From Peribacillus simplex (GTDB taxonomy: Bacteria; Bacillota; Bacilli; Bacillales; DSM-1321), in NCBI RefSeq assembly GCF_001578185.1, contig NZ_CP011008.1:4802001-4866000 (forward strand): 64,000 bases of DNA, in the 5' to 3' direction. This document shows, piece after piece, positions 1 to 64,000 of the stretch. Every line of letters starts with the position of its first letter. Position 1 is the stretch's first letter. A program made the translations under genes and the position numbers. The notes under the pieces were generated by a model. That model did no database searches. It was not told where the DNA came from and saw only the letters and a program-made list of their open reading frames with translations.

Positions 1-480
1 GTCTCACCCGAATTATTAAAACCACTGATCTTAGTTCTTTTACTAGTTATAGCCATTTATACCTTTTTAAAAAAGGACTGGGGACAAGAATCGACTTACA
101 AGAGGCTCACATGGCAAAAGGCAGCACTATTTGCGTTCGCTATATTTGCCATTGGTTTTTATGATGGATTTTTAGGGGCTGGAACGGGATCTTTCATTTT
201 GTTTGCCTTCTTAATGATTGGCTTTGATTTCTTGCATTCTGCAGGAAACGCAAAATTTCTAAACTTCGGAAGTAATCTGGCAGCACTGATCATGTTCATA
301 TTTCTTGATACCGTCAACTTTTCCTATGGAATACCGATGGGGATCTCCATGATAGCAGGAGCATTGGCAGGTTCTAAATTCGCCATTAAGAAGGGAGTGG
401 CATATGTAAGAGTATTATTCATCATCGTTACCGTCATCCTGATCATGAAAAATATAATTGATTACTTAATGGGCGGCTAA
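1..480 (+). CDS. Sulfite exporter TauE/SafE family permease, C-terminal part (cut by window edge)
   Basis: The reading frame is open from base 1 to the stop at 478-480, so the gene starts before the window; the first internal ATG at 199 is not the start. About 159 residues remain and are strongly hydrophobic, with roughly four membrane helices. The glycine-rich segment GFYDGFLGAGTGSF, near the beginning of the second half, is the hallmark repeat of the TauE/SafE (TSUP) family, which moves sulfite, sulfonates or other organic anions across the cytoplasmic membrane. The substrate cannot be told from the sequence. It stands alone, followed by about 120 bases and an unrelated oxidoreductase. Confidence 0.85.
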   Translation, partial: VSPELLKPLILVLLLVIAIYTFLKKDWGQESTYKRLTWQKAALFAFAIFAIGFYDGFLGAGTGSFILFAFLMIGFDFLHSAGNAKFLNFGSNLAALIMFIFLDTVNFSYGIPMGISMIAGALAGSKFAIKKGVAYVRVLFIIVTVILIMKNIIDYLMGG

Positions 481-602
481 TTAAAAAATTCCGGCTACAT
501 CGAAAAATAGAATACAGCACCTTATTCCCTCCACAGAATGTGACATATAGGAATTATTTGGGTATATGATAGGTATAGAATGTGTGGAAAGGTGTGATTT
601 GG

Positions 603-1541
603 ATGATTGAAAAGTGGAATGGCGAAGATATGGCCGATGTATCAGGGCAAACCATTGTGATTACTGGTGCAAATAGTGGACTTGGCTTCGAAACGGCTTT
701 TGCCCTGGCCGGTAAGGGGGCAGAGATCATTCTTGCCGTCCGGAATGCTTCTAAGGGTGAAAAGGCGGTCGATAGAATCCTCTCGGTGCATCCTAAAGCG
801 AATGTACGCGTGATGCAGCTGGATTTAAGTGATTTAAGCAGCATTCGGCATTTTGCTGATTCCTTTAAGGAAAACTATGATTCACTCTCCGTCCTTATCA
901 ATAACGCAGGTGTGATGATTCCGCCATACAGCAAAACGAAGGATGGTTTCGAGCTGCAATTCGGCAGCAACCATCTCGGTCATTTTGCTTTGACAGGCCT
1001 CCTTCTTCCGCGTATCCTTTCTACACCAAAATCGCGGGTCGTCACATTGAGCAGCTTGGCCGCCATCAATGGATTCATAGACTTCGGAAATCTAAATGGT
1101 GAAAACGGTTATAAACCGATGAAATACTATGGGCAAAGCAAGCTGGCCAATCTTCTCTTTGCCCGCGAATTACAGAACAAATTCAACCAGCATGAAGCAA
1201 ACCCGATTAGTGTTGCCTGTCATCCGGGCCTTTCCCATACTAATCTCATGTCACGCGGATCTGGCAAACCCATGAATAGGTTCGTCCACTTTCTTTCCAA
1301 AACCTTCACCCAGCCGGCAAATATGGGAGCGCTCCCCACTCTTTATGCCGCAACGGAACCAACCTTGACAGGCGGGGAGTATATCGGACCCGATGGAAAG
1401 AAAAGCAGAAAAGGCTTTCCTAGAAAAGATACTATCATCGATACCTTGTATAATGAAGAAACTTCGAAAAGATTATGGGATATTTCAGAAACCATGTCAG
1501 GGGTCAAATATTGTTTCAGTGAAAGCATTACGCCAAAATGA
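603..1541 (+). CDS. Short-chain dehydrogenase/reductase (SDR), retinol-dehydrogenase-like
   Basis: Soluble NAD(P)-dependent oxidoreductase of 312 residues. Visible motifs: TGANSGLG cofactor loop (residues 21-28), NNAG (100-103), catalytic serine in the VVTLSS segment (about 150) and the YGQSK active-site Tyr/Lys (176 and 180). The extended C-terminal part and overall pattern resemble the retinol dehydrogenase/WWOX-like branch of classical SDRs; the substrate is unknown. The frame opens at a GTG at 582, but the ATG at 603 has a GGAAAGGTG ribosome site about 8 bases upstream and is preferred. Monocistronic as far as can be seen. Confidence 0.85.
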   Translation: MIEKWNGEDMADVSGQTIVITGANSGLGFETAFALAGKGAEIILAVRNASKGEKAVDRILSVHPKANVRVMQLDLSDLSSIRHFADSFKENYDSLSVLINNAGVMIPPYSKTKDGFELQFGSNHLGHFALTGLLLPRILSTPKSRVVTLSSLAAINGFIDFGNLNGENGYKPMKYYGQSKLANLLFARELQNKFNQHEANPISVACHPGLSHTNLMSRGSGKPMNRFVHFLSKTFTQPANMGALPTLYAATEPTLTGGEYIGPDGKKSRKGFPRKDTIIDTLYNEETSKRLWDISETMSGVKYCFSESITPK

Positions 1542-1721
1542 CTCAATATTTTAAAGGGTCCCCTCTTTTCGTATATGTGTATCTCTCACAAAAATGCTCC
1601 TCCCCTAATTTACATTTGCAAAGGGTCAGGAATTAGGACAGACAAGAAACAGACGGTATGGGGAAATTATAAAGGTTCCACAGGTGGTTCTATTGTAAAG
1701 ATGTAAAAAGGAGTGGGGAGC

Positions 1722-1885
1722 ATGAACAAAAGTGGTTGCTGGGATCTTTGTGTTGGAACAATGGGTATGTGTCATTCTTCAACCATGCTCCTGCAAAAGA
1801 AGTAAAACCGACAATCAAAGCCGAGGTTCTAGACAGCGATAAAGGGCCCCTGAAAAGGGTACTTTCTATATTTGCTTTGCTCTAA
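1722..1885 (+). pseudogene. Possible decayed 5' end of a secreted-protein gene
   Basis: A good ribosome site (AAAAGGAG) precedes the ATG at 1722, which reads MNKSGCWDLCVGTMGMC and stops after 27 codons. Moving one frame near the start gives a run of about 50 codons containing NHAPAKEVKPTIKAEVLDSD, which looks like the mature start of an exported protein. I read this as a frameshifted remnant whose 3' part is gone. A 9-bp inverted repeat (CTAATGAAA/TTTCATTAG, 1882-1921) follows, before the intron. The rest of the 428-base gap (1542-1969) shows nothing I recognise. Confidence 0.3.
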
Positions 1886-1969
1886 TGAAAAAATTTCTTC
1901 AAATAGGCTTACTTTCATTAGTTACTATACAAAATGGGCTTATAGTTTAAGTCTGCTGCCCTTTATATA

Positions 1970-3857
1970 ATCGAGTAGGAGGAGGCGCCTAGCCTCCGAC
2001 CTCTCACACCACCGTACGTACCGTTCGGTATACGGCGGTTCAGTTTAAGTCTGACGTAGTTTTGTATATCGTTCATATAGATTTACTAACCCATGATGGA
2101 GCCAATAAACATTATTAAGGGTTTTGTCTAGAATAGGACTATGCGCTATGCGCCAATAACCCTTTCTGCTATTTCCCCATTCATATGCTTTTCCAAATGG
2201 GACGCCTAATCCTTTGAGTTTCCTCACCCTCGTTCTTGGTAATTTCCATTGCTTCCATAGGCACATTCTGAGTCTTCTTCGAATCCATGAATCTAAATTC
2301 TTCAATACGTTCGGAGTATCAATGAGGGCGAAATACCCCATCCAACCTCTAAGGTATTGCTTTAACTTATTTATTCGGAGTTCCATGGGTATCGGTAATT
2401 TTCTCGAGGTCATTTCCCTGATTCGTTTCTTTACCCTCTTCACCGTTTGTTTAGCCAGTAGAACCTTCGGGTTCTTCTTTGACTTCGTGAAACTAAAACC
2501 GAGAAACGTTCTGTTCCAAGGGCGATCATACTTCGACTTCTCGTAGTTGACCTTTAGCTTCAGTTTATTTTCAATGAAGCTTGAGATATTTCCCATTGCA
2601 CGTTTGGCGGCTTTTCGTGTCTTCACAAAGATAGTACTGTCATCCGCATACCTTACGAATCGAAGATTGCGTTTCTCTAGTTCTTTATCTAAATCGTCTA
2701 ACATGATATTAGATAATAAAGGACTTAACGGACCTCCTTGCGGAGTTCCCTCCTCACTTTTATGAAAAAGTCCGCCTATCATAATGCCTGCTTGAAGGAA
2801 TTTACGAATCAGTTTAAGAACTCGTTTATCTTCAATTTTCCGCTCTAACATTCCCATGAGCTTGTCATGATTCACTTTATCGAAGAACTTCTCCAAATCC
2901 ATATCCACTACCCATGTATAACCTTCGGTTATATAGGACTTTGCCTTTCGAACCGCCTGGTGCCCTTGTTTGTTAGGGCGAAATCCATAGCTATTCTCCG
3001 AAAAGGTTGAGTCATATATCTTGGTCAATATTTGGGCAATGGCTTGTTGAATGAAACGGTCTAGAACGGTTGGAATACCCAAAAGCCGAACTCCGCCGTT
3101 TGGTTTCGGGATTTCGATACGACGGACGGGCTTCGGTTGATAGGTACCCTGTAAAAGGGCAGTTTTCATGTTGTACCATTCGGTTACGAGGTGCGGTCTC
3201 AGGTTTTGGACCCGCATTCCATCTACACCATGGCTTCCCTTATTTCTTTCTACACGCTTCAATGCCTGTATTAAGTTTTCCCTCTCTAGTATCTGTTCCA
3301 TTAACATCGTTGATATCCTTTCTACGTGGATAAATGGTCTATTTGTGCCTTTATCTGCTCCACCCTTTTGAAGTTCCCCGTGTATTCACCACTTCTTCCT
3401 TCAAATAAGTTCCGTTAGGAATTGTTTGCTTCTTCACAGATAACGAACGCCTAGTATTCATCCTTCTTAATCTGTTCGGTCCTTCCTTGTCTTCTCGAGT
3501 AGACAAGTACTATGACCTCTGCTGACTTCTGATGATTCAGCTGTCCATCACTGGAAAGGTTACCAAGTGTACTTGGCTGTCATCAGACCTCCCCGGGTAA
3601 GAGTGCAATCTTTCCCTCCATCTATCTGCTTCATTTACTCTGTACCACCTTCGGCAGTAAGGACTTTGTTTTGTTTCGCAAACTCATCCAATGATACCTA
3701 GCCTTATATGAAGTTCGTGTTCCTCAGACCGGAGGTTTGCCGCTTGCTTCCTTCAGATTCCACGTCACCGTGGACACCCTTGCATTAAGCTAACCACTAC
3801 TACTGCCTTCATGATTCGGGACTTCCACCCTATAGATTGCACCCATGCCGGGCGCAC
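1970..3857 (-). mobile_element. Group II intron, class C-like, copy 1 (1,888 bp)
   Basis: On the minus strand the element begins GTGCGCCC (the GUGYG 5' consensus) at 3857 and ends in CGAT at 1970 (AY 3' rule). A domain V hairpin lies at about 1990-2038, with a CCGCCG 5' strand (a CGC-type catalytic triad) and a GAAC loop region. Domain VI follows as a GGAGG/CCTCC hairpin. It carries an endonuclease-less maturase. It sits 9 nt behind the ppiB terminator stem, which is the target preference of class C introns. Boundaries come from comparison with the second copy at 17482-19369; all parts I compared, and the encoded proteins, are identical. Confidence 0.93.
2045..3307 (-). CDS. ltrA: Group II intron reverse transcriptase/maturase (copy 1)
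   Basis: The 420-residue intron-encoded protein needed for splicing and retrohoming. RT motifs: the DMDLEKFFD block with the first catalytic Asp at about 135, GTPQGGPLSP at 187-196 and YADD at 220-223. These are followed by the thumb/maturase X domain and the GNSRKGYWRIA segment near the C-terminus. There is no C-terminal HNH endonuclease domain, as is typical of class C. An ATG start 7-8 bases after AAAGGAT is plausible. The stop lies 75 bases before the intron 3' end, so domain V is outside the ORF. The protein is identical to that at 17557-18819. Confidence 0.95.
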   Translation of the reverse strand: MLMEQILERENLIQALKRVERNKGSHGVDGMRVQNLRPHLVTEWYNMKTALLQGTYQPKPVRRIEIPKPNGGVRLLGIPTVLDRFIQQAIAQILTKIYDSTFSENSYGFRPNKQGHQAVRKAKSYITEGYTWVVDMDLEKFFDKVNHDKLMGMLERKIEDKRVLKLIRKFLQAGIMIGGLFHKSEEGTPQGGPLSPLLSNIMLDDLDKELEKRNLRFVRYADDSTIFVKTRKAAKRAMGNISSFIENKLKLKVNYEKSKYDRPWNRTFLGFSFTKSKKNPKVLLAKQTVKRVKKRIREMTSRKLPIPMELRINKLKQYLRGWMGYFALIDTPNVLKNLDSWIRRRLRMCLWKQWKLPRTRVRKLKGLGVPFGKAYEWGNSRKGYWRIAHSPILDKTLNNVYWLHHGLVNLYERYTKLRQT

Positions 3858-3890
3858 GAAAAAAGAAAGAGGGAGCATATGCCCCCTCTT
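3858..3890 (-). terminator. ppiB intrinsic terminator, used as intron target
   Basis: On the minus strand an AAGAGGG/CCCTCTT stem with an ATAT loop and one internal mismatch is followed by TCTTTTTTC, and the intron begins at the next base. Confidence 0.88.
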
Positions 3891-3897
3891 ACTTCCA

Positions 3898-4338
3898 TTA
3901 TTCAGCGTCAAAAACTTCGACTTTTTCCATTTTGTCGCCATTTTTCATAGCTTTGGCTGTTTCAAGTCCAGATGTCACTTTACCGAATACTGTGTGAACA
4001 CCGTTAAGATGCGGTTGTGGCGCGTGCACGATAAAGAATTGGCTTGAGCCAGTATCTTTTCCAGCGTGTGCCATGGATAGGCTGCCTGCCTCATGTTTGT
4101 GAGGGTTTCCTACTGTTTCACATTTGATTTGCTTGCCGCTTCCGCCTGCACCTGTACCTGTAGGATCTCCGCCTTGGCTTACGAAACCAGGGATTACTCG
4201 GTGAAAGACTACACCATTATAAAATCCTGTGTTTGCTAAGTTTTCGAAGTTAGCCACTGTGTTCGGTGCTTCGTTCGGGAAAAGTTCGAATTCGATCTTT
4301 TCTCCATTTGTCATAAGTATGTATCCTTTTTTAGCCAT
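3898..4338 (-). CDS. ppiB: Peptidyl-prolyl cis-trans isomerase B (cyclophilin)
   Basis: Cytoplasmic cyclophilin of 146 residues that speeds proline isomerisation during protein folding. Cyclophilin signatures are clear: [19 protein letters not shown] with the catalytic Arg, the SMAH segment, [16 protein letters not shown] and VFGKV. Length matches B. subtilis PpiB. The start at 4338 (MAKKGY) has AAAGGAG about 9 bases upstream; the longer frame from 4386 adds 16 unconserved residues and lacks a ribosome site. Single gene with its own terminator, behind which the group II intron has inserted. Confidence 0.95.
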
Positions 4339-4499
4339 GTAAAACATCTCCTTTAATATGAACTGAATCAAATCTAATAGTAACATTTTTAGAAGTAGAA
4401 AGAAAAGGAAGCGCTACTTATTTCGAATTGCATCATTATACTTTTTGACGTTTTTTCTTTTATAATGGGGTAGATTCAGTATAAAAGGGGGAACGAACC

Positions 4500-5492
4500 A
4501 TGTTACAGCAATTTGATGCATTGGTTGTAAACAAGCAAGATGATCGATTTTCCGTTAACATTCAGCAACTATCACTTGATGATTTGCCGCAAGGGGAAGT
4601 GCTCATCCGTGTCCATTATTCCGGGGTGAACTATAAAGATAGCCTTGCCAGCATTCCGAATGGAAACATTGTCAGCAGCTATCCGATCGTTCCAGGAATT
4701 GATATGGCTGGTATAGTCGTTTCATCTGAGGATTCCCGGTTTCAGGAAGGCGACGAAGTCATTGCGACCTCCTACGGGATTGGCGTTTCACAATCCGGCG
4801 GCTATAGTCAATTGGCCCGTGTTCCTGCAGATTGGATCGTTCCACTTCCTGATGGCCTTACAATGAGAGAGGCGATGATCATCGGAACTGCCGGTTTCAC
4901 TGCTGCCTTATCAGTTCTGCGCCTTGAAGAAAATAACCTCACTCCAGATCAAGGGAGCGTTCTCGTCACTGGTGCAACTGGCGGGGTCGGCAGTTTCGCT
5001 GTCTCGATCCTTGCCAAACTTGGCTATTCAGTGGAAGCAAGTACAGGAAAGGAATCGGAACATGGATACCTAAAGGAAATCGGAGCGACGACCATTGTAT
5101 CCCGTGAAGATGTATATGATGGCAAGCTTCGGGCACTGGGCAAACAGAAGTGGAGCGGGGCGGTAGATCCCGTCGGCGGTGAACCGTTAGCCTCGGTCCT
5201 TAGCCAAATCAAGTATGGCGGATCTGTAGCGGTAAGCGGATTAACAGCTGGCACAAGCCTTCCTGCCACCGTCTTTCCATTCATCTTAAGAGGTATTAAT
5301 TTACTTGGGGTCGATTCGGTCAATTGCCCGATGGATACAAGATTGAAAGTTTGGCATCGCCTTGCCACCGACTTTAAACTTGCACATTTAGAACAGCTTG
5401 TTCAACAGGAAATTACTATTAAAGAATTGCCTGACATCCTTCCTACCCTATTAAAAGGGGAAGCAAGAGGCAGAACGATCGTTAAGCTATAA
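4500..5492 (+). CDS. yhfP: NADPH:quinone oxidoreductase, YhdH/YhfP (acrylyl-CoA reductase-like) family
   Basis: Zinc-free medium-chain dehydrogenase of 330 residues, the same length as B. subtilis YhfP. It has the GroES-like N-terminal domain (VHYSGVNYKD, about 36-45), then a Rossmann fold with TGATGGVGSFAVSILA for NADPH, and a C-terminal GEARGRTIVKL typical of the YhdH/AcuI branch. Members reduce enone or acrylyl-CoA type substrates; the physiological substrate here is unknown. ATG start with AAAAGGGGGAAC upstream. It converges with the histidine kinase gene and shares a terminator hairpin with it. Confidence 0.88.
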   Translation: MLQQFDALVVNKQDDRFSVNIQQLSLDDLPQGEVLIRVHYSGVNYKDSLASIPNGNIVSSYPIVPGIDMAGIVVSSEDSRFQEGDEVIATSYGIGVSQSGGYSQLARVPADWIVPLPDGLTMREAMIIGTAGFTAALSVLRLEENNLTPDQGSVLVTGATGGVGSFAVSILAKLGYSVEASTGKESEHGYLKEIGATTIVSREDVYDGKLRALGKQKWSGAVDPVGGEPLASVLSQIKYGGSVAVSGLTAGTSLPATVFPFILRGINLLGVDSVNCPMDTRLKVWHRLATDFKLAHLEQLVQQEITIKELPDILPTLLKGEARGRTIVKL

Positions 5493-5495
5493 TCC

Positions 5496-5530
5496 AAAAA
5501 GTGACGAGAGCATGGCTTCTCGTCACTTTT
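5496..5530. terminator. Bidirectional terminator between yhfP and the kinase
   Basis: AAAAGTGACGAGA pairs with TCTCGTCACTTTT across a short loop, giving A/T-rich flanks in both directions. It touches the last base of the kinase stop codon. Confidence 0.85.
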
Positions 5531-6999
5531 CATTGTGAGCTCTCATTGAGGGGGAGAATGATTTCTACAATCGTCCCTTTTCCCACTTCGCTACTGAAAT
5601 GAATTTCCCCATTATGCCCATGAATGATTTTAGTACTGACCATGAGCCCCAATCCTGTTCCTTTTTCCGTTGTGCTATAAAAAGGCTGCCCCAAATGCTT
5701 CATGCGCTCTTGTGAGATTCCACAGCCTTGATCAATGAATCGGATTATCGCGTAGACTCCCTCATAGTTTAACTGTATATGAAGTTTGCCGCCTTTCGGC
5801 ATGGCTTCAATCGCATTATTGACGACATTCGTGAAAACCTGTTTTAACTGATTCGGTTCGCCAATGACCGATCCCAAACCCGTATGATATTCCTTGATGA
5901 TTTCAACATCATACAATATCGCTTGAAACTCGGCTAATGTAATCACACTATCCAAAATATCGTTAAGCTGAATCGATTCACAAACCTTCGCTTCAGGCTC
6001 TGCTAAACTTAAAAATTCATTGGCCAGTATTTCAATTTTCTCAACTTCGCTGACCGTCATTTCAAGATAGTCCTTTTGCTCAGGGTGTTCCCTTAATAAT
6101 TGTAAAAATCCTTTGACCGTAGTTAATGGATTTCTTATTTCATGTGCGATACCCGCAGCCATTTGTCCAACGGCCGATAACATATTGGATTTACAAAGCA
6201 GCTCTTCGGTCTTTTTACGCTCCGTAATATCCCTGCAGAATACCTGTATGGCTGGTTGACCTTTATAAATAATCGGAAGACCGAGTGTTTCTCCATAAAA
6301 TACTTGTCCGTCAAGTCTAATGAACTTTTGTTCCAGTAAACCCACCGCCTGATAATCGTCCCTCATTATCCCGATTCTTTTTTGTACACTTTCCCGGGAA
6401 TCCAGGTGAACGAACTGAAAGACCGACTTACCGATAATATCTTCCACACTATCCATCCCCAGCATTTTTGCCCCCATGGGATTCATATACTCTATTATCC
6501 CATCACGATGTACAAAAATCGCTTCAGGTGACACCTCCACTAAACTGCGATACCTTTGCTCACTTTCCTTCAAGGCAGCTTCAGCAAGCTTTTGGTTCGT
6601 GATATCCCGATAAACGAAGACCAGTGCGGACGGCTCATATTCATTATCCCGGATATTAAACAGGGAGATGCTCACATTGATTAACCGGCCATCCTTCCTT
6701 TGCCTGACCGTCTCAAAGCCTTTCTTTTTTACCCCTGCCCTAATCTGGTCATGCAATTCCTTGGCTGATTCCTTCAAGAATTCAGGAATAATTGGATATG
6801 GCATGCCAATGAGCTCATCATTCTTCCAACCGAAAAACTCTTCAAAAGCGGCATTTACTTGAAGGGTCTTTCCTTCCAGATCAACAATGGATATGGCGTC
6901 CGGGTTGTTCTCCATGAATGACCTAAGTTTCTCTGTATCATCCACCGACTGTTCTCCCATTCGCCCTTGTCCATAATTAATAAGCCTTTTACTCATCAA
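5530..6999 (-). CDS. Two-PAS-domain sensor histidine kinase (sporulation kinase-like, KinE type)
   Basis: Cytoplasmic sensor kinase of 489 residues with no membrane segment. Order: PAS 1 (about 25-135), PAS 2 (about 145-262), HisKA with phospho-acceptor His286 in AHEIRNPLTTVKG, then HATPase_c with NNAIEAMPKGG (N box), DQGCG (G1) and GTGLGL (G2). The soluble PAS-PAS-HisKA layout matches the Bacillus sporulation kinases feeding the Spo0F-Spo0A phosphorelay; that assignment is an inference. No response regulator is adjacent, which suits an orphan phosphorelay kinase. The start may be TTG 6999 or ATG 6996; AAAGGA upstream is better spaced for the TTG. Confidence 0.85.
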   Translation of the reverse strand: MMSKRLINYGQGRMGEQSVDDTEKLRSFMENNPDAISIVDLEGKTLQVNAAFEEFFGWKNDELIGMPYPIIPEFLKESAKELHDQIRAGVKKKGFETVRQRKDGRLINVSISLFNIRDNEYEPSALVFVYRDITNQKLAEAALKESEQRYRSLVEVSPEAIFVHRDGIIEYMNPMGAKMLGMDSVEDIIGKSVFQFVHLDSRESVQKRIGIMRDDYQAVGLLEQKFIRLDGQVFYGETLGLPIIYKGQPAIQVFCRDITERKKTEELLCKSNMLSAVGQMAAGIAHEIRNPLTTVKGFLQLLREHPEQKDYLEMTVSEVEKIEILANEFLSLAEPEAKVCESIQLNDILDSVITLAEFQAILYDVEIIKEYHTGLGSVIGEPNQLKQVFTNVVNNAIEAMPKGGKLHIQLNYEGVYAIIRFIDQGCGISQERMKHLGQPFYSTTEKGTGLGLMVSTKIIHGHNGEIHFSSEVGKGTIVEIILPLNESSQ

Positions 7000-7110
7000 A
7001 TTTTTTTATTCCTTTCTTATCCGGAAATTTACAGTCTCAATTTTACAGTATCAGTAAATCATTTGCCAGTTTTATCATATGATACTATCCTATTTAAAGA
7101 TTGATGCACA

Positions 7111-7143
7111 AAGAGGCCAAACCTCCATAAGGTTCAGCCTCTT
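7111..7143 (-). terminator. Probable cwlJ terminator
   Basis: Interrupted AAGAGGC/GCCTCTT stem just after the cwlJ stop, followed by only a short T run on the minus strand. Confidence 0.6.
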
Positions 7144-7145
7144 CC

Positions 7146-7574
7146 TTAAAATGTACTATAAATATTTTCACATTCTGCACCTGTTGGTTCATAAAAGCAA
7201 TGAAGCTTGAAACGCCCAACGAGGGGCTGATTATACCAGGTTGCCGGACAATCTCCCTGTGGCCTGAAGTACCATAGGCTAAATTTCGAGGGCCATAGCC
7301 TTTCACCATTTATACTGCGACGCGCAAGCCTTATTTCTCTTTCCCTTGCTCGTTGATAAAAATACCCCTTCTGCACAGCTTCAAAGGCATGTTCCTGATA
7401 AATCATGTCTGGAATCGTCCTCAGCCCTTTGAAATCGGAACAATTAGACCTAATCCGATTGATCCCAACATTCCCGATCATCAACATGCCTTGATCACCT
7501 TCACCCTCGCCTTCAGCTCTAAGCAATCTTGCCAATAAGGCACGATCGGCAGCAGTGTTCTTTACAACAGCCAT
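7146..7574 (-). CDS. cwlJ: Cell wall hydrolase CwlJ (spore cortex-lytic)
   Basis: Hydrolase_2 (SleB/CwlJ) domain protein of 142 residues, the same length as B. subtilis CwlJ, with LLRAEGEGEG, GNVGINRIR, CSDFKGLRT, ARRSINGERLWP and SLWYFRPQGDCPATWYNQP all conserved. It degrades spore cortex peptidoglycan during germination, notably in response to Ca-dipicolinate. Like its orthologues it has no signal peptide or peptidoglycan-binding domain, fitting a coat-located enzyme. GGAGGTGATAGG precedes the ATG. In B. subtilis it is co-transcribed with gerQ; no gerQ is next to it here. Confidence 0.96.
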   Translation of the reverse strand: MAVVKNTAADRALLARLLRAEGEGEGDQGMLMIGNVGINRIRSNCSDFKGLRTIPDMIYQEHAFEAVQKGYFYQRAREREIRLARRSINGERLWPSKFSLWYFRPQGDCPATWYNQPLVGRFKLHCFYEPTGAECENIYSTF

Positions 7575-7697
7575 CCTATCACCTCCACTTTTTTTATCCT
7601 ATGCCCCATATATGGAAAAATACTCCGGTTTTTCACAAAACCTTCATATAAAGTACACGTCCCATCAATATTAAAACATTATACTTAAGTAAGGCTG

Positions 7698-7745
7698 GGT
7701 AGCACGCGTGGCTATCATGGTATTTGGCGAAGGCGGGGCCAATAC
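7698..7745 (+). ncRNA. Two-hairpin structured RNA element, copy 1 (unassigned family)
   Basis: Hairpin A: GGTAGC 7698-7703 pairs with GCTATC 7711-7716 around loop ACGCGTG. Hairpin B: GTATTTGGC 7720-7728 pairs with GCCAATAC 7738-7745, with one bulged base and loop GAAGGCGGG. The copy at 21073-21121 has the same two hairpins with pair-preserving changes. The G-U pair in hairpin A exists only if the plus strand is transcribed. A TATACT hexamer at 7680 could be a -10 box, but no good -35 is seen. The terminator at 7761-7790 could end the transcript. I cannot name a matching RNA family. Confidence 0.5.
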
Positions 7746-7760
7746 TTTCTTTCTACATAT

Positions 7761-7790
7761 AAAAAGGCGACACATATTGTGCCGCCTTTT
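7761..7790. terminator. Terminator between the RNA element and the DUF1292 gene
   Basis: AAAAGGCG(A)CAC and GTGCCGCCTTTT pair around ATATT. It has T-rich tails on both strands and can end the minus-strand DUF1292 transcript as well as a plus-strand RNA. Confidence 0.8.
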
Positions 7791-7802
7791 CCTCTTGTCC
7801 TA

Positions 7803-8072
7803 TCATTCTTTCTCTTTAAATGCCGCTTCAAACGCCAATGATACCTTTTCGAACTCTTCATCCGATTCGATATCGAGCAGCTCACCTTCGCCTTCGACCC
7901 TGAAAAAGAAAATATCGATATCTTCCTCTGTATCTTCTTCAATATCTTCAAGCAAACCTACTGCTACATATTCCGTTCCTTCTACATCCAATGATCCTAA
8001 AACCTCAACTTCATGGCCTTCATTATTGTCATCAGTAAGGGTGAAAACCTCACCTTCACGAATATTACCCAT
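7803..8072 (-). CDS. DUF1292 family acidic protein (YrzB-like)
   Basis: Small cytoplasmic protein of 89 residues, very acidic (runs such as EDIEEDTEEDID), with the DUF1292 pattern EGEVFTLTDDNNEGHEVEVL, YVAVGLL and IFFFRVEGEG. Function unknown. The frame runs back to 8117, but MGNIREGE at 8072 has GGGAGGAGAGG about 8 bases upstream and is the better start. Monocistronic with its own terminator. Not linked here to the yrrK-like genes that often neighbour this family. Confidence 0.82.
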   Translation of the reverse strand: MGNIREGEVFTLTDDNNEGHEVEVLGSLDVEGTEYVAVGLLEDIEEDTEEDIDIFFFRVEGEGELLDIESDEEFEKVSLAFEAAFKEKE

Positions 8073-8279
8073 ATTACCTCTCCTCCCATATCCATTAAAT
8101 AATGGAGTTGTTTCCATAGTATATCGACTATTCCATATAGAAACAAATTTTTGCCCTGAAAAAAATAAATTCTTTTCTTTTCAAGAAAAGAATCCATTAA
8201 AATGGGAAAATGACCCTAAAAAGCGAACGAAATATTAATACCTTACCAATATATAGTATAGACGGAAGGAGGTTATAGG

Positions 8280-8861
8280 ATGAGTGACCAAAATGATTTA
8301 ATTTCCAGCATCAAACTTTTCTTAAAGGGAGAGAAACAGGCATACGACGAGCTATATGAAAAAACTATTCAAAGTGTCTATAGAAACGTTCACTTTCTTA
8401 TAGACGAAAAAGCGGATATTGACGATGTGATTCAGGATATCTACATAGAGGTCTATAAGTCTCTTCGTAAATATGATTGCGAAAGACCTTTCAAACCATG
8501 GTTAATGGGGATTGTCATACGGCAGCTTCAAACCTATCGACGGAAAAGGTGGATGCGCCTAAGGATTTCTAAAAAGGCAGAAGCAGAAGTAGCAGTACAA
8601 ATCAATGTTCCAGATTTTTCTCATGACATTATTGATAAAATTTCTAATCAACAACTCGTAGATTTAGTAAACCAGTTACCTTACAAGCTAAAACAAGTCG
8701 TAATTCTTCGCTACTTAAATGATTATTCACAAGAAGAGGTAGCCAGAATTTTAGAAATCCCGATTGGAACCGTTAAATCCAGGATTCACGCTTCTTTAAG
8801 AAAGTTGAATGCGAAAGGAAAAGAAAGTCAATTATTTTTAGAGAAAGTGAGGAATGTATAA
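8280..8861 (+). CDS. ECF-type RNA polymerase sigma factor
   Basis: Sigma-70 family protein of 193 residues with only regions 2 and 4. Region 2 spans about 20-92 (AYDELYEKTIQSVYR, DIDDVIQDIYIEVYKSL for core binding, then a basic -10 reading segment). Region 4 spans about 125-176 (LPYKLKQVVILRYLNDYSQ, a helix-turn-helix ending TVKSRIHASLRKL). GGAAGGAGG precedes the ATG. Its stop overlaps the start of the next gene by one base (TAATG), typical of a sigma/anti-sigma pair. The stress it answers cannot be told. Confidence 0.9.
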   Translation: MSDQNDLISSIKLFLKGEKQAYDELYEKTIQSVYRNVHFLIDEKADIDDVIQDIYIEVYKSLRKYDCERPFKPWLMGIVIRQLQTYRRKRWMRLRISKKAEAEVAVQINVPDFSHDIIDKISNQQLVDLVNQLPYKLKQVVILRYLNDYSQEEVARILEIPIGTVKSRIHASLRKLNAKGKESQLFLEKVRNV

Positions 8862-9544
8862 TGAACAATCTTCATAATCAATTAAGGGAAGCATTATATG
8901 AAGAAAGTAAGAGCCTAAATCCTTCACCAGAACTAAAAGTAAAAGTAATGAGTACAATAACAACTAATCGAGGGAAAAGAAAAAAACATTTAATAACAAG
9001 CGTGCTAATTGCTTCACTGTTACTCCCAACCAGTGCTTTCGCCTATCAATCCTTCCTGGCTGATGATCTATACGGATCATTCGAGCAGGTAAAAAAGCAT
9101 TTGGCTAATGCTACCATGGAGGGATACCTCCTTTTCGATGCAAAACTGTCCCAAGCTAAAGGTGAATTGGGAAAAGAAGAGTATGCTGATTTCAAAGAAT
9201 TATTACATGTAGTAACTGAGTCTAAGCTAGACTATGGAGATGCAAACGGCAATATTGATTACGACCAACTTCCTTCAAGAAAAATCGCTGAATTAAAAAC
9301 AGCTTTTATGGAAATACAGCCATATTTCGATAAATTAAACGGACTAGTATCCAGTGAAGAGTTGTTAACGGCTGAGGAATACGAAACGTATATTGAGGCT
9401 CTTATGACATATGAAAAAATTGCCGTGCAAAGTGGGAGTGAAAACGGCTCAGTTAATGTCGATGACTTACCTGCTAATCTTCAAGCTGAATTTCAAGATG
9501 CAAGGGATTTCATGGATTATGTAAATGAGATGCAAATTCAATGA
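8861..9544 (+). CDS. DUF3600-type membrane protein, probable anti-sigma factor
   Basis: 227 residues: a charged cytoplasmic N-terminus (1-42), one membrane helix (about 43-61, LITSVLIASLLLPTSAFAYQ) and a large, helical, acidic extracellular domain. Sequence and position behind an ECF sigma gene resemble Bacillus DUF3600 proteins. By position and topology it should hold the sigma factor inactive at the membrane; no ZAS zinc motif (HxxxCxxC) is present, so the contact would differ from classical RsiW-like anti-sigmas. The start codon overlaps the sigma stop by one base. A terminator follows. Confidence 0.75.
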   Translation: MNNLHNQLREALYEESKSLNPSPELKVKVMSTITTNRGKRKKHLITSVLIASLLLPTSAFAYQSFLADDLYGSFEQVKKHLANATMEGYLLFDAKLSQAKGELGKEEYADFKELLHVVTESKLDYGDANGNIDYDQLPSRKIAELKTAFMEIQPYFDKLNGLVSSEELLTAEEYETYIEALMTYEKIAVQSGSENGSVNVDDLPANLQAEFQDARDFMDYVNEMQIQ

Positions 9545-9573
9545 AGTAGAAAGAGTTCTCCACTATACATGTA

Positions 9574-9614
9574 TAGACAATACTTTTCTTCATTAAGTAT
9601 TGTCTATTTCTTTA
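9574..9614 (+). terminator. Terminator of the ECF sigma operon
   Basis: Perfect 12-bp stem TAGACAATACTT/AAGTATTGTCTA with a 9-base loop, followed by TTTCTTT. Confidence 0.9.
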
Positions 9615-9770
9615 TCAATCATTTTCCACGATTCACCAGCCAATTCTTCCTTCATCCATAATTTTTTAATAATCAGAAAAACACTACCCCGAAATTGTAA
9701 TTTTATTACGAATAATGTTATATATACTAATACTTTCATATTGTACTAAACAAAATTAGGAGGAAGTTCC

Positions 9771-10157
9771 TTGGCTATAAAAAGAGTCGATCATATCGGA
9801 GTTGTTGTAAGAGATCTTGAAGAATCCATAACCTTTTATCAGGATGTATTAGATTTAAAAGTGAAATCGCGGGTGCTACATACTAATGGTGTAATCCAAC
9901 TAGCATTCCTTGGATACAATGATTCAGACGAAACAGAAATTGAATTAATTCAAGGTTATAGCGACACACTGCCATCCGAAGCAACGATCCACCATTTTGC
10001 AATTACTGTGGATGATATCGAAGAGGAATATGACCGGATTAAAAGTTTAGATAACATCGAGCTGATTGATGAAGAAATCGTCACCCTTCCAAATGGTTAT
10101 CGCTATTTCTATATATATGGACCAGAAAAAGAGTGGATTGAATTTTTCCAAAGGTAA
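9771..10157 (+). CDS. VOC (glyoxalase/bleomycin-resistance) family protein
   Basis: Single-chain vicinal-oxygen-chelate protein of 128 residues with two beta-alpha-beta-beta-beta modules. Likely metal ligands are His8 (DHIGVVV), Glu58 (IELIQ), His75 (HHFAITV) and Glu124 (EWIEFF), the pattern of lactoylglutathione lyase-like and methylmalonyl-CoA epimerase-like enzymes. The substrate is unknown. TTG start with AGGAGGAAG 6 bases upstream. Monocistronic, terminator downstream. Confidence 0.85.
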   Translation: MAIKRVDHIGVVVRDLEESITFYQDVLDLKVKSRVLHTNGVIQLAFLGYNDSDETEIELIQGYSDTLPSEATIHHFAITVDDIEEEYDRIKSLDNIELIDEEIVTLPNGYRYFYIYGPEKEWIEFFQR

Positions 10158-10170
10158 AAGTTAATTAATA

Positions 10171-10205
10171 AAAAAGCAGAGTTGATAAAACTTCTGCTTT
10201 CTTTA
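10171..10205 (+). terminator. Terminator of the VOC gene
   Basis: AAAGCAGA/TCTGCTTT stem followed by CTTTA. Confidence 0.75.
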
Positions 10206-10471
10206 CGTTATCTTACCTTACCTAAACCGAACTGGTTCTCTCTCCCCCCCTTTTCGAACAAGCATTAAAGTTAATAAAATAAGATTACGTCATACACTTC
10301 CTTTAAGCTAGGTTAGACATGAAGAGGCCCTTGGTTTATTAAGGGCTCTTATTCTCATGAACGATTCCTCTTTGTAACTAACAAAAAATCATACATCCTG
10401 CTTCTCAAATTGTCTTATTAACCGATTTAATATAATATGCTCTGACTGCTTAAAGCTTTCCTTTTCAAAAT
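10206..10471. other. Intergenic region with an orphan hairpin
   Basis: A second hairpin (AAGAG-CCCTT/AAGGG-CTCTT, about 10319-10351) lies away from any gene end. On the minus strand at about 10398-10480 a clean stretch reads FEKESFKQSEHIILNRLI and ends in QDV-stop without a start or ribosome site, perhaps a gene remnant. Nothing else recognised. Confidence 0.4.
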
Positions 10472-10508
10472 AAAAAGTTGATTCAAGGAACCTTCCCCCT
10501 GAATCAAC
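10472..10508 (-). terminator. rpsN terminator
   Basis: GTTGATTCA/TGAATCAAC stem followed on the minus strand by TTTTTATTTTG. Confidence 0.9.
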
Positions 10509-10526
10509 CTTGCTTTTCTCCCCGAT

Positions 10527-10796
10527 TCACCAGCTTGCCTTTTTGACACCTGGCAGTTGCCCTTTATGAGCAAGTTCCCTAAAAACGATTCGTGACATGT
10601 TGAATTTGCGCATATATCCACGGGGCCTTCCTGTTACTCCGCAACGATTGTGAACCCTTGTCGGCGAAGAATCACGCGGGAGTTTGGCCAATGCAGCATG
10701 ATCCCCCTTCTCCTTCAATTGCGTTCTAAGTTCTGCATACTTTTCGACCATTGCCAACTGTTTTTGTGCTTTTACCACCTTGGATTTTTTAGCCAT
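10527..10796 (-). CDS. rpsN: 30S ribosomal protein S14, zinc-independent paralogue
   Basis: 89 residues, longer than the 61-residue zinc-binding S14 of the main ribosomal operon. It has a single cysteine ([11 protein letters not shown]) and no CXXC pairs, so it does not bind zinc. Such C-minus S14 proteins (B. subtilis YhzA) replace the zinc form during zinc starvation, releasing zinc, and are repressed by Zur. Its place next to a zinc-free L33, a COG0523 GTPase and Zur operators fits exactly. AAAGGAGAG precedes the ATG. Confidence 0.95.
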
Positions 10797-10835
10797 TTTA
10801 ATCTCTCCTTTTTAAACATAATGATTGTATAAATT

Positions 10836-12005
10836 CTATAAACTGTTCACAATTCGTTCCGCTGCCTGTCTTGCTCCAGATATATTCCTGGATATCGGTC
10901 CCATTTCAAGTTCAGCCAATGCACCCGTGACATATAAACCAGGTCCCCACTGCAACGACTGCGATACAATCGGATAACCACATTCAGCAAGGCGTAAATC
11001 ATGCGACTGGATGACTGGCGTTAGCCAATCCTTCCCTGGCATTGAAGACTTAAAGCCGGTTGCTAAAAGGATCGTCCCTGTTTGTTGGATAACCTTTTCG
11101 TTTTTATCCCTGAGGCTAATATACCCGTCCCTCCACACAGCGCTTATCACTTCAACATCCATGACACGCAATAATACCTGTTTAACCTGATTCATCAGCA
11201 CTTTATGTAAGTCAGGTGGAATGGATCCCTTATAACGGGCATGGATAATGGCTTCGCGTCTTTTCTGATAGCTTGTTATAGCACGGAAAGGACGCTGTCT
11301 TTTCGGCCCCAACCAACCAGGATCACTGTCGAAATTATGAATTCTAAACGGATGCCGCTTTAGTACCGTTACTTCATTGGGATAGATCTTACTCAGCTTT
11401 AAAGCCAGATGGACAGAAGATATGCCTCCCCCAATGATCGTGATGGGTCCATGTAATTGTGTCAGCTCCGGAATATTTCCATCGAATATGTGAAAAATGA
11501 AGCCCTCATGCTCTTGTTTTAATTGCAGTGCCCAATCCGGCCAATAATGCTGTTCACCAATACCAATTGAAATCACGATTTTTTTCCCTGCAAGTCGTCG
11601 CTTGTTTTGCAATTGTACTTCCCAGCCCTGTCCCGTTTTACAGACAGACGTGACTTTCCCTTGCACCCATGCCTGCTTAATAGATAAATCATCTGTAACT
11701 TGAGCACAGTGTTCATTGAAGGATTGTAGGGATGGCCGCTTATATTGGCCATAAAAATTATTGTTCCAGTCTGCTTTTTCCACATATTTCTGCAGGCTGA
11801 ATGGATTCACATCCAGATGGTGTACGGATGGTGAACGTAAATATGGCATTGAAATCACTTCCGTACAATGCTTCCATCTCGCCAATGGTTCTCCATTTCT
11901 ATCTACAATCGCCAGCTGGTCCACTGTCGTTTTTCCTGACTTTAGTAAAAATGTGGCCATCGTCGTACCTTGAATGCCTCCGCCAATAATGATCCATTCC
12001 AACAT
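10836..12005 (-). CDS. FAD/NAD(P)-binding oxidoreductase in the zinc-starvation cluster
   Basis: 389-residue flavoprotein. IIIGGGIQG (about 5-13) binds FAD, IIGGGISSVHLALKL in the middle binds NAD(P)H, and LLATGFKSS is the typical C-terminal motif. The pattern resembles class B flavin monooxygenases and lysine/ornithine N-hydroxylase relatives (SidA/IucD/PvdA), but I cannot assign a substrate. The start at 12005 (MLEWIIIGG) has AAGGGGGG about 6 bases upstream; a longer frame to 12038 would crowd the operator. A Zur-like box lies 38 bases upstream and rpsN follows 40 bases downstream, so it is likely induced on zinc limitation. Confidence 0.75.
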   Translation of the reverse strand: MLEWIIIGGGIQGTTMATFLLKSGKTTVDQLAIVDRNGEPLARWKHCTEVISMPYLRSPSVHHLDVNPFSLQKYVEKADWNNNFYGQYKRPSLQSFNEHCAQVTDDLSIKQAWVQGKVTSVCKTGQGWEVQLQNKRRLAGKKIVISIGIGEQHYWPDWALQLKQEHEGFIFHIFDGNIPELTQLHGPITIIGGGISSVHLALKLSKIYPNEVTVLKRHPFRIHNFDSDPGWLGPKRQRPFRAITSYQKRREAIIHARYKGSIPPDLHKVLMNQVKQVLLRVMDVEVISAVWRDGYISLRDKNEKVIQQTGTILLATGFKSSMPGKDWLTPVIQSHDLRLAECGYPIVSQSLQWGPGLYVTGALAELEMGPISRNISGARQAAERIVNSL

Positions 12006-12042
12006 GAACTTCCCCCCTTTTACATCCATTCCCTTCAATAAA

Positions 12043-12057
12043 ACATAATCATTACGA
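12043..12057. promoter_or_regulatory. Zur operator upstream of the flavoprotein gene
   Basis: ACATAATCATTACGA matches the 7-1-7 Zur palindrome TCGTAATNATTACGA at 12 of 14 defined bases. It lies between rpmG and the flavoprotein start. Confidence 0.8.
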
Positions 12058-12071
12058 TTTAAACGACGGAA

Positions 12072-12221
12072 TTACTTCGTTTCTCGGTGAAGCGTGTGTT
12101 TCTTTAAACGCGGACAGTACTTTTTCAATTCGATTCGATCCGGGTTATTCCGCTTGTTTTTCGTTGAGATATAATTTCGGTCCCCTGATTCTGTGCATGC
12201 TAAAGTAATGTTTACTCTCAT
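12072..12221 (-). CDS. rpmG: 50S ribosomal protein L33, zinc-independent form
   Basis: 49-residue protein beginning [19 protein letters not shown] and ending [10 protein letters not shown]. It is unmistakably L33, but it has single cysteines where the zinc form has two CXXC pairs, so it is the zinc-free variant. AGGAGG lies 7 bases before the ATG. It follows the COG0523 GTPase gene by 20 bases and is probably co-transcribed with it from the Zur-controlled promoter. Replacing zinc-binding L33 and S14 saves zinc when Zur is derepressed. Confidence 0.95.
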
Positions 12222-12241
12222 GTTTGTTCCTCCTAAGTTTA

Positions 12242-13435
12242 TTAATGAACTATTTCCGTAAATGCAGGTAATGGATCTTCATACAGAGACCAATCATGCT
12301 GCAGCTCTATTTCCGTCAATAAGCATTGATCTAATTCATTTTCGATTTCCTGTTGATTCATTTGAATGCCAATCAGCACTAGTTCCGTCATCCGGTCTCC
12401 GTAAAGATCATCCCAGCGTTCCAATAATTCAGGTTCATCCTGCAGTATCTGCTGTTGTTCATCTTTAGGATAAGCAGCAATCCATTTACCTGCTCCCTCG
12501 ATCATTAATGACGGTCCAGCCTGTGATAGCAGGCCCGCTGTATCATTTCTTGATGCCAACCAAAGGAAGCCTTTTGCCCGCACAACTTCCACCGGCCAAC
12601 TTTCCAGCCACGTCATCAGCCGCGATGGATGAAATGGTTTTTTCCTTCTGTAAACGAAGGAGGCAATCCCATATTCTTCAGTTTCTGGAATATGCTCATC
12701 ATTTAATTCCTTTATCCAACCCGCCCCTTGGCTTGCCTTTTCATAATCAAACAGATGGGTGTTCATGACTTCTTTTAACGGCACCTGGGAATGATCCGTT
12801 TCTATAATCCGCGCATCCGGGTTTATTTTTTGAAGGACCCCATTTAACTCCCCTATATCTTCTGGCTTCATTAAATCCATTTTATTTAGAAGTATTACAT
12901 TGGCGAACTCAATTTGATCAATCAATAGATCAACCACTTCCCTCTGATCGGCCTCATCCTTTGCCTGCATTCGATCAATAAGAGTTTCCCCTGAAGCGTA
13001 ATCCTGCCAAAAGTTCTTCGCATCAACAACAGTGACCATCGTATCGAGCCGACAAAATTGTGATAAATCAATTCCCACGTTTTCATCAACATACGTGAAG
13101 GTTTGGGCGACCGGAACGGGCTCACTGATACCGGTCGATTCAATCACGATATAGTCGATATTACCTTGTGTGGACAGCTTTTCCACTTCAATCATTAAAT
13201 CCTCACGAAGCGTACAGCATATGCAACCGTTCTGCATTTCCACCAACTTTTCATCTGTCCGGGTAAACCCTCCCTGTTTGACAAGGGAAGCATCAATATT
13301 GACCTCACTCATATCATTGACGATGACGGCAACCTTCAGCTTCTCCCGATTTTCAAGGATATGATTCAGCAGTGTCGTTTTTCCCGCGCCAAGGTATCCA
13401 CTCAAAACTGTAACAGGGATTTTCTTATTTCTCAT
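12242..13435 (-). CDS. yciC: COG0523/CobW-family zinc-responsive GTPase (YciC/ZagA-like)
   Basis: 397-residue G3E-family GTPase. Walker [10 protein letters not shown] (13-21), the metal-binding CICC motif (71-74), the IESTGISEP switch, the NKMD guanine-specificity motif, and a C-terminal CobW_C domain. YciC (ZagA) is a Zur-regulated metallochaperone that keeps zinc-dependent FolE working under zinc limitation in B. subtilis. The start has AGGAG upstream. Two Zur-like operators lie 46-125 bases before it, and the L33 gene follows. Confidence 0.93.
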
Positions 13436-13480
13436 TCACAAACACTCCTTAAACATTTCTGCTTTTTACCCACCTACAAA

Positions 13481-13495
13481 TCAAAATCATTACGA
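13481..13495. promoter_or_regulatory. Zur operator, proximal to the GTPase gene
   Basis: TCAAAATCATTACGA (plus strand) matches TCGTAATNATTACGA with two mismatches in the left half; the right half is perfect. Confidence 0.82.
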
Positions 13496-13545
13496 TTTAT
13501 TCGATAGAATTATTTTTTCGTTTAGTACTACCCCTTTATAATAAA

Positions 13546-13560
13546 ACGTAATCATTACTA
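13546..13560. promoter_or_regulatory. Zur operator, distal to the GTPase gene
   Basis: ACGTAATCATTACTA matches the Zur palindrome except at the first base and the last-but-one base, giving a second site upstream of the cluster. Confidence 0.78.
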
Positions 13561-13932
13561 TTTGCAAGTTTTTTTCAAAATTACCTCTCGAATATTTCCT
13601 GAACGAGTTTATCGCCATTGCTCCAAATACAGCAGCATGGGCACTCACGTAAAAAATTCATCTGTGCAGAAATTCCAAAAATACGCTCCATCGTTTTCGC
13701 CGGCCTTGACTGTATAAGTTATTATTATTAACGAATTGAATTAAAGTAAGTTTATAAAAATAAATAGAAGCCCAATCACACCTAACAACATGTGTAATGA
13801 ACCTCCAGTGCGGCTTTATAATTTATTGTACTTCCATATAACAGCTGATCATCAGCAACGTTTCATTATCCAATTCATTTTTCCTTTTTTAAGAAGAACC
13901 TTTAACGTATTACTTTGTTGCAAATCATATGC
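13561..13932. other. Intergenic region, no recognised gene
   Basis: AT-rich sequence between the Zur operators and the end of the secreted-peptide gene. The long plus-strand frame beginning at 13790 is antisense to that gene and has no ribosome site. No repeats or RNA structure recognised. Confidence 0.5.
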
Positions 13933-14103
13933 TTATTCCGCCATTTTCCACTCTGAAGATTTTACTGTCTCTTGTTCAAAAGTTTCAATCTCTCTCTGTT
14001 TAGCCAGTTTAGAAGCTTGTGACACGGACCATGTTAAATTCCCAAAGGCAATCACTGTCCCGATCGAGATAACTAACACCTTTTTACAAAGTATTTTCTT
14101 CAA
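13933..14103 (-). CDS. Small secreted peptide with phosphatase-like signal sequence
   Basis: 56 residues from a TTG start with AGGAGG 6 bases upstream. The signal peptide aligns without gaps to that of the alkaline phosphatase at 17156: KKVL (7-10), Ile12, AFG (19-21), Leu23 and WS (25-26) are identical, with several conservative matches. The mature part (about 27 residues, SKLAKQREIETFEQETVK then SSEWKMAE) is charged, helical-looking and unlike phosphatase. The promoter has the same spaced repeats and -10 position as the phosphatase promoter. Function unknown; it could be a signalling or periplasmic helper peptide, or a phosphatase gene remnant that kept its promoter and signal. Confidence 0.65.
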   Translation of the reverse strand: MKKILCKKVLVISIGTVIAFGNLTWSVSQASKLAKQREIETFEQETVKSSEWKMAE

Positions 14104-14137
14104 TAGCAACCTCCTGAAAATGTATTGGATTACTTTA

Positions 14138-14180
14138 AATATAAACCAACACTGTTAACCTAACATTAAGCGACTGTAAA
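14138..14180 (-). promoter_or_regulatory. PhoP-box-like promoter of the secreted peptide
   Basis: On the minus strand: TTTACA (14175-14180), TTAATG and TTAACA (14153-14158) with 5-base gaps, then 9 bases, then -10 TATATT (14138-14143). The 11-base period and TTHAYA-like repeats match PhoP boxes, and the spacing to the -10 equals that at 17191-17233. Confidence 0.65.
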
Positions 14181-14228
14181 TGTACGGAACTTATATTTGT
14201 ACATTAGTTGTAAACTTTGTTTGCCAAC

Positions 14229-14265
14229 AAAAAAAAGCTGATTGCATCCGCAGCCAGCTTTTTTT
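14229..14265 (-). terminator. Terminator of the GIY-YIG gene
   Basis: AAAAAAGCTG/CAGCTTTTTT stem with a 14-base loop and homopolymer tails on both strands. Confidence 0.85.
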
Positions 14266-14267
14266 CC

Positions 14268-14642
14268 TTATTTATAGAACACTTTGTCGACGTTGTATTT
14301 AGCATGAAGTTTATTGATCATGTACGTTTCATAGATATCACGTTCCATAGCGTCTTCGACTATAAGAATGTCAATTTTCTTGACTTCATTACGATGCTCT
14401 TTAATCGGAGAAACATTATCCTCGAAATGCTTCTTGACCCTTTGTCTTAATTTACGAGCTTTTCCGACAAAAATCAGCTCATCATTTTCATTGTAAAACA
14501 AGATGATGCCGCCTTTATCACGGGGAATCAAATGAAAATCGATAAACCCGTAAATTTCAGGAATGACAGCTTCGTCTCCTTCTATAACTTGTTTTCTTTG
14601 TTTGATGCTTATATCCGCTGCAGGGATTTCAATTTTTATCAT
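14268..14642 (-). CDS. GIY-YIG nuclease-superfamily protein
   Basis: 124 residues with a divergent GIY-YIG fold at about 43-115: GIILFYN replaces GIY, IFVGKARKLRQRVKKHF supplies the VG and catalytic Arg region, and YETYMINKLHAKYN supplies the conserved Glu. An additional N-terminal strand region (1-42) precedes it. It resembles the stand-alone Bacillus GIY-YIG proteins of unknown role rather than UvrC. The tyrosines of the motif are altered (IIL and FVG), so catalysis is uncertain. Monocistronic. Confidence 0.75.
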   Translation of the reverse strand: MIKIEIPAADISIKQRKQVIEGDEAVIPEIYGFIDFHLIPRDKGGIILFYNENDELIFVGKARKLRQRVKKHFEDNVSPIKEHRNEVKKIDILIVEDAMERDIYETYMINKLHAKYNVDKVFYK

Positions 14643-14817
14643 TACAATTCACGTCCTCTATTTGTATAAGGTGAAACTTTCAATCGGAATCAAAACTCCG
14701 GTAATGGATAAATTTCACGCCAGGCACACTTAAAGGTAAATGGTATCATAATTATGAATGAAAAGCCATGTATCCCTTTAATGGTTTAGATTCGATGTCG
14801 ATTCAGCATTAAATATA

Positions 14818-14851
14818 AAGAAGAAGACTCGCTGAGAGCCTCCTTCTTTGT
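14818..14851 (-). terminator. Probable ypzG terminator
   Basis: Imperfect AAGAAGGAGGCTC/GAGTCTTCTTC stem with a T-rich tail on the minus strand. Confidence 0.55.
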
Positions 14852-14862
14852 CGGAAATATCC

Positions 14863-15015
14863 TTACCACCTGTGAGCCTTTGCATTGCTTCTTAGTATAA
14901 TGTTTGTTTGCGATTCTTGCGTATGGCCATTAACTTGAGATTTTGAACGCTTAGGTCTTGTCCAATTATGGTGAAACTTTTGAGAATGTGGATCTAATTG
15001 ATCTTTATAGCTCAT
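14863..15015 (-). CDS. ypzG: YpzG family small protein
   Basis: 50-residue basic protein with the YpzG-type ending QVNGHTQESQTNIILRSNAK and the beginning MSYKDQLDPHSQKF. Function unknown; the family is confined to Bacillus relatives. The start has GAGGTGA about 8 bases upstream. Monocistronic. It is too short for routine ORF cut-offs, but the motif and ribosome site support it. Confidence 0.75.
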   Translation of the reverse strand: MSYKDQLDPHSQKFHHNWTRPKRSKSQVNGHTQESQTNIILRSNAKAHRW

Positions 15016-15118
15016 TCTGTGTCACCTCATCATTAGGATTTGGATATTCCGTTCAGTGATAGTAATCGCCATCACTTGTTCTAGTATTTTATTTTTCCAA
15101 GGCATTTATACATATTCT

Positions 15119-15766
15119 TTAAAAAGTGAATTCAGCTGACTTGCCTTTTGCAAGGACTTCCCCTTCTTCATCTACCGCATCACTTGTCATGAAGGATATG
15201 CCTTCTATGTTTCCATCCCTTAGAATGAAACCAATGTTTCCATTTTTCGAACCATTTCCTTCTATTTCACCAGTAAGTTCTTCTAAGTAGATGTCATCTT
15301 CCCACGTCAGATGTTCCCCGCTGTCCGTTTCAAGAAATGCGACTGGGGAAAACTTGATTTTTTTATCCGAATGGTTTTTGATTTCCACGTTTACTTTTAC
15401 GATATCGAAATCTTCATCATGAGTATAGCCATGAAAGAAATCAATCATGCTGTAATCCGGAGTGGCATGCATCACTTTCATGTCTTTGACTTCAACCTCA
15501 ATCGGACCAACATTCAACGCTTCATTCACTTTTTTATAGGCTTTCAAAGTTAAGTCGCCCTTAGCATCGGAAACGTTTTGGCCGATTTGGTTCAATTTTA
15601 AATCATCAGGAAGCTGTGGATTCGGAACATAGACATCCTTTTTCACCAGTGGCCGTGCAACTTCCTCTGTTTTTTCTTTAGCTGTCGTTTCTTCTTTGTA
15701 AGCTGGTTGTGTATTAAGAGCACCAAATGTCGTTAATATCAGGGCACCAATCATCAGTCTGTTCAT
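15119..15766 (-). CDS. Secreted DUF4352-like protein, partner of alkaline phosphatase
   Basis: 215 residues with an N-terminal signal (about 1-22, MNRLMIGALILTTFGALNTQ) and no lipobox cysteine. The C-terminal half (about 90-215) is beta-rich, with VKVNVEIKNHSDKKIKFSP, typical of DUF4352/immunoglobulin-like domains. It lies 22 bases behind the alkaline phosphatase stop with no terminator between, so both are likely made from the Pho-type promoter. Role unknown; a cell-surface partner or chaperone of the phosphatase is an inference. Confidence 0.7.
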   Translation of the reverse strand: MNRLMIGALILTTFGALNTQPAYKEETTAKEKTEEVARPLVKKDVYVPNPQLPDDLKLNQIGQNVSDAKGDLTLKAYKKVNEALNVGPIEVEVKDMKVMHATPDYSMIDFFHGYTHDEDFDIVKVNVEIKNHSDKKIKFSPVAFLETDSGEHLTWEDDIYLEELTGEIEGNGSKNGNIGFILRDGNIEGISFMTSDAVDEEGEVLAKGKSAEFTF

Positions 15767-15788
15767 TGAATCCCTCCCTGAAGTATTT

Positions 15789-17156
15789 TTACTTCTTTAA
15801 TAGATCAAAGATGATTTTGGCTTGATCCGTGTTATCGACCTGGCCTGCAAAACGTTCTTTATATGGTCCATATGCGTAGACCGGAACATCTTCACCTGTA
15901 TGTCCCCCTGTAGTCCATGCAGTGTTGGTCCGATTGTCGAATATGGCTTCGATGGCATTATCGACGTTCGTCACATTTTTTGATTTGGCGGCTTCTGTTA
16001 CCGTTTTGATTTCATCGTTAGTTAGTTTCAGTTCATTTTGATTAATATATTGCTTTAAAGTCTTTTCAACATCGGCCCCTTTGACGATGGCATCCGCCAT
16101 GAAGTCAGGGGTGCGTTTGGCTGCCTTGATCGGTTCACCATACCAATTATATATTCCTTTAGCCCCGATCGAGAATCCTCCTGTAGAGTGATCGGCAGTG
16201 GCCACCACTAATGTATGTTTGTCTTTCTTCGCAAATTCGATGGCCGCTTTGTATGCTTTTTCAAAGTCTTCCATTTCACTCATTGCACCTACGATATCAT
16301 TATCATGTCCCGCCCAATCGACCTGGCTTCCCTCGACCATAAGGAAGAATCCATCTTTGTCTTTATTCAAGCGCTGGATTGCCGAACTTGTCATGTCTGA
16401 CAAAGAAGGCGTTTCACTTGGGCGGTCAATCATTTTCGGGAGTCCTTCAGAAGCGAATAAACCAAGGACCTGTTCATTTTTGTCCTTAAGCATTTGATTT
16501 TTATCAGTCACATAACTGTACCCGTCTTTTTCGAAGGCTTTCGCCAAATTGACATCAGGCCGGACAAAATTGGACTTCCCACCGCCCAATAGGACGTCAA
16601 TTTTATGTTTGCCCTTGATTAAGTCATTATAATAATCGTCTGCGATTGAATTCATGTTTTTCCGATTTTCATCATGGGCTCCAAAAGATGCTGGTGTAGC
16701 ATGAGTGATTTCAGAAGTGGCAACCAATCCCGTCGCTTTTCCTTTTTCCTTTGCTGCTTCCAATACGGTTTTGACTTCAGATTTATCATTATCCACTGCA
16801 ATTGCTGCGTTATAGGTCTTCACTCCGGAAGACATTGCCGTTGCTGCTGAGGCTGAATCCGTTATATTTTGTGCAGCGTCTTCAGGGTAGGTCATCTGCT
16901 GGCCAACCAAGTATTTATCAAACTCTGTCTTTTCTGCCACCTTCGTACCAGGATTATCTTTTAAATACCGGTATGCGGAAGTATAGGAAACACCCATGCC
17001 GTCACCGATAAGGAAAATCACGTTCTTGATCTCCGGTTCTTTTTTTTGCTTATCCTTTGCCGAAACACGATCCGCTGCGGACCATGATAAACTTCCAAAT
17101 GCTAATGCAGAAGCGAGTGTGATGGGCAAAACCTTTTTACTCCAATTATGAATCAA
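15789..17156 (-). CDS. Alkaline phosphatase, secreted
   Basis: 455-residue phosphomonoesterase. Signal peptide 1-33 ending near VSA-KDK; metal site IFLIGDGMG (48-55); the nucleophile motif NITDSASAATAM with Ser101; VATADHSTGG and TTGGHTGEDVPVYAYGP for the other zinc/magnesium ligands. It releases phosphate from organic esters outside the cell, comparable to B. subtilis PhoA/PhoB. TTG start with GGGAGG 8 bases upstream. The promoter has PhoP-like repeats. A DUF4352-like gene follows in the operon. Confidence 0.93.
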   Translation of the reverse strand: MIHNWSKKVLPITLASALAFGSLSWSAADRVSAKDKQKKEPEIKNVIFLIGDGMGVSYTSAYRYLKDNPGTKVAEKTEFDKYLVGQQMTYPEDAAQNITDSASAATAMSSGVKTYNAAIAVDNDKSEVKTVLEAAKEKGKATGLVATSEITHATPASFGAHDENRKNMNSIADDYYNDLIKGKHKIDVLLGGGKSNFVRPDVNLAKAFEKDGYSYVTDKNQMLKDKNEQVLGLFASEGLPKMIDRPSETPSLSDMTSSAIQRLNKDKDGFFLMVEGSQVDWAGHDNDIVGAMSEMEDFEKAYKAAIEFAKKDKHTLVVATADHSTGGFSIGAKGIYNWYGEPIKAAKRTPDFMADAIVKGADVEKTLKQYINQNELKLTNDEIKTVTEAAKSKNVTNVDNAIEAIFDNRTNTAWTTGGHTGEDVPVYAYGPYKERFAGQVDNTDQAKIIFDLLKK

Positions 17157-17190
17157 ATGAATGACCTCCCTATAATTAATATCTAATTAA

Positions 17191-17233
17191 ACTATAGGTG
17201 AAGAAGATGAATACAATGTCAAGGCTATGTAAA
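17191..17233 (-). promoter_or_regulatory. PhoP-box-like promoter of the alkaline phosphatase operon
   Basis: Minus strand: TTTACA (17228-17233), TTGACA, TTCATC (17206-17211) at 11-base intervals, then 9 bases, then -10 TATAGT (17191-17196). The layout fits B. subtilis PhoP-dependent promoters, which lack a proper -35. Confidence 0.72.
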
Positions 17234-17481
17234 AATGCAGTAGGATTATTATTAAGACAAGGTAAAGGCAGACATGTCAGGGGATTGTATGCACTTTATG
17301 AGGTTGTTGGTTATTCAGGAAAATCGGGACCATTTTATATGGTTTTGAGGAGTGAAAAAAAATTGGTTAACACCAACGTGGTTAAGTGATCTTGAACAAA
17401 GTTCTTTTCATTCAACTTCTTCAATTCGGGGTGATTTGTTAGGGATTTGAAAGTGCTAAAAAAATTAATGGAGAAAAAAGA
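17234..17481. other. Intergenic region before the second intron
   Basis: With the promoter above, about 325 bases without a gene. A 63-codon plus-strand frame from 17198 runs through the phosphatase promoter without a ribosome site and is not credible. Otherwise nothing recognised. Confidence 0.5.
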
Positions 17482-19369
17482 ATCGAGTAGGAGGAGGCGC
17501 CTAGCCTCCGACCTCTCACACCACCGTACGTACCGTTCGGTATACGGCGGTTCAGTTTAAGTCTGACGTAGTTTTGTATATCGTTCATATAGATTTACTA
17601 ACCCATGATGGAGCCAATAAACATTATTAAGGGTTTTGTCTAGAATAGGACTATGCGCTATGCGCCAATAACCCTTTCTGCTATTTCCCCATTCATATGC
17701 TTTTCCAAATGGGACGCCTAATCCTTTGAGTTTCCTCACCCTCGTTCTTGGTAATTTCCATTGCTTCCATAGGCACATTCTGAGTCTTCTTCGAATCCAT
17801 GAATCTAAATTCTTCAATACGTTCGGAGTATCAATGAGGGCGAAATACCCCATCCAACCTCTAAGGTATTGCTTTAACTTATTTATTCGGAGTTCCATGG
17901 GTATCGGTAATTTTCTCGAGGTCATTTCCCTGATTCGTTTCTTTACCCTCTTCACCGTTTGTTTAGCCAGTAGAACCTTCGGGTTCTTCTTTGACTTCGT
18001 GAAACTAAAACCGAGAAACGTTCTGTTCCAAGGGCGATCATACTTCGACTTCTCGTAGTTGACCTTTAGCTTCAGTTTATTTTCAATGAAGCTTGAGATA
18101 TTTCCCATTGCACGTTTGGCGGCTTTTCGTGTCTTCACAAAGATAGTACTGTCATCCGCATACCTTACGAATCGAAGATTGCGTTTCTCTAGTTCTTTAT
18201 CTAAATCGTCTAACATGATATTAGATAATAAAGGACTTAACGGACCTCCTTGCGGAGTTCCCTCCTCACTTTTATGAAAAAGTCCGCCTATCATAATGCC
18301 TGCTTGAAGGAATTTACGAATCAGTTTAAGAACTCGTTTATCTTCAATTTTCCGCTCTAACATTCCCATGAGCTTGTCATGATTCACTTTATCGAAGAAC
18401 TTCTCCAAATCCATATCCACTACCCATGTATAACCTTCGGTTATATAGGACTTTGCCTTTCGAACCGCCTGGTGCCCTTGTTTGTTAGGGCGAAATCCAT
18501 AGCTATTCTCCGAAAAGGTTGAGTCATATATCTTGGTCAATATTTGGGCAATGGCTTGTTGAATGAAACGGTCTAGAACGGTTGGAATACCCAAAAGCCG
18601 AACTCCGCCGTTTGGTTTCGGGATTTCGATACGACGGACGGGCTTCGGTTGATAGGTACCCTGTAAAAGGGCAGTTTTCATGTTGTACCATTCGGTTACG
18701 AGGTGCGGTCTCAGGTTTTGGACCCGCATTCCATCTACACCATGGCTTCCCTTATTTCTTTCTACACGCTTCAATGCCTGTATTAAGTTTTCCCTCTCTA
18801 GTATCTGTTCCATTAACATCGTTGATATCCTTTCTACGTGGATAAATGGTCTATTTGTGCCTTTATCTGCTCCACCCTTTTGAAGTTCCCCGTGTATTCA
18901 CCACTTCTTCCTTCAAATAAGTTCCGTTAGGAATTGTTTGCTTCTTCACAGATAACGAACGCCTAGTATTCATCCTTCTTAATCTGTTCGGTCCTTCCTT
19001 GTCTTCTCGAGTAGACAAGTACTATGACCTCTGCTGACTTCTGATGATTCAGCTGTCCATCACTGGAAAGGTTACCAAGTGTACTTGGCTGTCATCAGAC
19101 CTCCCCGGGTAAGAGTGCAATCTTTCCCTCCATCTATCTGCTTCATTTACTCTGTACCACCTTCGGCAGTAAGGACTTTGTTTTGTTTCGCAAACTCATC
19201 CAATGATACCTAGCCTTATATGAAGTTCGTGTTCCTCAGACCGGAGGTTTGCCGCTTGCTTCCTTCAGATTCCACGTCACCGTGGACACCCTTGCATTAA
19301 GCTAACCACTACTACTGCCTTCATGATTCGGGACTTCCACCCTATAGATTGCACCCATGCCGGGCGCAC
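17482..19369 (-). mobile_element. Group II intron, class C-like, copy 2 (1,888 bp)
   Basis: Same length, ends and orientation as copy 1: GTGCGCCC at 19369 and CGAT at 17482. Flanks differ immediately outside these ends, which fixes the boundaries. On the minus strand the insertion point is 5 nt (TATTT) after an AAGCATCC/GGATGCTT stem, again behind a terminator-like hairpin. Near-identity implies recent movement or gene conversion. Confidence 0.93.
17557..18819 (-). CDS. ltrA: Group II intron reverse transcriptase/maturase (copy 2)
   Basis: 420 residues, identical in sequence to the protein of copy 1: YADD at 220-223, GTPQGGPLSP at 187-196, a maturase domain and no HNH endonuclease. The frame is intact, with the same ATG and upstream AAAGGAT, so both copies could supply maturase in trans to each other. 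Confidence 0.95.
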   Translation of the reverse strand: MLMEQILERENLIQALKRVERNKGSHGVDGMRVQNLRPHLVTEWYNMKTALLQGTYQPKPVRRIEIPKPNGGVRLLGIPTVLDRFIQQAIAQILTKIYDSTFSENSYGFRPNKQGHQAVRKAKSYITEGYTWVVDMDLEKFFDKVNHDKLMGMLERKIEDKRVLKLIRKFLQAGIMIGGLFHKSEEGTPQGGPLSPLLSNIMLDDLDKELEKRNLRFVRYADDSTIFVKTRKAAKRAMGNISSFIENKLKLKVNYEKSKYDRPWNRTFLGFSFTKSKKNPKVLLAKQTVKRVKKRIREMTSRKLPIPMELRINKLKQYLRGWMGYFALIDTPNVLKNLDSWIRRRLRMCLWKQWKLPRTRVRKLKGLGVPFGKAYEWGNSRKGYWRIAHSPILDKTLNNVYWLHHGLVNLYERYTKLRQT

Positions 19370-19374
19370 AAATA

Positions 19375-19395
19375 AAGCATCCATTCAGGATGCTT
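19375..19395 (-). terminator. Terminator-like hairpin at intron copy 2 (probable purT terminator)
   Basis: Minus strand AAGCATCC-TGAAT-GGATGCTT followed by TATTT and the intron. It is the first minus-strand hairpin with a U-rich tail after purT. Confidence 0.7.
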
Positions 19396-19398
19396 CAG

Positions 19399-19443
19399 AC
19401 TGTAGACAAACTCGCAGAAAGCGAGTTTGCCTTCAGTTTTTTT
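19399..19443 (+). terminator. Orphan plus-strand terminator
   Basis: CAAACTCGC/GCGAGTTTG stem flanked by ACTG/CAGT and followed by seven Ts on the plus strand. No plus-strand gene precedes it, so it may protect purT from antisense reading or be a repeat element. Confidence 0.6.
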
Positions 19444-19498
19444 CTTTGAAATGTTCCAGTCATTTTCAGAAAACCGCTCCCTTACCGCCGACTGACTG

Positions 19499-19526
19499 AA
19501 GCGCTCCATTCAAAGAGCGCTTTTTT
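19499..19526 (+). terminator. Second plus-strand terminator hairpin
   Basis: Perfect AAGCGCTC/GAGCGCTT stem, 8-base loop, then TTTT on the plus strand just before the purT stop. Confidence 0.65.
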
Positions 19527-19531
19527 CACTA

Positions 19532-20689
19532 TTATTTTTCTACAACTAAACATTCCAAAGCACGGGCCGCATTTACTCTCGCTACCTCGATTGAATCGGC
19601 AGATGACAGGGCTACAGCGACCCTTCTCCCGGCCTTTGTAACCGGTTTTCCGAAAAGACGGACTTGTGTATTTGGTATAGCCAAGGCTTGTTCAACACCG
19701 ACTATAGAATATTCCGATAACTCATCTTGCGCTTTTAATGGGCGGCTGGCACCTGGGTTGACCAGCGTGATTTCCGGGATGGGAAATCCTAGGATCGCTC
19801 GAACATGCAGGGCAAACTCCGACAAATTCTGAGTCACTAGTGTCACTAGCCCCGTATCATGCGGACGTGGGGAAACTTCACTGAAATAGACTTTATCCCC
19901 AGAGAGGAAAAGCTCAACACCGAATAATCCGTACCCTCCAAGTTCATCTGTAATGGCATGGGCAATTCTTTTCGCTTCCACTATTTGCGCTTCTGTCATA
20001 TTATGCGGCTGCCAGGATTCAATATAATCCCCGCCCTGCTGAATGTGGCCGATGGGAGCACAAAACATGGTACCGTTTACTGCCCGGACAGTAAGCAGCG
20101 TGATTTCCGAATCAAAACGGATAAATTCTTCAACGATCACCCGTCCATTTTGAACCCGGCCGCCTTCCATCGCGATTTTCCAGCACTCTTCCATGTCACC
20201 TTCCGTTCGGCACACGCTTTGACCTTTCCCTGAAGAACTCATCAGCGGTTTTACGACATTCGGAAATCCAACTTCTTTGGCAGCTTGGGCAAATTCTTCA
20301 TAAGTATCAGCGAATTTGTAGGCTGCCGTCGGAATCTCCAGGGTTTCAGAAGCCAACCTCCTGATTCCTTCACGATCCATAGTCAATTTAGCTGCTCTTG
20401 CCGTCGGAATGACATGAAAGCCTTCCTCTTCCAATTTGACTAATTCAGATGTAGCAATGGCTTCGATTTCCGGTACAATCAAATCGGGTTGTTCTTTTTC
20501 TACAATTCCCCTTAGTTGTTCCGCGTCAAGCATATCGATCACATAACTGCGATGGGCGACTTGCATGGCAGGGGCTAGTTCATAGCGGTCTACAGCAACG
20601 GTCTCCACACCAAGGCGCTGTGCTTCAAGTATGACTTCTTTCCCCAATTCACCGGAGCCCAATAATAAAATCTTTTTGGATTTATACAT
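19532..20689 (-). CDS. purT: Formate-dependent phosphoribosylglycinamide formyltransferase
   Basis: 385-residue ATP-grasp enzyme that makes formyl-GAR from GAR, formate and ATP in purine synthesis, the folate-independent alternative to PurN. N-terminal [14 protein letters not shown], then PEIEAIAT, the ATP-grasp core with [13 protein letters not shown] and [17 protein letters not shown], and the [14 protein letters not shown] metal/ATP site. Length matches B. subtilis PurT. GGAGGAGAG precedes the ATG. PurR-type boxes lie upstream. Confidence 0.96.
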
Positions 20690-20719
20690 TCAGTCTCTCC
20701 TCCTCAATACCTTAAAATT

Positions 20720-20762
20720 ATTATATACGAACTATAAACGAATAAAAATAAATATTTATTCG
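20720..20762 (-). promoter_or_regulatory. purT promoter with PurR boxes
   Basis: Two oppositely oriented CGAA cores (20739-20742 and 20759-20762) are separated by 16 bases, the spacing of PurR PurBox pairs, within A/T-rich flanks. A -10 TATAAT lies at 20720-20725 on the minus strand, so bound PurR would cover the promoter. Confidence 0.65.
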
Positions 20763-21031
20763 TATTTTCATTAAAAATCACACAAAAAACATGAAATGAC
20801 TACAGTTCATTTAAGTTTTTAAAAAATAACTTGAAAGCTAGGAATAATAAGTTTTATGTAGTTTTCCGGAAAGGTATATACGGAGTCTCCCTATTCAACA
20901 TGAATAGATGGTCTTTTCATGTTTATCAATGAGGGAGGAAATACCCTATGCAAAAGGATTCGATAAGGCCCTTTCCCCTCTGTTGATTGGGGACACAGAT
21001 GCACATGTCGAAATTTGCACTACGATTCATT
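20763..21031. other. Intergenic region with mini-ORF
   Basis: On the plus strand GGGAGGAAATACCCT precedes an ATG (20948) that opens only 12 codons (MQKDSIRPFPLC-stop). A CTATTCA/TGAATAG hairpin lies at about 20891-20907, upstream of it. It could be a leader peptide or a gene remnant. No further gene recognised. Confidence 0.35.
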
Positions 21032-21060
21032 TTGAAAATGTAAGCGCTTTCTATTATAAT
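21032..21060 (+). promoter_or_regulatory. Sigma-A promoter with embedded CcpA (cre) site for a small RNA
   Basis: TTGAAA (21032-21037), a 17-base spacer and TATAAT (21055-21060) make a near-consensus promoter. The spacer holds TGTAAGCGCTTTCT (21039-21052), one base from the cre consensus TGWAANCGNTNWCA, so CcpA binding would block the polymerase. Confidence 0.75.
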
Positions 21061-21066
21061 GGAATT

Positions 21067-21287
21067 AGGTTGGATGGCATGCGTGGCCGTCAAAGTATAT
21101 GGCGTAGGTGGGGCCAATACTAGCGCTAAGGAAGTCAAACTTCTTTACCGTAAAACTATCAGGATTCTTTTTGGTAGGGCTGCAATATTACTCGGACGAG
21201 TACTGGAGAACGTCCGTTACTTTTTAGGCTAAAAAGCGAGTTAATCATGCAATCGATAAGTAAAGCATAACTTTACTTATTTTTTGC
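21067..21287 (+). ncRNA. Candidate CcpA-controlled small RNA carrying the two-hairpin element, copy 2
   Basis: About 220 nt between a good sigma-A promoter and an intrinsic terminator (perfect 10-bp ATAAGTAAAG/CTTTACTTAT stem at 21256-21280, then Ts). The element is at its 5' end. Hairpin A is GATGGC/GCCGTC (21073-21078, 21086-21091, loop ATGCGTG); hairpin B is AGTATATGGC/GCCAATACT (21094-21103, 21113-21121). No ribosome site is seen; an open frame from 21059 begins inside the -10 box and cannot be read from this promoter. It is not 6S, SRP, tmRNA or RNase P RNA as far as I can see. Confidence 0.6.
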
Positions 21288-21327
21288 AGCAGCCCTCATC
21301 GTCTCAAGTCTAATAGTTTATAAGACT

Positions 21328-21365
21328 AAAAAGCTCTTCCCCATGGAAACGGAGTCGAGCTTTTT
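21328..21365 (-). terminator. Terminator of the LysM-M14 peptidase gene
   Basis: AAAAAGCTC/GAGCTTTTT stem with a 20-base loop, ending 15 bases from the stop codon. Confidence 0.8.
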
Positions 21366-21379
21366 CAATTGGTCAAAAT

Positions 21380-22573
21380 TCACATGTATAACCCTGCTAA
21401 GAAAATCCCTAGCGACTTCTGATAAATCTCATCGAACTGTGATATAGGAAGGGGATTGGTTCCTTTGCCAAGCTCCACGGTAAACCCTGGCCTTCGCCAA
21501 TCCTGAATGTACCAATCCTTATACCCCGCGTAACTATTGGCGGATTTGACTGGTTCATATCCACTGACCCTCGCAAACTCATTGACTATAGTTTCGGACT
21601 CGGGCGGTTCCATATCTTCAAACCCCCAATAAATGACCTCTCCTTGGGTATGGAAAGCAAGAACTCTGTTAAAATCACGTTTTCTTGTCAACTCTGCCAT
21701 TGCAATAGCTTCAGGCTGTGTAAGCGGCCCTTCCCCGGAATAATTTGCCGGACCTGGCTTTGTTACATTATTGCGAGCTTGTTCCAATTCCCATTTTGCA
21801 GGAAATTGATCATTCAGATCCACCCCATTAATATTGGCTTTCCAGCCAGAAAAGTCTTCGCTTCCATTATTCCATTCCACGAGCCGTCCTCTCAATGTCT
21901 CATCGGCAGGTGCGCCTTTTAAAACCAAATCCACTCCATCCGGATTCACCATTGGAACGATCGACAGCATCGTCTGTTGATAAAAAGGCAACAGGGACAT
22001 ACCGCGGATGTCAGTCTGATTCGTGACCGACAGTAAATAATCATTTAAAAAGGTCATGATCACAGGCGTCGTAATCCACTCATTCGCATGAAAGGAACCA
22101 TTATAGTGAACTCGTTTGCCACCATTCCCAATCATTACTTCGGGAATATTCTTTCCAAGCACCGAGTCCCCAATGGGGGAGGTTTTAATAAATGGGTAGA
22201 TACTTTTCAAACGTCTTACATCGGTCACCATCGTCCCATAATCATATTCCTGGTTTCCTTGAATTAGCCTCCACGTAATCCTTAATGGCACAGAAATCGT
22301 CTGACCGACATGCAGGGCATTAGGGTTGAGTTTAGGATTAACGAGAAAAATGGCATCCAGTGAAAGATTATGTGATTTGGCAATTGCCCATAATGAGTCC
22401 CCTCGCTTAATCCTATAGCCGGTCGTCGTAAAGCCAGGAACTTTGATTTGCTGTCCTATAATAAGCGCAAGCGGATCAATCCGACTATTGGAATCAATGA
22501 TAAGTTGGTAATTCACCTTGAATAATTGGCTATAATACCACAAGGAATCATTCTGCCGAACAAAAACGTCCAT
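21380..22573 (-). CDS. LysM-containing M14 zinc carboxypeptidase (gamma-D-glutamyl-L-diamino acid endopeptidase I-like)
   Basis: 397 residues: LysM 1 (about 3-46), LysM 2 (52-97), then an M14 peptidase domain (110-395) with zinc ligands His162 and Glu165 in SFHANEWITTP, a later His in LAFHTQGEVIYWG and the catalytic Glu in FTVELGKGTNP. This architecture is that of endopeptidase I of Lysinibacillus sphaericus and B. subtilis YqgT, which cut the stem peptide of peptidoglycan. There is no signal peptide, so it may act in the spore or mother cell. The start at 22573 has GAGGAGGTG upstream; the frame to 22594 is an extension. Confidence 0.85.
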   Translation of the reverse strand: MDVFVRQNDSLWYYSQLFKVNYQLIIDSNSRIDPLALIIGQQIKVPGFTTTGYRIKRGDSLWAIAKSHNLSLDAIFLVNPKLNPNALHVGQTISVPLRITWRLIQGNQEYDYGTMVTDVRRLKSIYPFIKTSPIGDSVLGKNIPEVMIGNGGKRVHYNGSFHANEWITTPVIMTFLNDYLLSVTNQTDIRGMSLLPFYQQTMLSIVPMVNPDGVDLVLKGAPADETLRGRLVEWNNGSEDFSGWKANINGVDLNDQFPAKWELEQARNNVTKPGPANYSGEGPLTQPEAIAMAELTRKRDFNRVLAFHTQGEVIYWGFEDMEPPESETIVNEFARVSGYEPVKSANSYAGYKDWYIQDWRRPGFTVELGKGTNPLPISQFDEIYQKSLGIFLAGLYM

Positions 22574-22840
22574 ACAGCACCTCCTCTTAACCAAATGTAT
22601 GCTGATTCGGTTTAATTATTGCCAAAGCACCCGGACCTTTCTTCATTTATTATCGGGACTACAAGATTGTTGTAGATCACTCCTCAAAATGGCATCATCC
22701 AGAATTCGCTGATATATGAACTCCAACGATGCCTTTTGATTATTTACTTCAGGCATTCGCCAAGCTTTCAAAAAGCTTACTATTTAAAATGGGCCATAAC
22801 ATTCACCTTCTTGATAAACAGGACATCCCGGAATAAAACA
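22574..22840. other. Intergenic region, nothing recognised
   Basis: Between two minus-strand genes. No credible gene, repeat or RNA structure was found apart from the katA terminator that follows. Confidence 0.5.
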
Positions 22841-22874
22841 AAACAGGCACCCATTCATGAATGGATGCCTGTTT
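22841..22874 (-). terminator. katA terminator
   Basis: AAACAGGCACCCATTC pairs with GAATGGATGCCTGTTT (one G-U pair), flanked by Ts on the minus strand. Confidence 0.88.
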
Positions 22875-22902
22875 GCATTTAATAGATTAGAATTTCCATA
22901 TT

Positions 22903-24357
22903 TTACGCTTCTTGTGGTACGGCCAAACCTAAACCTTCAGCTACGCGCGTTCCGTATTCTGGATCGGCTTTGTAAAAATGGCCGATTTGGCGAAGTTTGA
23001 TTTCTTCCAATTCCACTGGTTTCATTGCGCCCACAATCGTTTCAACAAGACGGGTTTTCTCTTCCGCACTCAATAGACGGTATAAGTCACCTGCTTGAGT
23101 GTAGTGATCATCACTATTATGACCTACTTGTGCAGCTTTCCCTGTCACCTCAAAAGGAGTGACTTTATTTTCCGTTGATTCTGCAGGGCCGCCAAAACTA
23201 TTTGGCTCATAATAAACGGATCCCTTGCCATTGTCATCTGCACGCATGAAGCCATCACGTTGATAGTTGTTCGCTTCTACTTTCGGACGGTTAACCGGAA
23301 GCTGGTTGTGATTCGAGCCCACACGGTAACGGTGTGCATCTCCATATGCGAATAGACGTCCTTGAAGCATCTTGTCTGGGGAAGCTTCAATTCCCGGTAC
23401 GAATGTTCCCGGTGAGAACGTCGCTTGCTCCACTTCAGCAAAGTAATTTTCAGGATTTCTGTTCAATTCCATACGCCCAAGCTCGATTAGCGGATAATCT
23501 TTTTGAGACCATACCTTCGTTACATCAAATGGATCGAAACGATAAGTATCTGCATCTTCCAAAGGCATGATCTGAACATATAACTTCCATGCAGGGAAGT
23601 CCCCTTTTTCAATGGCATTGAAAAGATCTTCCGTATGGTAATCAGGGTTTTCACCTGCTAGTTTTGCAGCTAGATTGACATCAAGATTTTTGATGCCCTG
23701 TTCTGTTTTGAAGTGGTATTTCACCCAAACGCCTTTCCCTTCATCATTCACCCATTTAAATGTGTGGCTTCCGAAACCATGTGTATGACGAAGTGTGGCA
23801 GGAATGCCTCGGTCGGACATCAGGATCGTTACTTGGTGTAAAGATTCTGGTGAATGTGACCAGAAGTCCCAAACTGCCGTCGGGTTTTTCAAATGTGTTC
23901 TAGGATCTCTTTTTTGTGTATGAATGAAGTCGGGGAATTTAATCGCATCCCGAATAAAGAATACAGGCGTATTATTACCGACGATATCGTAGTTTCCTTC
24001 TTCCGTGTAGAATTTAACAGCAAATCCACGTGGGTCACGGACTGTATCAGCAGAACCCAATTCACCGGCTACTGTAGAGAAACGGATAAAAAGATCTGTC
24101 TTCTTGCCAACACCATTGAAAAGTTTGGCTTTCGTATACTGAGAAAGGTCGTTCGTTACTTCAAAAGTACCGAATGCACCGGCACCTTTCGCGTGAACTA
24201 CACGTTCAGGCACACGTTCACGATTAAAGTGGGCAAGTTTTTCCAACAAGTGTACATCTTGAATGAGTACAGGACCCCGTTCGCCGGCAGTGATTGAGTT
24301 TTGATTATCTCCAACTGGTGCTCCCCAGCTTGTAGTAAGGTTTTTCTTGTTTGTCAT
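22903..24357 (-). CDS. katA: Catalase, haem-dependent (clade 3, KatA)
   Basis: 484-residue monofunctional catalase that converts hydrogen peroxide to water and oxygen. [18 protein letters not shown] carries the catalytic His55, [18 protein letters not shown] the distal Asn, and [14 protein letters not shown] the haem-ligating Tyr. Length and sequence fit the small-subunit clade 3 vegetative catalase of Bacillus. AAAGGTGG precedes the ATG. A PerR box lies 72 bases upstream, so peroxide induction is expected. Confidence 0.97.
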
Positions 24358-24428
24358 AATTGAACCACCTTTTCATTATTATTTATGTATATAATGATAA
24401 AGCTTCTCAGGAAAAAATCAATACTTAT

Positions 24429-24443
24429 TTATAATAATTTTAA
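24429..24443. promoter_or_regulatory. PerR box upstream of katA
   Basis: TTATAATAATTTTAA differs at one base from the PerR consensus TTATAATNATTATAA and sits in the katA promoter region. Confidence 0.82.
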
Positions 24444-25001
24444 TATAATAATCAATTCATTATTCTTTTCATTAATGTATAACTTTATGTATATCCAGCA
24501 TATGGAAAGTGAACGAAGTATAAACACTGACGGTATAAAACATGTCCCCATAATCGAATTCCTAATAATGGTATACGACCTTCATACCCAATTTTCCTTC
24601 ATGACAAGTGATTTTATCATTTCTCCCACTAATGGGATAGTAATCGAGAATCGGAACGGATATCCATTTATGCTTTCTTGAAATGATGTCACTGCACCTA
24701 TTTCATTCTATTTATTTTATAACAAACCCGATGGTTCTCCCTGTGACTTTATTCACTTCATTAGCCTTTATTTACATAATGAAAAGAAGGATGCATGGAA
24801 CTTAATTTTTCATCGCTTTTGTGGGTTGATTTAAACAGTCCTGATCCATTCCCAAGAGTCACTGAAACAAAGTGTCCATAAGAAGCCATCGCCCTTATTA
24901 TGCTGGGGAAATTGTAAACATACTGGTTTGTGTTCGTATAGAAAATAAGATACTATTACGATAAAATGACCGTCCAATAAAAGTAAGGGTGATATAAATA
25001 T
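24444..25001. other. Intergenic region between katA and the TetR gene
   Basis: AT-rich divergent promoter region. Short open frames here have no ribosome site. No repeat or RNA recognised. Confidence 0.5.
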
Positions 25002-25892
25002 ATGAATGAGCGGAAACAGCACGTAGTAAAATATGCACACCAATTATTTATTGAAAAGGGTTATCAAGCAACATCCATTCAGGATATTTTAGATTATAGC
25101 GGCATTTCAAAAGGAACATTTTATAACTACTTTTCTTCTAAAAGCGAATTGCTTAAGGCAGTCTTCCTATCTACGCAAGAAAAATTCGAAAAAGAGCGGA
25201 ATGAATTGCTAATTGGGCAAAACCTTTCAAATATTGAAATATTCATCAAACAATCTGAATTACAAATGCACTCCAATAAAAGTAATAAACTCTTTTCCTT
25301 ATATGAAGAAGTAATGATTTCAAATGATACAGAACTTAAGAACTTCATTACACATGCTAAATTCCAGCATATACATTGGCTATCAAAACGGTTTCTGGAT
25401 ATTTTCGGTACTGAGAAAAAACCCTATATTTTGGACTGTGCCATTCTTTACTCGGGGATGATGCATCAAACGATTCATTTTAATGCCCTGGCTAAAGAGC
25501 CCGAATTCAACCCTACTGAAATTATCCGTTATTGTGTGGACAGGATTAAAACCATCTTCGAAGATGTTAGCAAGTCAAACGCACAGCTTTTAGAACCCGA
25601 TCTTATCAAGCAATGGCTGCCGGAGTGCTTCCATACACAGCAGGATTTTCATACAGCACTGCTGCACTCTGCAAATGATCTAAAAAAGATGATTTTGAAA
25701 CTATGTCAAGATGATGAAGCAGAACGGGTAAAAAACTTAAAATTAATTCACTTTATCCAAGAGGAATTTTTACAAAGCAGCGATCCGCGAATCTTTCTCA
25801 TCGAAAGTGCCCTGCTTTCCTTAAACACCAATCCAAAGCTGAAAAACACATTGGAATTAAGTGAATTCGAAAAGATCATTGCCAACAACTAA
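25002..25892 (+). CDS. TetR/AcrR family transcriptional regulator
   Basis: 296 residues with an N-terminal TetR helix-turn-helix (about 5-52: ARQ-like VVKYAHQLFIEKGYQATSIQ, then SGISKGTFYNYFSSKSELL) and a long helical ligand-binding domain of about 240 residues, longer than the usual 190-residue members. Target and ligand are unknown; no transporter or enzyme gene is directly adjacent in the same unit. The ribosome site is weak (AAGGGTGAT, spaced a little far). The next gene, a YvlD homologue, has its own ribosome site 150 bases on. Confidence 0.85.
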   Translation: MNERKQHVVKYAHQLFIEKGYQATSIQDILDYSGISKGTFYNYFSSKSELLKAVFLSTQEKFEKERNELLIGQNLSNIEIFIKQSELQMHSNKSNKLFSLYEEVMISNDTELKNFITHAKFQHIHWLSKRFLDIFGTEKKPYILDCAILYSGMMHQTIHFNALAKEPEFNPTEIIRYCVDRIKTIFEDVSKSNAQLLEPDLIKQWLPECFHTQQDFHTALLHSANDLKKMILKLCQDDEAERVKNLKLIHFIQEEFLQSSDPRIFLIESALLSLNTNPKLKNTLELSEFEKIIANN

Positions 25893-26047
25893 ATAGAAAA
25901 AACGGCCCCCAAAATGGGTCTTCCTCTTATGGGGAATACAAATCCGTATCCCTCTTTTTTTGTGACAATTCTGCAAACATTTAACTGAAATTCACGAAGT
26001 TTTAGTATAATGGACTTGTAGTATAGTGACTTCAGGAGGAGTTTTTC

Positions 26048-26395
26048 ATGAACATAATAATGCGTTTTCTTATCAACGGGCTGGTATTGCTCGTTATTGA
26101 CTGGCTTCTCGACTCCATCACGATTAAATCTTATGGCACAGCCCTGCTGGCGGTTTTTATATTATCAATCATGAACTTGCTGGTTAGACCCATTCTACAA
26201 CTTATCACATTGCCGATCACCATCCTGACGTTCGGATTGTTTTCTTTCATTATCAATGCTTTCACATTCCAAATCACTTCCTATGTAGTCAGTGGCTTTG
26301 TCATACATTCTTTTTGGGGAGCTTTAATCGGATCATTGTTATTGAGTTTCATTCAGAGTCTTCTTATAAAAAAGAGTAAAAAAAACCGTCAGTGA
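26048..26395 (+). CDS. yvlD: Phage holin family 4/YvlD-type membrane protein
   Basis: 115-residue protein with four membrane helices and a short basic tail (KKSKKNRQ), of the phage_holin_4_2/YvlD family. In B. subtilis yvlD belongs to the cell-envelope-stress operon yvlABCD; here it stands alone. AGGAGGAG lies about 8 bases before the ATG, and a TATAAT at 26006-26011 is a likely -10. The terminator stem overlaps its last codons. Confidence 0.85.
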   Translation: MNIIMRFLINGLVLLVIDWLLDSITIKSYGTALLAVFILSIMNLLVRPILQLITLPITILTFGLFSFIINAFTFQITSYVVSGFVIHSFWGALIGSLLLSFIQSLLIKKSKKNRQ

Positions 26396-26409
26396 TGCTG
26401 ACGGTTTTT
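26380..26409 (+). terminator. Terminator of yvlD
   Basis: AAAACCGTCAG/CTGACGGTTTT stem with TGATG loop; it overlaps the stop codon. Confidence 0.88.
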
Positions 26410-26781
26410 AGTATCCATGCCACTTTCATAACAGCCTTCGATATTTCCCGGGCTATTTCCCCAAATTCCGCAAACCTTCACAGGCTGTATTCGTCCATCT
26501 TTGACAATTAACAAGGAATAACCGTACATACCGATTTATCTGGAAATGGAACGAATCGATTTATGGAGGAATGACCTGTTCACAAAGCTAAACCAAGTTT
26601 TATACTGTCCTTTATGCTCAGATTCCCCCTTGCACGAAATCATCGATGACCGTACAGGAATATCGAAAGGACTACTAAAGTCGCCCTTTGATAAGTGCTT
26701 ATTCACTACATAGATTCACTTCTTTTCGTATTACTTTTTCCGCATCTTCAAATTCCGCATTAGTAAAACGGTAAATTTACA
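26410..26781. other. Intergenic region, no recognised gene
   Basis: About 370 bases upstream of the ArsR-type promoter. A short minus-strand frame (from 26535, about 46 codons) has no ribosome site and is not called. Confidence 0.45.
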
Positions 26782-26809
26782 TTTACAAATCTATAAAAAT
26801 AGATATAAT
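26782..26809 (+). promoter_or_regulatory. Promoter with palindromic operator for the ArsR/MFS locus
   Basis: TTTACA (26782-26787), 16 bases and TATAAT (26804-26809). The spacer holds a perfect palindrome ATCTAT-AAAA-ATAGAT (26789-26804). The expected transcription start falls at about 26816, next to the ATG at 26817, suggesting a leaderless message. Confidence 0.7.
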
Positions 26810-26816
26810 GATTTAT

Positions 26817-27128
26817 ATGGAACCTACATTAATCTATAAAGCTTTATCAAACGATACACGTCGTCAAATTTTGCTATGGCTAAAAAATCCAGAGAAGTTC
26901 TTTAATGAAAAGCCTTATTTTCAACAAGGTCTAAATTTTCAAGTTGGTGTATGTGTGGGAGATATTCAGGTTAAATCGGGGCTTGCCCAATCTGTCATCT
27001 CTAGTTATTTGTTAACCATGCAAAAGGCTGGTCTGTTGGAGTCTGAGCGAATCGGAAAGTGGACTTATTATCGTCGGAATGAAAAAACAATACATGAATT
27101 TTCCGAGTACATTCAAAAAGAACTATAA
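26817..27128 (+). CDS. ArsR-family helix-turn-helix regulator
   Basis: 103 residues with a winged helix: IYKALSNDTRRQILLWL (helix 1-2), SGLAQSVISSYLLTMQKAGLLESERIGKW (recognition helix and wing start), YYRRNEKTIHEF. The typical CXC metal site of ArsR/CadC is absent; a lone VGVCVGD cysteine lies before the recognition helix. It precedes an MFS exporter by 128 bases and its promoter carries a palindrome in the spacer, so it probably represses itself and the exporter. The frame also allows an ATG at 26808, inside the -10 box; 26817 is preferred. Confidence 0.82.
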   Translation: MEPTLIYKALSNDTRRQILLWLKNPEKFFNEKPYFQQGLNFQVGVCVGDIQVKSGLAQSVISSYLLTMQKAGLLESERIGKWTYYRRNEKTIHEFSEYIQKEL

Positions 27129-27166
27129 AATAAACGTAAAGGAGGTCATTCTTTTTTTGTTTTTAC

Positions 27167-27178
27167 ATATCTAGATAT
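27167..27178. promoter_or_regulatory. Palindrome upstream of the MFS exporter, possible ArsR operator
   Basis: ATATCTAGATAT, followed by a further AGATAT half, lies 79 bases before the MFS start and shares ATCTA/TAGAT halves with the operator at 26789-26804. Confidence 0.5.
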
Positions 27179-27256
27179 ACAGATATTTAATTTTATAAAT
27201 GATTTTAATCTGTATATAAATTAAGGAATATACAATAGGAATGGAGATTTTTATTA

Positions 27257-28432
27257 ATGAAAACAGTTAACCCTTTGCTTATCATTATGTTGGCTCTAGG
27301 CGTATTCGGCATTATTACAACTGAAATGGGTATTGTGGGAGTCCTACCCCAGATCACTCAAAAATTTAATATAACAGCTTCACAAGCAGGTTTACTTGTA
27401 AGTATATTTGCTTTAATTGTTGCCATTTCAGGTCCATTCTTGACCTTACTCGCTTCTGGAATTAATCGTAAAGTAATTCTATTAACCTCAGTATTTATGT
27501 TCACGATTTCAAATATTATTTATGCATGTACAACGAAATTTGATATCATGCTAGCTTTCCGTATACTACCCGCCATTTTTCATCCTGTCTTTTTTTCGAT
27601 AGCCCTTGTGACTGCAGCCAAAATTGTTCCTCCGGAAAAAAGTAACCAAGCAGTTACAAAGGTTTTTGCCGGAATTACTTTCGGATTTGCATTTGGTGTA
27701 CCTTTAACTTCTTATTTCGCGGAAAAGTTTTCGTTAGAAACTGCTTTCCTATTTGGGGCTGTTGTAAATGCGATTGCTTTTGTAGGAATATTATTGTGGC
27801 TTCCTTCCATGCCTAATGAGGAAAAAATGTCTTATGGCAAGCAGCTTGGAATATTACGTAAACCGGGATTATGGTTAAACATCGCCGCCGTTATGTTTAT
27901 CTTTGCAGCAATGTTCTCTGTATACAGCTACTTTGCCGAATATCTTGGACAATTAACACATATGAATGGTTCGTTGATTAGTGTAATGTTGATGGCGTTT
28001 GGTCTAATCATGATTTTTGGGAATTTTTTATTTGGTGGATTCTTGCGAAAAAGCATAACTAAGACCGTTATAATGTTTCCCCTTCTATACATAGTAATTT
28101 ATTTATTCGCTTATTTTTTGGGCTCTTATTTAATTCCGATGATTCTAATGGTTTTCATTTGGGGAATAGTTCATTCTGGTGGTCTAATTGTCAGTCAAAC
28201 ATGGTTGACAACTGAAGCGAACGAAGCACCTGAATTCGGCAACAGCTTGTTTGTCTCATTTTCAAATCTTGGAATTACTATAGGCGTGTCTATTGGTGGT
28301 TGGTTTATTTCTCACTTAGGAATACATCAACTCATCTGGAGCGGAATTGTGTTTGCATTGCTAGCTTTCTTTTTGATCATGATAAAAATTAAAATTTTCA
28401 GCTCGAACGTAGAGGGAGTTAACGTAGCGTAG
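27257..28432 (+). CDS. MFS efflux transporter (AraJ/YdhP-like, DHA1 type)
   Basis: 391 residues with twelve predicted membrane helices; the N-terminal GIITTEMGIVGVLPQI is the signature of the drug/sugar efflux branch (AraJ, YdhP, NepI). The helix 2-3 loop is GINRKVIL. It probably exports a small toxic compound sensed by the ArsR-like regulator in front of it; the substrate cannot be named. AATGGAGA lies about 10 bases before the ATG. The fragment of an endonuclease gene starts 14 bases downstream. Confidence 0.87.
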   Translation: MKTVNPLLIIMLALGVFGIITTEMGIVGVLPQITQKFNITASQAGLLVSIFALIVAISGPFLTLLASGINRKVILLTSVFMFTISNIIYACTTKFDIMLAFRILPAIFHPVFFSIALVTAAKIVPPEKSNQAVTKVFAGITFGFAFGVPLTSYFAEKFSLETAFLFGAVVNAIAFVGILLWLPSMPNEEKMSYGKQLGILRKPGLWLNIAAVMFIFAAMFSVYSYFAEYLGQLTHMNGSLISVMLMAFGLIMIFGNFLFGGFLRKSITKTVIMFPLLYIVIYLFAYFLGSYLIPMILMVFIWGIVHSGGLIVSQTWLTTEANEAPEFGNSLFVSFSNLGITIGVSIGGWFISHLGIHQLIWSGIVFALLAFFLIMIKIKIFSSNVEGVNVA

Positions 28433-28445
28433 GTTCGTGAATTGA

Positions 28446-28718
28446 ATGAACAGTGAAATTGCTCGAATGCTGTTTTAAATGGCCGTTCATTACGGTGAAA
28501 GTGGTGAAATTGATTTAGAACTAAATAATCAAGTGAGCAGCTGCACCAATCCCTATCATGGAAAGTTGGCGGTCCTGCTGGAATGGAACGAACATGACCC
28601 AGCAGATACTTTTGAACGAAAAGAAATCGAAATGAAAATCATTTATAATAAAAATTACTATAATCGATAATCGCAACCCTTTCATAGATCACCCGGAATT
28701 GGCCCTCAGCCACCTGTC
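28446..28718 (+). pseudogene. Decayed endonuclease I (Bsn/YurI-type extracellular nuclease), C-terminal remnant
   Basis: The frame reads SEIARMLF-stop-MAVHYGESGEIDLELNNQ, then NPYHGKLAVLLEWNEHDPAD, then FERKEIEMKIIY; after a one-base shift it continues NRNPFIDHPELAL. These are the C-terminal motifs of Bacillus secreted nucleases Bsn and YurI. A TAA replaces a conserved Tyr codon and a frameshift precedes the last motif. The N-terminal catalytic part is missing. This explains the 63-codon open frame at 28479, which should not be called a gene. Confidence 0.8.
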
Positions 28719-28877
28719 ATGATTAAACGAAAAAGCCGTTTCTTTTTATGGGACAGCTTTTTCTTATTTAAAAGTCTAAATTTTTAGAAAAATCACATAA
28801 TTATATTTTATTTAAATAGCAATCTATTTTAATATTATAAAAATTCCAACTTTTTTTATATTGCTAACACCTTTTAT
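28719..28877. other. Intergenic region with weak hairpin
   Basis: AT-rich. An AAAAAGC/GCTTTTT pair around a long loop at about 28729-28766 may be an old terminator of the nuclease gene. No gene seen. Confidence 0.4.
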
Positions 28878-28929
28878 AGTAAGCGTTTTCATTTTTTTAC
28901 TTTACAAACTTTCTATTAAAATATATTAT
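28878..28929 (+). promoter_or_regulatory. Amino acid permease promoter with upstream cre site
   Basis: AGTAAGCGTTTTCA (28878-28891) matches the CcpA cre consensus at all but the first base. Just downstream are TTTACA (28901-28906), a 17-base spacer and TATTAT (28924-28929). The leader is about 100 nt. Confidence 0.7.
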
Positions 28930-29036
28930 TTAGTTGTAATATTATGTGAAAAATCAATAAATAATATGTATTCAGCTCTACTAGTGATAAAATGCTAGAT
29001 AGAGAAAATTAAACTCCAAAAGAAAAGGGGAAACTT

Positions 29037-30404
29037 ATGCAAAACTCCAAAGAATCTCAACTGCATAGAGGTTTGGAAGAAAGACATATCGCATTAATGT
29101 CTCTTGGCGCAGCAATTGGAGTCGGTTTATTTCTCGGATCGGCATCTGCGATTAAATTAGCTGGCCCAGCCATTATTATTTCTTATGCTATCGGCGGGCT
29201 TATGATCTATCTTATCATGCGGGCACTAGGGGAAATGGCGATCAAAAATCCAGTCGCAGGCTCTTTCAGTCGCTATGCAAGTGAATTTGTCGGTCCTCTT
29301 GCCGGATATATAACCGGTTGGAATTACTGGTTCGTTTGGATTGCCACCTGTATGGCTGAAATTACGGCAGTCGGAATCTATATGCAATTTTGGTTCCCTG
29401 GGACTCCACAATGGGCTTGGGCGTTAGCCGCACTTGCCATCATGACAACGATTAACTTTCTTGCTGTAAAAGCTTACGGTGAATTGGAGTTTTGGTTCGC
29501 CTTAGTTAAAATAGTTACAATCATCCTTATGATCGTTCTTGGCTTCGGGATGATTATCTTTGGACTGGGGAACGGCGGAATCGCGGTTGGATTCGGTAAC
29601 CTATTTGAACATGGTGGATTTTTCCCTAATGGAATATCCGGTGTCATCCTCTCTTTCCAAATGGTCATGTTCGCCTATTTGGGAATTGAAATGCTCGGTG
29701 TAACCGCAGGTGAAGTCAAAAATCCAGAAAAATCTTTAAAAAGAGCCATCGATACCGTCTTTTATCGAATTTTACTTTTTTACGTTTTAGCTCTTACTGT
29801 CATTCTATCGATTACTCCGTGGGATCAAATGAATGGAAAAGACAGCCCATTCGTTATGATGTTTGATAAAATCGGTATACCAGGCGCAGCAGGAATCATT
29901 CAGTTTGTCGTACTGACAGCGGCCCTTTCATCTTGTAACAGCGGGATCTTCAGTACAGGAAGAATGTTATTCAACCTAGCGCAGCAAGGTGAATCACCTA
30001 AAAGTTTCGAACGTACTACAAAGTCAGGCGTTCCTGGCGTTGCCATTATCGTTTCAGCTGTAGTTCTACTTTTCGGTGTTTACCTTAACTACATGGAAGC
30101 CGAGAAAGTTTTCAGTTACGTTACAAGTGTCGCCACATTTGGTGCACTCTGGACATGGGGAACCATACTTGTCACACAGATCATCTCTAGACGGAAAATG
30201 AGTCCGGGAGAAAAACAAGGCTTAGCTTACAAGATGCCACTTTTCCCATTCACTTCTTATTTCACTCTAGCCTTTTTAGTATTCGTAATGGTTATACTCG
30301 GCTTTTCTGCAGATACAAGAATTGCTCTTATCGTTGGTCCAATCTGGATCGTCCTGTTGGTAGTCCTGTATTATGTGACCGGATTGAATAAACGAAAAGG
30401 ATAA
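29037..30404 (+). CDS. Amino acid permease, APC superfamily (AAT family; ProY/AlaP-like)
   Basis: 455 residues and twelve predicted membrane helices. The N-terminal LHRGLEERHIALMSLGAAIGVGLFLGSA and later NPVAGSFSRYASEFVGPLAGYITGWNYWF are signatures of the AAT group of amino acid/proton symporters (proline, GABA, alanine and aromatic permeases). The substrate cannot be fixed. AAAAGGGGAAACTT precedes the ATG. The promoter holds a cre site in an upstream position, suggesting CcpA control. It converges with a DUF4349 gene. Confidence 0.9.
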   Translation: MQNSKESQLHRGLEERHIALMSLGAAIGVGLFLGSASAIKLAGPAIIISYAIGGLMIYLIMRALGEMAIKNPVAGSFSRYASEFVGPLAGYITGWNYWFVWIATCMAEITAVGIYMQFWFPGTPQWAWALAALAIMTTINFLAVKAYGELEFWFALVKIVTIILMIVLGFGMIIFGLGNGGIAVGFGNLFEHGGFFPNGISGVILSFQMVMFAYLGIEMLGVTAGEVKNPEKSLKRAIDTVFYRILLFYVLALTVILSITPWDQMNGKDSPFVMMFDKIGIPGAAGIIQFVVLTAALSSCNSGIFSTGRMLFNLAQQGESPKSFERTTKSGVPGVAIIVSAVVLLFGVYLNYMEAEKVFSYVTSVATFGALWTWGTILVTQIISRRKMSPGEKQGLAYKMPLFPFTSYFTLAFLVFVMVILGFSADTRIALIVGPIWIVLLVVLYYVTGLNKRKG

Positions 30405-30408
30405 ATGC

Positions 30409-30448
30409 AAGAGGGTGCCCAAAACGAATTTGGGCACCCTCTTTTTTT
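30409..30448. terminator. Bidirectional terminator, permease/DUF4349 gene
   Basis: Perfect GAGGGTGCCCAAA/TTTGGGCACCCTC stem, small loop and eight Ts on the plus strand. Confidence 0.92.
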
Positions 30449-30455
30449 CTGCCTT

Positions 30456-31319
30456 TTACCTTTTACCCCTTCTTTTCATCGCCCAATGTACCACCGCACC
30501 AGCTCCGCCTAAAACAATGAGGATCGGCAAGTTTCCTATTATAAAAACAATGATCCCTGAGCCCGCTTTAAGTAATAGATTCGCACTTGTTGCAAGTTGT
30601 TTCTTCGTTCTCTCCCATGTATCCAGTTTTGCATTATCAATACCCGGTACCACGATCCGTTCCTGTGATAACGTGATTGTAACCGTCGAATATGAGGTCT
30701 GGTTTTCAAGATACTTCATTTGGCCGGTCAGCTGCTCGATTTCTTCTTGAAACGCGGCAAGATCGGATGATATTTTCAGCAAATCTTCCGTCTTCTTAGC
30801 GTCCTGCATGAATGCAAGTAATCTCTCTTCCACAGCCCGCTTTGACTTCAGTCTTGCCTTTAAATCTACATATTGCTCCGTTACATCCTGGCCTGTCACG
30901 TTCCTTCCGACCACTTCTGAAGCCTGCCCCTCGGTAACGACAAGAAAGTCCTGAAAACGAGCTTCCGGAATCCTGACTGTGATCGTACCTTCTACCCTCT
31001 CTTCATCTTCCCTGTATACATTGGACTCTACAATATAGCCGCCGTATTCGTTCGCCTTTCTTTCAATCTTCATTTGTGTTTTTTCTAGATTTTTTACTTT
31101 CAACTGAAGCTGTGCTTGGTGGATGACCATCCTATCATTTGTTGCCGCCTCTTTTTCCGCCTTCTTATCAGAAGCCTGTTCCCCTGATAAAGAGGAGTCC
31201 ATTTTACTTTCCGCTTTTTCTTCCTGTGACTTCGGTAAGGATTCTTCTTTATCATTACTACTACATGCCCCCAGGAAAAGAAACAAGCCGAAAATTAGTA
31301 TCACTTTTTTTCGATTCAT
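30456..31319 (-). CDS. DUF4349 domain lipoprotein
   Basis: 287 residues from the ATG at 31319 (MNRKKVILIFG), which has AAGGAGG 7 bases upstream. The lipobox LFLGAC puts Cys19 at the membrane. A charged, low-complexity linker follows, then the DUF4349 domain (VHQAQLQLKVKNLEKTQ, YGGYIVESNVYREDEERVEGTITVRIPEARF), a coiled coil, and a C-terminal membrane helix (IIVFIIGNLPILIVLGGAGAVV) with a basic end. Function unknown; anchored at both ends on the outer face of the membrane. Upstream codons to 31394 are an unlikely extension. Confidence 0.85.
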   Translation of the reverse strand: MNRKKVILIFGLFLFLGACSSNDKEESLPKSQEEKAESKMDSSLSGEQASDKKAEKEAATNDRMVIHQAQLQLKVKNLEKTQMKIERKANEYGGYIVESNVYREDEERVEGTITVRIPEARFQDFLVVTEGQASEVVGRNVTGQDVTEQYVDLKARLKSKRAVEERLLAFMQDAKKTEDLLKISSDLAAFQEEIEQLTGQMKYLENQTSYSTVTITLSQERIVVPGIDNAKLDTWERTKKQLATSANLLLKAGSGIIVFIIGNLPILIVLGGAGAVVHWAMKRRGKR

Positions 31320-31390
31320 CGGTATTCCTCCTTGTCTTAACATTACCGACGAATAATTTGGAAGAAAGTTACACTTTCGGATAAAAGGTG

Positions 31391-31596
31391 GCATTACAAA
31401 ACATCCAAATTATGTATAAAGATGGATGGTATATCGACTATAGAGAATTAGCTAAAAGTGGATTAGTTCCGGTTGTCTGAGGCTCAAATGAAGATGTATT
31501 GACCCACAAGAAATTCTAAAGAATTTTGAAAGCCTAGATGTATCAACACTTTCTAAAAGGCAAGAGTTTATTCTAACAATACAAAGGCAACAATAA
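31391..31596 (+). pseudogene. Decayed gene fragment of unknown family
   Basis: One frame reads QIMYKDGWYIDYRELAKSGL, then VPVV-stop; one frame over, from 31501, it continues DPQEILKNFESLDVSTLSK, then RQEFILTIQRQQ-stop. Both parts look like real protein and join with one shift, so this is probably the 3' end of a dead gene. There is no start or ribosome site. I do not recognise the family. Confidence 0.45.
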
Positions 31597-31611
31597 GAAT
31601 TATAATCAGCG

Positions 31612-32736
31612 ATGGGAAGTCGGGATATAGTGGAAAATTTCAAAATTAGCACTCGACAATTTGCAATAATCGTTATTCTATTTTCTGTAGGTACGACCAT
31701 CTTGGTGATTCCTGGAATCATGGCTCAAGAGGTAAAACAAGATGCTTGGATTGCAGCTGTATTCGGTATAGGCATAGGTTTATTGCTGGTGGCTTTATAT
31801 ATCGCCGTAGGCAGGATGTTCCCTACTATGACACTGGTAGAAATCAATGAAACAATTTTTGGCAAATGGTTAGGTAAGGCAGTCTCTCTTTCGTTTGTTT
31901 TATTTTCACTTTACTCAACGTCAGAACTATTGCTTTATGTTGGGAACTTCTTAACTACACAGATTATGCCTGATACACCAATTGAAGCGATCATTATTCT
32001 TTTCGCATGCATCTTAATAATGGGAATTCGACTTGGTCTTGAAACATTGGCTCGTTCTGCAGAATTGTTATTTCCTATCTTTGTTTTTTTATTCATAATT
32101 CTAGTGGTTTCAATATTATTACCTCCTGTTCAATATAAGTTTGAAAATATACAACCGGTATTTGAAGCAGGAATAAAACCGATGATTCATGCTGTTTTTC
32201 TTTTTACAGGTTTTTTTTCTTTGCCATTGATTGTTTTATTAATGATTTTTCCTGTTTCAGTGAATCAACAAAAAGCTGCAGAAAAAACCTTTTTTATCGG
32301 AGTACTAATCGCCGGAATCTGTTTACTCATCATAATCGCTTTAACTATTATAGTTTTAGGTGCAGATGCTAGTGCCAGAAACACGTATCCAAGTTATATT
32401 TTGGCCAGAAAAATAAACGTTGGCGATTTTTTCCAAAGGATTGAAGCAATAATGGCTATAATGTGGATTATCTCGATTTATTATAAAATGAGTTTTTACT
32501 TTTACGCTTCTGTTATAGGTCTTGCACATACATTTAATATGAAGAATTACCGGCCGCTTACGCTACCTTTAGGGATGGTCTTGGTTTCGCTTTCAGTACT
32601 TATACATCCCAATGTGGCCCATTCAATCAAATTTGATAAAGAAATTTGGCCCCTATATGTTTCAACGTACGGACTTGTTTTTCCTATTCTCTTATTAACA
32701 GTCAATGCATTCCGAAAAAAAATACATCAAAAGTAA
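31612..32736 (+). CDS. GerA-type germinant receptor, B subunit (spore permease)
   Basis: 374 residues with about ten membrane helices, of the endospore germination permease family (APC-like). It is the subunit of the spore inner-membrane receptor thought to bind the nutrient germinant. ISTRQFAIIVILFSVGTTILVIPG near the start is family-typical. The frame starts at ATG 31612; a GTG at 31630 (MENFKIST) is a more usual N-terminus and also possible. The C subunit follows, while the A subunit is encoded on the opposite strand. Confidence 0.9.
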   Translation: MGSRDIVENFKISTRQFAIIVILFSVGTTILVIPGIMAQEVKQDAWIAAVFGIGIGLLLVALYIAVGRMFPTMTLVEINETIFGKWLGKAVSLSFVLFSLYSTSELLLYVGNFLTTQIMPDTPIEAIIILFACILIMGIRLGLETLARSAELLFPIFVFLFIILVVSILLPPVQYKFENIQPVFEAGIKPMIHAVFLFTGFFSLPLIVLLMIFPVSVNQQKAAEKTFFIGVLIAGICLLIIIALTIIVLGADASARNTYPSYILARKINVGDFFQRIEAIMAIMWIISIYYKMSFYFYASVIGLAHTFNMKNYRPLTLPLGMVLVSLSVLIHPNVAHSIKFDKEIWPLYVSTYGLVFPILLLTVNAFRKKIHQK

Positions 32737-32840
32737 AAAACGTTCCTTTACTTCAGATTTTTAGAGTATAGATATTCCACATAACTATATTCTTCTCGGC
32801 TGAACCCCTATAAATGAATAGAGCGAAAGGAGTCTCGTCT

Positions 32841-34052
32841 ATGAAACGGAGCTATACCCTGTTTATCCTGCTAATCGTATTCCTGTTATTCACTACAGGT
32901 TGCTGGAACCGTCGTGAATTGAATGAACTAGCTATTGCGCTGGCCATAGGGATAGATAGTACAAAGGATGGTCAATTTCTCTTAACCGCCCAAGTGGTAA
33001 ATCCAGGAGAATTAGCTACGGGAAATAGCGGTGGTGGTACCGGTACATCTCCGACAGTCATCTATCAGGCGAAAGGGAAAACTGTCTTTGAGGCTTTCCG
33101 CAAAATGACCAAGGAATCCCCAAGAAAAATATATCCCTCACATCTTCGAATCCTCGTGATTGGTGAGTCATTAGCGAAAAAAGGAATTGGTAAACCGTTA
33201 GATCTTCTCACAAGGGACTGGGAACTGCGATCCGATTTTTATATCGTCGTAGCTAAGGGAATGAGAGCAGAAGAGATCCTGAAGGTGCCCACTTCTTTAG
33301 AAAAAATACCTGCAAATCAAATATTTGATGCCCTGGAAGTCTCAGCAACTGCATGGTCAGCGACAAGTTTCGTTAAGTTAGACGATCTGATCGCCGATAT
33401 TGTAAGTGATGGAAAACAACCGGTGTTAACAGGAATCCAAGCAGATATAAAAGGAGACAAAAAAACTTCTTTAAGCAAACAGAATATAGAAATGATTGAT
33501 CCCCCCGCTCGTTTGCATTTTCAAAAATTAGCGGTATTTAAATATGATAAATTAGTTGGCTGGTTAAATGAGATGCAAAGCAAAACGTATAACGTCATTA
33601 CAAACAAGGAGAAAAGTACTGTTGTGAATTTACCGTGTCCTAAAGGTGGAAAAGCTGTGTATGAAGTGAAAAGGTCAAACACGGAAATGAAAGGTAAGAT
33701 AAAGAATGGAGAACCTGAGATTGATCTAAATATTCATGTGGAAGGCAATTTAGGTGAAGTCGAATGTCATATTGATTTGACAAAACCAGAAACGATTGAA
33801 AAATTGGAGGAAATTTATGAAAAAGGAGCGAAGGAAGCGTTCAAAAAGTCAATAATAGAGGTACAGAAAAATGAAAAAGTGGACATTTTTGGATTTGGTG
33901 AGGCGATTCATCGAGCTGATCCTAAAGCCTGGAAAAAACTAAAAAAAGATTGGGATAAAAGTTTTGAGAACTTGCCTGTAAATATAAATGTAGAAGGAGA
34001 AATACGAAACGTAGGTACGGTTGGTAATTCCTTTTTAGAAAAGATCAAGTAA
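32841..34052 (+). CDS. Ger(x)C family germination lipoprotein, C subunit
   Basis: 403 residues. Signal peptide with lipobox FTTGC and the usual following WNRRELNELAIALAIGID; later blocks KTVFEAFRKMTKESPRKIYPSHLRILVIGE and the C-terminal EEIYEKGAKEAFKKSI are characteristic of GerC lipoproteins. It anchors on the outer face of the spore inner membrane with the A and B subunits. ATG at 32841 has AAAGGAG about 9 bases upstream; codons from 32814 are an extension. It lies 104 bases after the B gene. Confidence 0.93.
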   Translation: MKRSYTLFILLIVFLLFTTGCWNRRELNELAIALAIGIDSTKDGQFLLTAQVVNPGELATGNSGGGTGTSPTVIYQAKGKTVFEAFRKMTKESPRKIYPSHLRILVIGESLAKKGIGKPLDLLTRDWELRSDFYIVVAKGMRAEEILKVPTSLEKIPANQIFDALEVSATAWSATSFVKLDDLIADIVSDGKQPVLTGIQADIKGDKKTSLSKQNIEMIDPPARLHFQKLAVFKYDKLVGWLNEMQSKTYNVITNKEKSTVVNLPCPKGGKAVYEVKRSNTEMKGKIKNGEPEIDLNIHVEGNLGEVECHIDLTKPETIEKLEEIYEKGAKEAFKKSIIEVQKNEKVDIFGFGEAIHRADPKAWKKLKKDWDKSFENLPVNINVEGEIRNVGTVGNSFLEKIK

Positions 34053-34283
34053 CTGGTTTGCTTTATCAAGAAATGGGGTTATGTTGTTTCATGAAAGCCT
34101 TTAGGAATCTATTTGCACATGGCCCCTAATTGGTATACCACACAAAGGAATAAACCAAGGATTTTCCCATCATTTAGCGGAAAAGAAAAGGAACTTTCTC
34201 AAGCTCCCGTTTTGAAGGCCTCATTACTCCGAATCACACTGATTCATTTCTTTTAGCCATTCGTTATTAAATTGACCAATCTT
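34053..34283. other. Intergenic region between convergent ger units
   Basis: No gene, clear terminator or repeat recognised between the GerC stop and the orphan frame that follows. Confidence 0.45.
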
Positions 34284-34490
34284 TTAATTCATGTCTACAT
34301 TATGATCGACATGAGGATCATTTTCCGCCAATGAATGCGCTTCTTCAAGTGTATCTGTAAAGTAGCCTGAATCATCCATGAAAGGCCCGCTTTCAAAATC
34401 TTTCCCTTTCTGATCAGATTCGTCTAAATACTCGATATGAAGCGGACACACTTGCTTATCTTTCCATTCTAAACATCTTTTGTTCGTTTT
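34284..34490 (-). other. Orphan open frame directly after, and in frame with, the ger D-gene stop
   Basis: Immediately after the TGA of the D gene the same frame stays open for 68 codons: KTNKRCLEWKDKQVCPLHIE, then YLDESDQKGKDFESGPFMDD, then SGYFTDTLEEAHSLAENDPH, ending VDHNVDMN-stop. It looks like real acidic, cysteine-bearing protein. The first possible start is a GTG at 34451, with only weak GGAAAGA upstream. It may be a small gene with an altered start or a 3' gene fragment. I do not recognise the family. Confidence 0.4.
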
Positions 34491-34724
34491 TCACTTCAAT
34501 ACTTTCTCAATCATGTCAGAAAGCGGCTTATAAATAGCTGTAACCCAATCTAGTGGATTGGGAACCTTGATATTCAGTGCTTGGGCAACGCTTAACGCGG
34601 TTCCGAATAGTAGAATAATGGAAAAAATCCATAGTTCCTTTTTTAATTTTTTCCTCAAAAGATAAGGAACATCAATCGCGATAATCCCAGCGACGATGAC
34701 AAGGATTCCTGCAACACCCACCAC
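34491..34724 (-). CDS. Small GerA-receptor D subunit (two-helix membrane protein)
   Basis: 77 residues with two membrane helices (VGVAGILVIVAGIIAIDVPY and WIFSIILLFGTALSVAQ) and a short amphipathic end. Small two-helix D proteins of this size accompany many GerA-type operons and modulate receptor function. GTG start with AAAGGAG 9 bases upstream. It follows the A-subunit gene by about 195 bases on the same strand, supporting membership of the receptor locus. Confidence 0.75.
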   Translation of the reverse strand: MVGVAGILVIVAGIIAIDVPYLLRKKLKKELWIFSIILLFGTALSVAQALNIKVPNPLDWVTAIYKPLSDMIEKVLK

Positions 34725-34918
34725 TATTGACTACTCCTTTCCCTAATTCGCTTTATAACAGAATGGGATACCGTACGGTCATATCTTTGTCTCTACCTTA
34801 CATCAACATTGTTTATTTCCAATCCAACTTATACCACTTGGTAGCTTTTGACTTCATCCAATCTGAATAGAAGCATTTTGTGTATTTTGATGCCCATTAC
34901 ATAACTTTGGTTTCAATC

Positions 34919-36514
34919 TTATATGTTATTCCGGGGCGGTTTCGGTGCTGTCGAAACTTGTTCGCGTTTATTGTTTTTCTGGTTGATTAAACGGGGGCGA
35001 GAAAACATCCCCCCTCTAGGAACCCGAATAAACGTATCCTTAATGTCTTCACTGATAAAAGGAGCAAAAGGACTCATATAGGGAACCCCAAAGGAACGCA
35101 AGCTGCACATGTGAAGAACAATTGCGATGAACCCAACGATTAACCCGAATATGCCAAAAGAAGCGGCAAGCGCCATCATCGGGAAACGGAGCATTCGAAT
35201 CGACATGGACATGGTAAAAGCAGGAAGTACAAAGCTTGAAATAGCTGTGATTGCAACAACAATTACCATGGCAGCCGATACGATTCCAGCATCTACTGCC
35301 GCTGTTCCAATCACCAGTGTCCCTACAATTGAAATAGCTTGTCCTATAGCTTTTGGCATTCGTAAACCAGCTTCCCGCAAGATTTCAAACGCCCCTTCCA
35401 TCATGAGGGCTTCAATGAATGCAGGAAAGGGAACCCCTTCTCGTTGAGAGGCTAGACCGATCAGCAGTCGGGTTGGTAACATTTCCTGGTGGTACGTGGT
35501 GATAGCGATATATAGGGATGGTCCTAGTAGAGCAATAAAAATAGTAAAAAAACGAAGAAAACGAATCAGGGTGCTAATATCTGCACGCTGATAATAATCT
35601 TCCGCAGCTTGAATAAAGGAGATGAATAGTGCAGGAACGACTAGAACAATCGGCGTTCCGTCCACTAGTATGGCAACTTTCCCTTCCAAAAGCTCGGCGG
35701 CAATCACATCAGGGCGTTCCGAATAATATATAGTCGGGAAGGGACTGAACGTTTCATCTTGAATCAATTCCTCAATATACCCACTTTCCAGGATTCCATC
35801 GATATCGATTCGATTCAGACGCTTATGCACTTCTTCGACGACTTTGTCATTCACAATTCCATCGATATACATGATCGCTACTTCGGTTTTGGTCAATTCT
35901 CCAATTTTTTTCGATTCCAACCAAAGTCGGGGGGTTTTTATTTTTCTGCGGATTAACGCCGTATTGGTCCGCAAGTTCTCAGTAAAACCTTCCTTTGGCC
36001 CACGAACGACGCTTTCCGTGGTGGATTCCGTTACACCACGGTCTTTTCCACCACGCATACCGATTGTAAACCCTTGTGCATATCCATCCAATAAGAGAAT
36101 AACATCCCCTGATAACAGGGAAGTAAATAAAGAATTGAATTCCGTAACATCCTGTATGTCTCCAACCGAAAGGATGCGATCTTTCAATACTTGTAAAACG
36201 TTCTGTTGAGACGATATCATTTGCTCCTGATCAGGATGGATATCTAACATGAGTGATTCCATGATAAAATTCTGAATGGCATTAGTGTCCACCAATCCAT
36301 CCGTATAAAAAATACATGCTTTAACGATTCGCTCTTTGCCAATTTGTATTTCTCTAATCACGATATCGGCGCTATTTCCAAGCTGTTGCTTAACATGTTG
36401 AATGTTTCCTTGAAGGCTTGTTTTTAACAAGTCTTTATTTGTTTCCTTATTTTGATCGTCTTTGGATGGGGAGAGGTTAATGCTGTTTTTTCTTTTTTTC
36501 TTAAATAAACTCAT
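34919..36514 (-). CDS. GerA-type germinant receptor, A subunit
   Basis: 531 residues: a large N-terminal soluble domain (about 1-300, with VKACIFYTDGLVDTNAIQNFIMES and RNTALIRRKIKTP-like blocks), then about five membrane helices (from VVPALFISFIQAAEDYY) including EALMMEGAFEILREAGLRMP, a strong GerA-family signature, and a basic, unstructured tail. The protein sits in the spore inner membrane and transmits the germinant signal. GAGGGGG precedes the ATG. It is transcribed towards the B and C genes, an unusual layout. Confidence 0.94.
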   Translation of the reverse strand: MSLFKKKRKNSINLSPSKDDQNKETNKDLLKTSLQGNIQHVKQQLGNSADIVIREIQIGKERIVKACIFYTDGLVDTNAIQNFIMESLMLDIHPDQEQMISSQQNVLQVLKDRILSVGDIQDVTEFNSLFTSLLSGDVILLLDGYAQGFTIGMRGGKDRGVTESTTESVVRGPKEGFTENLRTNTALIRRKIKTPRLWLESKKIGELTKTEVAIMYIDGIVNDKVVEEVHKRLNRIDIDGILESGYIEELIQDETFSPFPTIYYSERPDVIAAELLEGKVAILVDGTPIVLVVPALFISFIQAAEDYYQRADISTLIRFLRFFTIFIALLGPSLYIAITTYHQEMLPTRLLIGLASQREGVPFPAFIEALMMEGAFEILREAGLRMPKAIGQAISIVGTLVIGTAAVDAGIVSAAMVIVVAITAISSFVLPAFTMSMSIRMLRFPMMALAASFGIFGLIVGFIAIVLHMCSLRSFGVPYMSPFAPFISEDIKDTFIRVPRGGMFSRPRLINQKNNKREQVSTAPKPPRNNI

Positions 36515-37035
36515 ACATTTTATCCCCCTCTCAGTTTTTTTCTTCTTTAGAAGGTAGAGTTATTAGATAAATTATTGAGAAAAGATTTGGTTCTTAAAAG
36601 CACTTGTAATTTTATATTTATTCTCTGCTATGTATTTGCTAATTCATGATGGTCATGTTTATGGAGGTTATATGTACAGTTTTTAATGTTGTTAAACTCA
36701 TAAGTCGTTCTATATTAAAACTGCCAATGATGTCATTAGCTAACTAAATAATCTGGACTATCAGCCAAGATTCACGGACGAGCTAAGATTCTTTTTATTT
36801 TTATTATTTTCCACTAAATGTTCACTATTTGAAGTAAATTCTGTTTCCGAATACAGGGTTTGCTCTCTTTTTTCACTATCCGGCTGCATGCATTGTTCAT
36901 TTTTTTAACAGTCCAAGTTTATCGTGTTAACGAATGAATTGTTCAATGTCTTCGCTTTTATCATGCCTATTTTCCAATTTTTAATACTTTTCTACAAAAA
37001 GGGTGTTTATATAGCTACGTCTATGTCATTAATAG
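36515..37035. other. Intergenic region, no recognised gene
   Basis: About 520 AT-rich bases. Only fragments are seen: a GGAGG-led mini-frame of four codons near 36673 on the plus strand, and a short minus-strand frame ending HDKSEDIEQFIR. It holds the gerA promoter, which I could not place securely. Confidence 0.4.
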
Positions 37036-37076
37036 AAAAAAGAGCGTCCCTTTGTATTATGGAACGCTCTCTTTTA
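37036..37076 (-). terminator. Terminator of the yfkN-like gene
   Basis: Minus-strand AGAGCGTTCC pairs with GGGACGCTCT (one G-U pair), followed by a run of Ts. Confidence 0.85.
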
Positions 37077-37119
37077 TAGTTTCACGAGTAAACTCTCTTA
37101 ACTCACCGGTAAATCCTAA

Positions 37120-40100
37120 TTAATTATTGATATTGGTAATCCTGCCTTCAATTTCTGCCGTGATTTTTCCGCCTTTGAAGGTTTCTTTCACGTAGTTAAC
37201 GAAAGCTTCTAGATCAGCATGTCCAAACACACGCTCTTTTCCTTTCAGGACGGTATAGTTATCACCGCCGCTTGCCATGAAATCATTGACAGCCACTGTG
37301 TACGTTGCGGCATCCTTGATTGGTGTCCCATCCGCTTTCTTCAATAAAGTGACACGCTCAGTGACAGGTTTACTGAAATCGGCTGTATAGCTCAGTCCAG
37401 ATATTTGCAAAGTCTTCGGAGCTCCTTCAACGATCCATTGCTGTTGAAGCAGCGTTTTCACTTCGGCTCCAGTCAGTTCCAGCTTAACCAATACGTTACC
37501 GAAAGGCTGGATTTTCGCTAAATCGGAAAAGGTGACTTCTCCCTTTGGAATATCAGCACGAATTCCACCTGGATTCATGAAAGCAAAATCGGAATTCAAA
37601 TCTGCTTTCATCGAATCGGCGATTAAATTCCCAAGTCCAGTTTCCTGTGTATAGGCATTGGTTCTTAAAATTTTCTCATCCGTTGTCCCAAGCGGGGCCT
37701 TCAACTCGGGGAACATGTCTAAATAGTCGTTAATGAATTTCGTCGTCCCGGCATCCGGTGTGATGCCCTCTTGTGTAACCGTAACAATTTCAGCTGACTT
37801 TTTGACAATATCCTTAGTGTTTGGATCGATTTCCAAATCCACATCTTCAAAAGCCGTTCCATAAGAGTAAGCTTGTACAATCAATTTATCATCCACATAG
37901 TTGTTGACCTTTGCATGATTATCTCCGGCTAAGATCACATCTACTTCATCATCCACGGCATTAGCAAGATCAGCCACTTCGCCTGTGATGACCCCTTCCT
38001 TTTCCGTGCCTGGGTCATGTGAGATGACCACAATCGACTTGACGCCTTTATCTTTCAACTCTTTAACCGCCTTATTTACGGCAGGTGCCTGTTCAATGAA
38101 TTCCACATTCTTAATGCCATCCGGACTTACTTTTTGAGGTGTGGCATTCGTGACTACACCTATGAACCCAATATCAACCCCGCCGACCTTTTTTATGACG
38201 TAAGGGTCCAAAATCGGTTTTTTTGTGTCTTTATATACGACATTGGCTACAACATATGGAAAGTTCAATTTATCGAATACCACATCGGATGTTGGCGACT
38301 TTCCGCCATTGATTTGAGCCATCAGGGTTTCTACCCCTTTGTCGAATTCATGGTTCCCGACAGTTCCGACATCGAACTTCATATTATTCAAAAACTGAAG
38401 CGTCGGTTTGTCCTGGATCAATGAAGAAACGGGAGCACTTGCCCCAACAGCATCCCCTGCCGAAAGTAAAAGTGTATTTTCAGGGTTTTCAGCTTTACGC
38501 TGATTCAAGTGCGCAGCTAAATAATCAGCACGTCCTTGTTTGATACCGCCAAAATCAGAAGTGGTATCCAGCTGGCCGTGAAGATCATTGATCCCGAGCA
38601 ATTGCACTTTAACGTTCTCTTTCCCCAAATTAAATTTGTAAATGCCAAATCCTTTATCATCGGTTTTGCCTGTATAGGAAATCGGGCTTTCTTCATTTAA
38701 ATATTCAGCACCCTTTGGTGATGAGGTGAAAGTCACGTTCACCTTGCCTGAAATCGGGGCAATCGACCAGTTATTATCAGCGGTTGGATTGATCTCACCC
38801 TCTTGTGTAATGTAATCCATCAAGATCTGGCGATTTTCATCCGCAGAGTCAACTACGTATTCGCTGCCCTTGATTCCCGGGAAGTTTCCTCCGCCCGAAG
38901 CACGGTAATTATTCGTCACGACGATGAAGTCTTGATTCGGGTCCACTGGCTTGCCATTATATTTCAAATCTGCAATCCTGCTTGAATCCGAAACTTTTAT
39001 CCCTTTCTCATCATAGCGCGGAGCCTTAGTGACATCGATTTGATACGTAACGCCGTCAATCACATCAAAATTATAGACGGCAAACTTTCCATTAAGCAAT
39101 TCCTGTTCCTCAGACTTGGCAGGATCAATTTTATTATATTTCCCGGCAGACATCTCAAGCCATTCTTTAACAACGGATCCTTTGATCTTGATTGCCTTCA
39201 AGGTATTATCGTATAAATATAAATCGCCGGCGCTGCGAATGGTCAGTCCGCCTTCTTTGATTTCGGTGAATTCTTCGACTCCATTGCGACCCGCTTTGAA
39301 AGGAGCTCCTACAGAGAGAATGGGCAGGTCTTTGTATTCTGGGCGGTTGCTTTGGATGTATTTTTCTACATACCATTTCTGTGCGCTTGTCACGACCTGT
39401 ACGGAAGGATCATCTTGCACAAGGGCGAAATAACTATGAATTGGAGCTGTAGTCGTTCCTATCGGCGTGTTAACATACTTGATCGTTCCTTCATGATCCT
39501 TTTTAACAGCTTTGACGACAGATGCATCTTCAACTGCTTTTTTTCCTGTTTCTTTATCATTGATTGCCCGTGTTGACGAATCAGAATGAACGACTTTCCA
39601 TTTTCCCTTGATATTCTGGATATCAAGATCAATGATCCCCAGATTACTGCCGCCATATCCTGCTTGAACGGCTGGTACACCATTAATGGTTCCCTTTTTA
39701 TTATCCACGCCTTTAAGGATTTTTCCTTGGCTATCTTTAAATAGACTGTCTAAAGACGCCTCATCTTGTGCAGGAAAGACTTTATGCGTATGGGAGAACG
39801 TGATGGCATCTATGCCGGACACCTTGCTTAATGAATAGATGACATCCTCGGTATTCTTGGTGTCGCCATTAAACCCGGAATGTGTGAGCGCCACGATGAC
39901 ATCTGCACCCTTTTTCTTCATTTCAGGTACATATTTATTTGCAGTCGTGACGATTTCTTTTGCAATGACCTTACCATCAAGATTCGCTTTATCCCAATCC
40001 ATGATTTGCGGAGGGGCGAATCCAATGTAGCCAATTTTCACTGATTTTTCATTTCCATTGATATCCATTACTTTCTTCGTGACGATTTTATATGGAGCAT

Positions 40101-40938
40101 ATTTGTTTTTATCATTCTTTGGATTATTGTCTTTATCCTTTTTATAAACATTGGCATTGACATAAGGGAAATTCGCATCGTTGATGGCCTCGTCCAAATA
40201 AGATAAACCATAATTGAATTCATGATTGCCGAATGTAGCCACATCATAGTCAAGCAAGTTCATCGCTTTATAGACGGGGTGGACTTCACCTTTTTTCAGT
40301 GGCGCTATATTCGCTTTGTACGTACCTAGGGGGGTCCCTTGAATAAGGTCGCCGTTATCCACTAAAACACTATTTTTCACTTCTTTTCGTGCCTGTTTGA
40401 TTAAAGATGCCGTGCGAGAAAAGCCCACGGAGTCTGATACGGCATCCTTATAATAATCATAGCTTACTAGATTAGTGTGTATATCTGTCGTTTCCATGAT
40501 CCTTAGTTCAAATGGCGCATCTGAAACGGAGGTTGCCAGGCTGTTGCCGAAGTTACTCGTATTACCGTTATACTTGGCGACAACCGATACTTTGACCCAG
40601 TAACCCGATTTGTACGAATTGAAGTAGGCAGAGAACTTTTGGGCCGATTTAATATCCGCCTCAACGGCTGACTGTGAAATGACCTTCGTCCCATTCATTA
40701 ACTGGAAGACAACGGTTTCATTTCCTTTGTTCCCTTTTTTCGGCGTGACCTTCACAGTCGCTTTGGTGCCATTTGTGTAATGAACAGCAGGAGCTGAAAT
40801 GATAAATGGTTTAGTAGCGACCGGTTTCTTATTTGCCTCTTTGGCAGATGTCCCGACTGGTACGGTAAATGGGGCAGTAATCAAACTTACAGCAAGTATC
40901 GGGGCGAGCATCCTTTTAACATGCATCTTGTACGACAT
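37120..40938 (-). CDS. yfkN: Secreted two-domain 2',3'-cyclic nucleotide phosphodiesterase/5'-nucleotidase (YfkN-like)
   Basis: 1,272 residues. Signal peptide (1-33), an Ig-like segment (about 45-140), then metallophosphatase 1 (MRIM-like METTDIHTN, NGDLIQGTPLG, GNHEFNYG, FSHTHKVFP) with its 5'-nucleotidase C-domain, and a second set (LLGINDLHGQLD, SAGDAVGAS, GNHEFDKG, LAGDNHAKV) with its own C-domain. It frees phosphate from extracellular nucleotides. B. subtilis YfkN is longer and ends in a sortase signal; this protein ends ...AEIEGRITNINN, without LPXTG, so it should be released. The promoter resembles the Pho-type promoters at 14 and 17 kb. Confidence 0.92.
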   Translation of the reverse strand: MSYKMHVKRMLAPILAVSLITAPFTVPVGTSAKEANKKPVATKPFIISAPAVHYTNGTKATVKVTPKKGNKGNETVVFQLMNGTKVISQSAVEADIKSAQKFSAYFNSYKSGYWVKVSVVAKYNGNTSNFGNSLATSVSDAPFELRIMETTDIHTNLVSYDYYKDAVSDSVGFSRTASLIKQARKEVKNSVLVDNGDLIQGTPLGTYKANIAPLKKGEVHPVYKAMNLLDYDVATFGNHEFNYGLSYLDEAINDANFPYVNANVYKKDKDNNPKNDKNKYAPYKIVTKKVMDINGNEKSVKIGYIGFAPPQIMDWDKANLDGKVIAKEIVTTANKYVPEMKKKGADVIVALTHSGFNGDTKNTEDVIYSLSKVSGIDAITFSHTHKVFPAQDEASLDSLFKDSQGKILKGVDNKKGTINGVPAVQAGYGGSNLGIIDLDIQNIKGKWKVVHSDSSTRAINDKETGKKAVEDASVVKAVKKDHEGTIKYVNTPIGTTTAPIHSYFALVQDDPSVQVVTSAQKWYVEKYIQSNRPEYKDLPILSVGAPFKAGRNGVEEFTEIKEGGLTIRSAGDLYLYDNTLKAIKIKGSVVKEWLEMSAGKYNKIDPAKSEEQELLNGKFAVYNFDVIDGVTYQIDVTKAPRYDEKGIKVSDSSRIADLKYNGKPVDPNQDFIVVTNNYRASGGGNFPGIKGSEYVVDSADENRQILMDYITQEGEINPTADNNWSIAPISGKVNVTFTSSPKGAEYLNEESPISYTGKTDDKGFGIYKFNLGKENVKVQLLGINDLHGQLDTTSDFGGIKQGRADYLAAHLNQRKAENPENTLLLSAGDAVGASAPVSSLIQDKPTLQFLNNMKFDVGTVGNHEFDKGVETLMAQINGGKSPTSDVVFDKLNFPYVVANVVYKDTKKPILDPYVIKKVGGVDIGFIGVVTNATPQKVSPDGIKNVEFIEQAPAVNKAVKELKDKGVKSIVVISHDPGTEKEGVITGEVADLANAVDDEVDVILAGDNHAKVNNYVDDKLIVQAYSYGTAFEDVDLEIDPNTKDIVKKSAEIVTVTQEGITPDAGTTKFINDYLDMFPELKAPLGTTDEKILRTNAYTQETGLGNLIADSMKADLNSDFAFMNPGGIRADIPKGEVTFSDLAKIQPFGNVLVKLELTGAEVKTLLQQQWIVEGAPKTLQISGLSYTADFSKPVTERVTLLKKADGTPIKDAATYTVAVNDFMASGGDNYTVLKGKERVFGHADLEAFVNYVKETFKGGKITAEIEGRITNINN

Positions 40939-40975
40939 ACTTCACAACCCTTCTATTTTTGTAAAATGCTAGAAT

Positions 40976-41019
40976 AATATAACATGATTTTGTCGGAAGC
41001 ATGTTAAGTTTTACCTTAA
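40976..41019 (-). promoter_or_regulatory. PhoP-box-like promoter of yfkN
   Basis: Minus strand: TTAAGG, 6 bases, TTAACA (41002-41007), 5 bases, CCGACA (40991-40996), 9 bases, TATATT (40976-40981). The 9-base distance from last repeat to -10 equals the phosphatase and peptide promoters; the repeats match less well. Confidence 0.5.
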
Positions 41020-41255
41020 TATTAAGAATTTTTAATAATCGGTCCTATTTAACCATTTTCATTCACTGACATGAATCATTTTTCCTTTATATATATAAAA
41101 TCATTACAGAATCCCATGGAATCCTTGGGAAGAAAGTTGCTTTTTGAGACTCGGCCATACATGAGCAAGCCTGCTTACATCGTATGGAATCTCAATGTTT
41201 CTCCCTCTTTCTCAGACGCTCTCTACTTCACCGTAATCCCCTTTTGGAAAACAAA
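41020..41255. other. Intergenic region, nothing recognised
   Basis: Between the yfkN promoter and the DinB terminator. A plus-strand frame from 41071 has no ribosome site and runs antisense into the DinB gene. Confidence 0.45.
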
Positions 41256-41283
41256 AAAACTGGTAAAGCTCATTACCAGTTTT
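41256..41283 (-). terminator. Terminator of the DinB gene
   Basis: AAAACTGGTAA/TTACCAGTTTT perfect stem with a 6-base loop; a further T run lies on the minus strand. Confidence 0.85.
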
Positions 41284-41297
41284 AAAAATATTGAAAT

Positions 41298-41756
41298 CTA
41301 TAAAGCCCTATCTATTAAACTGGCTGATACAGGTTTAATCCCCATTTCCCTCGACCAGATGGACAACTGGCCTATATGATGTATTTCGTGGGCTATCAGA
41401 TGGTCCAATATCCTGCCCTTTTCGTAAGTCCCCTCCATCCAAGATGGCTGAATCAATTCACTTTCCCCATTAAACGAATCCGAGTTCAAATAGTCCATGA
41501 CCTCAGAATGATAATGCTTCGATAAATCTTCTACTTTCTGGATTGTATTATAGGCGTCTAGATCAATCCCGACATCCGGCTTCCCCTGAATGGCCCGGAT
41601 CCAGCTGCATTCAACATCGATAATATGAGCGAGTGTCCTCAAAATATTGCCCATCCCGCCCGTGCGCTGCCGTTTAAGTTCCTCACACGATACGGACCGG
41701 CACCATTTGAACCACTCATTTCTGACCTGCCAGTTATAAGTGAATAATGTCAGCAT
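41298..41756 (-). CDS. DinB/YfiT-like putative metal-dependent protein
   Basis: 152-residue four-helix-bundle protein with the DinB pattern: WFKWCRSVS near the start, LRTLAHIIDVECSWI with the first His ligand (about 44) and IAHEIHHIGQLSIW with the His pair near the end. DinB-fold proteins include damage-inducible proteins and bacillithiol or mycothiol transferases; which applies is not visible here. It follows the GNAT gene by 38 bases on the same strand and may share its transcript. Confidence 0.8.
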   Translation of the reverse strand: MLTLFTYNWQVRNEWFKWCRSVSCEELKRQRTGGMGNILRTLAHIIDVECSWIRAIQGKPDVGIDLDAYNTIQKVEDLSKHYHSEVMDYLNSDSFNGESELIQPSWMEGTYEKGRILDHLIAHEIHHIGQLSIWSREMGIKPVSASLIDRAL

Positions 41757-41794
41757 TCCTATCCCCCAAAAACTCTTTTTCGTTAATATCCCTT

Positions 41795-42622
41795 TTAGCG
41801 CTGCAGCCCTTTATATTGATAATAATCCTGTCTTTGAATCGTTTTGAATCCACAAGATTCATAGAGTCTTAAAGCATGCTCATTAGTCGCCTCGACTTCG
41901 AGAAAAATATCATATCCAAGCTGGCATTGTTCAGCTACCACCTTTTTCAATACCTTTCTGCCAAGTCCTTTTCCCTGGTATTCCGGTAAAATGGAAAATC
42001 CATAAATCCATGCTTCCCTACCTGACTGATCAACACGAATTTTACCGACAGGACAGCCATCCTTTTCAATCATCATGGTTTTCAGGGTATCCTCGTGCAG
42101 GATGCGCTGATAATAATCCCTCGCCTCTTTTTCCGTAAATTGGAAACACTGAATATCCAGCTGAATTTCCGTTTCCTCATCCTCTCTCCGTGATGGGCGA
42201 ACGACTGCATCCTCATAATCATCAAGCTCCGTTCCAGACCATTTCATTTGAAACTCAGAAAAGGCGAACTCACATGGCAGCTGTTTCAAAAACCCTGTCC
42301 CTGAATGTGATTGAGCAGGCGAGTTCAAGATGATCGACTTATAGTTGCGCTCCATGGCACTCCTTATAGCGTCGTCCAACAGCTTTGTAAAAATTCCTTC
42401 CCTCCGAAATTCAGGATGTACCATCCCACACATCTCCACTTTACTTCCAAAATCATAAAGACCAAGAAAACCAACAAGTTTTAATCCATCATAGTGAAGA
42501 AAATCATTCTTATTCACACCATTTCGACTGCGAAGTGTCTCCCAGTTCAGCTTTAATGTAAAATCTTCCCGCTCACATTCCTGCTGTAGAATCCGAATAT
42601 CTTCTAACTGTTTATCATTCAA
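41795..42622 (-). CDS. GNAT acetyltransferase with two GNAT-like domains
   Basis: About 275 residues. The C-terminal domain carries the acetyl-CoA motif A (ILPEYQGKGLGRKVLKKVV) and LRLYESCGFKTIQR, a clear GNAT fold. The N-terminal half (VGFLGLYDFGSKVEMCGMVHPEFRREGIFTKLLDDAI) is a second, divergent GNAT domain. The acceptor is unknown. The frame opens at GTG 42631; the TTG at 42622 (MNDKQLED) lies better behind AAGGGGTGG. The DinB gene follows. Confidence 0.82.
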   Translation of the reverse strand: MNDKQLEDIRILQQECEREDFTLKLNWETLRSRNGVNKNDFLHYDGLKLVGFLGLYDFGSKVEMCGMVHPEFRREGIFTKLLDDAIRSAMERNYKSIILNSPAQSHSGTGFLKQLPCEFAFSEFQMKWSGTELDDYEDAVVRPSRREDEETEIQLDIQCFQFTEKEARDYYQRILHEDTLKTMMIEKDGCPVGKIRVDQSGREAWIYGFSILPEYQGKGLGRKVLKKVVAEQCQLGYDIFLEVEATNEHALRLYESCGFKTIQRQDYYQYKGLQR

Positions 42623-42660
42623 AATCCCCACCCCTTTTCCATACTATCAGTTTATAACCA

Positions 42661-42699
42661 AAAAAAAATAAAAGCAGCATCCTTTTACATGGATGCCGC
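42661..42699 (-). terminator. Minus-strand terminator upstream of the GNAT gene
   Basis: Minus-strand GCGGCATCC/GGATGCTGC stem followed by TTTTATTTTT. It would end transcripts coming from yvrJ. Confidence 0.75.
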
Positions 42700-42905
42700 A
42701 TACTTTCCATAAGTTTTCTACGAATGTTGTTTTTTTAAAAGTATTTTCACTTTAATCCATAAAACTAAGATCGTATGAGGGGAGGATTTCCTATCTAATT
42801 CCATTGACGGATGAATTATTGTAGTAAAATGATTCCAATTGACGATTATTTTTTACCCATTTTGTGCTATATTCCAAATAATGGTCTGCGATTTTTTTAT
42901 TTGAC

Positions 42906-42997
42906 TTTAAAGGAGGGATTCATTGGTGAAATAGTACCTATTTCTTTATACCCGAATTCCGGACCCTTTTTAGAATAGAATCCGAAATTCGGTTTTT
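42906..42997 (+). other. Orphan ribosome site and terminator around a three-codon frame
   Basis: AAAGGAGGG at about 42909-42917 is followed by TTG GTG AAA TAG. A CCGAATTCCGGA/TCCGAAATTCGG hairpin with five Ts (42952-42997) follows. Expression signals without a gene suggest a lost small gene or a regulatory leader. The remaining gap 42700-43023 holds nothing else recognised. Confidence 0.4.
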
Positions 42998-43023
42998 ACT
43001 ACCTAGCACATTACGTCCTGAGG

Positions 43024-43185
43024 TTATCGTTTCGTTTTATGAGCGGACTTTTTTAAGTTCTCTACGTCCGTTGTCAGTTCTTTTAATTGTTTACCGAAGC
43101 GGAAGAGCAAAAACATAGAAACGACGAATGGATAGCCAAATTCGCTAACTAATGACACCCACACAGTAGCATCCTCAATCATCAT
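43024..43185 (-). CDS. yvrJ: YvrJ family small membrane protein
   Basis: 53 residues (52 from the second ATG, 43182) with one membrane helix: MIEDATVWVSLVSEFGYPFV then VSMFLLFRFGKQLKELTTDV. This is the YvrJ pattern of a short helix followed by an amphipathic coil. GGGGTGAAGAGG precedes the start. In B. subtilis yvrJ is divergent from sigO-rsoA and is a target of that sigma factor; the same arrangement is present here. Confidence 0.85.
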   Translation of the reverse strand: MMIEDATVWVSLVSEFGYPFVVSMFLLFRFGKQLKELTTDVENLKKSAHKTKR

Positions 43186-43269
43186 CCTCTTCACCCCTTT
43201 TCATGTATCTGATATCTAAAGTGAAACTTGTTTAAAAAAATCAATCTAGCACTATTGGTTTATGGATAA

Positions 43270-43292
43270 AGGAACAAATGTTCCTATATAAT
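43270..43292 (+). promoter_or_regulatory. Inverted repeat and -10 box in the yvrJ-sigO intergenic region
   Basis: AGGAAC-AAAT-GTTCCT (43270-43285) is a perfect palindrome directly before TATAAT (43287-43292), 50 bases upstream of sigO. No usable -35 is present, so an activator, repressor or alternative sigma factor probably acts here. Confidence 0.5.
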
Positions 43293-43341
43293 TGATTTAT
43301 TCCCCTTGTCTATCACTTTATTAAATAAAGGAGGGATAGCA

Positions 43342-43965
43342 ATGAACCAGTTAACTTCTCATTTTTTTTCTCATTCATTGGAGTTTCTGCAACAACAGTA
43401 CTCATCTTTCTTTGAACAACCGATCATTCAAGTATTTTTACAGAACCCAGAGCATTTAAAGATTTTTACCGAAACTCTTGATTCCCCTTCTTCACATAAC
43501 ATTTGTCATCTCAACGAGACCTTCAAAATTTTCTATTACCGGGCTAAAGTATACAAATACATGTGCTCCTTGATTTACTTTTTCTCCGTTGATTTTGATA
43601 AAAGGGCACGTAAGCAGCGGGAACGCTATCGAATGGTACTTGATGCGACACCAAAGGATACTTTCGGAATGATCGATCGAATCGGCACTTTGGACGTTCA
43701 ACTTGAAAAGATGGGGGAAACGAATGAGCTCTCTTCACACATAAGTGATGAAGAGATGATAAAAGCCTTGAAGAAGTTAACAGCCAAACAAAGTCTAGTA
43801 CTGACCATGATCTTTTCCTATGGCCTATCCAACAAGGAAATAGCTGCCTATTTTCATGAATCTCCCCAGAATATCTCAAGCATTCGTAAACAAGCTCTCA
43901 AAAAACTTCGAAAGCACTATATGGATGAGGTATATAATAGAAAGGAGAAAAGCCATTGTGGATAA
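43342..43965 (+). CDS. sigO: SigO-like sigma factor subunit (region 4 carrier)
   Basis: 207 residues. The C-terminal helix-turn-helix LTAKQSLVLTMIFSYGLSNKEI, then AAYFHESPQNISSIRKQALKKL, is sigma region 4; no region 2 is recognisable in the N-terminal half. With the small gene that overlaps its end and divergent yvrJ, this is the two-part sigma factor SigO (YvrI)/RsoA (YvrHa) of B. subtilis, in which SigO reads the -35 element. ATG at 43342 has AAAGGAGGG 7 bases upstream; codons from 43306 are an extension. Confidence 0.85.
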   Translation: MNQLTSHFFSHSLEFLQQQYSSFFEQPIIQVFLQNPEHLKIFTETLDSPSSHNICHLNETFKIFYYRAKVYKYMCSLIYFFSVDFDKRARKQRERYRMVLDATPKDTFGMIDRIGTLDVQLEKMGETNELSSHISDEEMIKALKKLTAKQSLVLTMIFSYGLSNKEIAAYFHESPQNISSIRKQALKKLRKHYMDEVYNRKEKSHCG

Positions 43966-44176
43966 AAAACTATCAAAAGAAGAATTGATGAATCTAATCG
44001 ATTCTTTGAATCCTAAAATAAAAAAATCGTTAAAAAACACCAACTATCAAGACCGGAATGATCTGGAACAAGAGATTAAACTCAAGATCATTGAGTCATA
44101 TGAAAAAATCGTTTCAATCGAGGCCCCTAATTTTGAGGAGTTCCTTGCAGAATTCCTGACTAAGCAAAAACAATGA
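43958..44176 (+). CDS. rsoA: RsoA-like co-sigma protein (region 2 carrier)
   Basis: 72 residues from a GTG start that overlaps the sigO end by 8 bases, with AAAGGAG about 10 bases upstream. YQDRNDLEQEIKLKIIESYEKI matches sigma region 2.1-2.2, the core-binding helix. In B. subtilis RsoA supplies region 2 and works only with SigO. The genes for the anti-sigma YvrL and the target oxalate decarboxylase OxdC are not nearby. A strong terminator follows. Confidence 0.82.
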   Translation: MDKKLSKEELMNLIDSLNPKIKKSLKNTNYQDRNDLEQEIKLKIIESYEKIVSIEAPNFEEFLAEFLTKQKQ

Positions 44177-44181
44177 AAAAG

Positions 44182-44221
44182 TACCAAGTCCAGCATGCAT
44201 GCTGGACTTGGTATTTTTTTT
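44182..44221. terminator. Bidirectional terminator, rsoA/acylase
   Basis: Perfect TACCAAGTCCAGCATGC palindromic stem followed by eight Ts on the plus strand. Confidence 0.93.
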
Positions 44222-44228
44222 CTGAATA

Positions 44229-46601
44229 TCAGTATAATGGATTCAATGTCAGCTTATCACCTTTTGGATCATCCAATACCGTTTTGTGATAAGTACCTTC
44301 TGCCCAATCATCAAGCTGATCGTGGTACCACTCGCTTTTTACGTTACCTGATTGCCCAGGCCCAACGAGGTGATATCCCTTATTCATGTCGGATAGGTCA
44401 ATGACAAATCTCCAGGAGCCGCCATGATTAACGGTTCCGTTATCTAAAAATGCCGCTGCCTGTACGGTTACACTGCTACCGCCGACCGGCAATCCGCCGC
44501 CGCTGTTAAATAAATAATTTAACGGGGCGACACTTCGTAACGGATGGTTGAACCTTACCTGATGATAGTCTCCCCATTCCCAATCAGCTATATCGTCACC
44601 TTGTGATTCTTCCAGTTCCATTAACGTCTCCTGTAACGACTTGGCGAGTACCTGCTCCAGTCCGCCTGCCTCTTCAATCCAAGGACCCGGCTTACCGCCC
44701 AATGCCCGCCTTAGTAGTTCATCAACGGCCGAACGCCTTCCATTAAAGAGGTTGAGCGTTTCTTCCGGTATTTCTTCTGTAAGCAAAACTTCCCCGATTT
44801 TTTTCATCCATACATTAAAAATCATCGGTGCTGCTTCATCAACGGAATCAATATGATTCCATTTCTCCAGAATCCTTAGTGCCTTGTCTTCCTGTATTCC
44901 CGATGGACCTTTCAGTACCTCTATAAATTGAGGGACAAACTCCTTAGCCTGCAGATTCATCTGATCCATTTGCAAGCTTTGCATATCTTCTGCAGTAAGC
45001 TTTTTATTCGCTTTTAAAAACTCCTGTATCCTCATCTGACGGTACGGCTGTGCCCAGTTATTGCTGATATGGTAAGGATAATCATCTGAGATGACTTTAT
45101 TATTCGCTGTCGAAATGAATCCCTCTTCCGGATTGACCGTTTTTGGAAGTTCATCAAATGGAATGTAGCCTTTCCACTCATATTCATCCGTCCAGCCAGG
45201 TACAGGCAGCATACTATCGCCTTTTTTACGGATAGGGATTTTCCCATTCGCCTTAAAGGCAATGGTCCCATCAACTGAGGCAAAGACGAAATTCTGTGCC
45301 GGCGTTTCGAATTTCAAAAGGGCCTTTTCGAAGTCTTTCCAGTTTTCCGCTTTATTCATATTAAGTACCGCTTCAAGCTCTGCGGATGGATCAAGTGCCG
45401 TCCACCTTAATGCAAGGACTGTGTCTTTTCCGCTTTTCCCGGCAAAGTCGGAGACAACCGGTCCATGACGGGTAACCGTCACTTTATAGTCAAGTGTCTT
45501 ACCATCCTTAACCTTGATCGGTTCGTTTAAGATATGAGCTTTGTCCCATTTATCTTTGAAGGCGAATTCTTTCTCGTTTTCCGGGTGTCTCTTCTCAATA
45601 TACAGATCCTGGACATCCGGGCCTGTATTCGTCACACCCCAAGCGACCTTTTCGTTATGACCGAGAATGATACCCGGAATCCCGGCAAAAATAACACCGC
45701 TCACATTGACTGTCGGGGCCTCCAAATGCATTTGGTACCAAACGGACGGTGTAGTTAACCCCAGATGGGGATCATCCGCCAATAACGGCTTCCCGGAATC
45801 CGTTTTCTTGCCAGATACGACCCAGTTGTTGCTGCCGTTGAATTCATTAGGAACAATGGCCCCGGCGAAGCTTTTTTCAATATCCAGTTCTTCCTTGCTG
45901 ATGATATATGGTGCGCCCTCTGGATAATCCGGGAATAGATCATACGCTTTTTCATTTGGGAAGGTTTGCAGCAAATACTGTCTAAACGCCTGATCTTCCC
46001 AGTTCCCGCCTAAATCAAAGGCCATATACTTACCGATGGTGAGCGAATCGACGGGTGTCCACGGTTCTGGTTCGTATCCAAGTAAAGTGAACTCGGTCGG
46101 CCATTTCCCATTCTCCTTCAATTCATCGATATATAAATTTACCCCTTTTGCAAACACATCCAAGGCTTCTTTACCGTCGCTTGTATATACTGCATAAGAC
46201 GCTTCAGCTGCCCGCCTTAGCCCAAGTGTGCGGAAATATTTATCATTTTTGACGGTTTTCTCACCAATCACTTCACTCAATCTTCCTGACGCCTGACGCC
46301 TGCTTAAATCCATTTGAAATAAACGGTCCTGTGCTTGGATATACCCTTGGGCTAAATATAAATCATGTTCATTCGCTGCGTTGATATGCGGGACCCCGCT
46401 GGAATCCCTCACAACTGTTACTTGTTTCAAAAGGCCTGGAAGCGAAATTTCCCCCTTTGTTTCCGGCAAGGACCTTGAAAGCAATACATTTGCTGCAATC
46501 AAGACAGACAGCAAAAGTAAAATCAGGATTGCAAGACTCCATAGCACCCGCTTTTTCCACTTCCGTTTTGGTTTTTGCTGAGGTACGGCAACTTCCATCA
46601 A
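44229..46601 (-). CDS. Penicillin acylase family (Ntn-hydrolase) membrane-anchored amidase
   Basis: 790 residues. An N-terminal membrane helix (about 18-40) after a basic segment anchors it. The alpha chain has YIQAQDRLFQMDLSRRQASGRLSE. The self-cleavage site NGSNNWVVSG makes Ser257 the N-terminal nucleophile of the beta chain. The family (S45) cleaves penicillin G, acyl-homoserine lactones or other N-acyl amides; the substrate is unknown. Start TTG 46601 or ATG 46598, behind GGGGGGAG. It converges with rsoA. Confidence 0.9.
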   Translation of the reverse strand: MMEVAVPQQKPKRKWKKRVLWSLAILILLLLSVLIAANVLLSRSLPETKGEISLPGLLKQVTVVRDSSGVPHINAANEHDLYLAQGYIQAQDRLFQMDLSRRQASGRLSEVIGEKTVKNDKYFRTLGLRRAAEASYAVYTSDGKEALDVFAKGVNLYIDELKENGKWPTEFTLLGYEPEPWTPVDSLTIGKYMAFDLGGNWEDQAFRQYLLQTFPNEKAYDLFPDYPEGAPYIISKEELDIEKSFAGAIVPNEFNGSNNWVVSGKKTDSGKPLLADDPHLGLTTPSVWYQMHLEAPTVNVSGVIFAGIPGIILGHNEKVAWGVTNTGPDVQDLYIEKRHPENEKEFAFKDKWDKAHILNEPIKVKDGKTLDYKVTVTRHGPVVSDFAGKSGKDTVLALRWTALDPSAELEAVLNMNKAENWKDFEKALLKFETPAQNFVFASVDGTIAFKANGKIPIRKKGDSMLPVPGWTDEYEWKGYIPFDELPKTVNPEEGFISTANNKVISDDYPYHISNNWAQPYRQMRIQEFLKANKKLTAEDMQSLQMDQMNLQAKEFVPQFIEVLKGPSGIQEDKALRILEKWNHIDSVDEAAPMIFNVWMKKIGEVLLTEEIPEETLNLFNGRRSAVDELLRRALGGKPGPWIEEAGGLEQVLAKSLQETLMELEESQGDDIADWEWGDYHQVRFNHPLRSVAPLNYLFNSGGGLPVGGSSVTVQAAAFLDNGTVNHGGSWRFVIDLSDMNKGYHLVGPGQSGNVKSEWYHDQLDDWAEGTYHKTVLDDPKGDKLTLNPLY

Positions 46602-46811
46602 TTCATCTCACTCCCCCCTTAAAACTCTCTTACTATCTACTTAAGATATTCCGCGTCCCCACCCACCTTTCCTACCAACTTCCTAACATTCCCTCTGTTT
46701 ATTTCCGGAAGGGAGAAAGGTGCAAGGACGGTTGTTCCCGCTCAAGGTCGGATCTTTCTGCGCAAGGTCAAATTGTTTCCGTGAAATTCGATAAACATTG
46801 TCAAATACAAA

Positions 46812-46838
46812 AACACCGATACAATGTATCGATGTTCA
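46812..46838 (-). terminator. Terminator of the 46.8-kb hypothetical gene
   Basis: AACATCGATAC/GTATCGGTGTT stem, tiny loop, then TTTGT on the minus strand. Confidence 0.75.
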
Positions 46839-46845
46839 GGGGATG

Positions 46846-47283
46846 TTAGCTATTAGCAATTATGTATTCAATCACCTTATCTGGATCATCCGTATAAAAA
46901 AGGGCCTTATCGAAGTCATGGGCTGCCTTCGCCTCAGCTTCCATGTATTCAACCGGGGATAGGAAACCAAAGAGCCTCTTCCATTTATGATTTTTCTCCA
47001 GAAGTTTTCTTTCCCTTTTTATATCCTCTGGAATGAATTTATTAATGATATAACATGGGTCAGAAAATGCATCAGCATTAAAACGCTCGTTCAAGGTTCG
47101 CAGTTTTTCCCGATCCCACTCCACCCTTATTAAGTCAGATATGACCGACACATTTTGGACTGATTCAAGGATGCGTTTCGACAAAACATCATATTCTTCA
47201 TCCTCCAACCCATTATCCGTCATGATCCCCACACAATACCATTTTTCATTCGGATCAAGTTCTTCATTTTTTTTGAAAAACAC
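46846..47283 (-). CDS. Hypothetical protein, 145 residues
   Basis: Not recognised. A soluble, charged protein (MFFKKNEELDPNEKWYCVGI start, acidic and basic helices, C-terminal FDKALFYTDDPDKVIEYII) without membrane segment, signal or known motif. The ribosome site (GGAAGGTGGATG region) and the absence of overlapping genes support coding. A terminator follows directly. The 263 bases upstream (47284-47546) hold no convincing gene; a short plus-strand frame from 47434 behind GGAGATAT runs into the neighbour's end. Confidence 0.65.
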   Translation of the reverse strand: MFFKKNEELDPNEKWYCVGIMTDNGLEDEEYDVLSKRILESVQNVSVISDLIRVEWDREKLRTLNERFNADAFSDPCYIINKFIPEDIKRERKLLEKNHKWKRLFGFLSPVEYMEAEAKAAHDFDKALFYTDDPDKVIEYIIANS

Positions 47284-47546
47284 TCTTCATCCACCTTCCT
47301 TTCGGGCTTTACATGTCCTATCTCTTTTTCTTGTATGCTTTTCCGTATTCACGTTTTTCCCATTCATTATCTAAATGAATAAAGCAACATGTCCGTATTC
47401 ACGCCATTTCACTATATCATGGAGATATATCCATATGACGAAAAATGAAGAAAGCTGCTGGTATGGTTGCCACCATTCGCCAAACTTCTTGCATTTAGGA
47501 AACTTCATGACATACAAAAAAAGATACCCTGAAGAGGATACCTCCA

Positions 47547-48410
47547 TCATATTGGCTGAAGGGCCAGCCCTCTTTGTTTAAGCAGATATTCCAGTGCCTG
47601 CCTGAACGATAGAAAAGGTTTTACCTGATTAGACAAATCAAGTTTGACAATCTCTTTCACCACATCAGGGGCAAAACCGACAAACATCGTTTCCGTTCCC
47701 ATCAACGCCAGTGCCCCCACTAATTGATCCAGCAGTATGAGCATATTGCTTTCCTTCGTAAAGGTAATGCCGGAGAAATCCATAATCAATACTTCCGCAT
47801 GCAGGTCTGCACATTTTTGCAGTACCGTCGATTGCATCGACTCCATTCTCCAATCATCAATGCGCCCGATCAATGGTAAGAGCAGCACATCCTTTAAAAC
47901 GGTCTGAACAATCGGAGTGGCCAATTCTTCCATGACTTCCTGGTTTTCTTTTATTTTCTGCAAAGAATCGTTTGCCGCTTTTGCCATTTCTTTATAATGA
48001 TTCACATAACTTATGCTCACACAGTGTATGAATTGATCCAGTATTGCATCAATTATCGAGCTTGCCTTTAGCAAAATTTCAATGGAGTAGTAGCGGTTGC
48101 TTACTTCTTCTTCAATGAAACTCCAGAAAAGGTTACGCACCAGCTGAGCTTCCTCAATATTTTTATTTAAAGGGATTCCCATGTCCACGACGCGCTTTCC
48201 TATTTCCATACCCGTTATTTTCATACTTTCCATCGCTTGTGCCTTACCGTGAATCAAGGCATCTGCATGAATTTGAATTAGTTGCGACCTTACCTCTTTA
48301 CTGGTTTCAAAATCATAGAGTGGGCCCTCTTCTTCAAACAACTCGATATGCTCCACTAAGATATATTTGAATTTTTCGATTTTTTCACCGATCATTCTTA
48401 ATTCTTCCAT
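47547..48410 (-). CDS. RsbR-like stressosome protein with C-terminal STAS domain
   Basis: 287 residues. The N-terminal helical domain (about 1-150, EELRMIGEKIEKFKYILVEH...) resembles the RsbRD/RsbR sensor region; the C-terminal STAS domain (about 165-275) shows LATPIVQTVLKDVLLLPLIG, then IDDWRMESMQSTV, and VLIMDFSGITF. RsbR paralogues form stressosomes with RsbS and are phosphorylated by RsbT. No rsbS, rsbT or sigB gene is adjacent. ATG 48410 has GGGAGG 5 bases upstream; the frame from 48449 is an extension. Confidence 0.82.
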   Translation of the reverse strand: MEELRMIGEKIEKFKYILVEHIELFEEEGPLYDFETSKEVRSQLIQIHADALIHGKAQAMESMKITGMEIGKRVVDMGIPLNKNIEEAQLVRNLFWSFIEEEVSNRYYSIEILLKASSIIDAILDQFIHCVSISYVNHYKEMAKAANDSLQKIKENQEVMEELATPIVQTVLKDVLLLPLIGRIDDWRMESMQSTVLQKCADLHAEVLIMDFSGITFTKESNMLILLDQLVGALALMGTETMFVGFAPDVVKEIVKLDLSNQVKPFLSFRQALEYLLKQRGLALQPI

Positions 48411-48555
48411 GTAGACCTCCCACACAGGGCTTTTATCACATTTTATCAAATAGTTAATGGTAAAGGATATAAAATCCTTCTATTACCAATATGATAATAG
48501 ACGTTTACCCTTCTCTTAATAAGGGTATTATGATATATGACTTGGAGGGATTATC

Positions 48556-48699
48556 ATAAAAAAGGATCAAAAAGACTTTGAATCTGAAAACATGAGCGAT
48601 TTAGTCGAACTCATAAACAGTAAAAATAACAGCCGCAGAATCCTCGATGTACTACGGCGTAATAAAAAGGATAAAAATAAAAACAAAGATAAAAAGTGA
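48556..48699 (+). CDS. Candidate small basic protein with a non-AUG (ATA) start
   Basis: TTGGAGGG at about 48542-48549 stands 7 bases before an ATA, from which 47 codons run to a stop (KKDQKDFESENMSDLVELIN, then SKNNSRRILDVLRRNKKDK and a lysine-rich end). The first in-frame ATG (48592) has no ribosome site. An intrinsic terminator begins at the stop. Either AUA is the true start, or a former ATG has mutated and the gene is dying. Family not recognised. Confidence 0.5.
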   Translation: MKKDQKDFESENMSDLVELINSKNNSRRILDVLRRNKKDKNKNKDKK

Positions 48700-48730
48700 A
48701 AAAGCCCATTCCAATATGGTCTGGGTTTTT
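48699..48730 (+). terminator. Terminator of the small basic protein gene
   Basis: AAAAAGCCCA/TGGG-TTTTT stem with one bulge, directly at the stop codon. Confidence 0.75.
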
Positions 48731-48746
48731 AAATGGGATAAAATAA

Positions 48747-48783
48747 AAGAGCTGAGTTTGTTTTTTGAGCAAACTCAGCTCTT
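48747..48783 (-). terminator. Terminator of the 48.8-kb gene
   Basis: Perfect AAGAGCTGAGTTTG/CAAACTCAGCTCTT stem with a 9-base loop and TTTATTTT on the minus strand. Confidence 0.9.
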
Positions 48784-48790
48784 CCTGCCA

Positions 48791-49120
48791 CTATCTTTTT
48801 CTTCGAATTTCCTTCACATGGTTTCCTTCCGTGGTAATATAAACTGTTTCATCGATTTTGTATGTTAAATAACGGTCACAATCGATTTCCAACGTTTTCC
48901 CATTGTTGAATTTCATTGCGCAATTGGATCCCTCTTCGGTTTCCGTCACATCAATGACTTCGTTCGTCTTAAAACCGACTGCCTTGCCATCGGAGAAATG
49001 TGGATAGTATTTTTCAACAATCTCCACCTTTTCCAATCTGCCCGGACTTGTTAAATATACAACGAATAATATAATTAAAACGGCTATTAACCCAATGAGA
49101 ATTACTGCTTTTCGTTTCAC
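48791..49120 (-). CDS. Hypothetical membrane-anchored protein, 109 residues
   Basis: One N-terminal membrane helix (about 4-23, KAVILIGLIAVLIILFVVYL) and a small extracellular beta-rich domain (SPGRLEKVEIVEKYYPHFSD ... YLTYKIDETVYITTEGNHV). Two cysteines (NCAMKF, IDCDRY) in the outer domain could form a disulfide. Family not recognised. It precedes its own strong terminator; an MFS gene lies upstream, separated by 99 bases. Confidence 0.7.
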   Translation of the reverse strand: MKRKAVILIGLIAVLIILFVVYLTSPGRLEKVEIVEKYYPHFSDGKAVGFKTNEVIDVTETEEGSNCAMKFNNGKTLEIDCDRYLTYKIDETVYITTEGNHVKEIRRKR

Positions 49121-49219
49121 TCTATCTATTACCCTCTTCTCTGATCAATCTTTTATTCAATATCATTTTTCACTAGATTATATTCAGGATTCCGGAAAAT
49201 CATGATAGAAAAGAACATT

Positions 49220-50413
49220 TTATTTAACGATTTTCACTTTTTCAACCATCATGACACAAACGGCAGCAAGGATGATTAGGATGGATACAGCCGAGATGAC
49301 CCCTCCCCAACCGAACTTCATCAGGAATAAACCTCCTGATGCTCCTACTACACTTGACCCCGCATAGTAAAACAGGAGATATAAAGCGGATGCTTGTGCC
49401 TTTTCACTTTTATCAGCTAACGATCCGACCCAGGTGCTCGCAATTGAATGAGCTCCAAAAAAGCCAAATGTAAACAGGGCAAGCCCGATTATCTTCAACA
49501 AAAGTGGATCCAATAAGGTTAAAAGGGCCCCCAGCAGCATGATTGCGATTCCGGTAAGAAGAACAAACCTCCGACTATATTGATCGGCAAGCTTCCCCAT
49601 CCATGTAGAACTAAATGTCCCCACTAGATAAATAATGAAAATGAAGCCGATCAATGTCTGTGATAAATGATATGGCGGCCCCATTAATGGTATACCCACA
49701 AAGTTATAAACGGTAACGAACGAGCCCATTAATAGGAAGGCCATCCCGAATAAAAGTACTAGTCTGCTATTCCATAAGTTATTAATAAGGGAGGTTTTAA
49801 TTCTCGACAATGATACTTTTTTACGGACAGCATGCTGCGAATGTGGAAGCATCAACCAAAAAGCCAGACTGATGATCAAACTTAAAGCCCCAAGGCTGCC
49901 AATCGCTATGTTCCATGAGAAATGGTCGGTCAGCACTCCGACAATCAGCCTGCCTGCCAATCCGCCGATACTCGAACCACTCACATAGATTCCCATCACA
50001 TAGCCCAGGCTTTTCGGATCGAATTCTTCATTGATATAGGCCATCGCAATTGCCGGGAAACCTGCAAGCACCGCTCCTTGAATCGCCCGTATTGCAATAA
50101 GGATGTATAGGTCATCCTGGATGAAGCTGACGCATATGGATAACAACGCAGACAGAGTGAGCGCTGTCCCCATTATTTTTTTCCTATCGATATTTTCTGA
50201 GAAAAAGGAAACAAGCAATAAACAGATGGCAAGCGTTCCTGTTGCGAAAGATAATGTAAGACTTGCCATTGCAGGAGAGACCCCGAATTGCTTTGCGAAA
50301 ACCGGAATGACCGGTTGAGTACTATACAGATCCGCAAACGTTACAAAGCTACCAAGAAATAAAGCCAAGATTGTTTTCCTGAATGATTTGCCAGCAGGCT
50401 CGATATAATTCAC
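49220..50413 (-). CDS. MFS transporter (YnfM-like, DHA1 family)
   Basis: 397 residues, twelve predicted membrane helices. LGSFVTFADLYSTQPVIPVFAKQFGVSP at the start and the motif A-like loop ENIDRKKIMG match the YnfM/AraJ-like branch of drug-type exporters. The substrate is unknown. GTG start with AAGGG about 11 bases upstream, so expression may be modest. No regulator adjacent. Confidence 0.85.
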   Translation of the reverse strand: MNYIEPAGKSFRKTILALFLGSFVTFADLYSTQPVIPVFAKQFGVSPAMASLTLSFATGTLAICLLLVSFFSENIDRKKIMGTALTLSALLSICVSFIQDDLYILIAIRAIQGAVLAGFPAIAMAYINEEFDPKSLGYVMGIYVSGSSIGGLAGRLIVGVLTDHFSWNIAIGSLGALSLIISLAFWLMLPHSQHAVRKKVSLSRIKTSLINNLWNSRLVLLFGMAFLLMGSFVTVYNFVGIPLMGPPYHLSQTLIGFIFIIYLVGTFSSTWMGKLADQYSRRFVLLTGIAIMLLGALLTLLDPLLLKIIGLALFTFGFFGAHSIASTWVGSLADKSEKAQASALYLLFYYAGSSVVGASGGLFLMKFGWGGVISAVSILIILAAVCVMMVEKVKIVK

Positions 50414-50524
50414 TTTTGTTCAGACCCTTCACTATTAAACTTCCCCCCTATGTTAATACGAACTTCCTGAGTTGTCTATTTCGCCACTTATGGCCAAACG
50501 GAAAAGTAAGTTCCAGCAATTCAC

Positions 50525-50559
50525 AAAAAACCCTTCACTGTATGCAGTGAAGGGCTTTT
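50525..50559 (-). terminator. Terminator of the SteT-like permease gene
   Basis: AAAACCCTTCACTG/CAGTGAAGGG-TTTT stem, TATG loop. Confidence 0.9.
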
Positions 50560-50561
50560 CA

Positions 50562-51884
50562 TTAATATGAACGTTTATCATCCCGCTCACTTTTTTTAAG
50601 CAGCCAGTACACAGGCATACCTATAAAGAGGATGATCACCGAGTACAGGGCATTTAAAGGTGTTTGGATTAATGTGCTTACAACAATATATATTGCACCA
50701 GCAATGGCTACAATGGGAATGAATGGGTAAAACGGTACTTTATATGTTTTTGCATCGGGATCTTTCTTGCGTAAGATGAAGACCGCGAAGAAGGCTAATC
50801 CATAAAAACAGAAGACAGAGAATACGGCCATATTGGTAAGTTTGTCAGGGTCTGCTACAACCATCATTATGATGGCAATGATCACTTGTAATATCGTAGC
50901 ATTTATGGGCGTTTTAAACTTGGGCGATATTTTCCCGATTTGTTTATGGCCAGGCATCATTTTATCAGTCGCCATCGCCAAGGTTATGCGCGGAAAGGTC
51001 AGAAGCTTTCCGTTCAAACATCCGAAGATTGAAATCGCTATTCCGATTGATATCAATTTCCCGCCCAATTCACCAAATAGATGCGTTGCCGCAACATTCG
51101 CTGCATTCGTACCATGAGCGATGACTCCCTCTGCTCCCAAAACATGAAGCATGGCAAGGTTTACAGCCAAGTAAGCGACCATGACCACGACTAACCCCGT
51201 GATGATTGCCCGCGGCAGCGTTTTCTGTGGATTTTTCATTTCCCCTGCCATGAAGCCGACATTCATCCAGCCATCATACGCCCAGAGGGTAGCCAAAATC
51301 GCACCAGCCATACTGACTTTCATTGAACTTTCACTACTGATATTGAATACAGGCATATCACCATGTGCGATACCGAACACCGCTATGAAAATGATGGGGA
51401 TCAATTTAGCAACGGTCGATAAGGTTTGGATGATACCGCCGTATTTTGTCCCCAGCAGATTCATGCCTGCTATAAATACGATCGTAAGAATGCCTATTGC
51501 CAAAGTATAATCTGAAGCGATATTGAATATTCCTGCGACTAATAACCCGAAGTATAAACTGAGTGCGCCCATGACTGCAGGTCCATATACCAATGTCTGA
51601 ACCCAGCCGCATAGGAATCCCCATGCTTTTCCGTACACTTCTTCCATATAGACATATAAGCCCCCAGTTTTAGGAATCCGAGTACTCACTTCCGCAATCG
51701 TCAATCCGCTTGCAAGGGTAATCAGGCCACCTATCAGCCAAGCTAGTAAGGCCATGGTTGAATTACCACTTAACTCAAGCACGTCACCAGGTCTCATGAA
51801 AATACCAGAACCGATAACTGTACCAACTACAATAGATGTTCCAATCCAAAAGCCAATCGTTTTTTTCAATTGGTCATTCCCCAT
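50562..51884 (-). CDS. Amino acid permease, APC superfamily (LAT/SteT-like)
   Basis: 440 residues with twelve predicted membrane helices. KKTIGFWIGTSIVVGTVIGSGIFMRPGDVL is the LAT-type start; TRIPKTGGLYVYMEEVYG and AYDGWMNVGFMAGEMKNPQKTLPRAI are typical of the SteT serine/threonine exchanger and YkbA-like proteins. Likely an amino acid exchanger; the substrate is not certain. ATG 51884 has GGGGAGG 5 bases upstream; the codons from 51908 are an extension. Confidence 0.88.
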   Translation of the reverse strand: MGNDQLKKTIGFWIGTSIVVGTVIGSGIFMRPGDVLELSGNSTMALLAWLIGGLITLASGLTIAEVSTRIPKTGGLYVYMEEVYGKAWGFLCGWVQTLVYGPAVMGALSLYFGLLVAGIFNIASDYTLAIGILTIVFIAGMNLLGTKYGGIIQTLSTVAKLIPIIFIAVFGIAHGDMPVFNISSESSMKVSMAGAILATLWAYDGWMNVGFMAGEMKNPQKTLPRAIITGLVVVMVAYLAVNLAMLHVLGAEGVIAHGTNAANVAATHLFGELGGKLISIGIAISIFGCLNGKLLTFPRITLAMATDKMMPGHKQIGKISPKFKTPINATILQVIIAIIMMVVADPDKLTNMAVFSVFCFYGLAFFAVFILRKKDPDAKTYKVPFYPFIPIVAIAGAIYIVVSTLIQTPLNALYSVIILFIGMPVYWLLKKSERDDKRSY

Positions 51885-52200
51885 GATGTCCTCCCCAGGT
51901 GTACACATGTACTTGTTTTATACTAAAATTATATCATATAAATTATATGAAAATAACTTATTCAATAATTTGAATAGTCCAATAAGATTCCGGACACGTT
52001 GGTATTACTGTTCTTAGCTAGCTTTATTACAATAATATTTTTTTTACTAATTATGTCTGGAACTGCAACAAAAACCGAATATTTCTCTTCAGAAAAAACG
52101 TTTTATAGAAATTTAACTCAATAATAACGAACTAAATATCACAAAACGCAAATATCATTCGTTGCATATATTCTGAGATACCAGGGTTTTTCTCGGACAC
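51885..52200. other. Intergenic region, nothing recognised
   Basis: AT-rich. It should contain the permease promoter. No gene, repeat or RNA structure identified. Confidence 0.45.
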
Positions 52201-52232
52201 AAAAAAACCACTCCGAATCAACGGGGTGGTTC
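52201..52232 (-). terminator. uppP terminator
   Basis: Minus-strand AACCACCCC/GGAGTGGTT stem (one mismatch) followed by seven Ts. Confidence 0.85.
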
Positions 52233-52259
52233 CACTCCTCTTTCAAGCTTCAATTCGTA

Positions 52260-53087
52260 TTACCAAATAATGAATAAAAGCACAACCGCCAAGACAATCC
52301 GGTAGATGGCAAAAGGAGTCAATTTAACTTTATTGATTAAAATCAAGAAAAAGCGGATACAGAATAACGCAAAGATGAATGCGCTTATGAAACCTGCGAT
52401 AATGAATGGCAGAACTTCAGGTGTGAAGTAATCCCAATACTTAACTATCTTTAAAAGACTGGCACCCGCCATGATCGGCACCGCCATGATGAACGTGAAA
52501 TCGGAAGCAGCCCGATAGCTCATCCCTAATAGCACACCACCGGAAATCGTTGAACCTGAACGTGAGAATCCCGGCCACAGTGCCAAACATTGAATTAACC
52601 CTACACCCAAAGCTTGTTTATAAGTGATTTGGTCAACCGTTTCTGTAGTCAGCTTTGGACGGAATTTATCAGCCGCAATCATTAAAAATGCGCCCAAGAT
52701 TAATCCAACGATAACCGTCTTCATGGTAAATAAATTTTCATCGATATAATCTTCGAACAATAGACCTAATACAGTAGCTGGTAACAATCCGACGATGATC
52801 TGCAAGAGGTTAAGCTTTTGGCCCTTCACAGCAGATGGGTCTTTCATTTTCCTTAAACCAAGCAAGTCCATGAATCGCCCCCAGAAGAGCACGACTACAG
52901 CGAGTATCGAACCAAGCTGGATAACCACCTTGAACACATTGGCTACTTCACTACCGAAAAGTTCATTCGATTTCAACCATAAATCATCAACGATAATCAT
53001 GTGCCCTGTAGACGATACAGGAGCAAATTCAGTTAATCCTTCAACAAGACCAAGGACAACAGCAACAAAAATTTCCCACATATTCAT
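52260..53087 (-). CDS. uppP: Undecaprenyl-diphosphatase (BacA family)
   Basis: 275-residue integral membrane enzyme that turns undecaprenyl pyrophosphate into the monophosphate carrier for peptidoglycan synthesis; it also confers bacitracin tolerance. Signatures: LGLVEGLTEFAPVSSTGH with the catalytic Glu pair (17, 20) and PGFSRSGSTISGGVLLGM. The start at 53087 (MNMWEIF) has GAGGTG 8 bases upstream; the frame to 53171 is an extension overlapping the divergent gene's leader. Confidence 0.95.
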   Translation of the reverse strand: MNMWEIFVAVVLGLVEGLTEFAPVSSTGHMIIVDDLWLKSNELFGSEVANVFKVVIQLGSILAVVVLFWGRFMDLLGLRKMKDPSAVKGQKLNLLQIIVGLLPATVLGLLFEDYIDENLFTMKTVIVGLILGAFLMIAADKFRPKLTTETVDQITYKQALGVGLIQCLALWPGFSRSGSTISGGVLLGMSYRAASDFTFIMAVPIMAGASLLKIVKYWDYFTPEVLPFIIAGFISAFIFALFCIRFFLILINKVKLTPFAIYRIVLAVVLLFIIW

Positions 53088-53233
53088 TTTTTTCACCTCA
53101 TAATTCGAACACCTGTTATGGAAATACCATATGTATTTTACTCGTTGTTTAAAATATTGTCTATTAAACATTGCTGAAACAATTTAGGGATACATGTATG
53201 ATAGGGTTCAAGATAAAGTTTAAAGGGGAAGTG

Positions 53234-53983
53234 ATGAATTTGCAAAACATATTGATTTTCGCCCATAGAGGGTCCAAAGGGACGCATCCTGAAAATACCA
53301 TGGCTGCATTTCAAGAGGCGGCAGAAATCGGTGCCGAGGGGATCGAGTTCGATGTCCACCTCAGTTCTGATGGGGAATTGGTCATCATCCATGACGAAAC
53401 ACTTGATCGAACGACCAACCTTACTGGTTATGTAAAAGATCATTCGTCACAAGAGCTGAAGACGGCTGATGCCGGGGGCAAATTCTCCAAGGAATTCCTT
53501 GGGGAGCGGATTCCTTTTTTAATAGAAGTTTTCGACTGGGCCAGGGATAATGCCTTATTGATGAATATCGAAATCAAAACGGATAAACTCGCTTACGAAG
53601 GGATCGAACAGAAGATCATTGATTTAATTCATCAATACCGAATGGAAAATCGGGTGATCCTATCTTCCTTCAACCATCAATCAATTGAAAAAGTGAAGAT
53701 GCTTGCCCCAGAACTTGAACGTGCATTATTGTTCGAAGGGCTTCCTGAAAACTTCGAAGAAATCTTACGCGATAAAAAAGAAGCCGGTTTTCATCCTGAT
53801 AAAAATAGCCTGACTCAAGCAATGAGTGATAAAGCGAAAAAACTTGGATACAAAATCCGCCCTTGGGTCGCCAATGATGAAACGGACATCGTCAAGCTCG
53901 CAGAGATGGATGTCGACGTTATCATGACCGATTTCCCAGAAAAGGCAATCAAGATTTTAAAGGCTTGGCAGTCACATGGCTGA
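53234..53983 (+). CDS. Glycerophosphodiester phosphodiesterase, cytosolic type
   Basis: 249 residues, GDPD TIM barrel. IFAHRGSKGTHPENTMAAF carries the catalytic His-Arg-Gly and the Glu-Asn; GIEFDVHLSSDGELVIIHDETLDRTT holds the metal-binding Glu/Asp and second His. It hydrolyses glycerophosphodiesters to glycerol 3-phosphate and an alcohol. No signal peptide. The start at 53234 lies behind AAAGGGGAAGTG; codons from 53171 are an extension. Divergent from uppP. Confidence 0.9.
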   Translation: MNLQNILIFAHRGSKGTHPENTMAAFQEAAEIGAEGIEFDVHLSSDGELVIIHDETLDRTTNLTGYVKDHSSQELKTADAGGKFSKEFLGERIPFLIEVFDWARDNALLMNIEIKTDKLAYEGIEQKIIDLIHQYRMENRVILSSFNHQSIEKVKMLAPELERALLFEGLPENFEEILRDKKEAGFHPDKNSLTQAMSDKAKKLGYKIRPWVANDETDIVKLAEMDVDVIMTDFPEKAIKILKAWQSHG

Positions 53984-53990
53984 ATAATGC

Positions 53991-54021
53991 GAAAGAGAAG
54001 GAGCGATGCCCCTTCTCTTTC
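53991..54021. terminator. Bidirectional terminator, GDPD/SASP
   Basis: GAAAGAGAAGG/CCTTCTCTTTC stem with a 9-base loop. Confidence 0.85.
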
Positions 54022-54042
54022 AAATCCATATTTATTCAGTTA

Positions 54043-54252
54043 TTAACGAGAAAAGTTTGATCCGCCTAATTGTTGTTCAGCCATTTGAACTAAACGTTTT
54101 GTGATTTCCCCACCAACAGATCCGTTAGCGCGAGAAGTAGTGTCTGCACCTAAGTTTACACCAAATTCACTAGCGATTTCATTCTTCATTTGTTCTAGGG
54201 CTTGCTCTGCACCAGCTACTACTAGTTGATTGCTGTTATTGTTGTTTGCCAT
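54043..54252 (-). CDS. Alpha/beta-type small acid-soluble spore protein
   Basis: 69 residues with both SASP signatures: [19 protein letters not shown], which contains the GPR protease cleavage site, and [20 protein letters not shown]. These proteins coat spore DNA, protect it from UV and heat, and supply amino acids on outgrowth. GGAGGTG precedes the ATG. Expression by sigma-G in the forespore is expected from the family; I could not place a clear -35/-10. Confidence 0.97.
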
Positions 54253-54418
54253 GTGTTTTCACCTCCTACTAATATTAATTAGCATTTTTAGCTTAAATTA
54301 TTATTGCCAATTTATTGAATTATTTTTCTTTACGATTCCTTCAATCTAAAGCTCTTTATCATTAATTTCTTTTTCTGTTCATAAACTGTTAGGAAACTTT
54401 CAGTAGGAGGGAAAAGAT

Positions 54419-55705
54419 TTGCAAATACATGTGGTTAGGCCAGGCCAGACGTTATATGGCATCGCCCAGACGTACAGCGTAACTGTTGATAGGCTCGTGG
54501 AAGCAAATAAGATTCCTAACCCAACCAATCTTGTTACTGGGCAGGCCCTTGTCATTCCAATTGTCGGCAGCTATTATTTCGTTCAACCCGGTGATAGTCT
54601 TTATTCCATTTCCCAAAAGGTTGATGTCCCTTTTCAAGAATTGGCAAAAATAAATGGCATTTCCGAAAATCAAAACTTATCCGTTGGATACCGGCTCTAT
54701 ATTCCAGCACGTAAGAAAAGGACCGCCGAATTCAACGGGTATGTCGAGCCAAGGGGTACAACGGTTGCACCGGCCCTTGAAACGGCTGCAAGGGAAGCTG
54801 GGCCCTATTTAACCTATTTGGCCCCATTCAGCTTCCAGGCGCTTCGTGACGGCTCCTTAAAAGAGCCATTGCTCAATGAATTCCCTGCCATCGCCAGGGA
54901 AAATAAAAATGTCTTGATGATGGTGATCACGAATCAGGAAAAAGACCAATTCAGCGATGAGCTCGGGCAAATCATCTTGACGAACACTTCCGTTCAAAAT
55001 AAGTTCCTGAACAATATCGTTTCAACTGCAAAGAAATATGGATTCCGGGATATCCACTTTGACTTTGAGTTTTTAAGGCCGTCTGATAGAGAAGCTTATA
55101 ATCAATTTCTCCGAAAAGCCAAGGAACGTTTCAAGAAAGAAGGATGGTTCATTTCTACGGCACTTGCCCCCAAAACAAGTGCGGAACAAAAAGGCCGTTG
55201 GTATGAGGCTCATGACTATAAAGCACATGGCGAAATCGTCGACTTCGTTATCATCATGACTTATGAATGGGGGTATAGCGGGGGACCGGCAATGGCTGTA
55301 TCGCCAATTGGATCTGTTCGGGATGTGCTCGAATATGCCGTCACTGAAATTCCTGCCAACAAAATCCTGATGGGGCAAAATCTATATGGCTATGATTGGA
55401 CCCTGCCTTTTGTACAGGGATCCACTGCCAAGGCTGTAAGTCCGCAGCAGGCCATCCAGATTGCAGCTGCCAATAATGTTGCCATCGAGTATGATGAAAC
55501 CGCACAGGCCCCGCATTTCAATTATACGGATATTGAGGATAGGCAGCATGAGGTGTGGTTTGAAGATGCCAGATCCATTCAGGCAAAATTCGATTTAATC
55601 AAGGAATTGAATCTAAGGGGGATGAGTTATTGGAAGCTCGGCCTAGCCTTCCCTCAAAACTGGCTGCTCATCAGTGATAACTTCAACGTACGCAGAAGGG
55701 TCTAA
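54419..55705 (+). CDS. yaaH: LysM-GH18 spore peptidoglycan hydrolase (YaaH/SleL type)
   Basis: 428 residues: LysM 1 (about 2-46), LysM 2 (52-96) and a GH18 barrel (about 105-425) with the catalytic DIHFDFEF motif (Asp215, Glu217). It is the architecture of SleL/YaaH, an N-acetylglucosaminidase that degrades cortex fragments during germination. There is no signal peptide, as in the orthologues. TTG start with AGGAGGG 7 bases upstream. Neighbour to a SASP gene, fitting spore-stage expression. Confidence 0.93.
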   Translation: MQIHVVRPGQTLYGIAQTYSVTVDRLVEANKIPNPTNLVTGQALVIPIVGSYYFVQPGDSLYSISQKVDVPFQELAKINGISENQNLSVGYRLYIPARKKRTAEFNGYVEPRGTTVAPALETAAREAGPYLTYLAPFSFQALRDGSLKEPLLNEFPAIARENKNVLMMVITNQEKDQFSDELGQIILTNTSVQNKFLNNIVSTAKKYGFRDIHFDFEFLRPSDREAYNQFLRKAKERFKKEGWFISTALAPKTSAEQKGRWYEAHDYKAHGEIVDFVIIMTYEWGYSGGPAMAVSPIGSVRDVLEYAVTEIPANKILMGQNLYGYDWTLPFVQGSTAKAVSPQQAIQIAAANNVAIEYDETAQAPHFNYTDIEDRQHEVWFEDARSIQAKFDLIKELNLRGMSYWKLGLAFPQNWLLISDNFNVRRRV

Positions 55706-55811
55706 GAACAGATTGAGCCTATTTATCAAACTTTTGGAATACCGAAGCGCAAACGGACATATAATCCATCATCGAGCATGAAGTCCAGTTCAGGATACGT
55801 GACTCAGCCAT

Positions 55812-55842
55812 AAAAGCCTTCCGACGTTCTGGAAGGCTTTTA
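55812..55842 (+). terminator. Terminator of the yaaH-like gene
   Basis: AAAAGCCTTCC/GGAAGGCTTTT stem with a GACGTTCT loop, about 107 bases after the stop. Confidence 0.85.
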
Positions 55843-55976
55843 TCATTTCCCTGTTATCCGAGTTGCACTTTTTTAGATAATCTACGAAATTCATGATTCA
55901 AAGTTTGTTTGACTGCCTTATGAGCGAAGCCTTTTTTGACCATACTAAAAGGAACAGCTTAAGGGGTGTGAAAAAC

Positions 55977-56969
55977 ATGATTAGATTCGGTCCATACATT
56001 AGCACCGTTCCTAGAATTCCGCGTTTCATCAGATTGCTTTCTACCATCGCATTATTTTTACTCTCCTTCGGGGTATTGATCCACCTTGTGGAGCCGAAAA
56101 GATTCCCTACTTTACTCGATGGCATCTGGTGGGCAATCGTGACTATGTCAACGGTAGGTTACGGAGATTACACGCCTGTGACCAATCTTGGTAAAGTCAT
56201 TGGGATCACCCTCATTTTGTCAGGCGCCGGCCTGATCACCTCTTATTTTGCATACATTGCTAAAATGTCCATTTCCAATGAACAGCAATTTCTAACAGGA
56301 AAGAAAGTATTCAGCGGCGGTGGCCATATTATCATTGTGGGCTGGAATGGCCGTTCCAGGAGAATCATCCAAAACATTCATAATAGAACTCATCATCAAT
56401 CTATTGTCCTTATAGATGATACACTGCAAAAGCACCCGCTACCAAGAACGAATATCCACTTTATCCAAGGAAAAGCTACATTGGATTCCGTTTTGCAAAA
56501 AGCTAATATAAAACAGGCCATACGCGTCCTTATCACCGCTGACCTCAAGCAAGACGAGCTCCATACGGATATGTTCTCGATATTAACGTTACTGGCCGTC
56601 AAAGGCTTGAATCCGCATTTGTATTGTCTAGTGGAAATATTGACGCAAGAACAAAAGGAAAATGCTTTGCGGGCTGGGGCGGACGGTATAGTCGAAACGA
56701 ATAAATTCGCGAGTGAATATATGCAGGATTGCTTATCGAAGGGGATCCTAACGGAAGCCAGAGAACAAAATGAGCTGGATGGATTGAGCCTCAAACAGCT
56801 GCCCATCCAGGATGACTGGGCGGAATTGACGTTCAAACAGCTGAACGTTAAGCTTTTCGATCAAAACATTTTATTGGTCGGCATCATTTCAGGAGGCAAG
56901 ACCTTAATCAAGCCCCCCGGAGATGTAATCATCCATCGTGATGACACTCTAATCATCATTGAAGATTAA
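55977..56969 (+). CDS. yugO: Potassium channel with RCK domain (YugO-like)
   Basis: 330 residues, close to B. subtilis YugO. Two membrane helices flank a pore loop with the K+ filter TVGYGD (59-64); then an RCK/TrkA-N domain starting GGGHIIIVGWNGRSRRI that senses ligand or nucleotide, and a TrkA-C-like end. ATG 55977 has AAGGGGTG 8 bases upstream; codons from 55893 are an extension. In B. subtilis mstX (Mistic) precedes yugO; no such gene is seen here. Its stop overlaps that of convergent yugN. Confidence 0.92.
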   Translation: MIRFGPYISTVPRIPRFIRLLSTIALFLLSFGVLIHLVEPKRFPTLLDGIWWAIVTMSTVGYGDYTPVTNLGKVIGITLILSGAGLITSYFAYIAKMSISNEQQFLTGKKVFSGGGHIIIVGWNGRSRRIIQNIHNRTHHQSIVLIDDTLQKHPLPRTNIHFIQGKATLDSVLQKANIKQAIRVLITADLKQDELHTDMFSILTLLAVKGLNPHLYCLVEILTQEQKENALRAGADGIVETNKFASEYMQDCLSKGILTEAREQNELDGLSLKQLPIQDDWAELTFKQLNVKLFDQNILLVGIISGGKTLIKPPGDVIIHRDDTLIIIED

Positions 56970-57370
56970 TGTAATAAAAGCTTTTCCAAATCATGGACAA
57001 GCGATTTTCCATAAGAGATATAGTTTTCCGGAAATTCGGCATCCGGATTTTCCGGCTCAGCAAACTGATTGAAGGAAGCGGTGAGGTTTCCGATATTTCC
57101 TTCACCGTCAACACCGTCCTCGTATTTATGAGATAACAAAAACGGTTGTAAAAGTTCGACCATTACCCCATCCTGATCGAGTGAACCATCAACCGCCCTG
57201 AAAGGGACACGCAAAAACTGGTACCCATCACTGTCATCCATTTTATAATCAAACGACCCGTTGTCATAGTCCCAGCCTCCGCCTATCACATATCCTTCCG
57301 GCTTTAACTTCGTCTCCAGGTCGAACAAACTGAATGTTTTCCCTTCCAACTCAGAAGAAATTTTAATCAT
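56966..57370 (-). CDS. yugN: YugN-like protein
   Basis: 134-residue soluble acidic protein of the YugN family (EGYVIGGGWDYDNGSFDYKM, FLRVPFRAVDGSLDQDGVMVEL, NQFAEPENPDAEFP). Function unknown; the family is limited to Bacillus relatives. It overlaps the convergent yugO by 4 bases at the stop codons. Position next to yugO and pgi matches B. subtilis, supporting the name. Confidence 0.9.
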   Translation of the reverse strand: MIKISSELEGKTFSLFDLETKLKPEGYVIGGGWDYDNGSFDYKMDDSDGYQFLRVPFRAVDGSLDQDGVMVELLQPFLLSHKYEDGVDGEGNIGNLTASFNQFAEPENPDAEFPENYISYGKSLVHDLEKLLLH

Positions 57371-57512
57371 TGTAAAAAACCTCTTTCGCTATTTTTCTAT
57401 TAGCTTAACCAAAAGGCCTTTAAAAAAACCCCTGGAATGACTCGATTGCACCCTCGGTTCAGGATGGCTTTCTCTCTGATTCCCAAGGTATCCTTACGCT
57501 CTTTTATAAAGT

Positions 57513-57628
57513 TTATTTCAGCTTCAGAGCTTCCTTAATCGCAATTGCTGGATCTGCACCTAGATTGCCGCACTTCCTGTTGCAGCTGCTGGATTTCCTC
57601 CCGCTTTGCTTAAAGCCTTTTCATCCAT
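57513..57628 (-). pseudogene. Possible frameshifted small gene remnant
   Basis: On the minus strand a frame reads MDEKALSKAGGNPAAATGSA then AI-stop; shifting frame gives GADPAIAIKEALKLK-stop. Together they look like one small alanine-rich protein with a lost base. No ribosome site is seen. In B. subtilis yugM occupies this place, but the sequence does not look like it. The rest of 57371-57758 holds nothing recognised. Confidence 0.3.
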
Positions 57629-57758
57629 GAAGAACCGGAACTTGCGGAACCTGTGTAATTGGAATTCATCATTGATGAATTGTGCACACATGAACCCAAA
57701 TTTTTCGGTTTTTCAATGCAAGCATTCGAATATGTTAATTTAACTTTAGAGTTCAATA

Positions 57759-57803
57759 AAAAAGCATGAAGCTGGATGTTATTCCTGCTTCATGCTTTTT
57801 TTA
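57759..57803 (-). terminator. pgi terminator
   Basis: AAAAAAGCATGAAGC/GCTTCATGCTTTTTT perfect stem with a 14-base loop. Confidence 0.92.
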
Positions 57804-59150
57804 TTATAAGCGCTGTTCTAGCTCCGCTTTTTTCTTTTCATAACCTGGCTTGCCTAAAAGCGCAAACATGTTCACCTTATATGCTTCCACTCCAGGCTGA
57901 TCAAATGGATTGACACCTAGTAAGTAACCGCTCATTGCACAAGCTTTCTCGAAGAAATATACAAGGTAGCCAAATGTATAAGCATCAAGCTTAGGAACCG
58001 TTACGATCAGGTTGGGAACGCCACCGTCCGTATGTGCTAAAAGAGTGCCCTCAAATGCTTTATTATTTACGAATTGCACCGTTTCACCTGAAAGGTAATT
58101 CAGGCCATCCAAGTCATTGTCCGCTTCTTCAATTAAAATTTCATGACGGGCCTTTTCCACTTTGATGACTGTTTCAAAAAGATCACGCCGCCCTTCCTGA
58201 ACATATTGCCCTAATGAATGCAGGTCAGTCGAAAAGTTAGCGGATGAAGGGAAAATCCCCTTTTGATCCTTTCCTTCACTCTCTCCAAATAATTGTTTCC
58301 ACCACTCAGAGAAATATTGAAGTCCAGGCTCATAGTTTATCAGCATTTCAATGGTTTTCCCTTTATTGTAAAGGATATTTCGAACCGCTGCATATTGGTA
58401 TGCCTCATTATCAGCTAGCTCGGAAGAACTGTAGTCCAACCTTGCACGCTCGGCTCCCTCCATGATTTGATCGATATCTGCCCCGCTGACCGCAATCGGA
58501 AGCAACCCAACTGCCGTTAAGACAGAGTAACGTCCGCCAACATCATCAGGAATGACGAAAGTTTGGAAACCTTCCTCCGTTGCTACCGTTTTTAATGCGC
58601 CCTTTTCTTTGTCAGTGGTCGCGTAAATTCGGCTTTTAGCTTCTTCAACACCATATTTTTGTTCCAGCAGTTTCCTGAATATCCTGAAGGCCAGTGCTGG
58701 TTCAGTCGTCGTACCGGATTTAGAGATAACATTGATCGAGAAATCCCTGTTTCCCAACAGGTCCATTACGTCTTGCATATATGTAGAGCTTATATTATTA
58801 CCTACAAATAAAATTTGCGGTGTTTTCCTTTTGTCCGTCGGCAAAATGTTATAAAAACTATGTTGAAGCATTTCAACTGCCGCGCGCGCTCCCAGGTATG
58901 ATCCACCGATTCCGATAACCAGTAACACATCTGAATCTTTTTTTATTTTTTCCGCTGCTTTTTTGATCCTCGAGAACTCTTCTTTATCATAATTGGCCGG
59001 TAAATCAAGCCAGCCAAGATATTCATTGCCTGCCCCTGTCTGTTCATGCAGAGAATGGTGGGCCACTTTTACAGCATCCTGTAAATAGGTAATTTCATGC
59101 TCCCCGAAAAACGGTAGGGCTTTTGAATAATCGAAACGAATATGGGCCAT
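57804..59150 (-). CDS. pgi: Glucose-6-phosphate isomerase
   Basis: 448-residue phosphoglucose isomerase, interconverting glucose 6-phosphate and fructose 6-phosphate. [16 protein letters not shown], the sugar-phosphate loop [31 protein letters not shown] and the [14 protein letters not shown] segment are conserved, and length matches B. subtilis Pgi. AAGGAGG precedes the ATG by 6 bases. It is followed by its own terminator. Confidence 0.98.
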
Positions 59151-59295
59151 TCAAATTCCTCCTTGATTTTTAGTTTCCCTATCACTTTATCTGATGTAAT
59201 TCTCATAATCAAGATATCGGTCAAGTAAATAACGAATTATACGTTCAAAGTAATCTCCCACCTGACAAGGCGGGGGAATGAACATTTCACTTGAA

Positions 59296-60459
59296 TTATA
59301 ATGAAGCCCGTAAAATGGCAAGGACATCTTCACGGTTCAGGATTTTGAATCGCCCAAATCCCCCTCTGCTCATCGCTTTATCAGCCATGACTTCCAATTG
59401 TGAGTCATCGATGCCATAATCCGAAAGATTGGTTGGCGCACCTAAGCTGCTCCAAAACGACCTTAGTCTTTCAATGCCCTCAAGGGCCGCTTCCTCATCC
59501 GTTTTACCTTCCGGATCAACATGGAACACACGGACTGCAACCTGTTTAAAGCGTGCAACATTTTCATGGAGCACATGTTTCATCCAATTTGGAAATAAGA
59601 TGGCCAATCCGCCGGCATGCGGGATGTCATAAACAGCTGAAACGGCATGTTCAATGTTATGCGTTGCCCAATCCCCACTGTAGCCAACCCCAAGCGAACC
59701 ATTCAAAGCAATATTTCCTGCATATAGGATAGTGGCCCGGTGCTCATAATCCTCCAGGTTTTCCAATAGTTTAGGCGCCATTTCAATCACTGTCAGTAAC
59801 AGCGATTCACAAAAACGGTCTTGAAGAGGTGCATGCGTTTCCGGATGGAAGTACGTTTCGAACACATGTGACATCATATCGACCATTCCGTATACAGTCT
59901 GATCTTTCGGTACCGAAAAAGTATTTTCTGGATCCAAAATGGAGAATTGGGGAAATACCAATGGACTTCCCCATCCATATTTCTCTTTCGTTTCCCAGTT
60001 TGTAATGACTGAGCCGGAATTTGCCTCGGAGCCGGTTGCAGCTAAAGTCAGTATCGTTCCAAACGGAAGGGCCTCTTCTACTGATGCCTCCTTAATGACT
60101 AGATCCCATGGATCCCCCTCATATTTAGCACCGGCAGCAATGGCCTTTGTCGCGTCAATGACACTGCCGCCTCCAACCGCAAGGACAAAGTCGATCCCAT
60201 GTTCTTTACAAAGGTCAACACCCTTCCGGACTGTTGAGATGCGCGGATTCGGTTCAACTCCGGAAAGTTCGTGCACCTCTGCATCGATCTCTTTCAAGGC
60301 ATTGATCACTTTTTCATATAAGCCATTTTTCTTTATGCTTCCTCCACCGTATACAAGTAAAACCTTATCACCATATGCAGGAATTTCCGTTTTTAAACTT
60401 TCAAGCTGATCTTTCCCGAAAATTATTTTAGTAGGGTTTTTATAAGTGAAATTCTCCAA
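59296..60459 (-). CDS. yugJ: Iron-containing alcohol dehydrogenase (butanol dehydrogenase, YugJ-like)
   Basis: 387 residues of the Fe-ADH family: [32 protein letters not shown] for NAD(P) binding, and [13 protein letters not shown] plus [22 protein letters not shown] with the iron-binding Asp/His residues. It probably reduces long- or short-chain aldehydes with NAD(P)H. B. subtilis has tandem yugJ and yugK here; only one is present in this genome. It sits between pgi and yuzA as expected. Confidence 0.92.
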
Positions 60460-60661
60460 AAGATTTCTCTCCTTAATGCCACAACGGCCTCTAGAAAATT
60501 GCCCACTTGGCCACTGGCAGTTTTTTTCTTTTCTTCATTATGACCAATGTTCCATATAAATACAAAGCATCCGTCCGGAACTTCTGCAAGGATGTATATT
60601 TACATGATGAAAAAGCATGATAAGTAAAGAACTGATTTTTTCAAAAAAAGGAGGCTGTACA

Positions 60662-60895
60662 ATGAGTGGAATACAAAGAATTGCACTTGTTCTTACAATA
60701 ATCGGGGCAATCAACTGGGGATTAATAGGGTTTTTCCAATTTGACTTGGTCGCTTCGATTTTCGGAGGGCAAGATGCTGGAATGGCCCGTATCATTTATG
60801 GATTGGTTGGAATTGCCGGCCTAATTAACCTTGGTCTTCTTTTTAAACCAAGTCCTGAAACTGCCAGTGAACCAGAAACCAAACCGACTCGTTGA
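60662..60895 (+). CDS. yuzA: DUF378 membrane protein YuzA
   Basis: 77 residues with two membrane helices: IQRIALVLTIIGAINWGLIG, then a FFQFDLVASIFGG loop, then IIYGLVGIAGLINLGLLF, the DUF378 pattern, and a hydrophilic tail. Function unknown. AAAGGAGGCTGTACA precedes the ATG at 60662; the frame from 60617 is an extension. Position beside yugJ and yugI matches B. subtilis. Confidence 0.92.
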   Translation: MSGIQRIALVLTIIGAINWGLIGFFQFDLVASIFGGQDAGMARIIYGLVGIAGLINLGLLFKPSPETASEPETKPTR

Positions 60896-60920
60896 AAGGG
60901 ATTTTGTTTAAATTCTATAA

Positions 60921-60966
60921 AAATAAAGCCGGACCATGGATAAAAAACATGGCCCGGCTTTATTTA
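60921..60966. terminator. Terminator of yuzA
   Basis: AAATAAAGCCGG/CCGGCTTTATTT stem extended by CCATG/CATGG around TAAAAAA. Confidence 0.88.
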
Positions 60967-60995
60967 ATTCATTTTCATGAAATCATGAAAATGAC

Positions 60996-61030
60996 AAAAA
61001 AAAACCGACTGATCGATTGATCTGTCGGTT
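60996..61030 (-). terminator. yugI terminator
   Basis: Minus-strand AACCGACAGATC/GATCAGTCGGTT stem (one mismatch) followed by eight or more Ts. A separate perfect ATTTTCATGA/TCATGAAAAT hairpin lies just beyond it. Confidence 0.88.
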
Positions 61031-61037
61031 CACAAAA

Positions 61038-61442
61038 TTATTTTTTGATTAAGTCTTCGCGTTGAGATTGTTCAATCCACTCTTGAAGTTTGTCTTTCAA
61101 TGTATTGAAACCTTCAGTAGATTCGATGTGAGATGTTGCTTTAACAGATGCTTGGCGTTTTTTTGGAGCTTTTTTCGGAGCTTCAGTACGCTCAGGAGCT
61201 TCTTCTGTTGCGCGGATCGATAAGCCGATTTTTCCAGCAGCTGAATCGATTGATAGCACTTTAACTTTTACTTCATCGTTCACTTTTAAATGTTCGTTGA
61301 TATCTTTAACGAATCCGTGAGTAATTTCAGAAATATGAACTAAACCTTGAGTTGATTCATCTAAAGCAACAAAAGCACCGTATGGTTGAATACCAGTTAC
61401 TTTACCAGTAACTACCGCACCAATTTCGAATTTTTCAGACAT
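61038..61442 (-). CDS. yugI: S1-domain RNA-binding protein YugI (general stress protein 13)
   Basis: 134 residues: one S1 domain (about 5-77: GAVVTGKVTGIQPYGAFVAL, QGLVHISEITHGFVKDINEH, VKVKVLSIDSAAGKIGLSIR)  followed by a basic, proline-rich linker and a helical end. Members associate with the ribosome. In B. subtilis it is general stress protein 13. GAGTG-type ribosome site before the ATG. Gene order with yuzA matches B. subtilis. Confidence 0.94.
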   Translation of the reverse strand: MSEKFEIGAVVTGKVTGIQPYGAFVALDESTQGLVHISEITHGFVKDINEHLKVNDEVKVKVLSIDSAAGKIGLSIRATEEAPERTEAPKKAPKKRQASVKATSHIESTEGFNTLKDKLQEWIEQSQREDLIKK

Positions 61443-61789
61443 GGTAACACTCCTATTTTATATATATTTTTTCGTCTTTTCACGCAATAAAAAATTATAT
61501 CACATAATTGGAAAATAATCAAAGTTAAGTATACCATACTTTTTTAAATTTTACTCATTAAAAATGTTTGTTTTTTGGAAATAATAAATATTATAAGCAC
61601 GTTATTTATAATTTATCCTAAAAATTTGCAAATAACCTCCATTTCCTTAAGATATTTACTCATTTTTCTAAAGATTGTAATATTAAAACACTACCCATTT
61701 CCTCATAATCATAGTAAGATGAGAAAATGTTTTAAAGAAATTATTGTTTACAGCTAGATAATCTTTACATCTAAAGGAGTTTTTCCATC
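61443..61789. other. Intergenic region, promoters only
   Basis: Very AT-rich divergent region between yugI and the NSS transporter. No gene or RNA structure recognised; a TATAAT-like box could not be fixed with a matching -35. Confidence 0.4.
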
Positions 61790-63133
61790 ATGTCAAAACA
61801 AGAACAATGGACTTCAAAACTTGGGTTTATCCTGGCAGCCGCGGGATCCGCTATTGGATTAGGCGCCATCTGGAAGCTCCCATATATGACTGGTGAAAAT
61901 GGTGGAGGGGTCTTTTTCCTGCTCTTCATTTTGTTCACACTGCTTATCGGTGCCCCCATATTAATAGCGGAATTCACAATTGGCCGCAATGCACAGAAAG
62001 ATGCCATTAGCGCATATAAATATATCGCCCCAGGAAAACCTTGGGTTTTGATCGGATATGGCGGTGTCGTCGCTTCCATCATTCTGCTTTCCTTCTTCAG
62101 TGTCGTTGGCGGCTGGATCATCTCCTATTTAGCAAGAAGTTTAACCGGTTCCCTTTCAAACTTAACCCAGACTGAATATGGAAACTTCTTCAATACGATA
62201 ATCAGCAATCCTTATGAAACGGTTATCGCTCAATTATTATTCATGGTTTTAACCATTTGGGTCGTGCAAGGTGGCGTATCCAAAGGAATTGAAAAAGCGA
62301 ATAAATATATGATGCCTTCATTGTTCATTCTTTTCATTATTCTCCTCATCCGTTCCTTGACTCTGGACGGAGCAATGGAGGGTGTAAAATTCTTCTTGAA
62401 GCCGGACTTTTCCGCTTTAACAGGGGAAACGATCCTATTAGCTCTTGGCCAATCCTTCTTTGCACTTAGTGTTGGTGTTTCAGTGATGGTAACCTATGCA
62501 TCCTATTTAAGTAAAAAAGAAGATATAACTAAATCGGCCTTCTCGGTGGTTGGACTGAATATCTTCATTTCCTTGTTAGCAGGTTTAGTCATTTTCCCAG
62601 CTGTTTTCGCACTGGGATTCAGCCCTTCTAGCGGTCCTGGACTAGTATTCGTCGTGTTGCCTGCCGTATTCAATGAAATGGCGCTCGGCGGGATCTTCAT
62701 GGCTATTTTCTTCATATTATTATTATTCGCCACACTTACAACGGCCTTCTCCATTCTCGAAATCGTCGTTGCAGCCATGATCAAAGGTGATACCGCAAAG
62801 CGGAAGAAGGCTTCTTGGATAGCTGGTAGCGTCGTTTTCTTGATTGGAATTCCAAGCGCATTATCATTTGGGGTGCTTTCAGATGTGAAGATTTTCAATT
62901 TATCCATATTCGATTTGGCTGATTATCTGACAAGCAACATCGCACTGCCAGTCGGCGCCTTGTTCATATCCCTTTTCATCGGCTATCAAATGAAAAGGAT
63001 AGAGGTCCAAAAAGAGTTCGAAACTGGCGCAGATTCCGGCCGGTCACTTTTTAAACTTTGGTACTTCCTGATTCGCTACATTGTGCCGATCATGATCATA
63101 CTCGTATTTCTTAACTCAATTAATCTCATTTAG
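61790..63133 (+). CDS. Sodium-dependent transporter, NSS (SNF) family
   Basis: 447 residues, eleven to twelve membrane helices. The start TSKLGFILAAAGSAIGLGAIWKLPYMTGENGGGVFFLLF is the NSS signature, with the sodium-site residues of helix 1. NSS proteins of this bacterial type co-transport amino acids (LeuT, MhsT-like) with sodium; the substrate is not visible. AAAGGAG precedes the ATG. Terminator downstream. Confidence 0.92.
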   Translation: MSKQEQWTSKLGFILAAAGSAIGLGAIWKLPYMTGENGGGVFFLLFILFTLLIGAPILIAEFTIGRNAQKDAISAYKYIAPGKPWVLIGYGGVVASIILLSFFSVVGGWIISYLARSLTGSLSNLTQTEYGNFFNTIISNPYETVIAQLLFMVLTIWVVQGGVSKGIEKANKYMMPSLFILFIILLIRSLTLDGAMEGVKFFLKPDFSALTGETILLALGQSFFALSVGVSVMVTYASYLSKKEDITKSAFSVVGLNIFISLLAGLVIFPAVFALGFSPSSGPGLVFVVLPAVFNEMALGGIFMAIFFILLLFATLTTAFSILEIVVAAMIKGDTAKRKKASWIAGSVVFLIGIPSALSFGVLSDVKIFNLSIFDLADYLTSNIALPVGALFISLFIGYQMKRIEVQKEFETGADSGRSLFKLWYFLIRYIVPIMIILVFLNSINLI

Positions 63134-63139
63134 TAATCC

Positions 63140-63179
63140 AAAATGCCGTTTCGATATTTCTCGAGGCGGCATTTTTTTT
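63140..63179 (+). terminator. Terminator of the NSS transporter gene
   Basis: AAATGCCG.TTCGA pairs with TCGAG.CGGCATTT, followed by eight Ts. Confidence 0.88.
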
Positions 63180-63273
63180 CACAAAACCTACATATTCATT
63201 TGAAATCCTTTAGTTAGAATATGGTAAAATCATTACATAAAGAAAATATTTCCTGAAAAAGGAGTGCCTGACT

Positions 63274-63630
63274 ATGTCAAATATCGCGAAGAATATCCGG
63301 CAATATCGAGAAGATCATAACCTCACTCAACAGGAACTGGCTTTGAAATTACGAATCGGCACCAAAAAGATTGAAAAGTATGAAACTGGTGAATCGATTC
63401 CTGATACTCAAACCATTTTACGGCTTTCGACCGTTCTTGACATTCCAGCTTCAGAGTTCTTGAAGGACGCCCAAACCGGGAACGCTTCTGGTGTTGACGA
63501 GGACATAAAAAAGCTGATTGAAGAAATCGGATCCAAAAAGGCTGAGCTCATCCTAAGAACAGCTAAAGACTTTAGCGAAGAACAAATTCTGAATGTTATG
63601 CATACTTTATATAATACACAAGCTAATTAA
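63274..63630 (+). CDS. XRE-family helix-turn-helix regulator
   Basis: 118 residues. The N-terminal Cro/CI domain (about 4-62: IAKNIRQYREDHNLTQQELALKL, KKIEKYETGESIPDTQTILRLS, LDIPASEFL) is followed by a helical C-terminal half (EDIKKLIEEIGSKKAELILR) probably for oligomerisation. Target unknown. AAAGGAGTG precedes the ATG. It is convergent with the aminotransferase gene. Confidence 0.88.
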   Translation: MSNIAKNIRQYREDHNLTQQELALKLRIGTKKIEKYETGESIPDTQTILRLSTVLDIPASEFLKDAQTGNASGVDEDIKKLIEEIGSKKAELILRTAKDFSEEQILNVMHTLYNTQAN

Positions 63631-63742
63631 AAAAAATGGTCGTAGTATGTGTATTTTTTTTCAGAGTGCTGGATATACTATGATTAACACTTTCTATGTT
63701 AATCCATTAGATTAACTCTTTTTCTAATTCCCCCTATGGAAA

Positions 63743-63782
63743 GGGATCCGGCTGCTTATAACGGCCGGATCCCTATTTTTTT
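63743..63782 (+). terminator. Terminator after the XRE gene
   Basis: GGGATCCGGC/GCCGGATCCC stem (one mismatch-tolerant loop), then TATTTTTTT on the plus strand; it also lies just beyond the aminotransferase stop. Confidence 0.85.
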
Positions 63783-63786
63783 GCTT

Positions 63787-64000
63787 TTATTGGCTATGGT
63801 TCTTCATGAAACGTTCCATCCTTCTAAGCGCTTCTTGAAGTTGTTCCATGGAGGATGCATAGGAACAGCGGATATGACCTTCACCGCTTTCCCCGAACAC
63901 ATCTCCCGGTACAACGGCTACAAGTTCTTCCGTCAGAAGTTTTTCAGCAAATTCCAACGAAGTCATCCCTGTTTTCTCAATGGAAGGAAAAGCATAAAAT
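63787..64000 (-). CDS. PLP-dependent aminotransferase (class I/II), C-terminal end
   Basis: The last 70 residues, cut by the window edge: FYAFPSIEKTGMTSLEFAEK, LLTEELVAVVPGDVFG, and GHIRCSYASSMEQLQEALRRM. The Arg in HIRCSYA binds the substrate carboxylate in aspartate-type aminotransferases. In B. subtilis the neighbour of yugI is yugH (alaT), which makes an alanine/aromatic aminotransferase, so this is probably the orthologue. The stop is 63789-63787. Confidence 0.88.
   Translation of the reverse strand, partial: FYAFPSIEKTGMTSLEFAEKLLTEELVAVVPGDVFGESGEGHIRCSYASSMEQLQEALRRMERFMKNHSQ

Follow-up and report, generated by a model that had tools for sequence, protein, structure and literature searches.

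A two-hairpin RNA element in Peribacillus simplex and its relatives, proposed to belong to catabolite-controlled small RNAs

Two copies of the element in the window

The window analysed here is a stretch of 64,000 nucleotides of Peribacillus simplex (contig NZ_CP011008.1, positions 4,802,001 to 4,866,000). It contains, at the two places given in the original prediction, an element made of two hairpins, A and B, and a cmsearch with R1, the covariance model of the element that was used for the genome searches, finds both cores on the plus strand (Table 1). A degenerate pattern made from both copies has 2 matches in the window and none in 100 shuffled sequences (up to 3 mismatches allowed). Comparison of the two sequences bears out the differences first described for them: stem A differs by a double change (A-U/G-C) and by two single ones that pass through G-U, the loops of both hairpins are those listed in Table 1, and the bulge of stem B is T in copy 1 and A in copy 2.

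Table 1. Positions of the element and of its predicted flanking signals in the window.
Feature	Position	Strand	Basis
Copy 1 putative -10 box, TATACT	7680..7685	+	sequence; -10 statistics of the family
Copy 1 RNA core, R1 positions 1-58	7690..7747	+	cmsearch hit of 76.8 bits with a genome E of 2.8e-17
Copy 1 hairpin A, stem GGTAGC/GCTATC, loop ACGCGTG	7698..7716	+	sequence; family covariation
Copy 1 hairpin B, loop GAAGGCGGG at 7729-7737, bulge 7724	7720..7745	+	sequence; family covariation
Copy 1 T-rich tract abutting hairpin B, TTTCTTTCT	7746..7754	+	one of 22/140 copies with at least 6 T in 7
Copy 1 predicted intrinsic terminator, 3' of the core	7761..7791	+	hairpin of -12.8 kcal/mol; fold
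Copy 2 putative Spo0A box, TGTCGAA	21006..21012	+	family enrichment of the same word
Copy 2 sigma-A-like promoter	21032..21060	+	TTGAAA 21032-21037, 17-base spacer, TATAAT 21055-21060; -10 statistics of the family
Copy 2 putative cre (CcpA) site within the promoter spacer, ATGTAAGCGCTTTCT	21038..21052	+	0 mismatches to the cre consensus
Copy 2 RNA core, R1 positions 1-58	21065..21122	+	cmsearch hit of 83.4 bits with a genome E of 4.4e-19
Copy 2 hairpin A, stem GATGGC/GCCGTC, loop ATGCGTG	21073..21091	+	sequence; family covariation
Copy 2 hairpin B, loop GTAGGTGGG at 21104-21112	21095..21120	+	sequence; family covariation
Copy 2 predicted distal terminator, AAGTAAAG/CTTTACTT and T6	21258..21285	+	sequence

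The surroundings of copy 1 are the plainer ones. Its promoter region has no clear -35 box and no cre site (the best candidate has 4 mismatches), and the Spo0A word and cre are both absent from the region upstream; its terminator is symmetric and is predicted to be usable from both strands. Given the distal terminator, which is kept in four of the five copy-2-type Peribacillus rows of alignment A5, copy 2 is predicted to yield an RNA of about 220 nt, and the fold of 21066-21300 has a z of -4.33. The next genes after both copies lie on the opposite strand. The same genome holds a third close copy on a second contig (C2:80055) and a decayed one (C1:301549) that scores 36.4 bits with the covariance model.

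Structure and covariation

That the stems covary, as anticipated from two copies, was found to hold in 102 distinct copies in an alignment fitted to the model: 12 of the 14 pairs have double compensatory changes, and 98.4% of the pair cells are in the paired state, versus 23-58% in slid controls. Double changes occupy 278 cells of the fitted alignment versus 57 after shuffling. The structure of the model was imposed by fitting on alignments A3, A4 and A6, and A1 was left unfitted. In A1, double changes occur in just 3 of the 14 pairs, a result equalled by 50 of 500 shuffles, and the pair-type count is not above shuffles (389/500); both values reflect the choice of its seeds by a fixed hairpin B.

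The unpaired positions are near-fixed and purine-rich, reading GGNNGG, ANNNGUG and GNAGGNGGR, with the two loop B letters N1 and N2 variable across copies. The plus strand is the conserved one, as first supposed, since stem A has 67 G-U cells versus 4 A-C cells in 140 copies. By sequence comparison, the element is confirmed as a structured RNA family.

Distribution and novelty

Homologues of the two copies are plentiful among relatives. R1 matches 33 of the 43 genomes in the family set, 77 of 397 in the order set and 27 of 398 in the class set, the own genome being included in each count. Alicyclobacillus also carries the element, there are up to 8 copies in a genome, and 57 plasmid records have it. 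In the genus of Bacillus subtilis, there is no member at E<=0.01 among 44 genomes. At the level of the phylum (348 genomes), only the own genome and two weak matches, of 30.9 and 25.6 bits, were obtained; both are taken as chance, the better one proving on inspection to be GC-rich sequence that lacks the promoter pattern. A link to phages was rejected, as a 61-base element query gave no match in phage records.

Neither window element has a gathering-level match in Rfam 15, in agreement with the original prediction, and nothing relevant to either region appears at E<=5. Likewise, 20 distant member loci have no Rfam match over the element, the ten matches there being SAM, tRNA and fluoride, all away from it. 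The family is apparently unlisted in Rfam 15 and undescribed. The portions consulted of the literature on structured RNAs of bacilli, small RNAs of B. megaterium, RosA, RsaI, and CcpA, sponge or G-rich RNAs hold nothing that fits, which is not proof that the element is unpublished.

Promoters and regulator sites

In most copies, a sigma-A-like -10 box lies directly upstream of the core: 80 of 140 non-redundant copies have one with at most 1 mismatch (12.5 expected), and the remaining 60 do not. A cre-like (CcpA) site with at most 2 mismatches to the consensus is found in the promoter of 64 of the 140 (5.5 expected; 76 without), and in 59 of these 64 cases it lies between -26 and -28 relative to model position 1. 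About 60 bases upstream, a Spo0A-box word occurs in 20 of the 140 copies (0.8 expected), and all but one of its 21 sites fall between -58 and -60 relative to model position 1. The reverse complement of this word is seen, as a raw count, in 4 of 140 upstream regions. The core would then sit at the predicted start of a transcript, often with CcpA-like and sometimes with Spo0A-like sites.

Terminators and downstream sequences

Downstream, copies were scored as terminator-first if a terminator no more than 200 nt away, or a U-tract on hairpin B, precedes any open reading frame with a ribosome site. This is so in 81 of 137 copies versus 9 of 137 in one shuffle; a same-strand reading frame with a ribosome site comes before any terminator in 12, and neither is found in 44. 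A U-tract (at least 6 T in 7) directly follows hairpin B in 22 of 140 copies, in which the hairpin itself can, judging from its sequence, serve as the terminator hairpin. Because a terminator comes first in so many, most copies look like stand-alone small RNAs by their predicted promoters and terminators. No flanking protein family is present in more than 5 non-redundant loci, and these loci have no constant downstream gene or function of the sort expected for a cis leader or riboswitch.

A proposed function and its alternatives

We propose that the element marks a stand-alone small RNA that acts in trans under catabolite control and binds a common partner through its G-rich loops, a reading to which we give an even chance. 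The element would be the 5' part of this RNA and, in some lineages, the whole of it. CcpA would repress the cre-bearing copies while preferred sugars are present, and the RNA would accumulate once carbon runs out or sporulation begins. Acting in trans, with the several copies additive, it would titrate one conserved partner, as a decoy or sponge, by offering it the fixed G-rich loops. Candidates for the partner are an RNA-binding protein and a C-rich RNA. We lean toward the protein, as a matter of judgement and not of result, because the variable letters of loop B would break continuous pairing.

The idea of titrating a partner through loops is shared with decoys of the CsrB and 6S type, non-coding RNAs that titrate their partner through repeated loop motifs. 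The binding core of CsrA is GGA. The element differs in that its loop B lacks the GGA core in most copies and in that each RNA has two conserved hairpins.

A closer likeness is with RosA (S345) of B. subtilis, described as a sponge of RoxS and FsrA of about 225 nt, repressed by CcpA through a cre at -1 to +12 (PMC8216469). Like RosA, the element has G-rich unpaired segments and would be a stand-alone sigma-A small RNA, possibly also repressed by CcpA, and the predicted copy 2 RNA is of similar length. The cre of RosA, however, lies over the transcription start, whereas that of the element is mostly in the spacer between -35 and -10. When 0.4 Mb of B. subtilis was scanned for promoter, cre and terminator, no convincing RosA candidate emerged; RosA was located by its 15-base complement to RoxS. 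Membership of RosA in the family was rejected, the best R1 score in 1301 bases around it being 2.5 bits with filters off. RsaI (RsaOG) of S. aureus, according to the same source, is regulated by CcpA, binds C-rich small RNAs through G-rich regions, and is conserved in Staphylococcus and not in bacilli (PMC8216469). The element resembles it in having G-rich regions and, to judge by its cre-like sites, may share the regulation by CcpA. It differs in that no Rfam family matches over the element, whereas RsaOG is an Rfam family.

One alternative is that the element sponges C-rich small RNAs (RoxS/RsaE, FsrA) by base pairing, as a functional analogue of RosA and RsaI. In favour are control of a CcpA-like kind and unpaired loops rich in G, both also described for RosA (PMC8216469), as well as the two tandem RsaE-family RNAs with C-rich stretches in the own genome. 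In six comparisons of the element with its own RoxS, the longest pairing is 8-12 bases, reached by 6-98% of shuffles: two comparisons give 12 bases including G-U (6% and 10% of shuffles), but the other four give 8-10 (43-98%), no duplex energy stands out, and RosA with the RoxS of B. subtilis gives 15. A RoxS sponge by base pairing was therefore rejected as not clearly above shuffles. Nor is the element tied to RsaE, which at E<=0.01 is present in 7 of 27 genomes with the element versus 111 of 371 others, so that co-occurrence was likewise rejected. Considering also the variable N1 and N2 of loop B, we regard the sponge as unlikely.

It is likewise rather unlikely that the element is a cis-acting 5' leader controlling small genes directly downstream. 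The 12 copies followed by a reading frame with a ribosome site include members of a 45-aa family and of 62-63-aa families, and in five of six plasmid records looked at, a small same-strand gene is annotated next, starting 107-231 bases past the match. However, the small reading frames fall into three separate clusters, the 45-aa family (7 loci) and the 62-63-aa families, and of four small downstream proteins scanned, none reached the Pfam or NCBIfam cut-off. Further evidence against a leader is the prevalence of terminator-first copies and the opposite orientation of the genes after both window copies. The sole clear leader of a big gene is an orthologous copy with a cre-like site before a POT-family transporter gene in eleven Peribacillus genomes, and its fold has decayed (23.8-42.2 bits with R1). 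Such decay is a hint that it is the free RNA for which the fold is maintained. The transporter leaders are also without a clear -10 box and may, alternatively, be plain pseudo-copies.

A ribosome-directed RNA, its loop B mimicking AGGNGG, a Shine-Dalgarno sequence, for pairing with the 16S rRNA 3' end, is very improbable. Loop B does contain AGG-N-GG, and the AGGTGG of copies 2 and 3 pairs over 6 bases with the anti-Shine-Dalgarno region; copy 1, however, pairs over just 5, and in 33 of the 90 copies of equal length, N2 is a C, which breaks both registers.

Finally, a short peptide gene (GTG GCY RTC ... GGC GNA GGN GGR GCY) is hardly credible and was rejected, for although GTG is near-fixed, 121 of 136 copies share the frame that starts from it and 65 of 136 run for 30 codons without a stop, the pattern is accounted for by compensatory pairs, the other 15 copies do not keep the frame, none of the 22 U-tract copies has an in-frame stop before the end of the tract, and the variable N1 is a second codon position. 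The frame and stop evidence upholds the earlier view that no peptide is encoded. The absence of codon bias on which that view was based calls for caution: third positions are somewhat more variable, with a mean entropy in the GTG frame of 0.73 versus 0.40 and 0.62 in 90 equal-length copies.

Returning to the trans-acting small RNA, it is tempting, if distinctly tentative, to extend it to a class-wide, multi-copy decoy that would tie CcpA and Spo0A to a global RNA-binding partner new in bacilli. Two invariant purine-rich loops would be presented, the terminator hairpin would double as a binding loop in some lineages, plasmids would supply extra doses, and the system would have been overlooked as the B. 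subtilis group is without the element.

With its near-invariant loops, this widespread RNA is missing from Rfam 15. The model organism cannot reveal it, because the 44 genomes of its genus have no member at E<=0.01. Identification of the partner could expose a post-transcriptional layer linking carbon status and sporulation in industrially used bacilli.

Position, Distribution and Conserved Structure

The two-hairpin element is real and apparently represents an undescribed small RNA family. Both copies of the original prediction were located exactly where it had placed them, and their model cores and neighbours are listed below. When the non-redundant element loci were compared, no flanking protein family recurred in more than five. 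The two group II intron copies, which have equal Rfam scores and lie 15,512 bases apart, share one window with both RNA copies.

Copies of the element, neighbouring genes and group II introns in the window
Feature	Coordinates	Strand	Remark
Group II intron copy	1970-3774	-	
Cell wall hydrolase gene	7146-7574	-	one neighbour of copy 1
Copy 1, model core	7690-7747	+	58 bases
DUF1292 protein gene	7803-8117	-	other neighbour of copy 1
Group II intron copy	17482-19286	-	
PurT-like ATP-grasp enzyme gene	19532-20689	-	one neighbour of copy 2
Copy 2, model core	21065-21122	+	58 bases
LysM/M14 peptidase gene	21380-22594	-	other neighbour of copy 2

Homologues are numerous. The same genome has two more copies, a third on a second contig and a fourth that is decayed. 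When the genome collection was scanned with an exact pattern, 39 loci came back; one of them, in an acidobacterium, was taken as chance and dropped, and the others are in Peribacillus, Neobacillus, Metabacillus, Domibacillus, Gottfriedia, Cytobacillus, Mesobacillus and Bacillus. A covariance model, R1, was built from 31 distinct sequences (alignment A1). At E ≤ 0.01, and with our own genome counted in, it matches 33 of 43 genomes within the family, 77 of 397 within the order (27 of 135 genera) and 27 of 398 within the class (17 of 146 genera), with up to eight copies per genome. In the most numerous distant family, two contigs are plasmids recorded as Alicyclobacillus. None of 44 genomes of the genus of B. 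subtilis has an R1 match at this threshold (best E 0.03), and a broader model, R2, run on 348 sampled genomes of the phylum, found nothing convincing outside the class.

In A1, aligned without structure, 99.3% of pair cells are paired, and the variation is almost all in stem A because the seeds were picked by a fixed hairpin B. Three pairs show double changes, which 50 of 500 shuffles equal; double-change cells number 15 versus 3.9 in shuffles, and pair types are not above shuffles. The distant copies settle the covariation of the aligned stems, as had been predicted: double changes occur in 12 of 14 pairs in A3, A4 and A6 (76, 41 and 102 distinct sequences). In A6 there are 278 double-change cells versus 57 shuffled, and 98.4% of pair cells are paired versus 23–58% in slid controls. 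Having been fitted to the model, A3, A4 and A6 are biased towards structure; even so, the gap to the slid controls is very wide. Stem A of 140 copies has 67 G-U cells and four A-C cells, which marks the plus-strand RNA as the one that is conserved, as proposed. Many of the least variable letters are unpaired: the tail is GGNNGG, loop A mostly ANNNGTG and loop B GNAGGNGGR, with G at N2 of loop B in none of 137 matched copies. Sequence comparison shows an RNA that is conserved and whose purine-rich loops are fixed.

Predicted Transcript and Regulator Sites

Judged by predicted signals in 140 non-redundant copies, the element is mostly at transcript starts and mostly has its own end. A -10 box (≤1 mismatch) lies 4–12 bases ahead of the core in 80 copies (12.5 expected). 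Predicted CcpA sites accompany it: 64 copies have a cre-like site (≤2 mismatches; 5.5 expected), which in 59 of them is found between -35 and -10, at positions -26 to -28. Predicted Spo0A sites do so in part, the word TGTCGAA being found in 20 copies (0.8 expected); of its 21 sites, 20 lie at -58 to -60. A U-tract directly follows hairpin B in 22 copies (4.7 expected). Of the 137 copies for which the sequence was long enough, 22 carry this U-tract; in 59 a separate terminator comes first, in 12 an ORF with a ribosome site does so, and the other 44 show neither. The corresponding counts from one shuffle round are 3, 6, 2 and 126.

Copy 2 has the full set, in order: Spo0A word, -35, cre, -10, core and distal terminator, up to which the predicted RNA is about 220 nt. 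In copy 1 the -10 box comes without cre, and the T-rich tract on hairpin B is followed 16 bases on by a terminator. Within the predicted copy-2 transcript lies 21123-21285 (+); the fold of 21066-21300 is far more stable than that of shuffles (z -4.33), with a long pairing, GGGCTGCAA / TTGCAGCAGCCC, present in four of five Peribacillus rows of copy-2 type. The copy-1 promoter region, 7640-7690 (GTACAcGTCC...TATACTTAAG), appears to be conserved in the Peribacillus copies of its type, which have neither cre nor a recognisable -35 there.

Alternative Identities and Roles

No Rfam family claims the element. At gathering scores, Rfam 15 gave six matches in the window, all group II intron pieces away from the elements; at E ≤ 5 the region round copy 2 had no match, and that round copy 1 had nothing relevant, its six weak matches all being under family cut-offs and several being the minus strand of the terminator. 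Membership of RosA, the CcpA-repressed sponge of RoxS in B. subtilis, was rejected: RosA was located through its 15-base complement to RoxS, in a contig that we take to be the B. subtilis 168 chromosome, and R1 reached at best 2.5 bits over that region. A peptide gene is unlikely because of frame breaks and missing stops, in agreement with the earlier view that conservation is not that of a protein.

Pairing with RoxS finds little favour: the three own copies form 8–12 paired bases with the two own RoxS RNAs, matched by 6–98% of shuffles, and the element and RsaE do not co-occur (RsaE in 7 of 27 element genomes versus 111 of 371 others, though Rfam may miss diverged RsaE). The own genome has two tandem RsaE/RoxS RNAs at G000:C1:1281096-1281613 (L106), one under the Rfam cut-off.

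Some copies may act as leaders. The element is in 57 plasmid records, of which 49 are Priestia, seven are Peribacillus and one was deposited as Arthrobacter citreus. For the 40 listed, the gene table, which is incomplete, shows no gene annotated at the element. Six records were inspected, and in five of them the gene annotated next is small, on the same strand and starts 107–231 bases on, which makes a leader role possible for some copies. In eleven Peribacillus genomes (L311-L319, L322, L324), a transporter gene (POT family by Pfam, own-genome protein) has as its leader a copy that carries a cre-like site; the fold of this copy is decayed (23.8–42.2 bits), and these may be mere pseudo-copies, since no clear -10 box was seen beside the element. 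The Arthrobacter citreus deposit, CP053689.1 (250,451 bases), is probably misnamed, being equal in size to G746:C2, a contig from a genome of the window's order. Downstream of the element in seven loci (L007, L008, L009, L071, L142, L144, L308) is a protein family of about 45 residues with a motif like DFIxEDRFELNSYLTYLF; neither of two members scanned reached a Pfam or NCBIfam cut-off.

For the family as a small RNA, we propose that, once sugar is gone, the RNA would be released from CcpA and, acting in trans, would titrate a shared partner. We prefer a protein partner, a judgement rather than a result, because the variable letters of loop B would interrupt pairing. The wiring would then be similar to that of RosA and of the S. 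aureus RNA RsaI.
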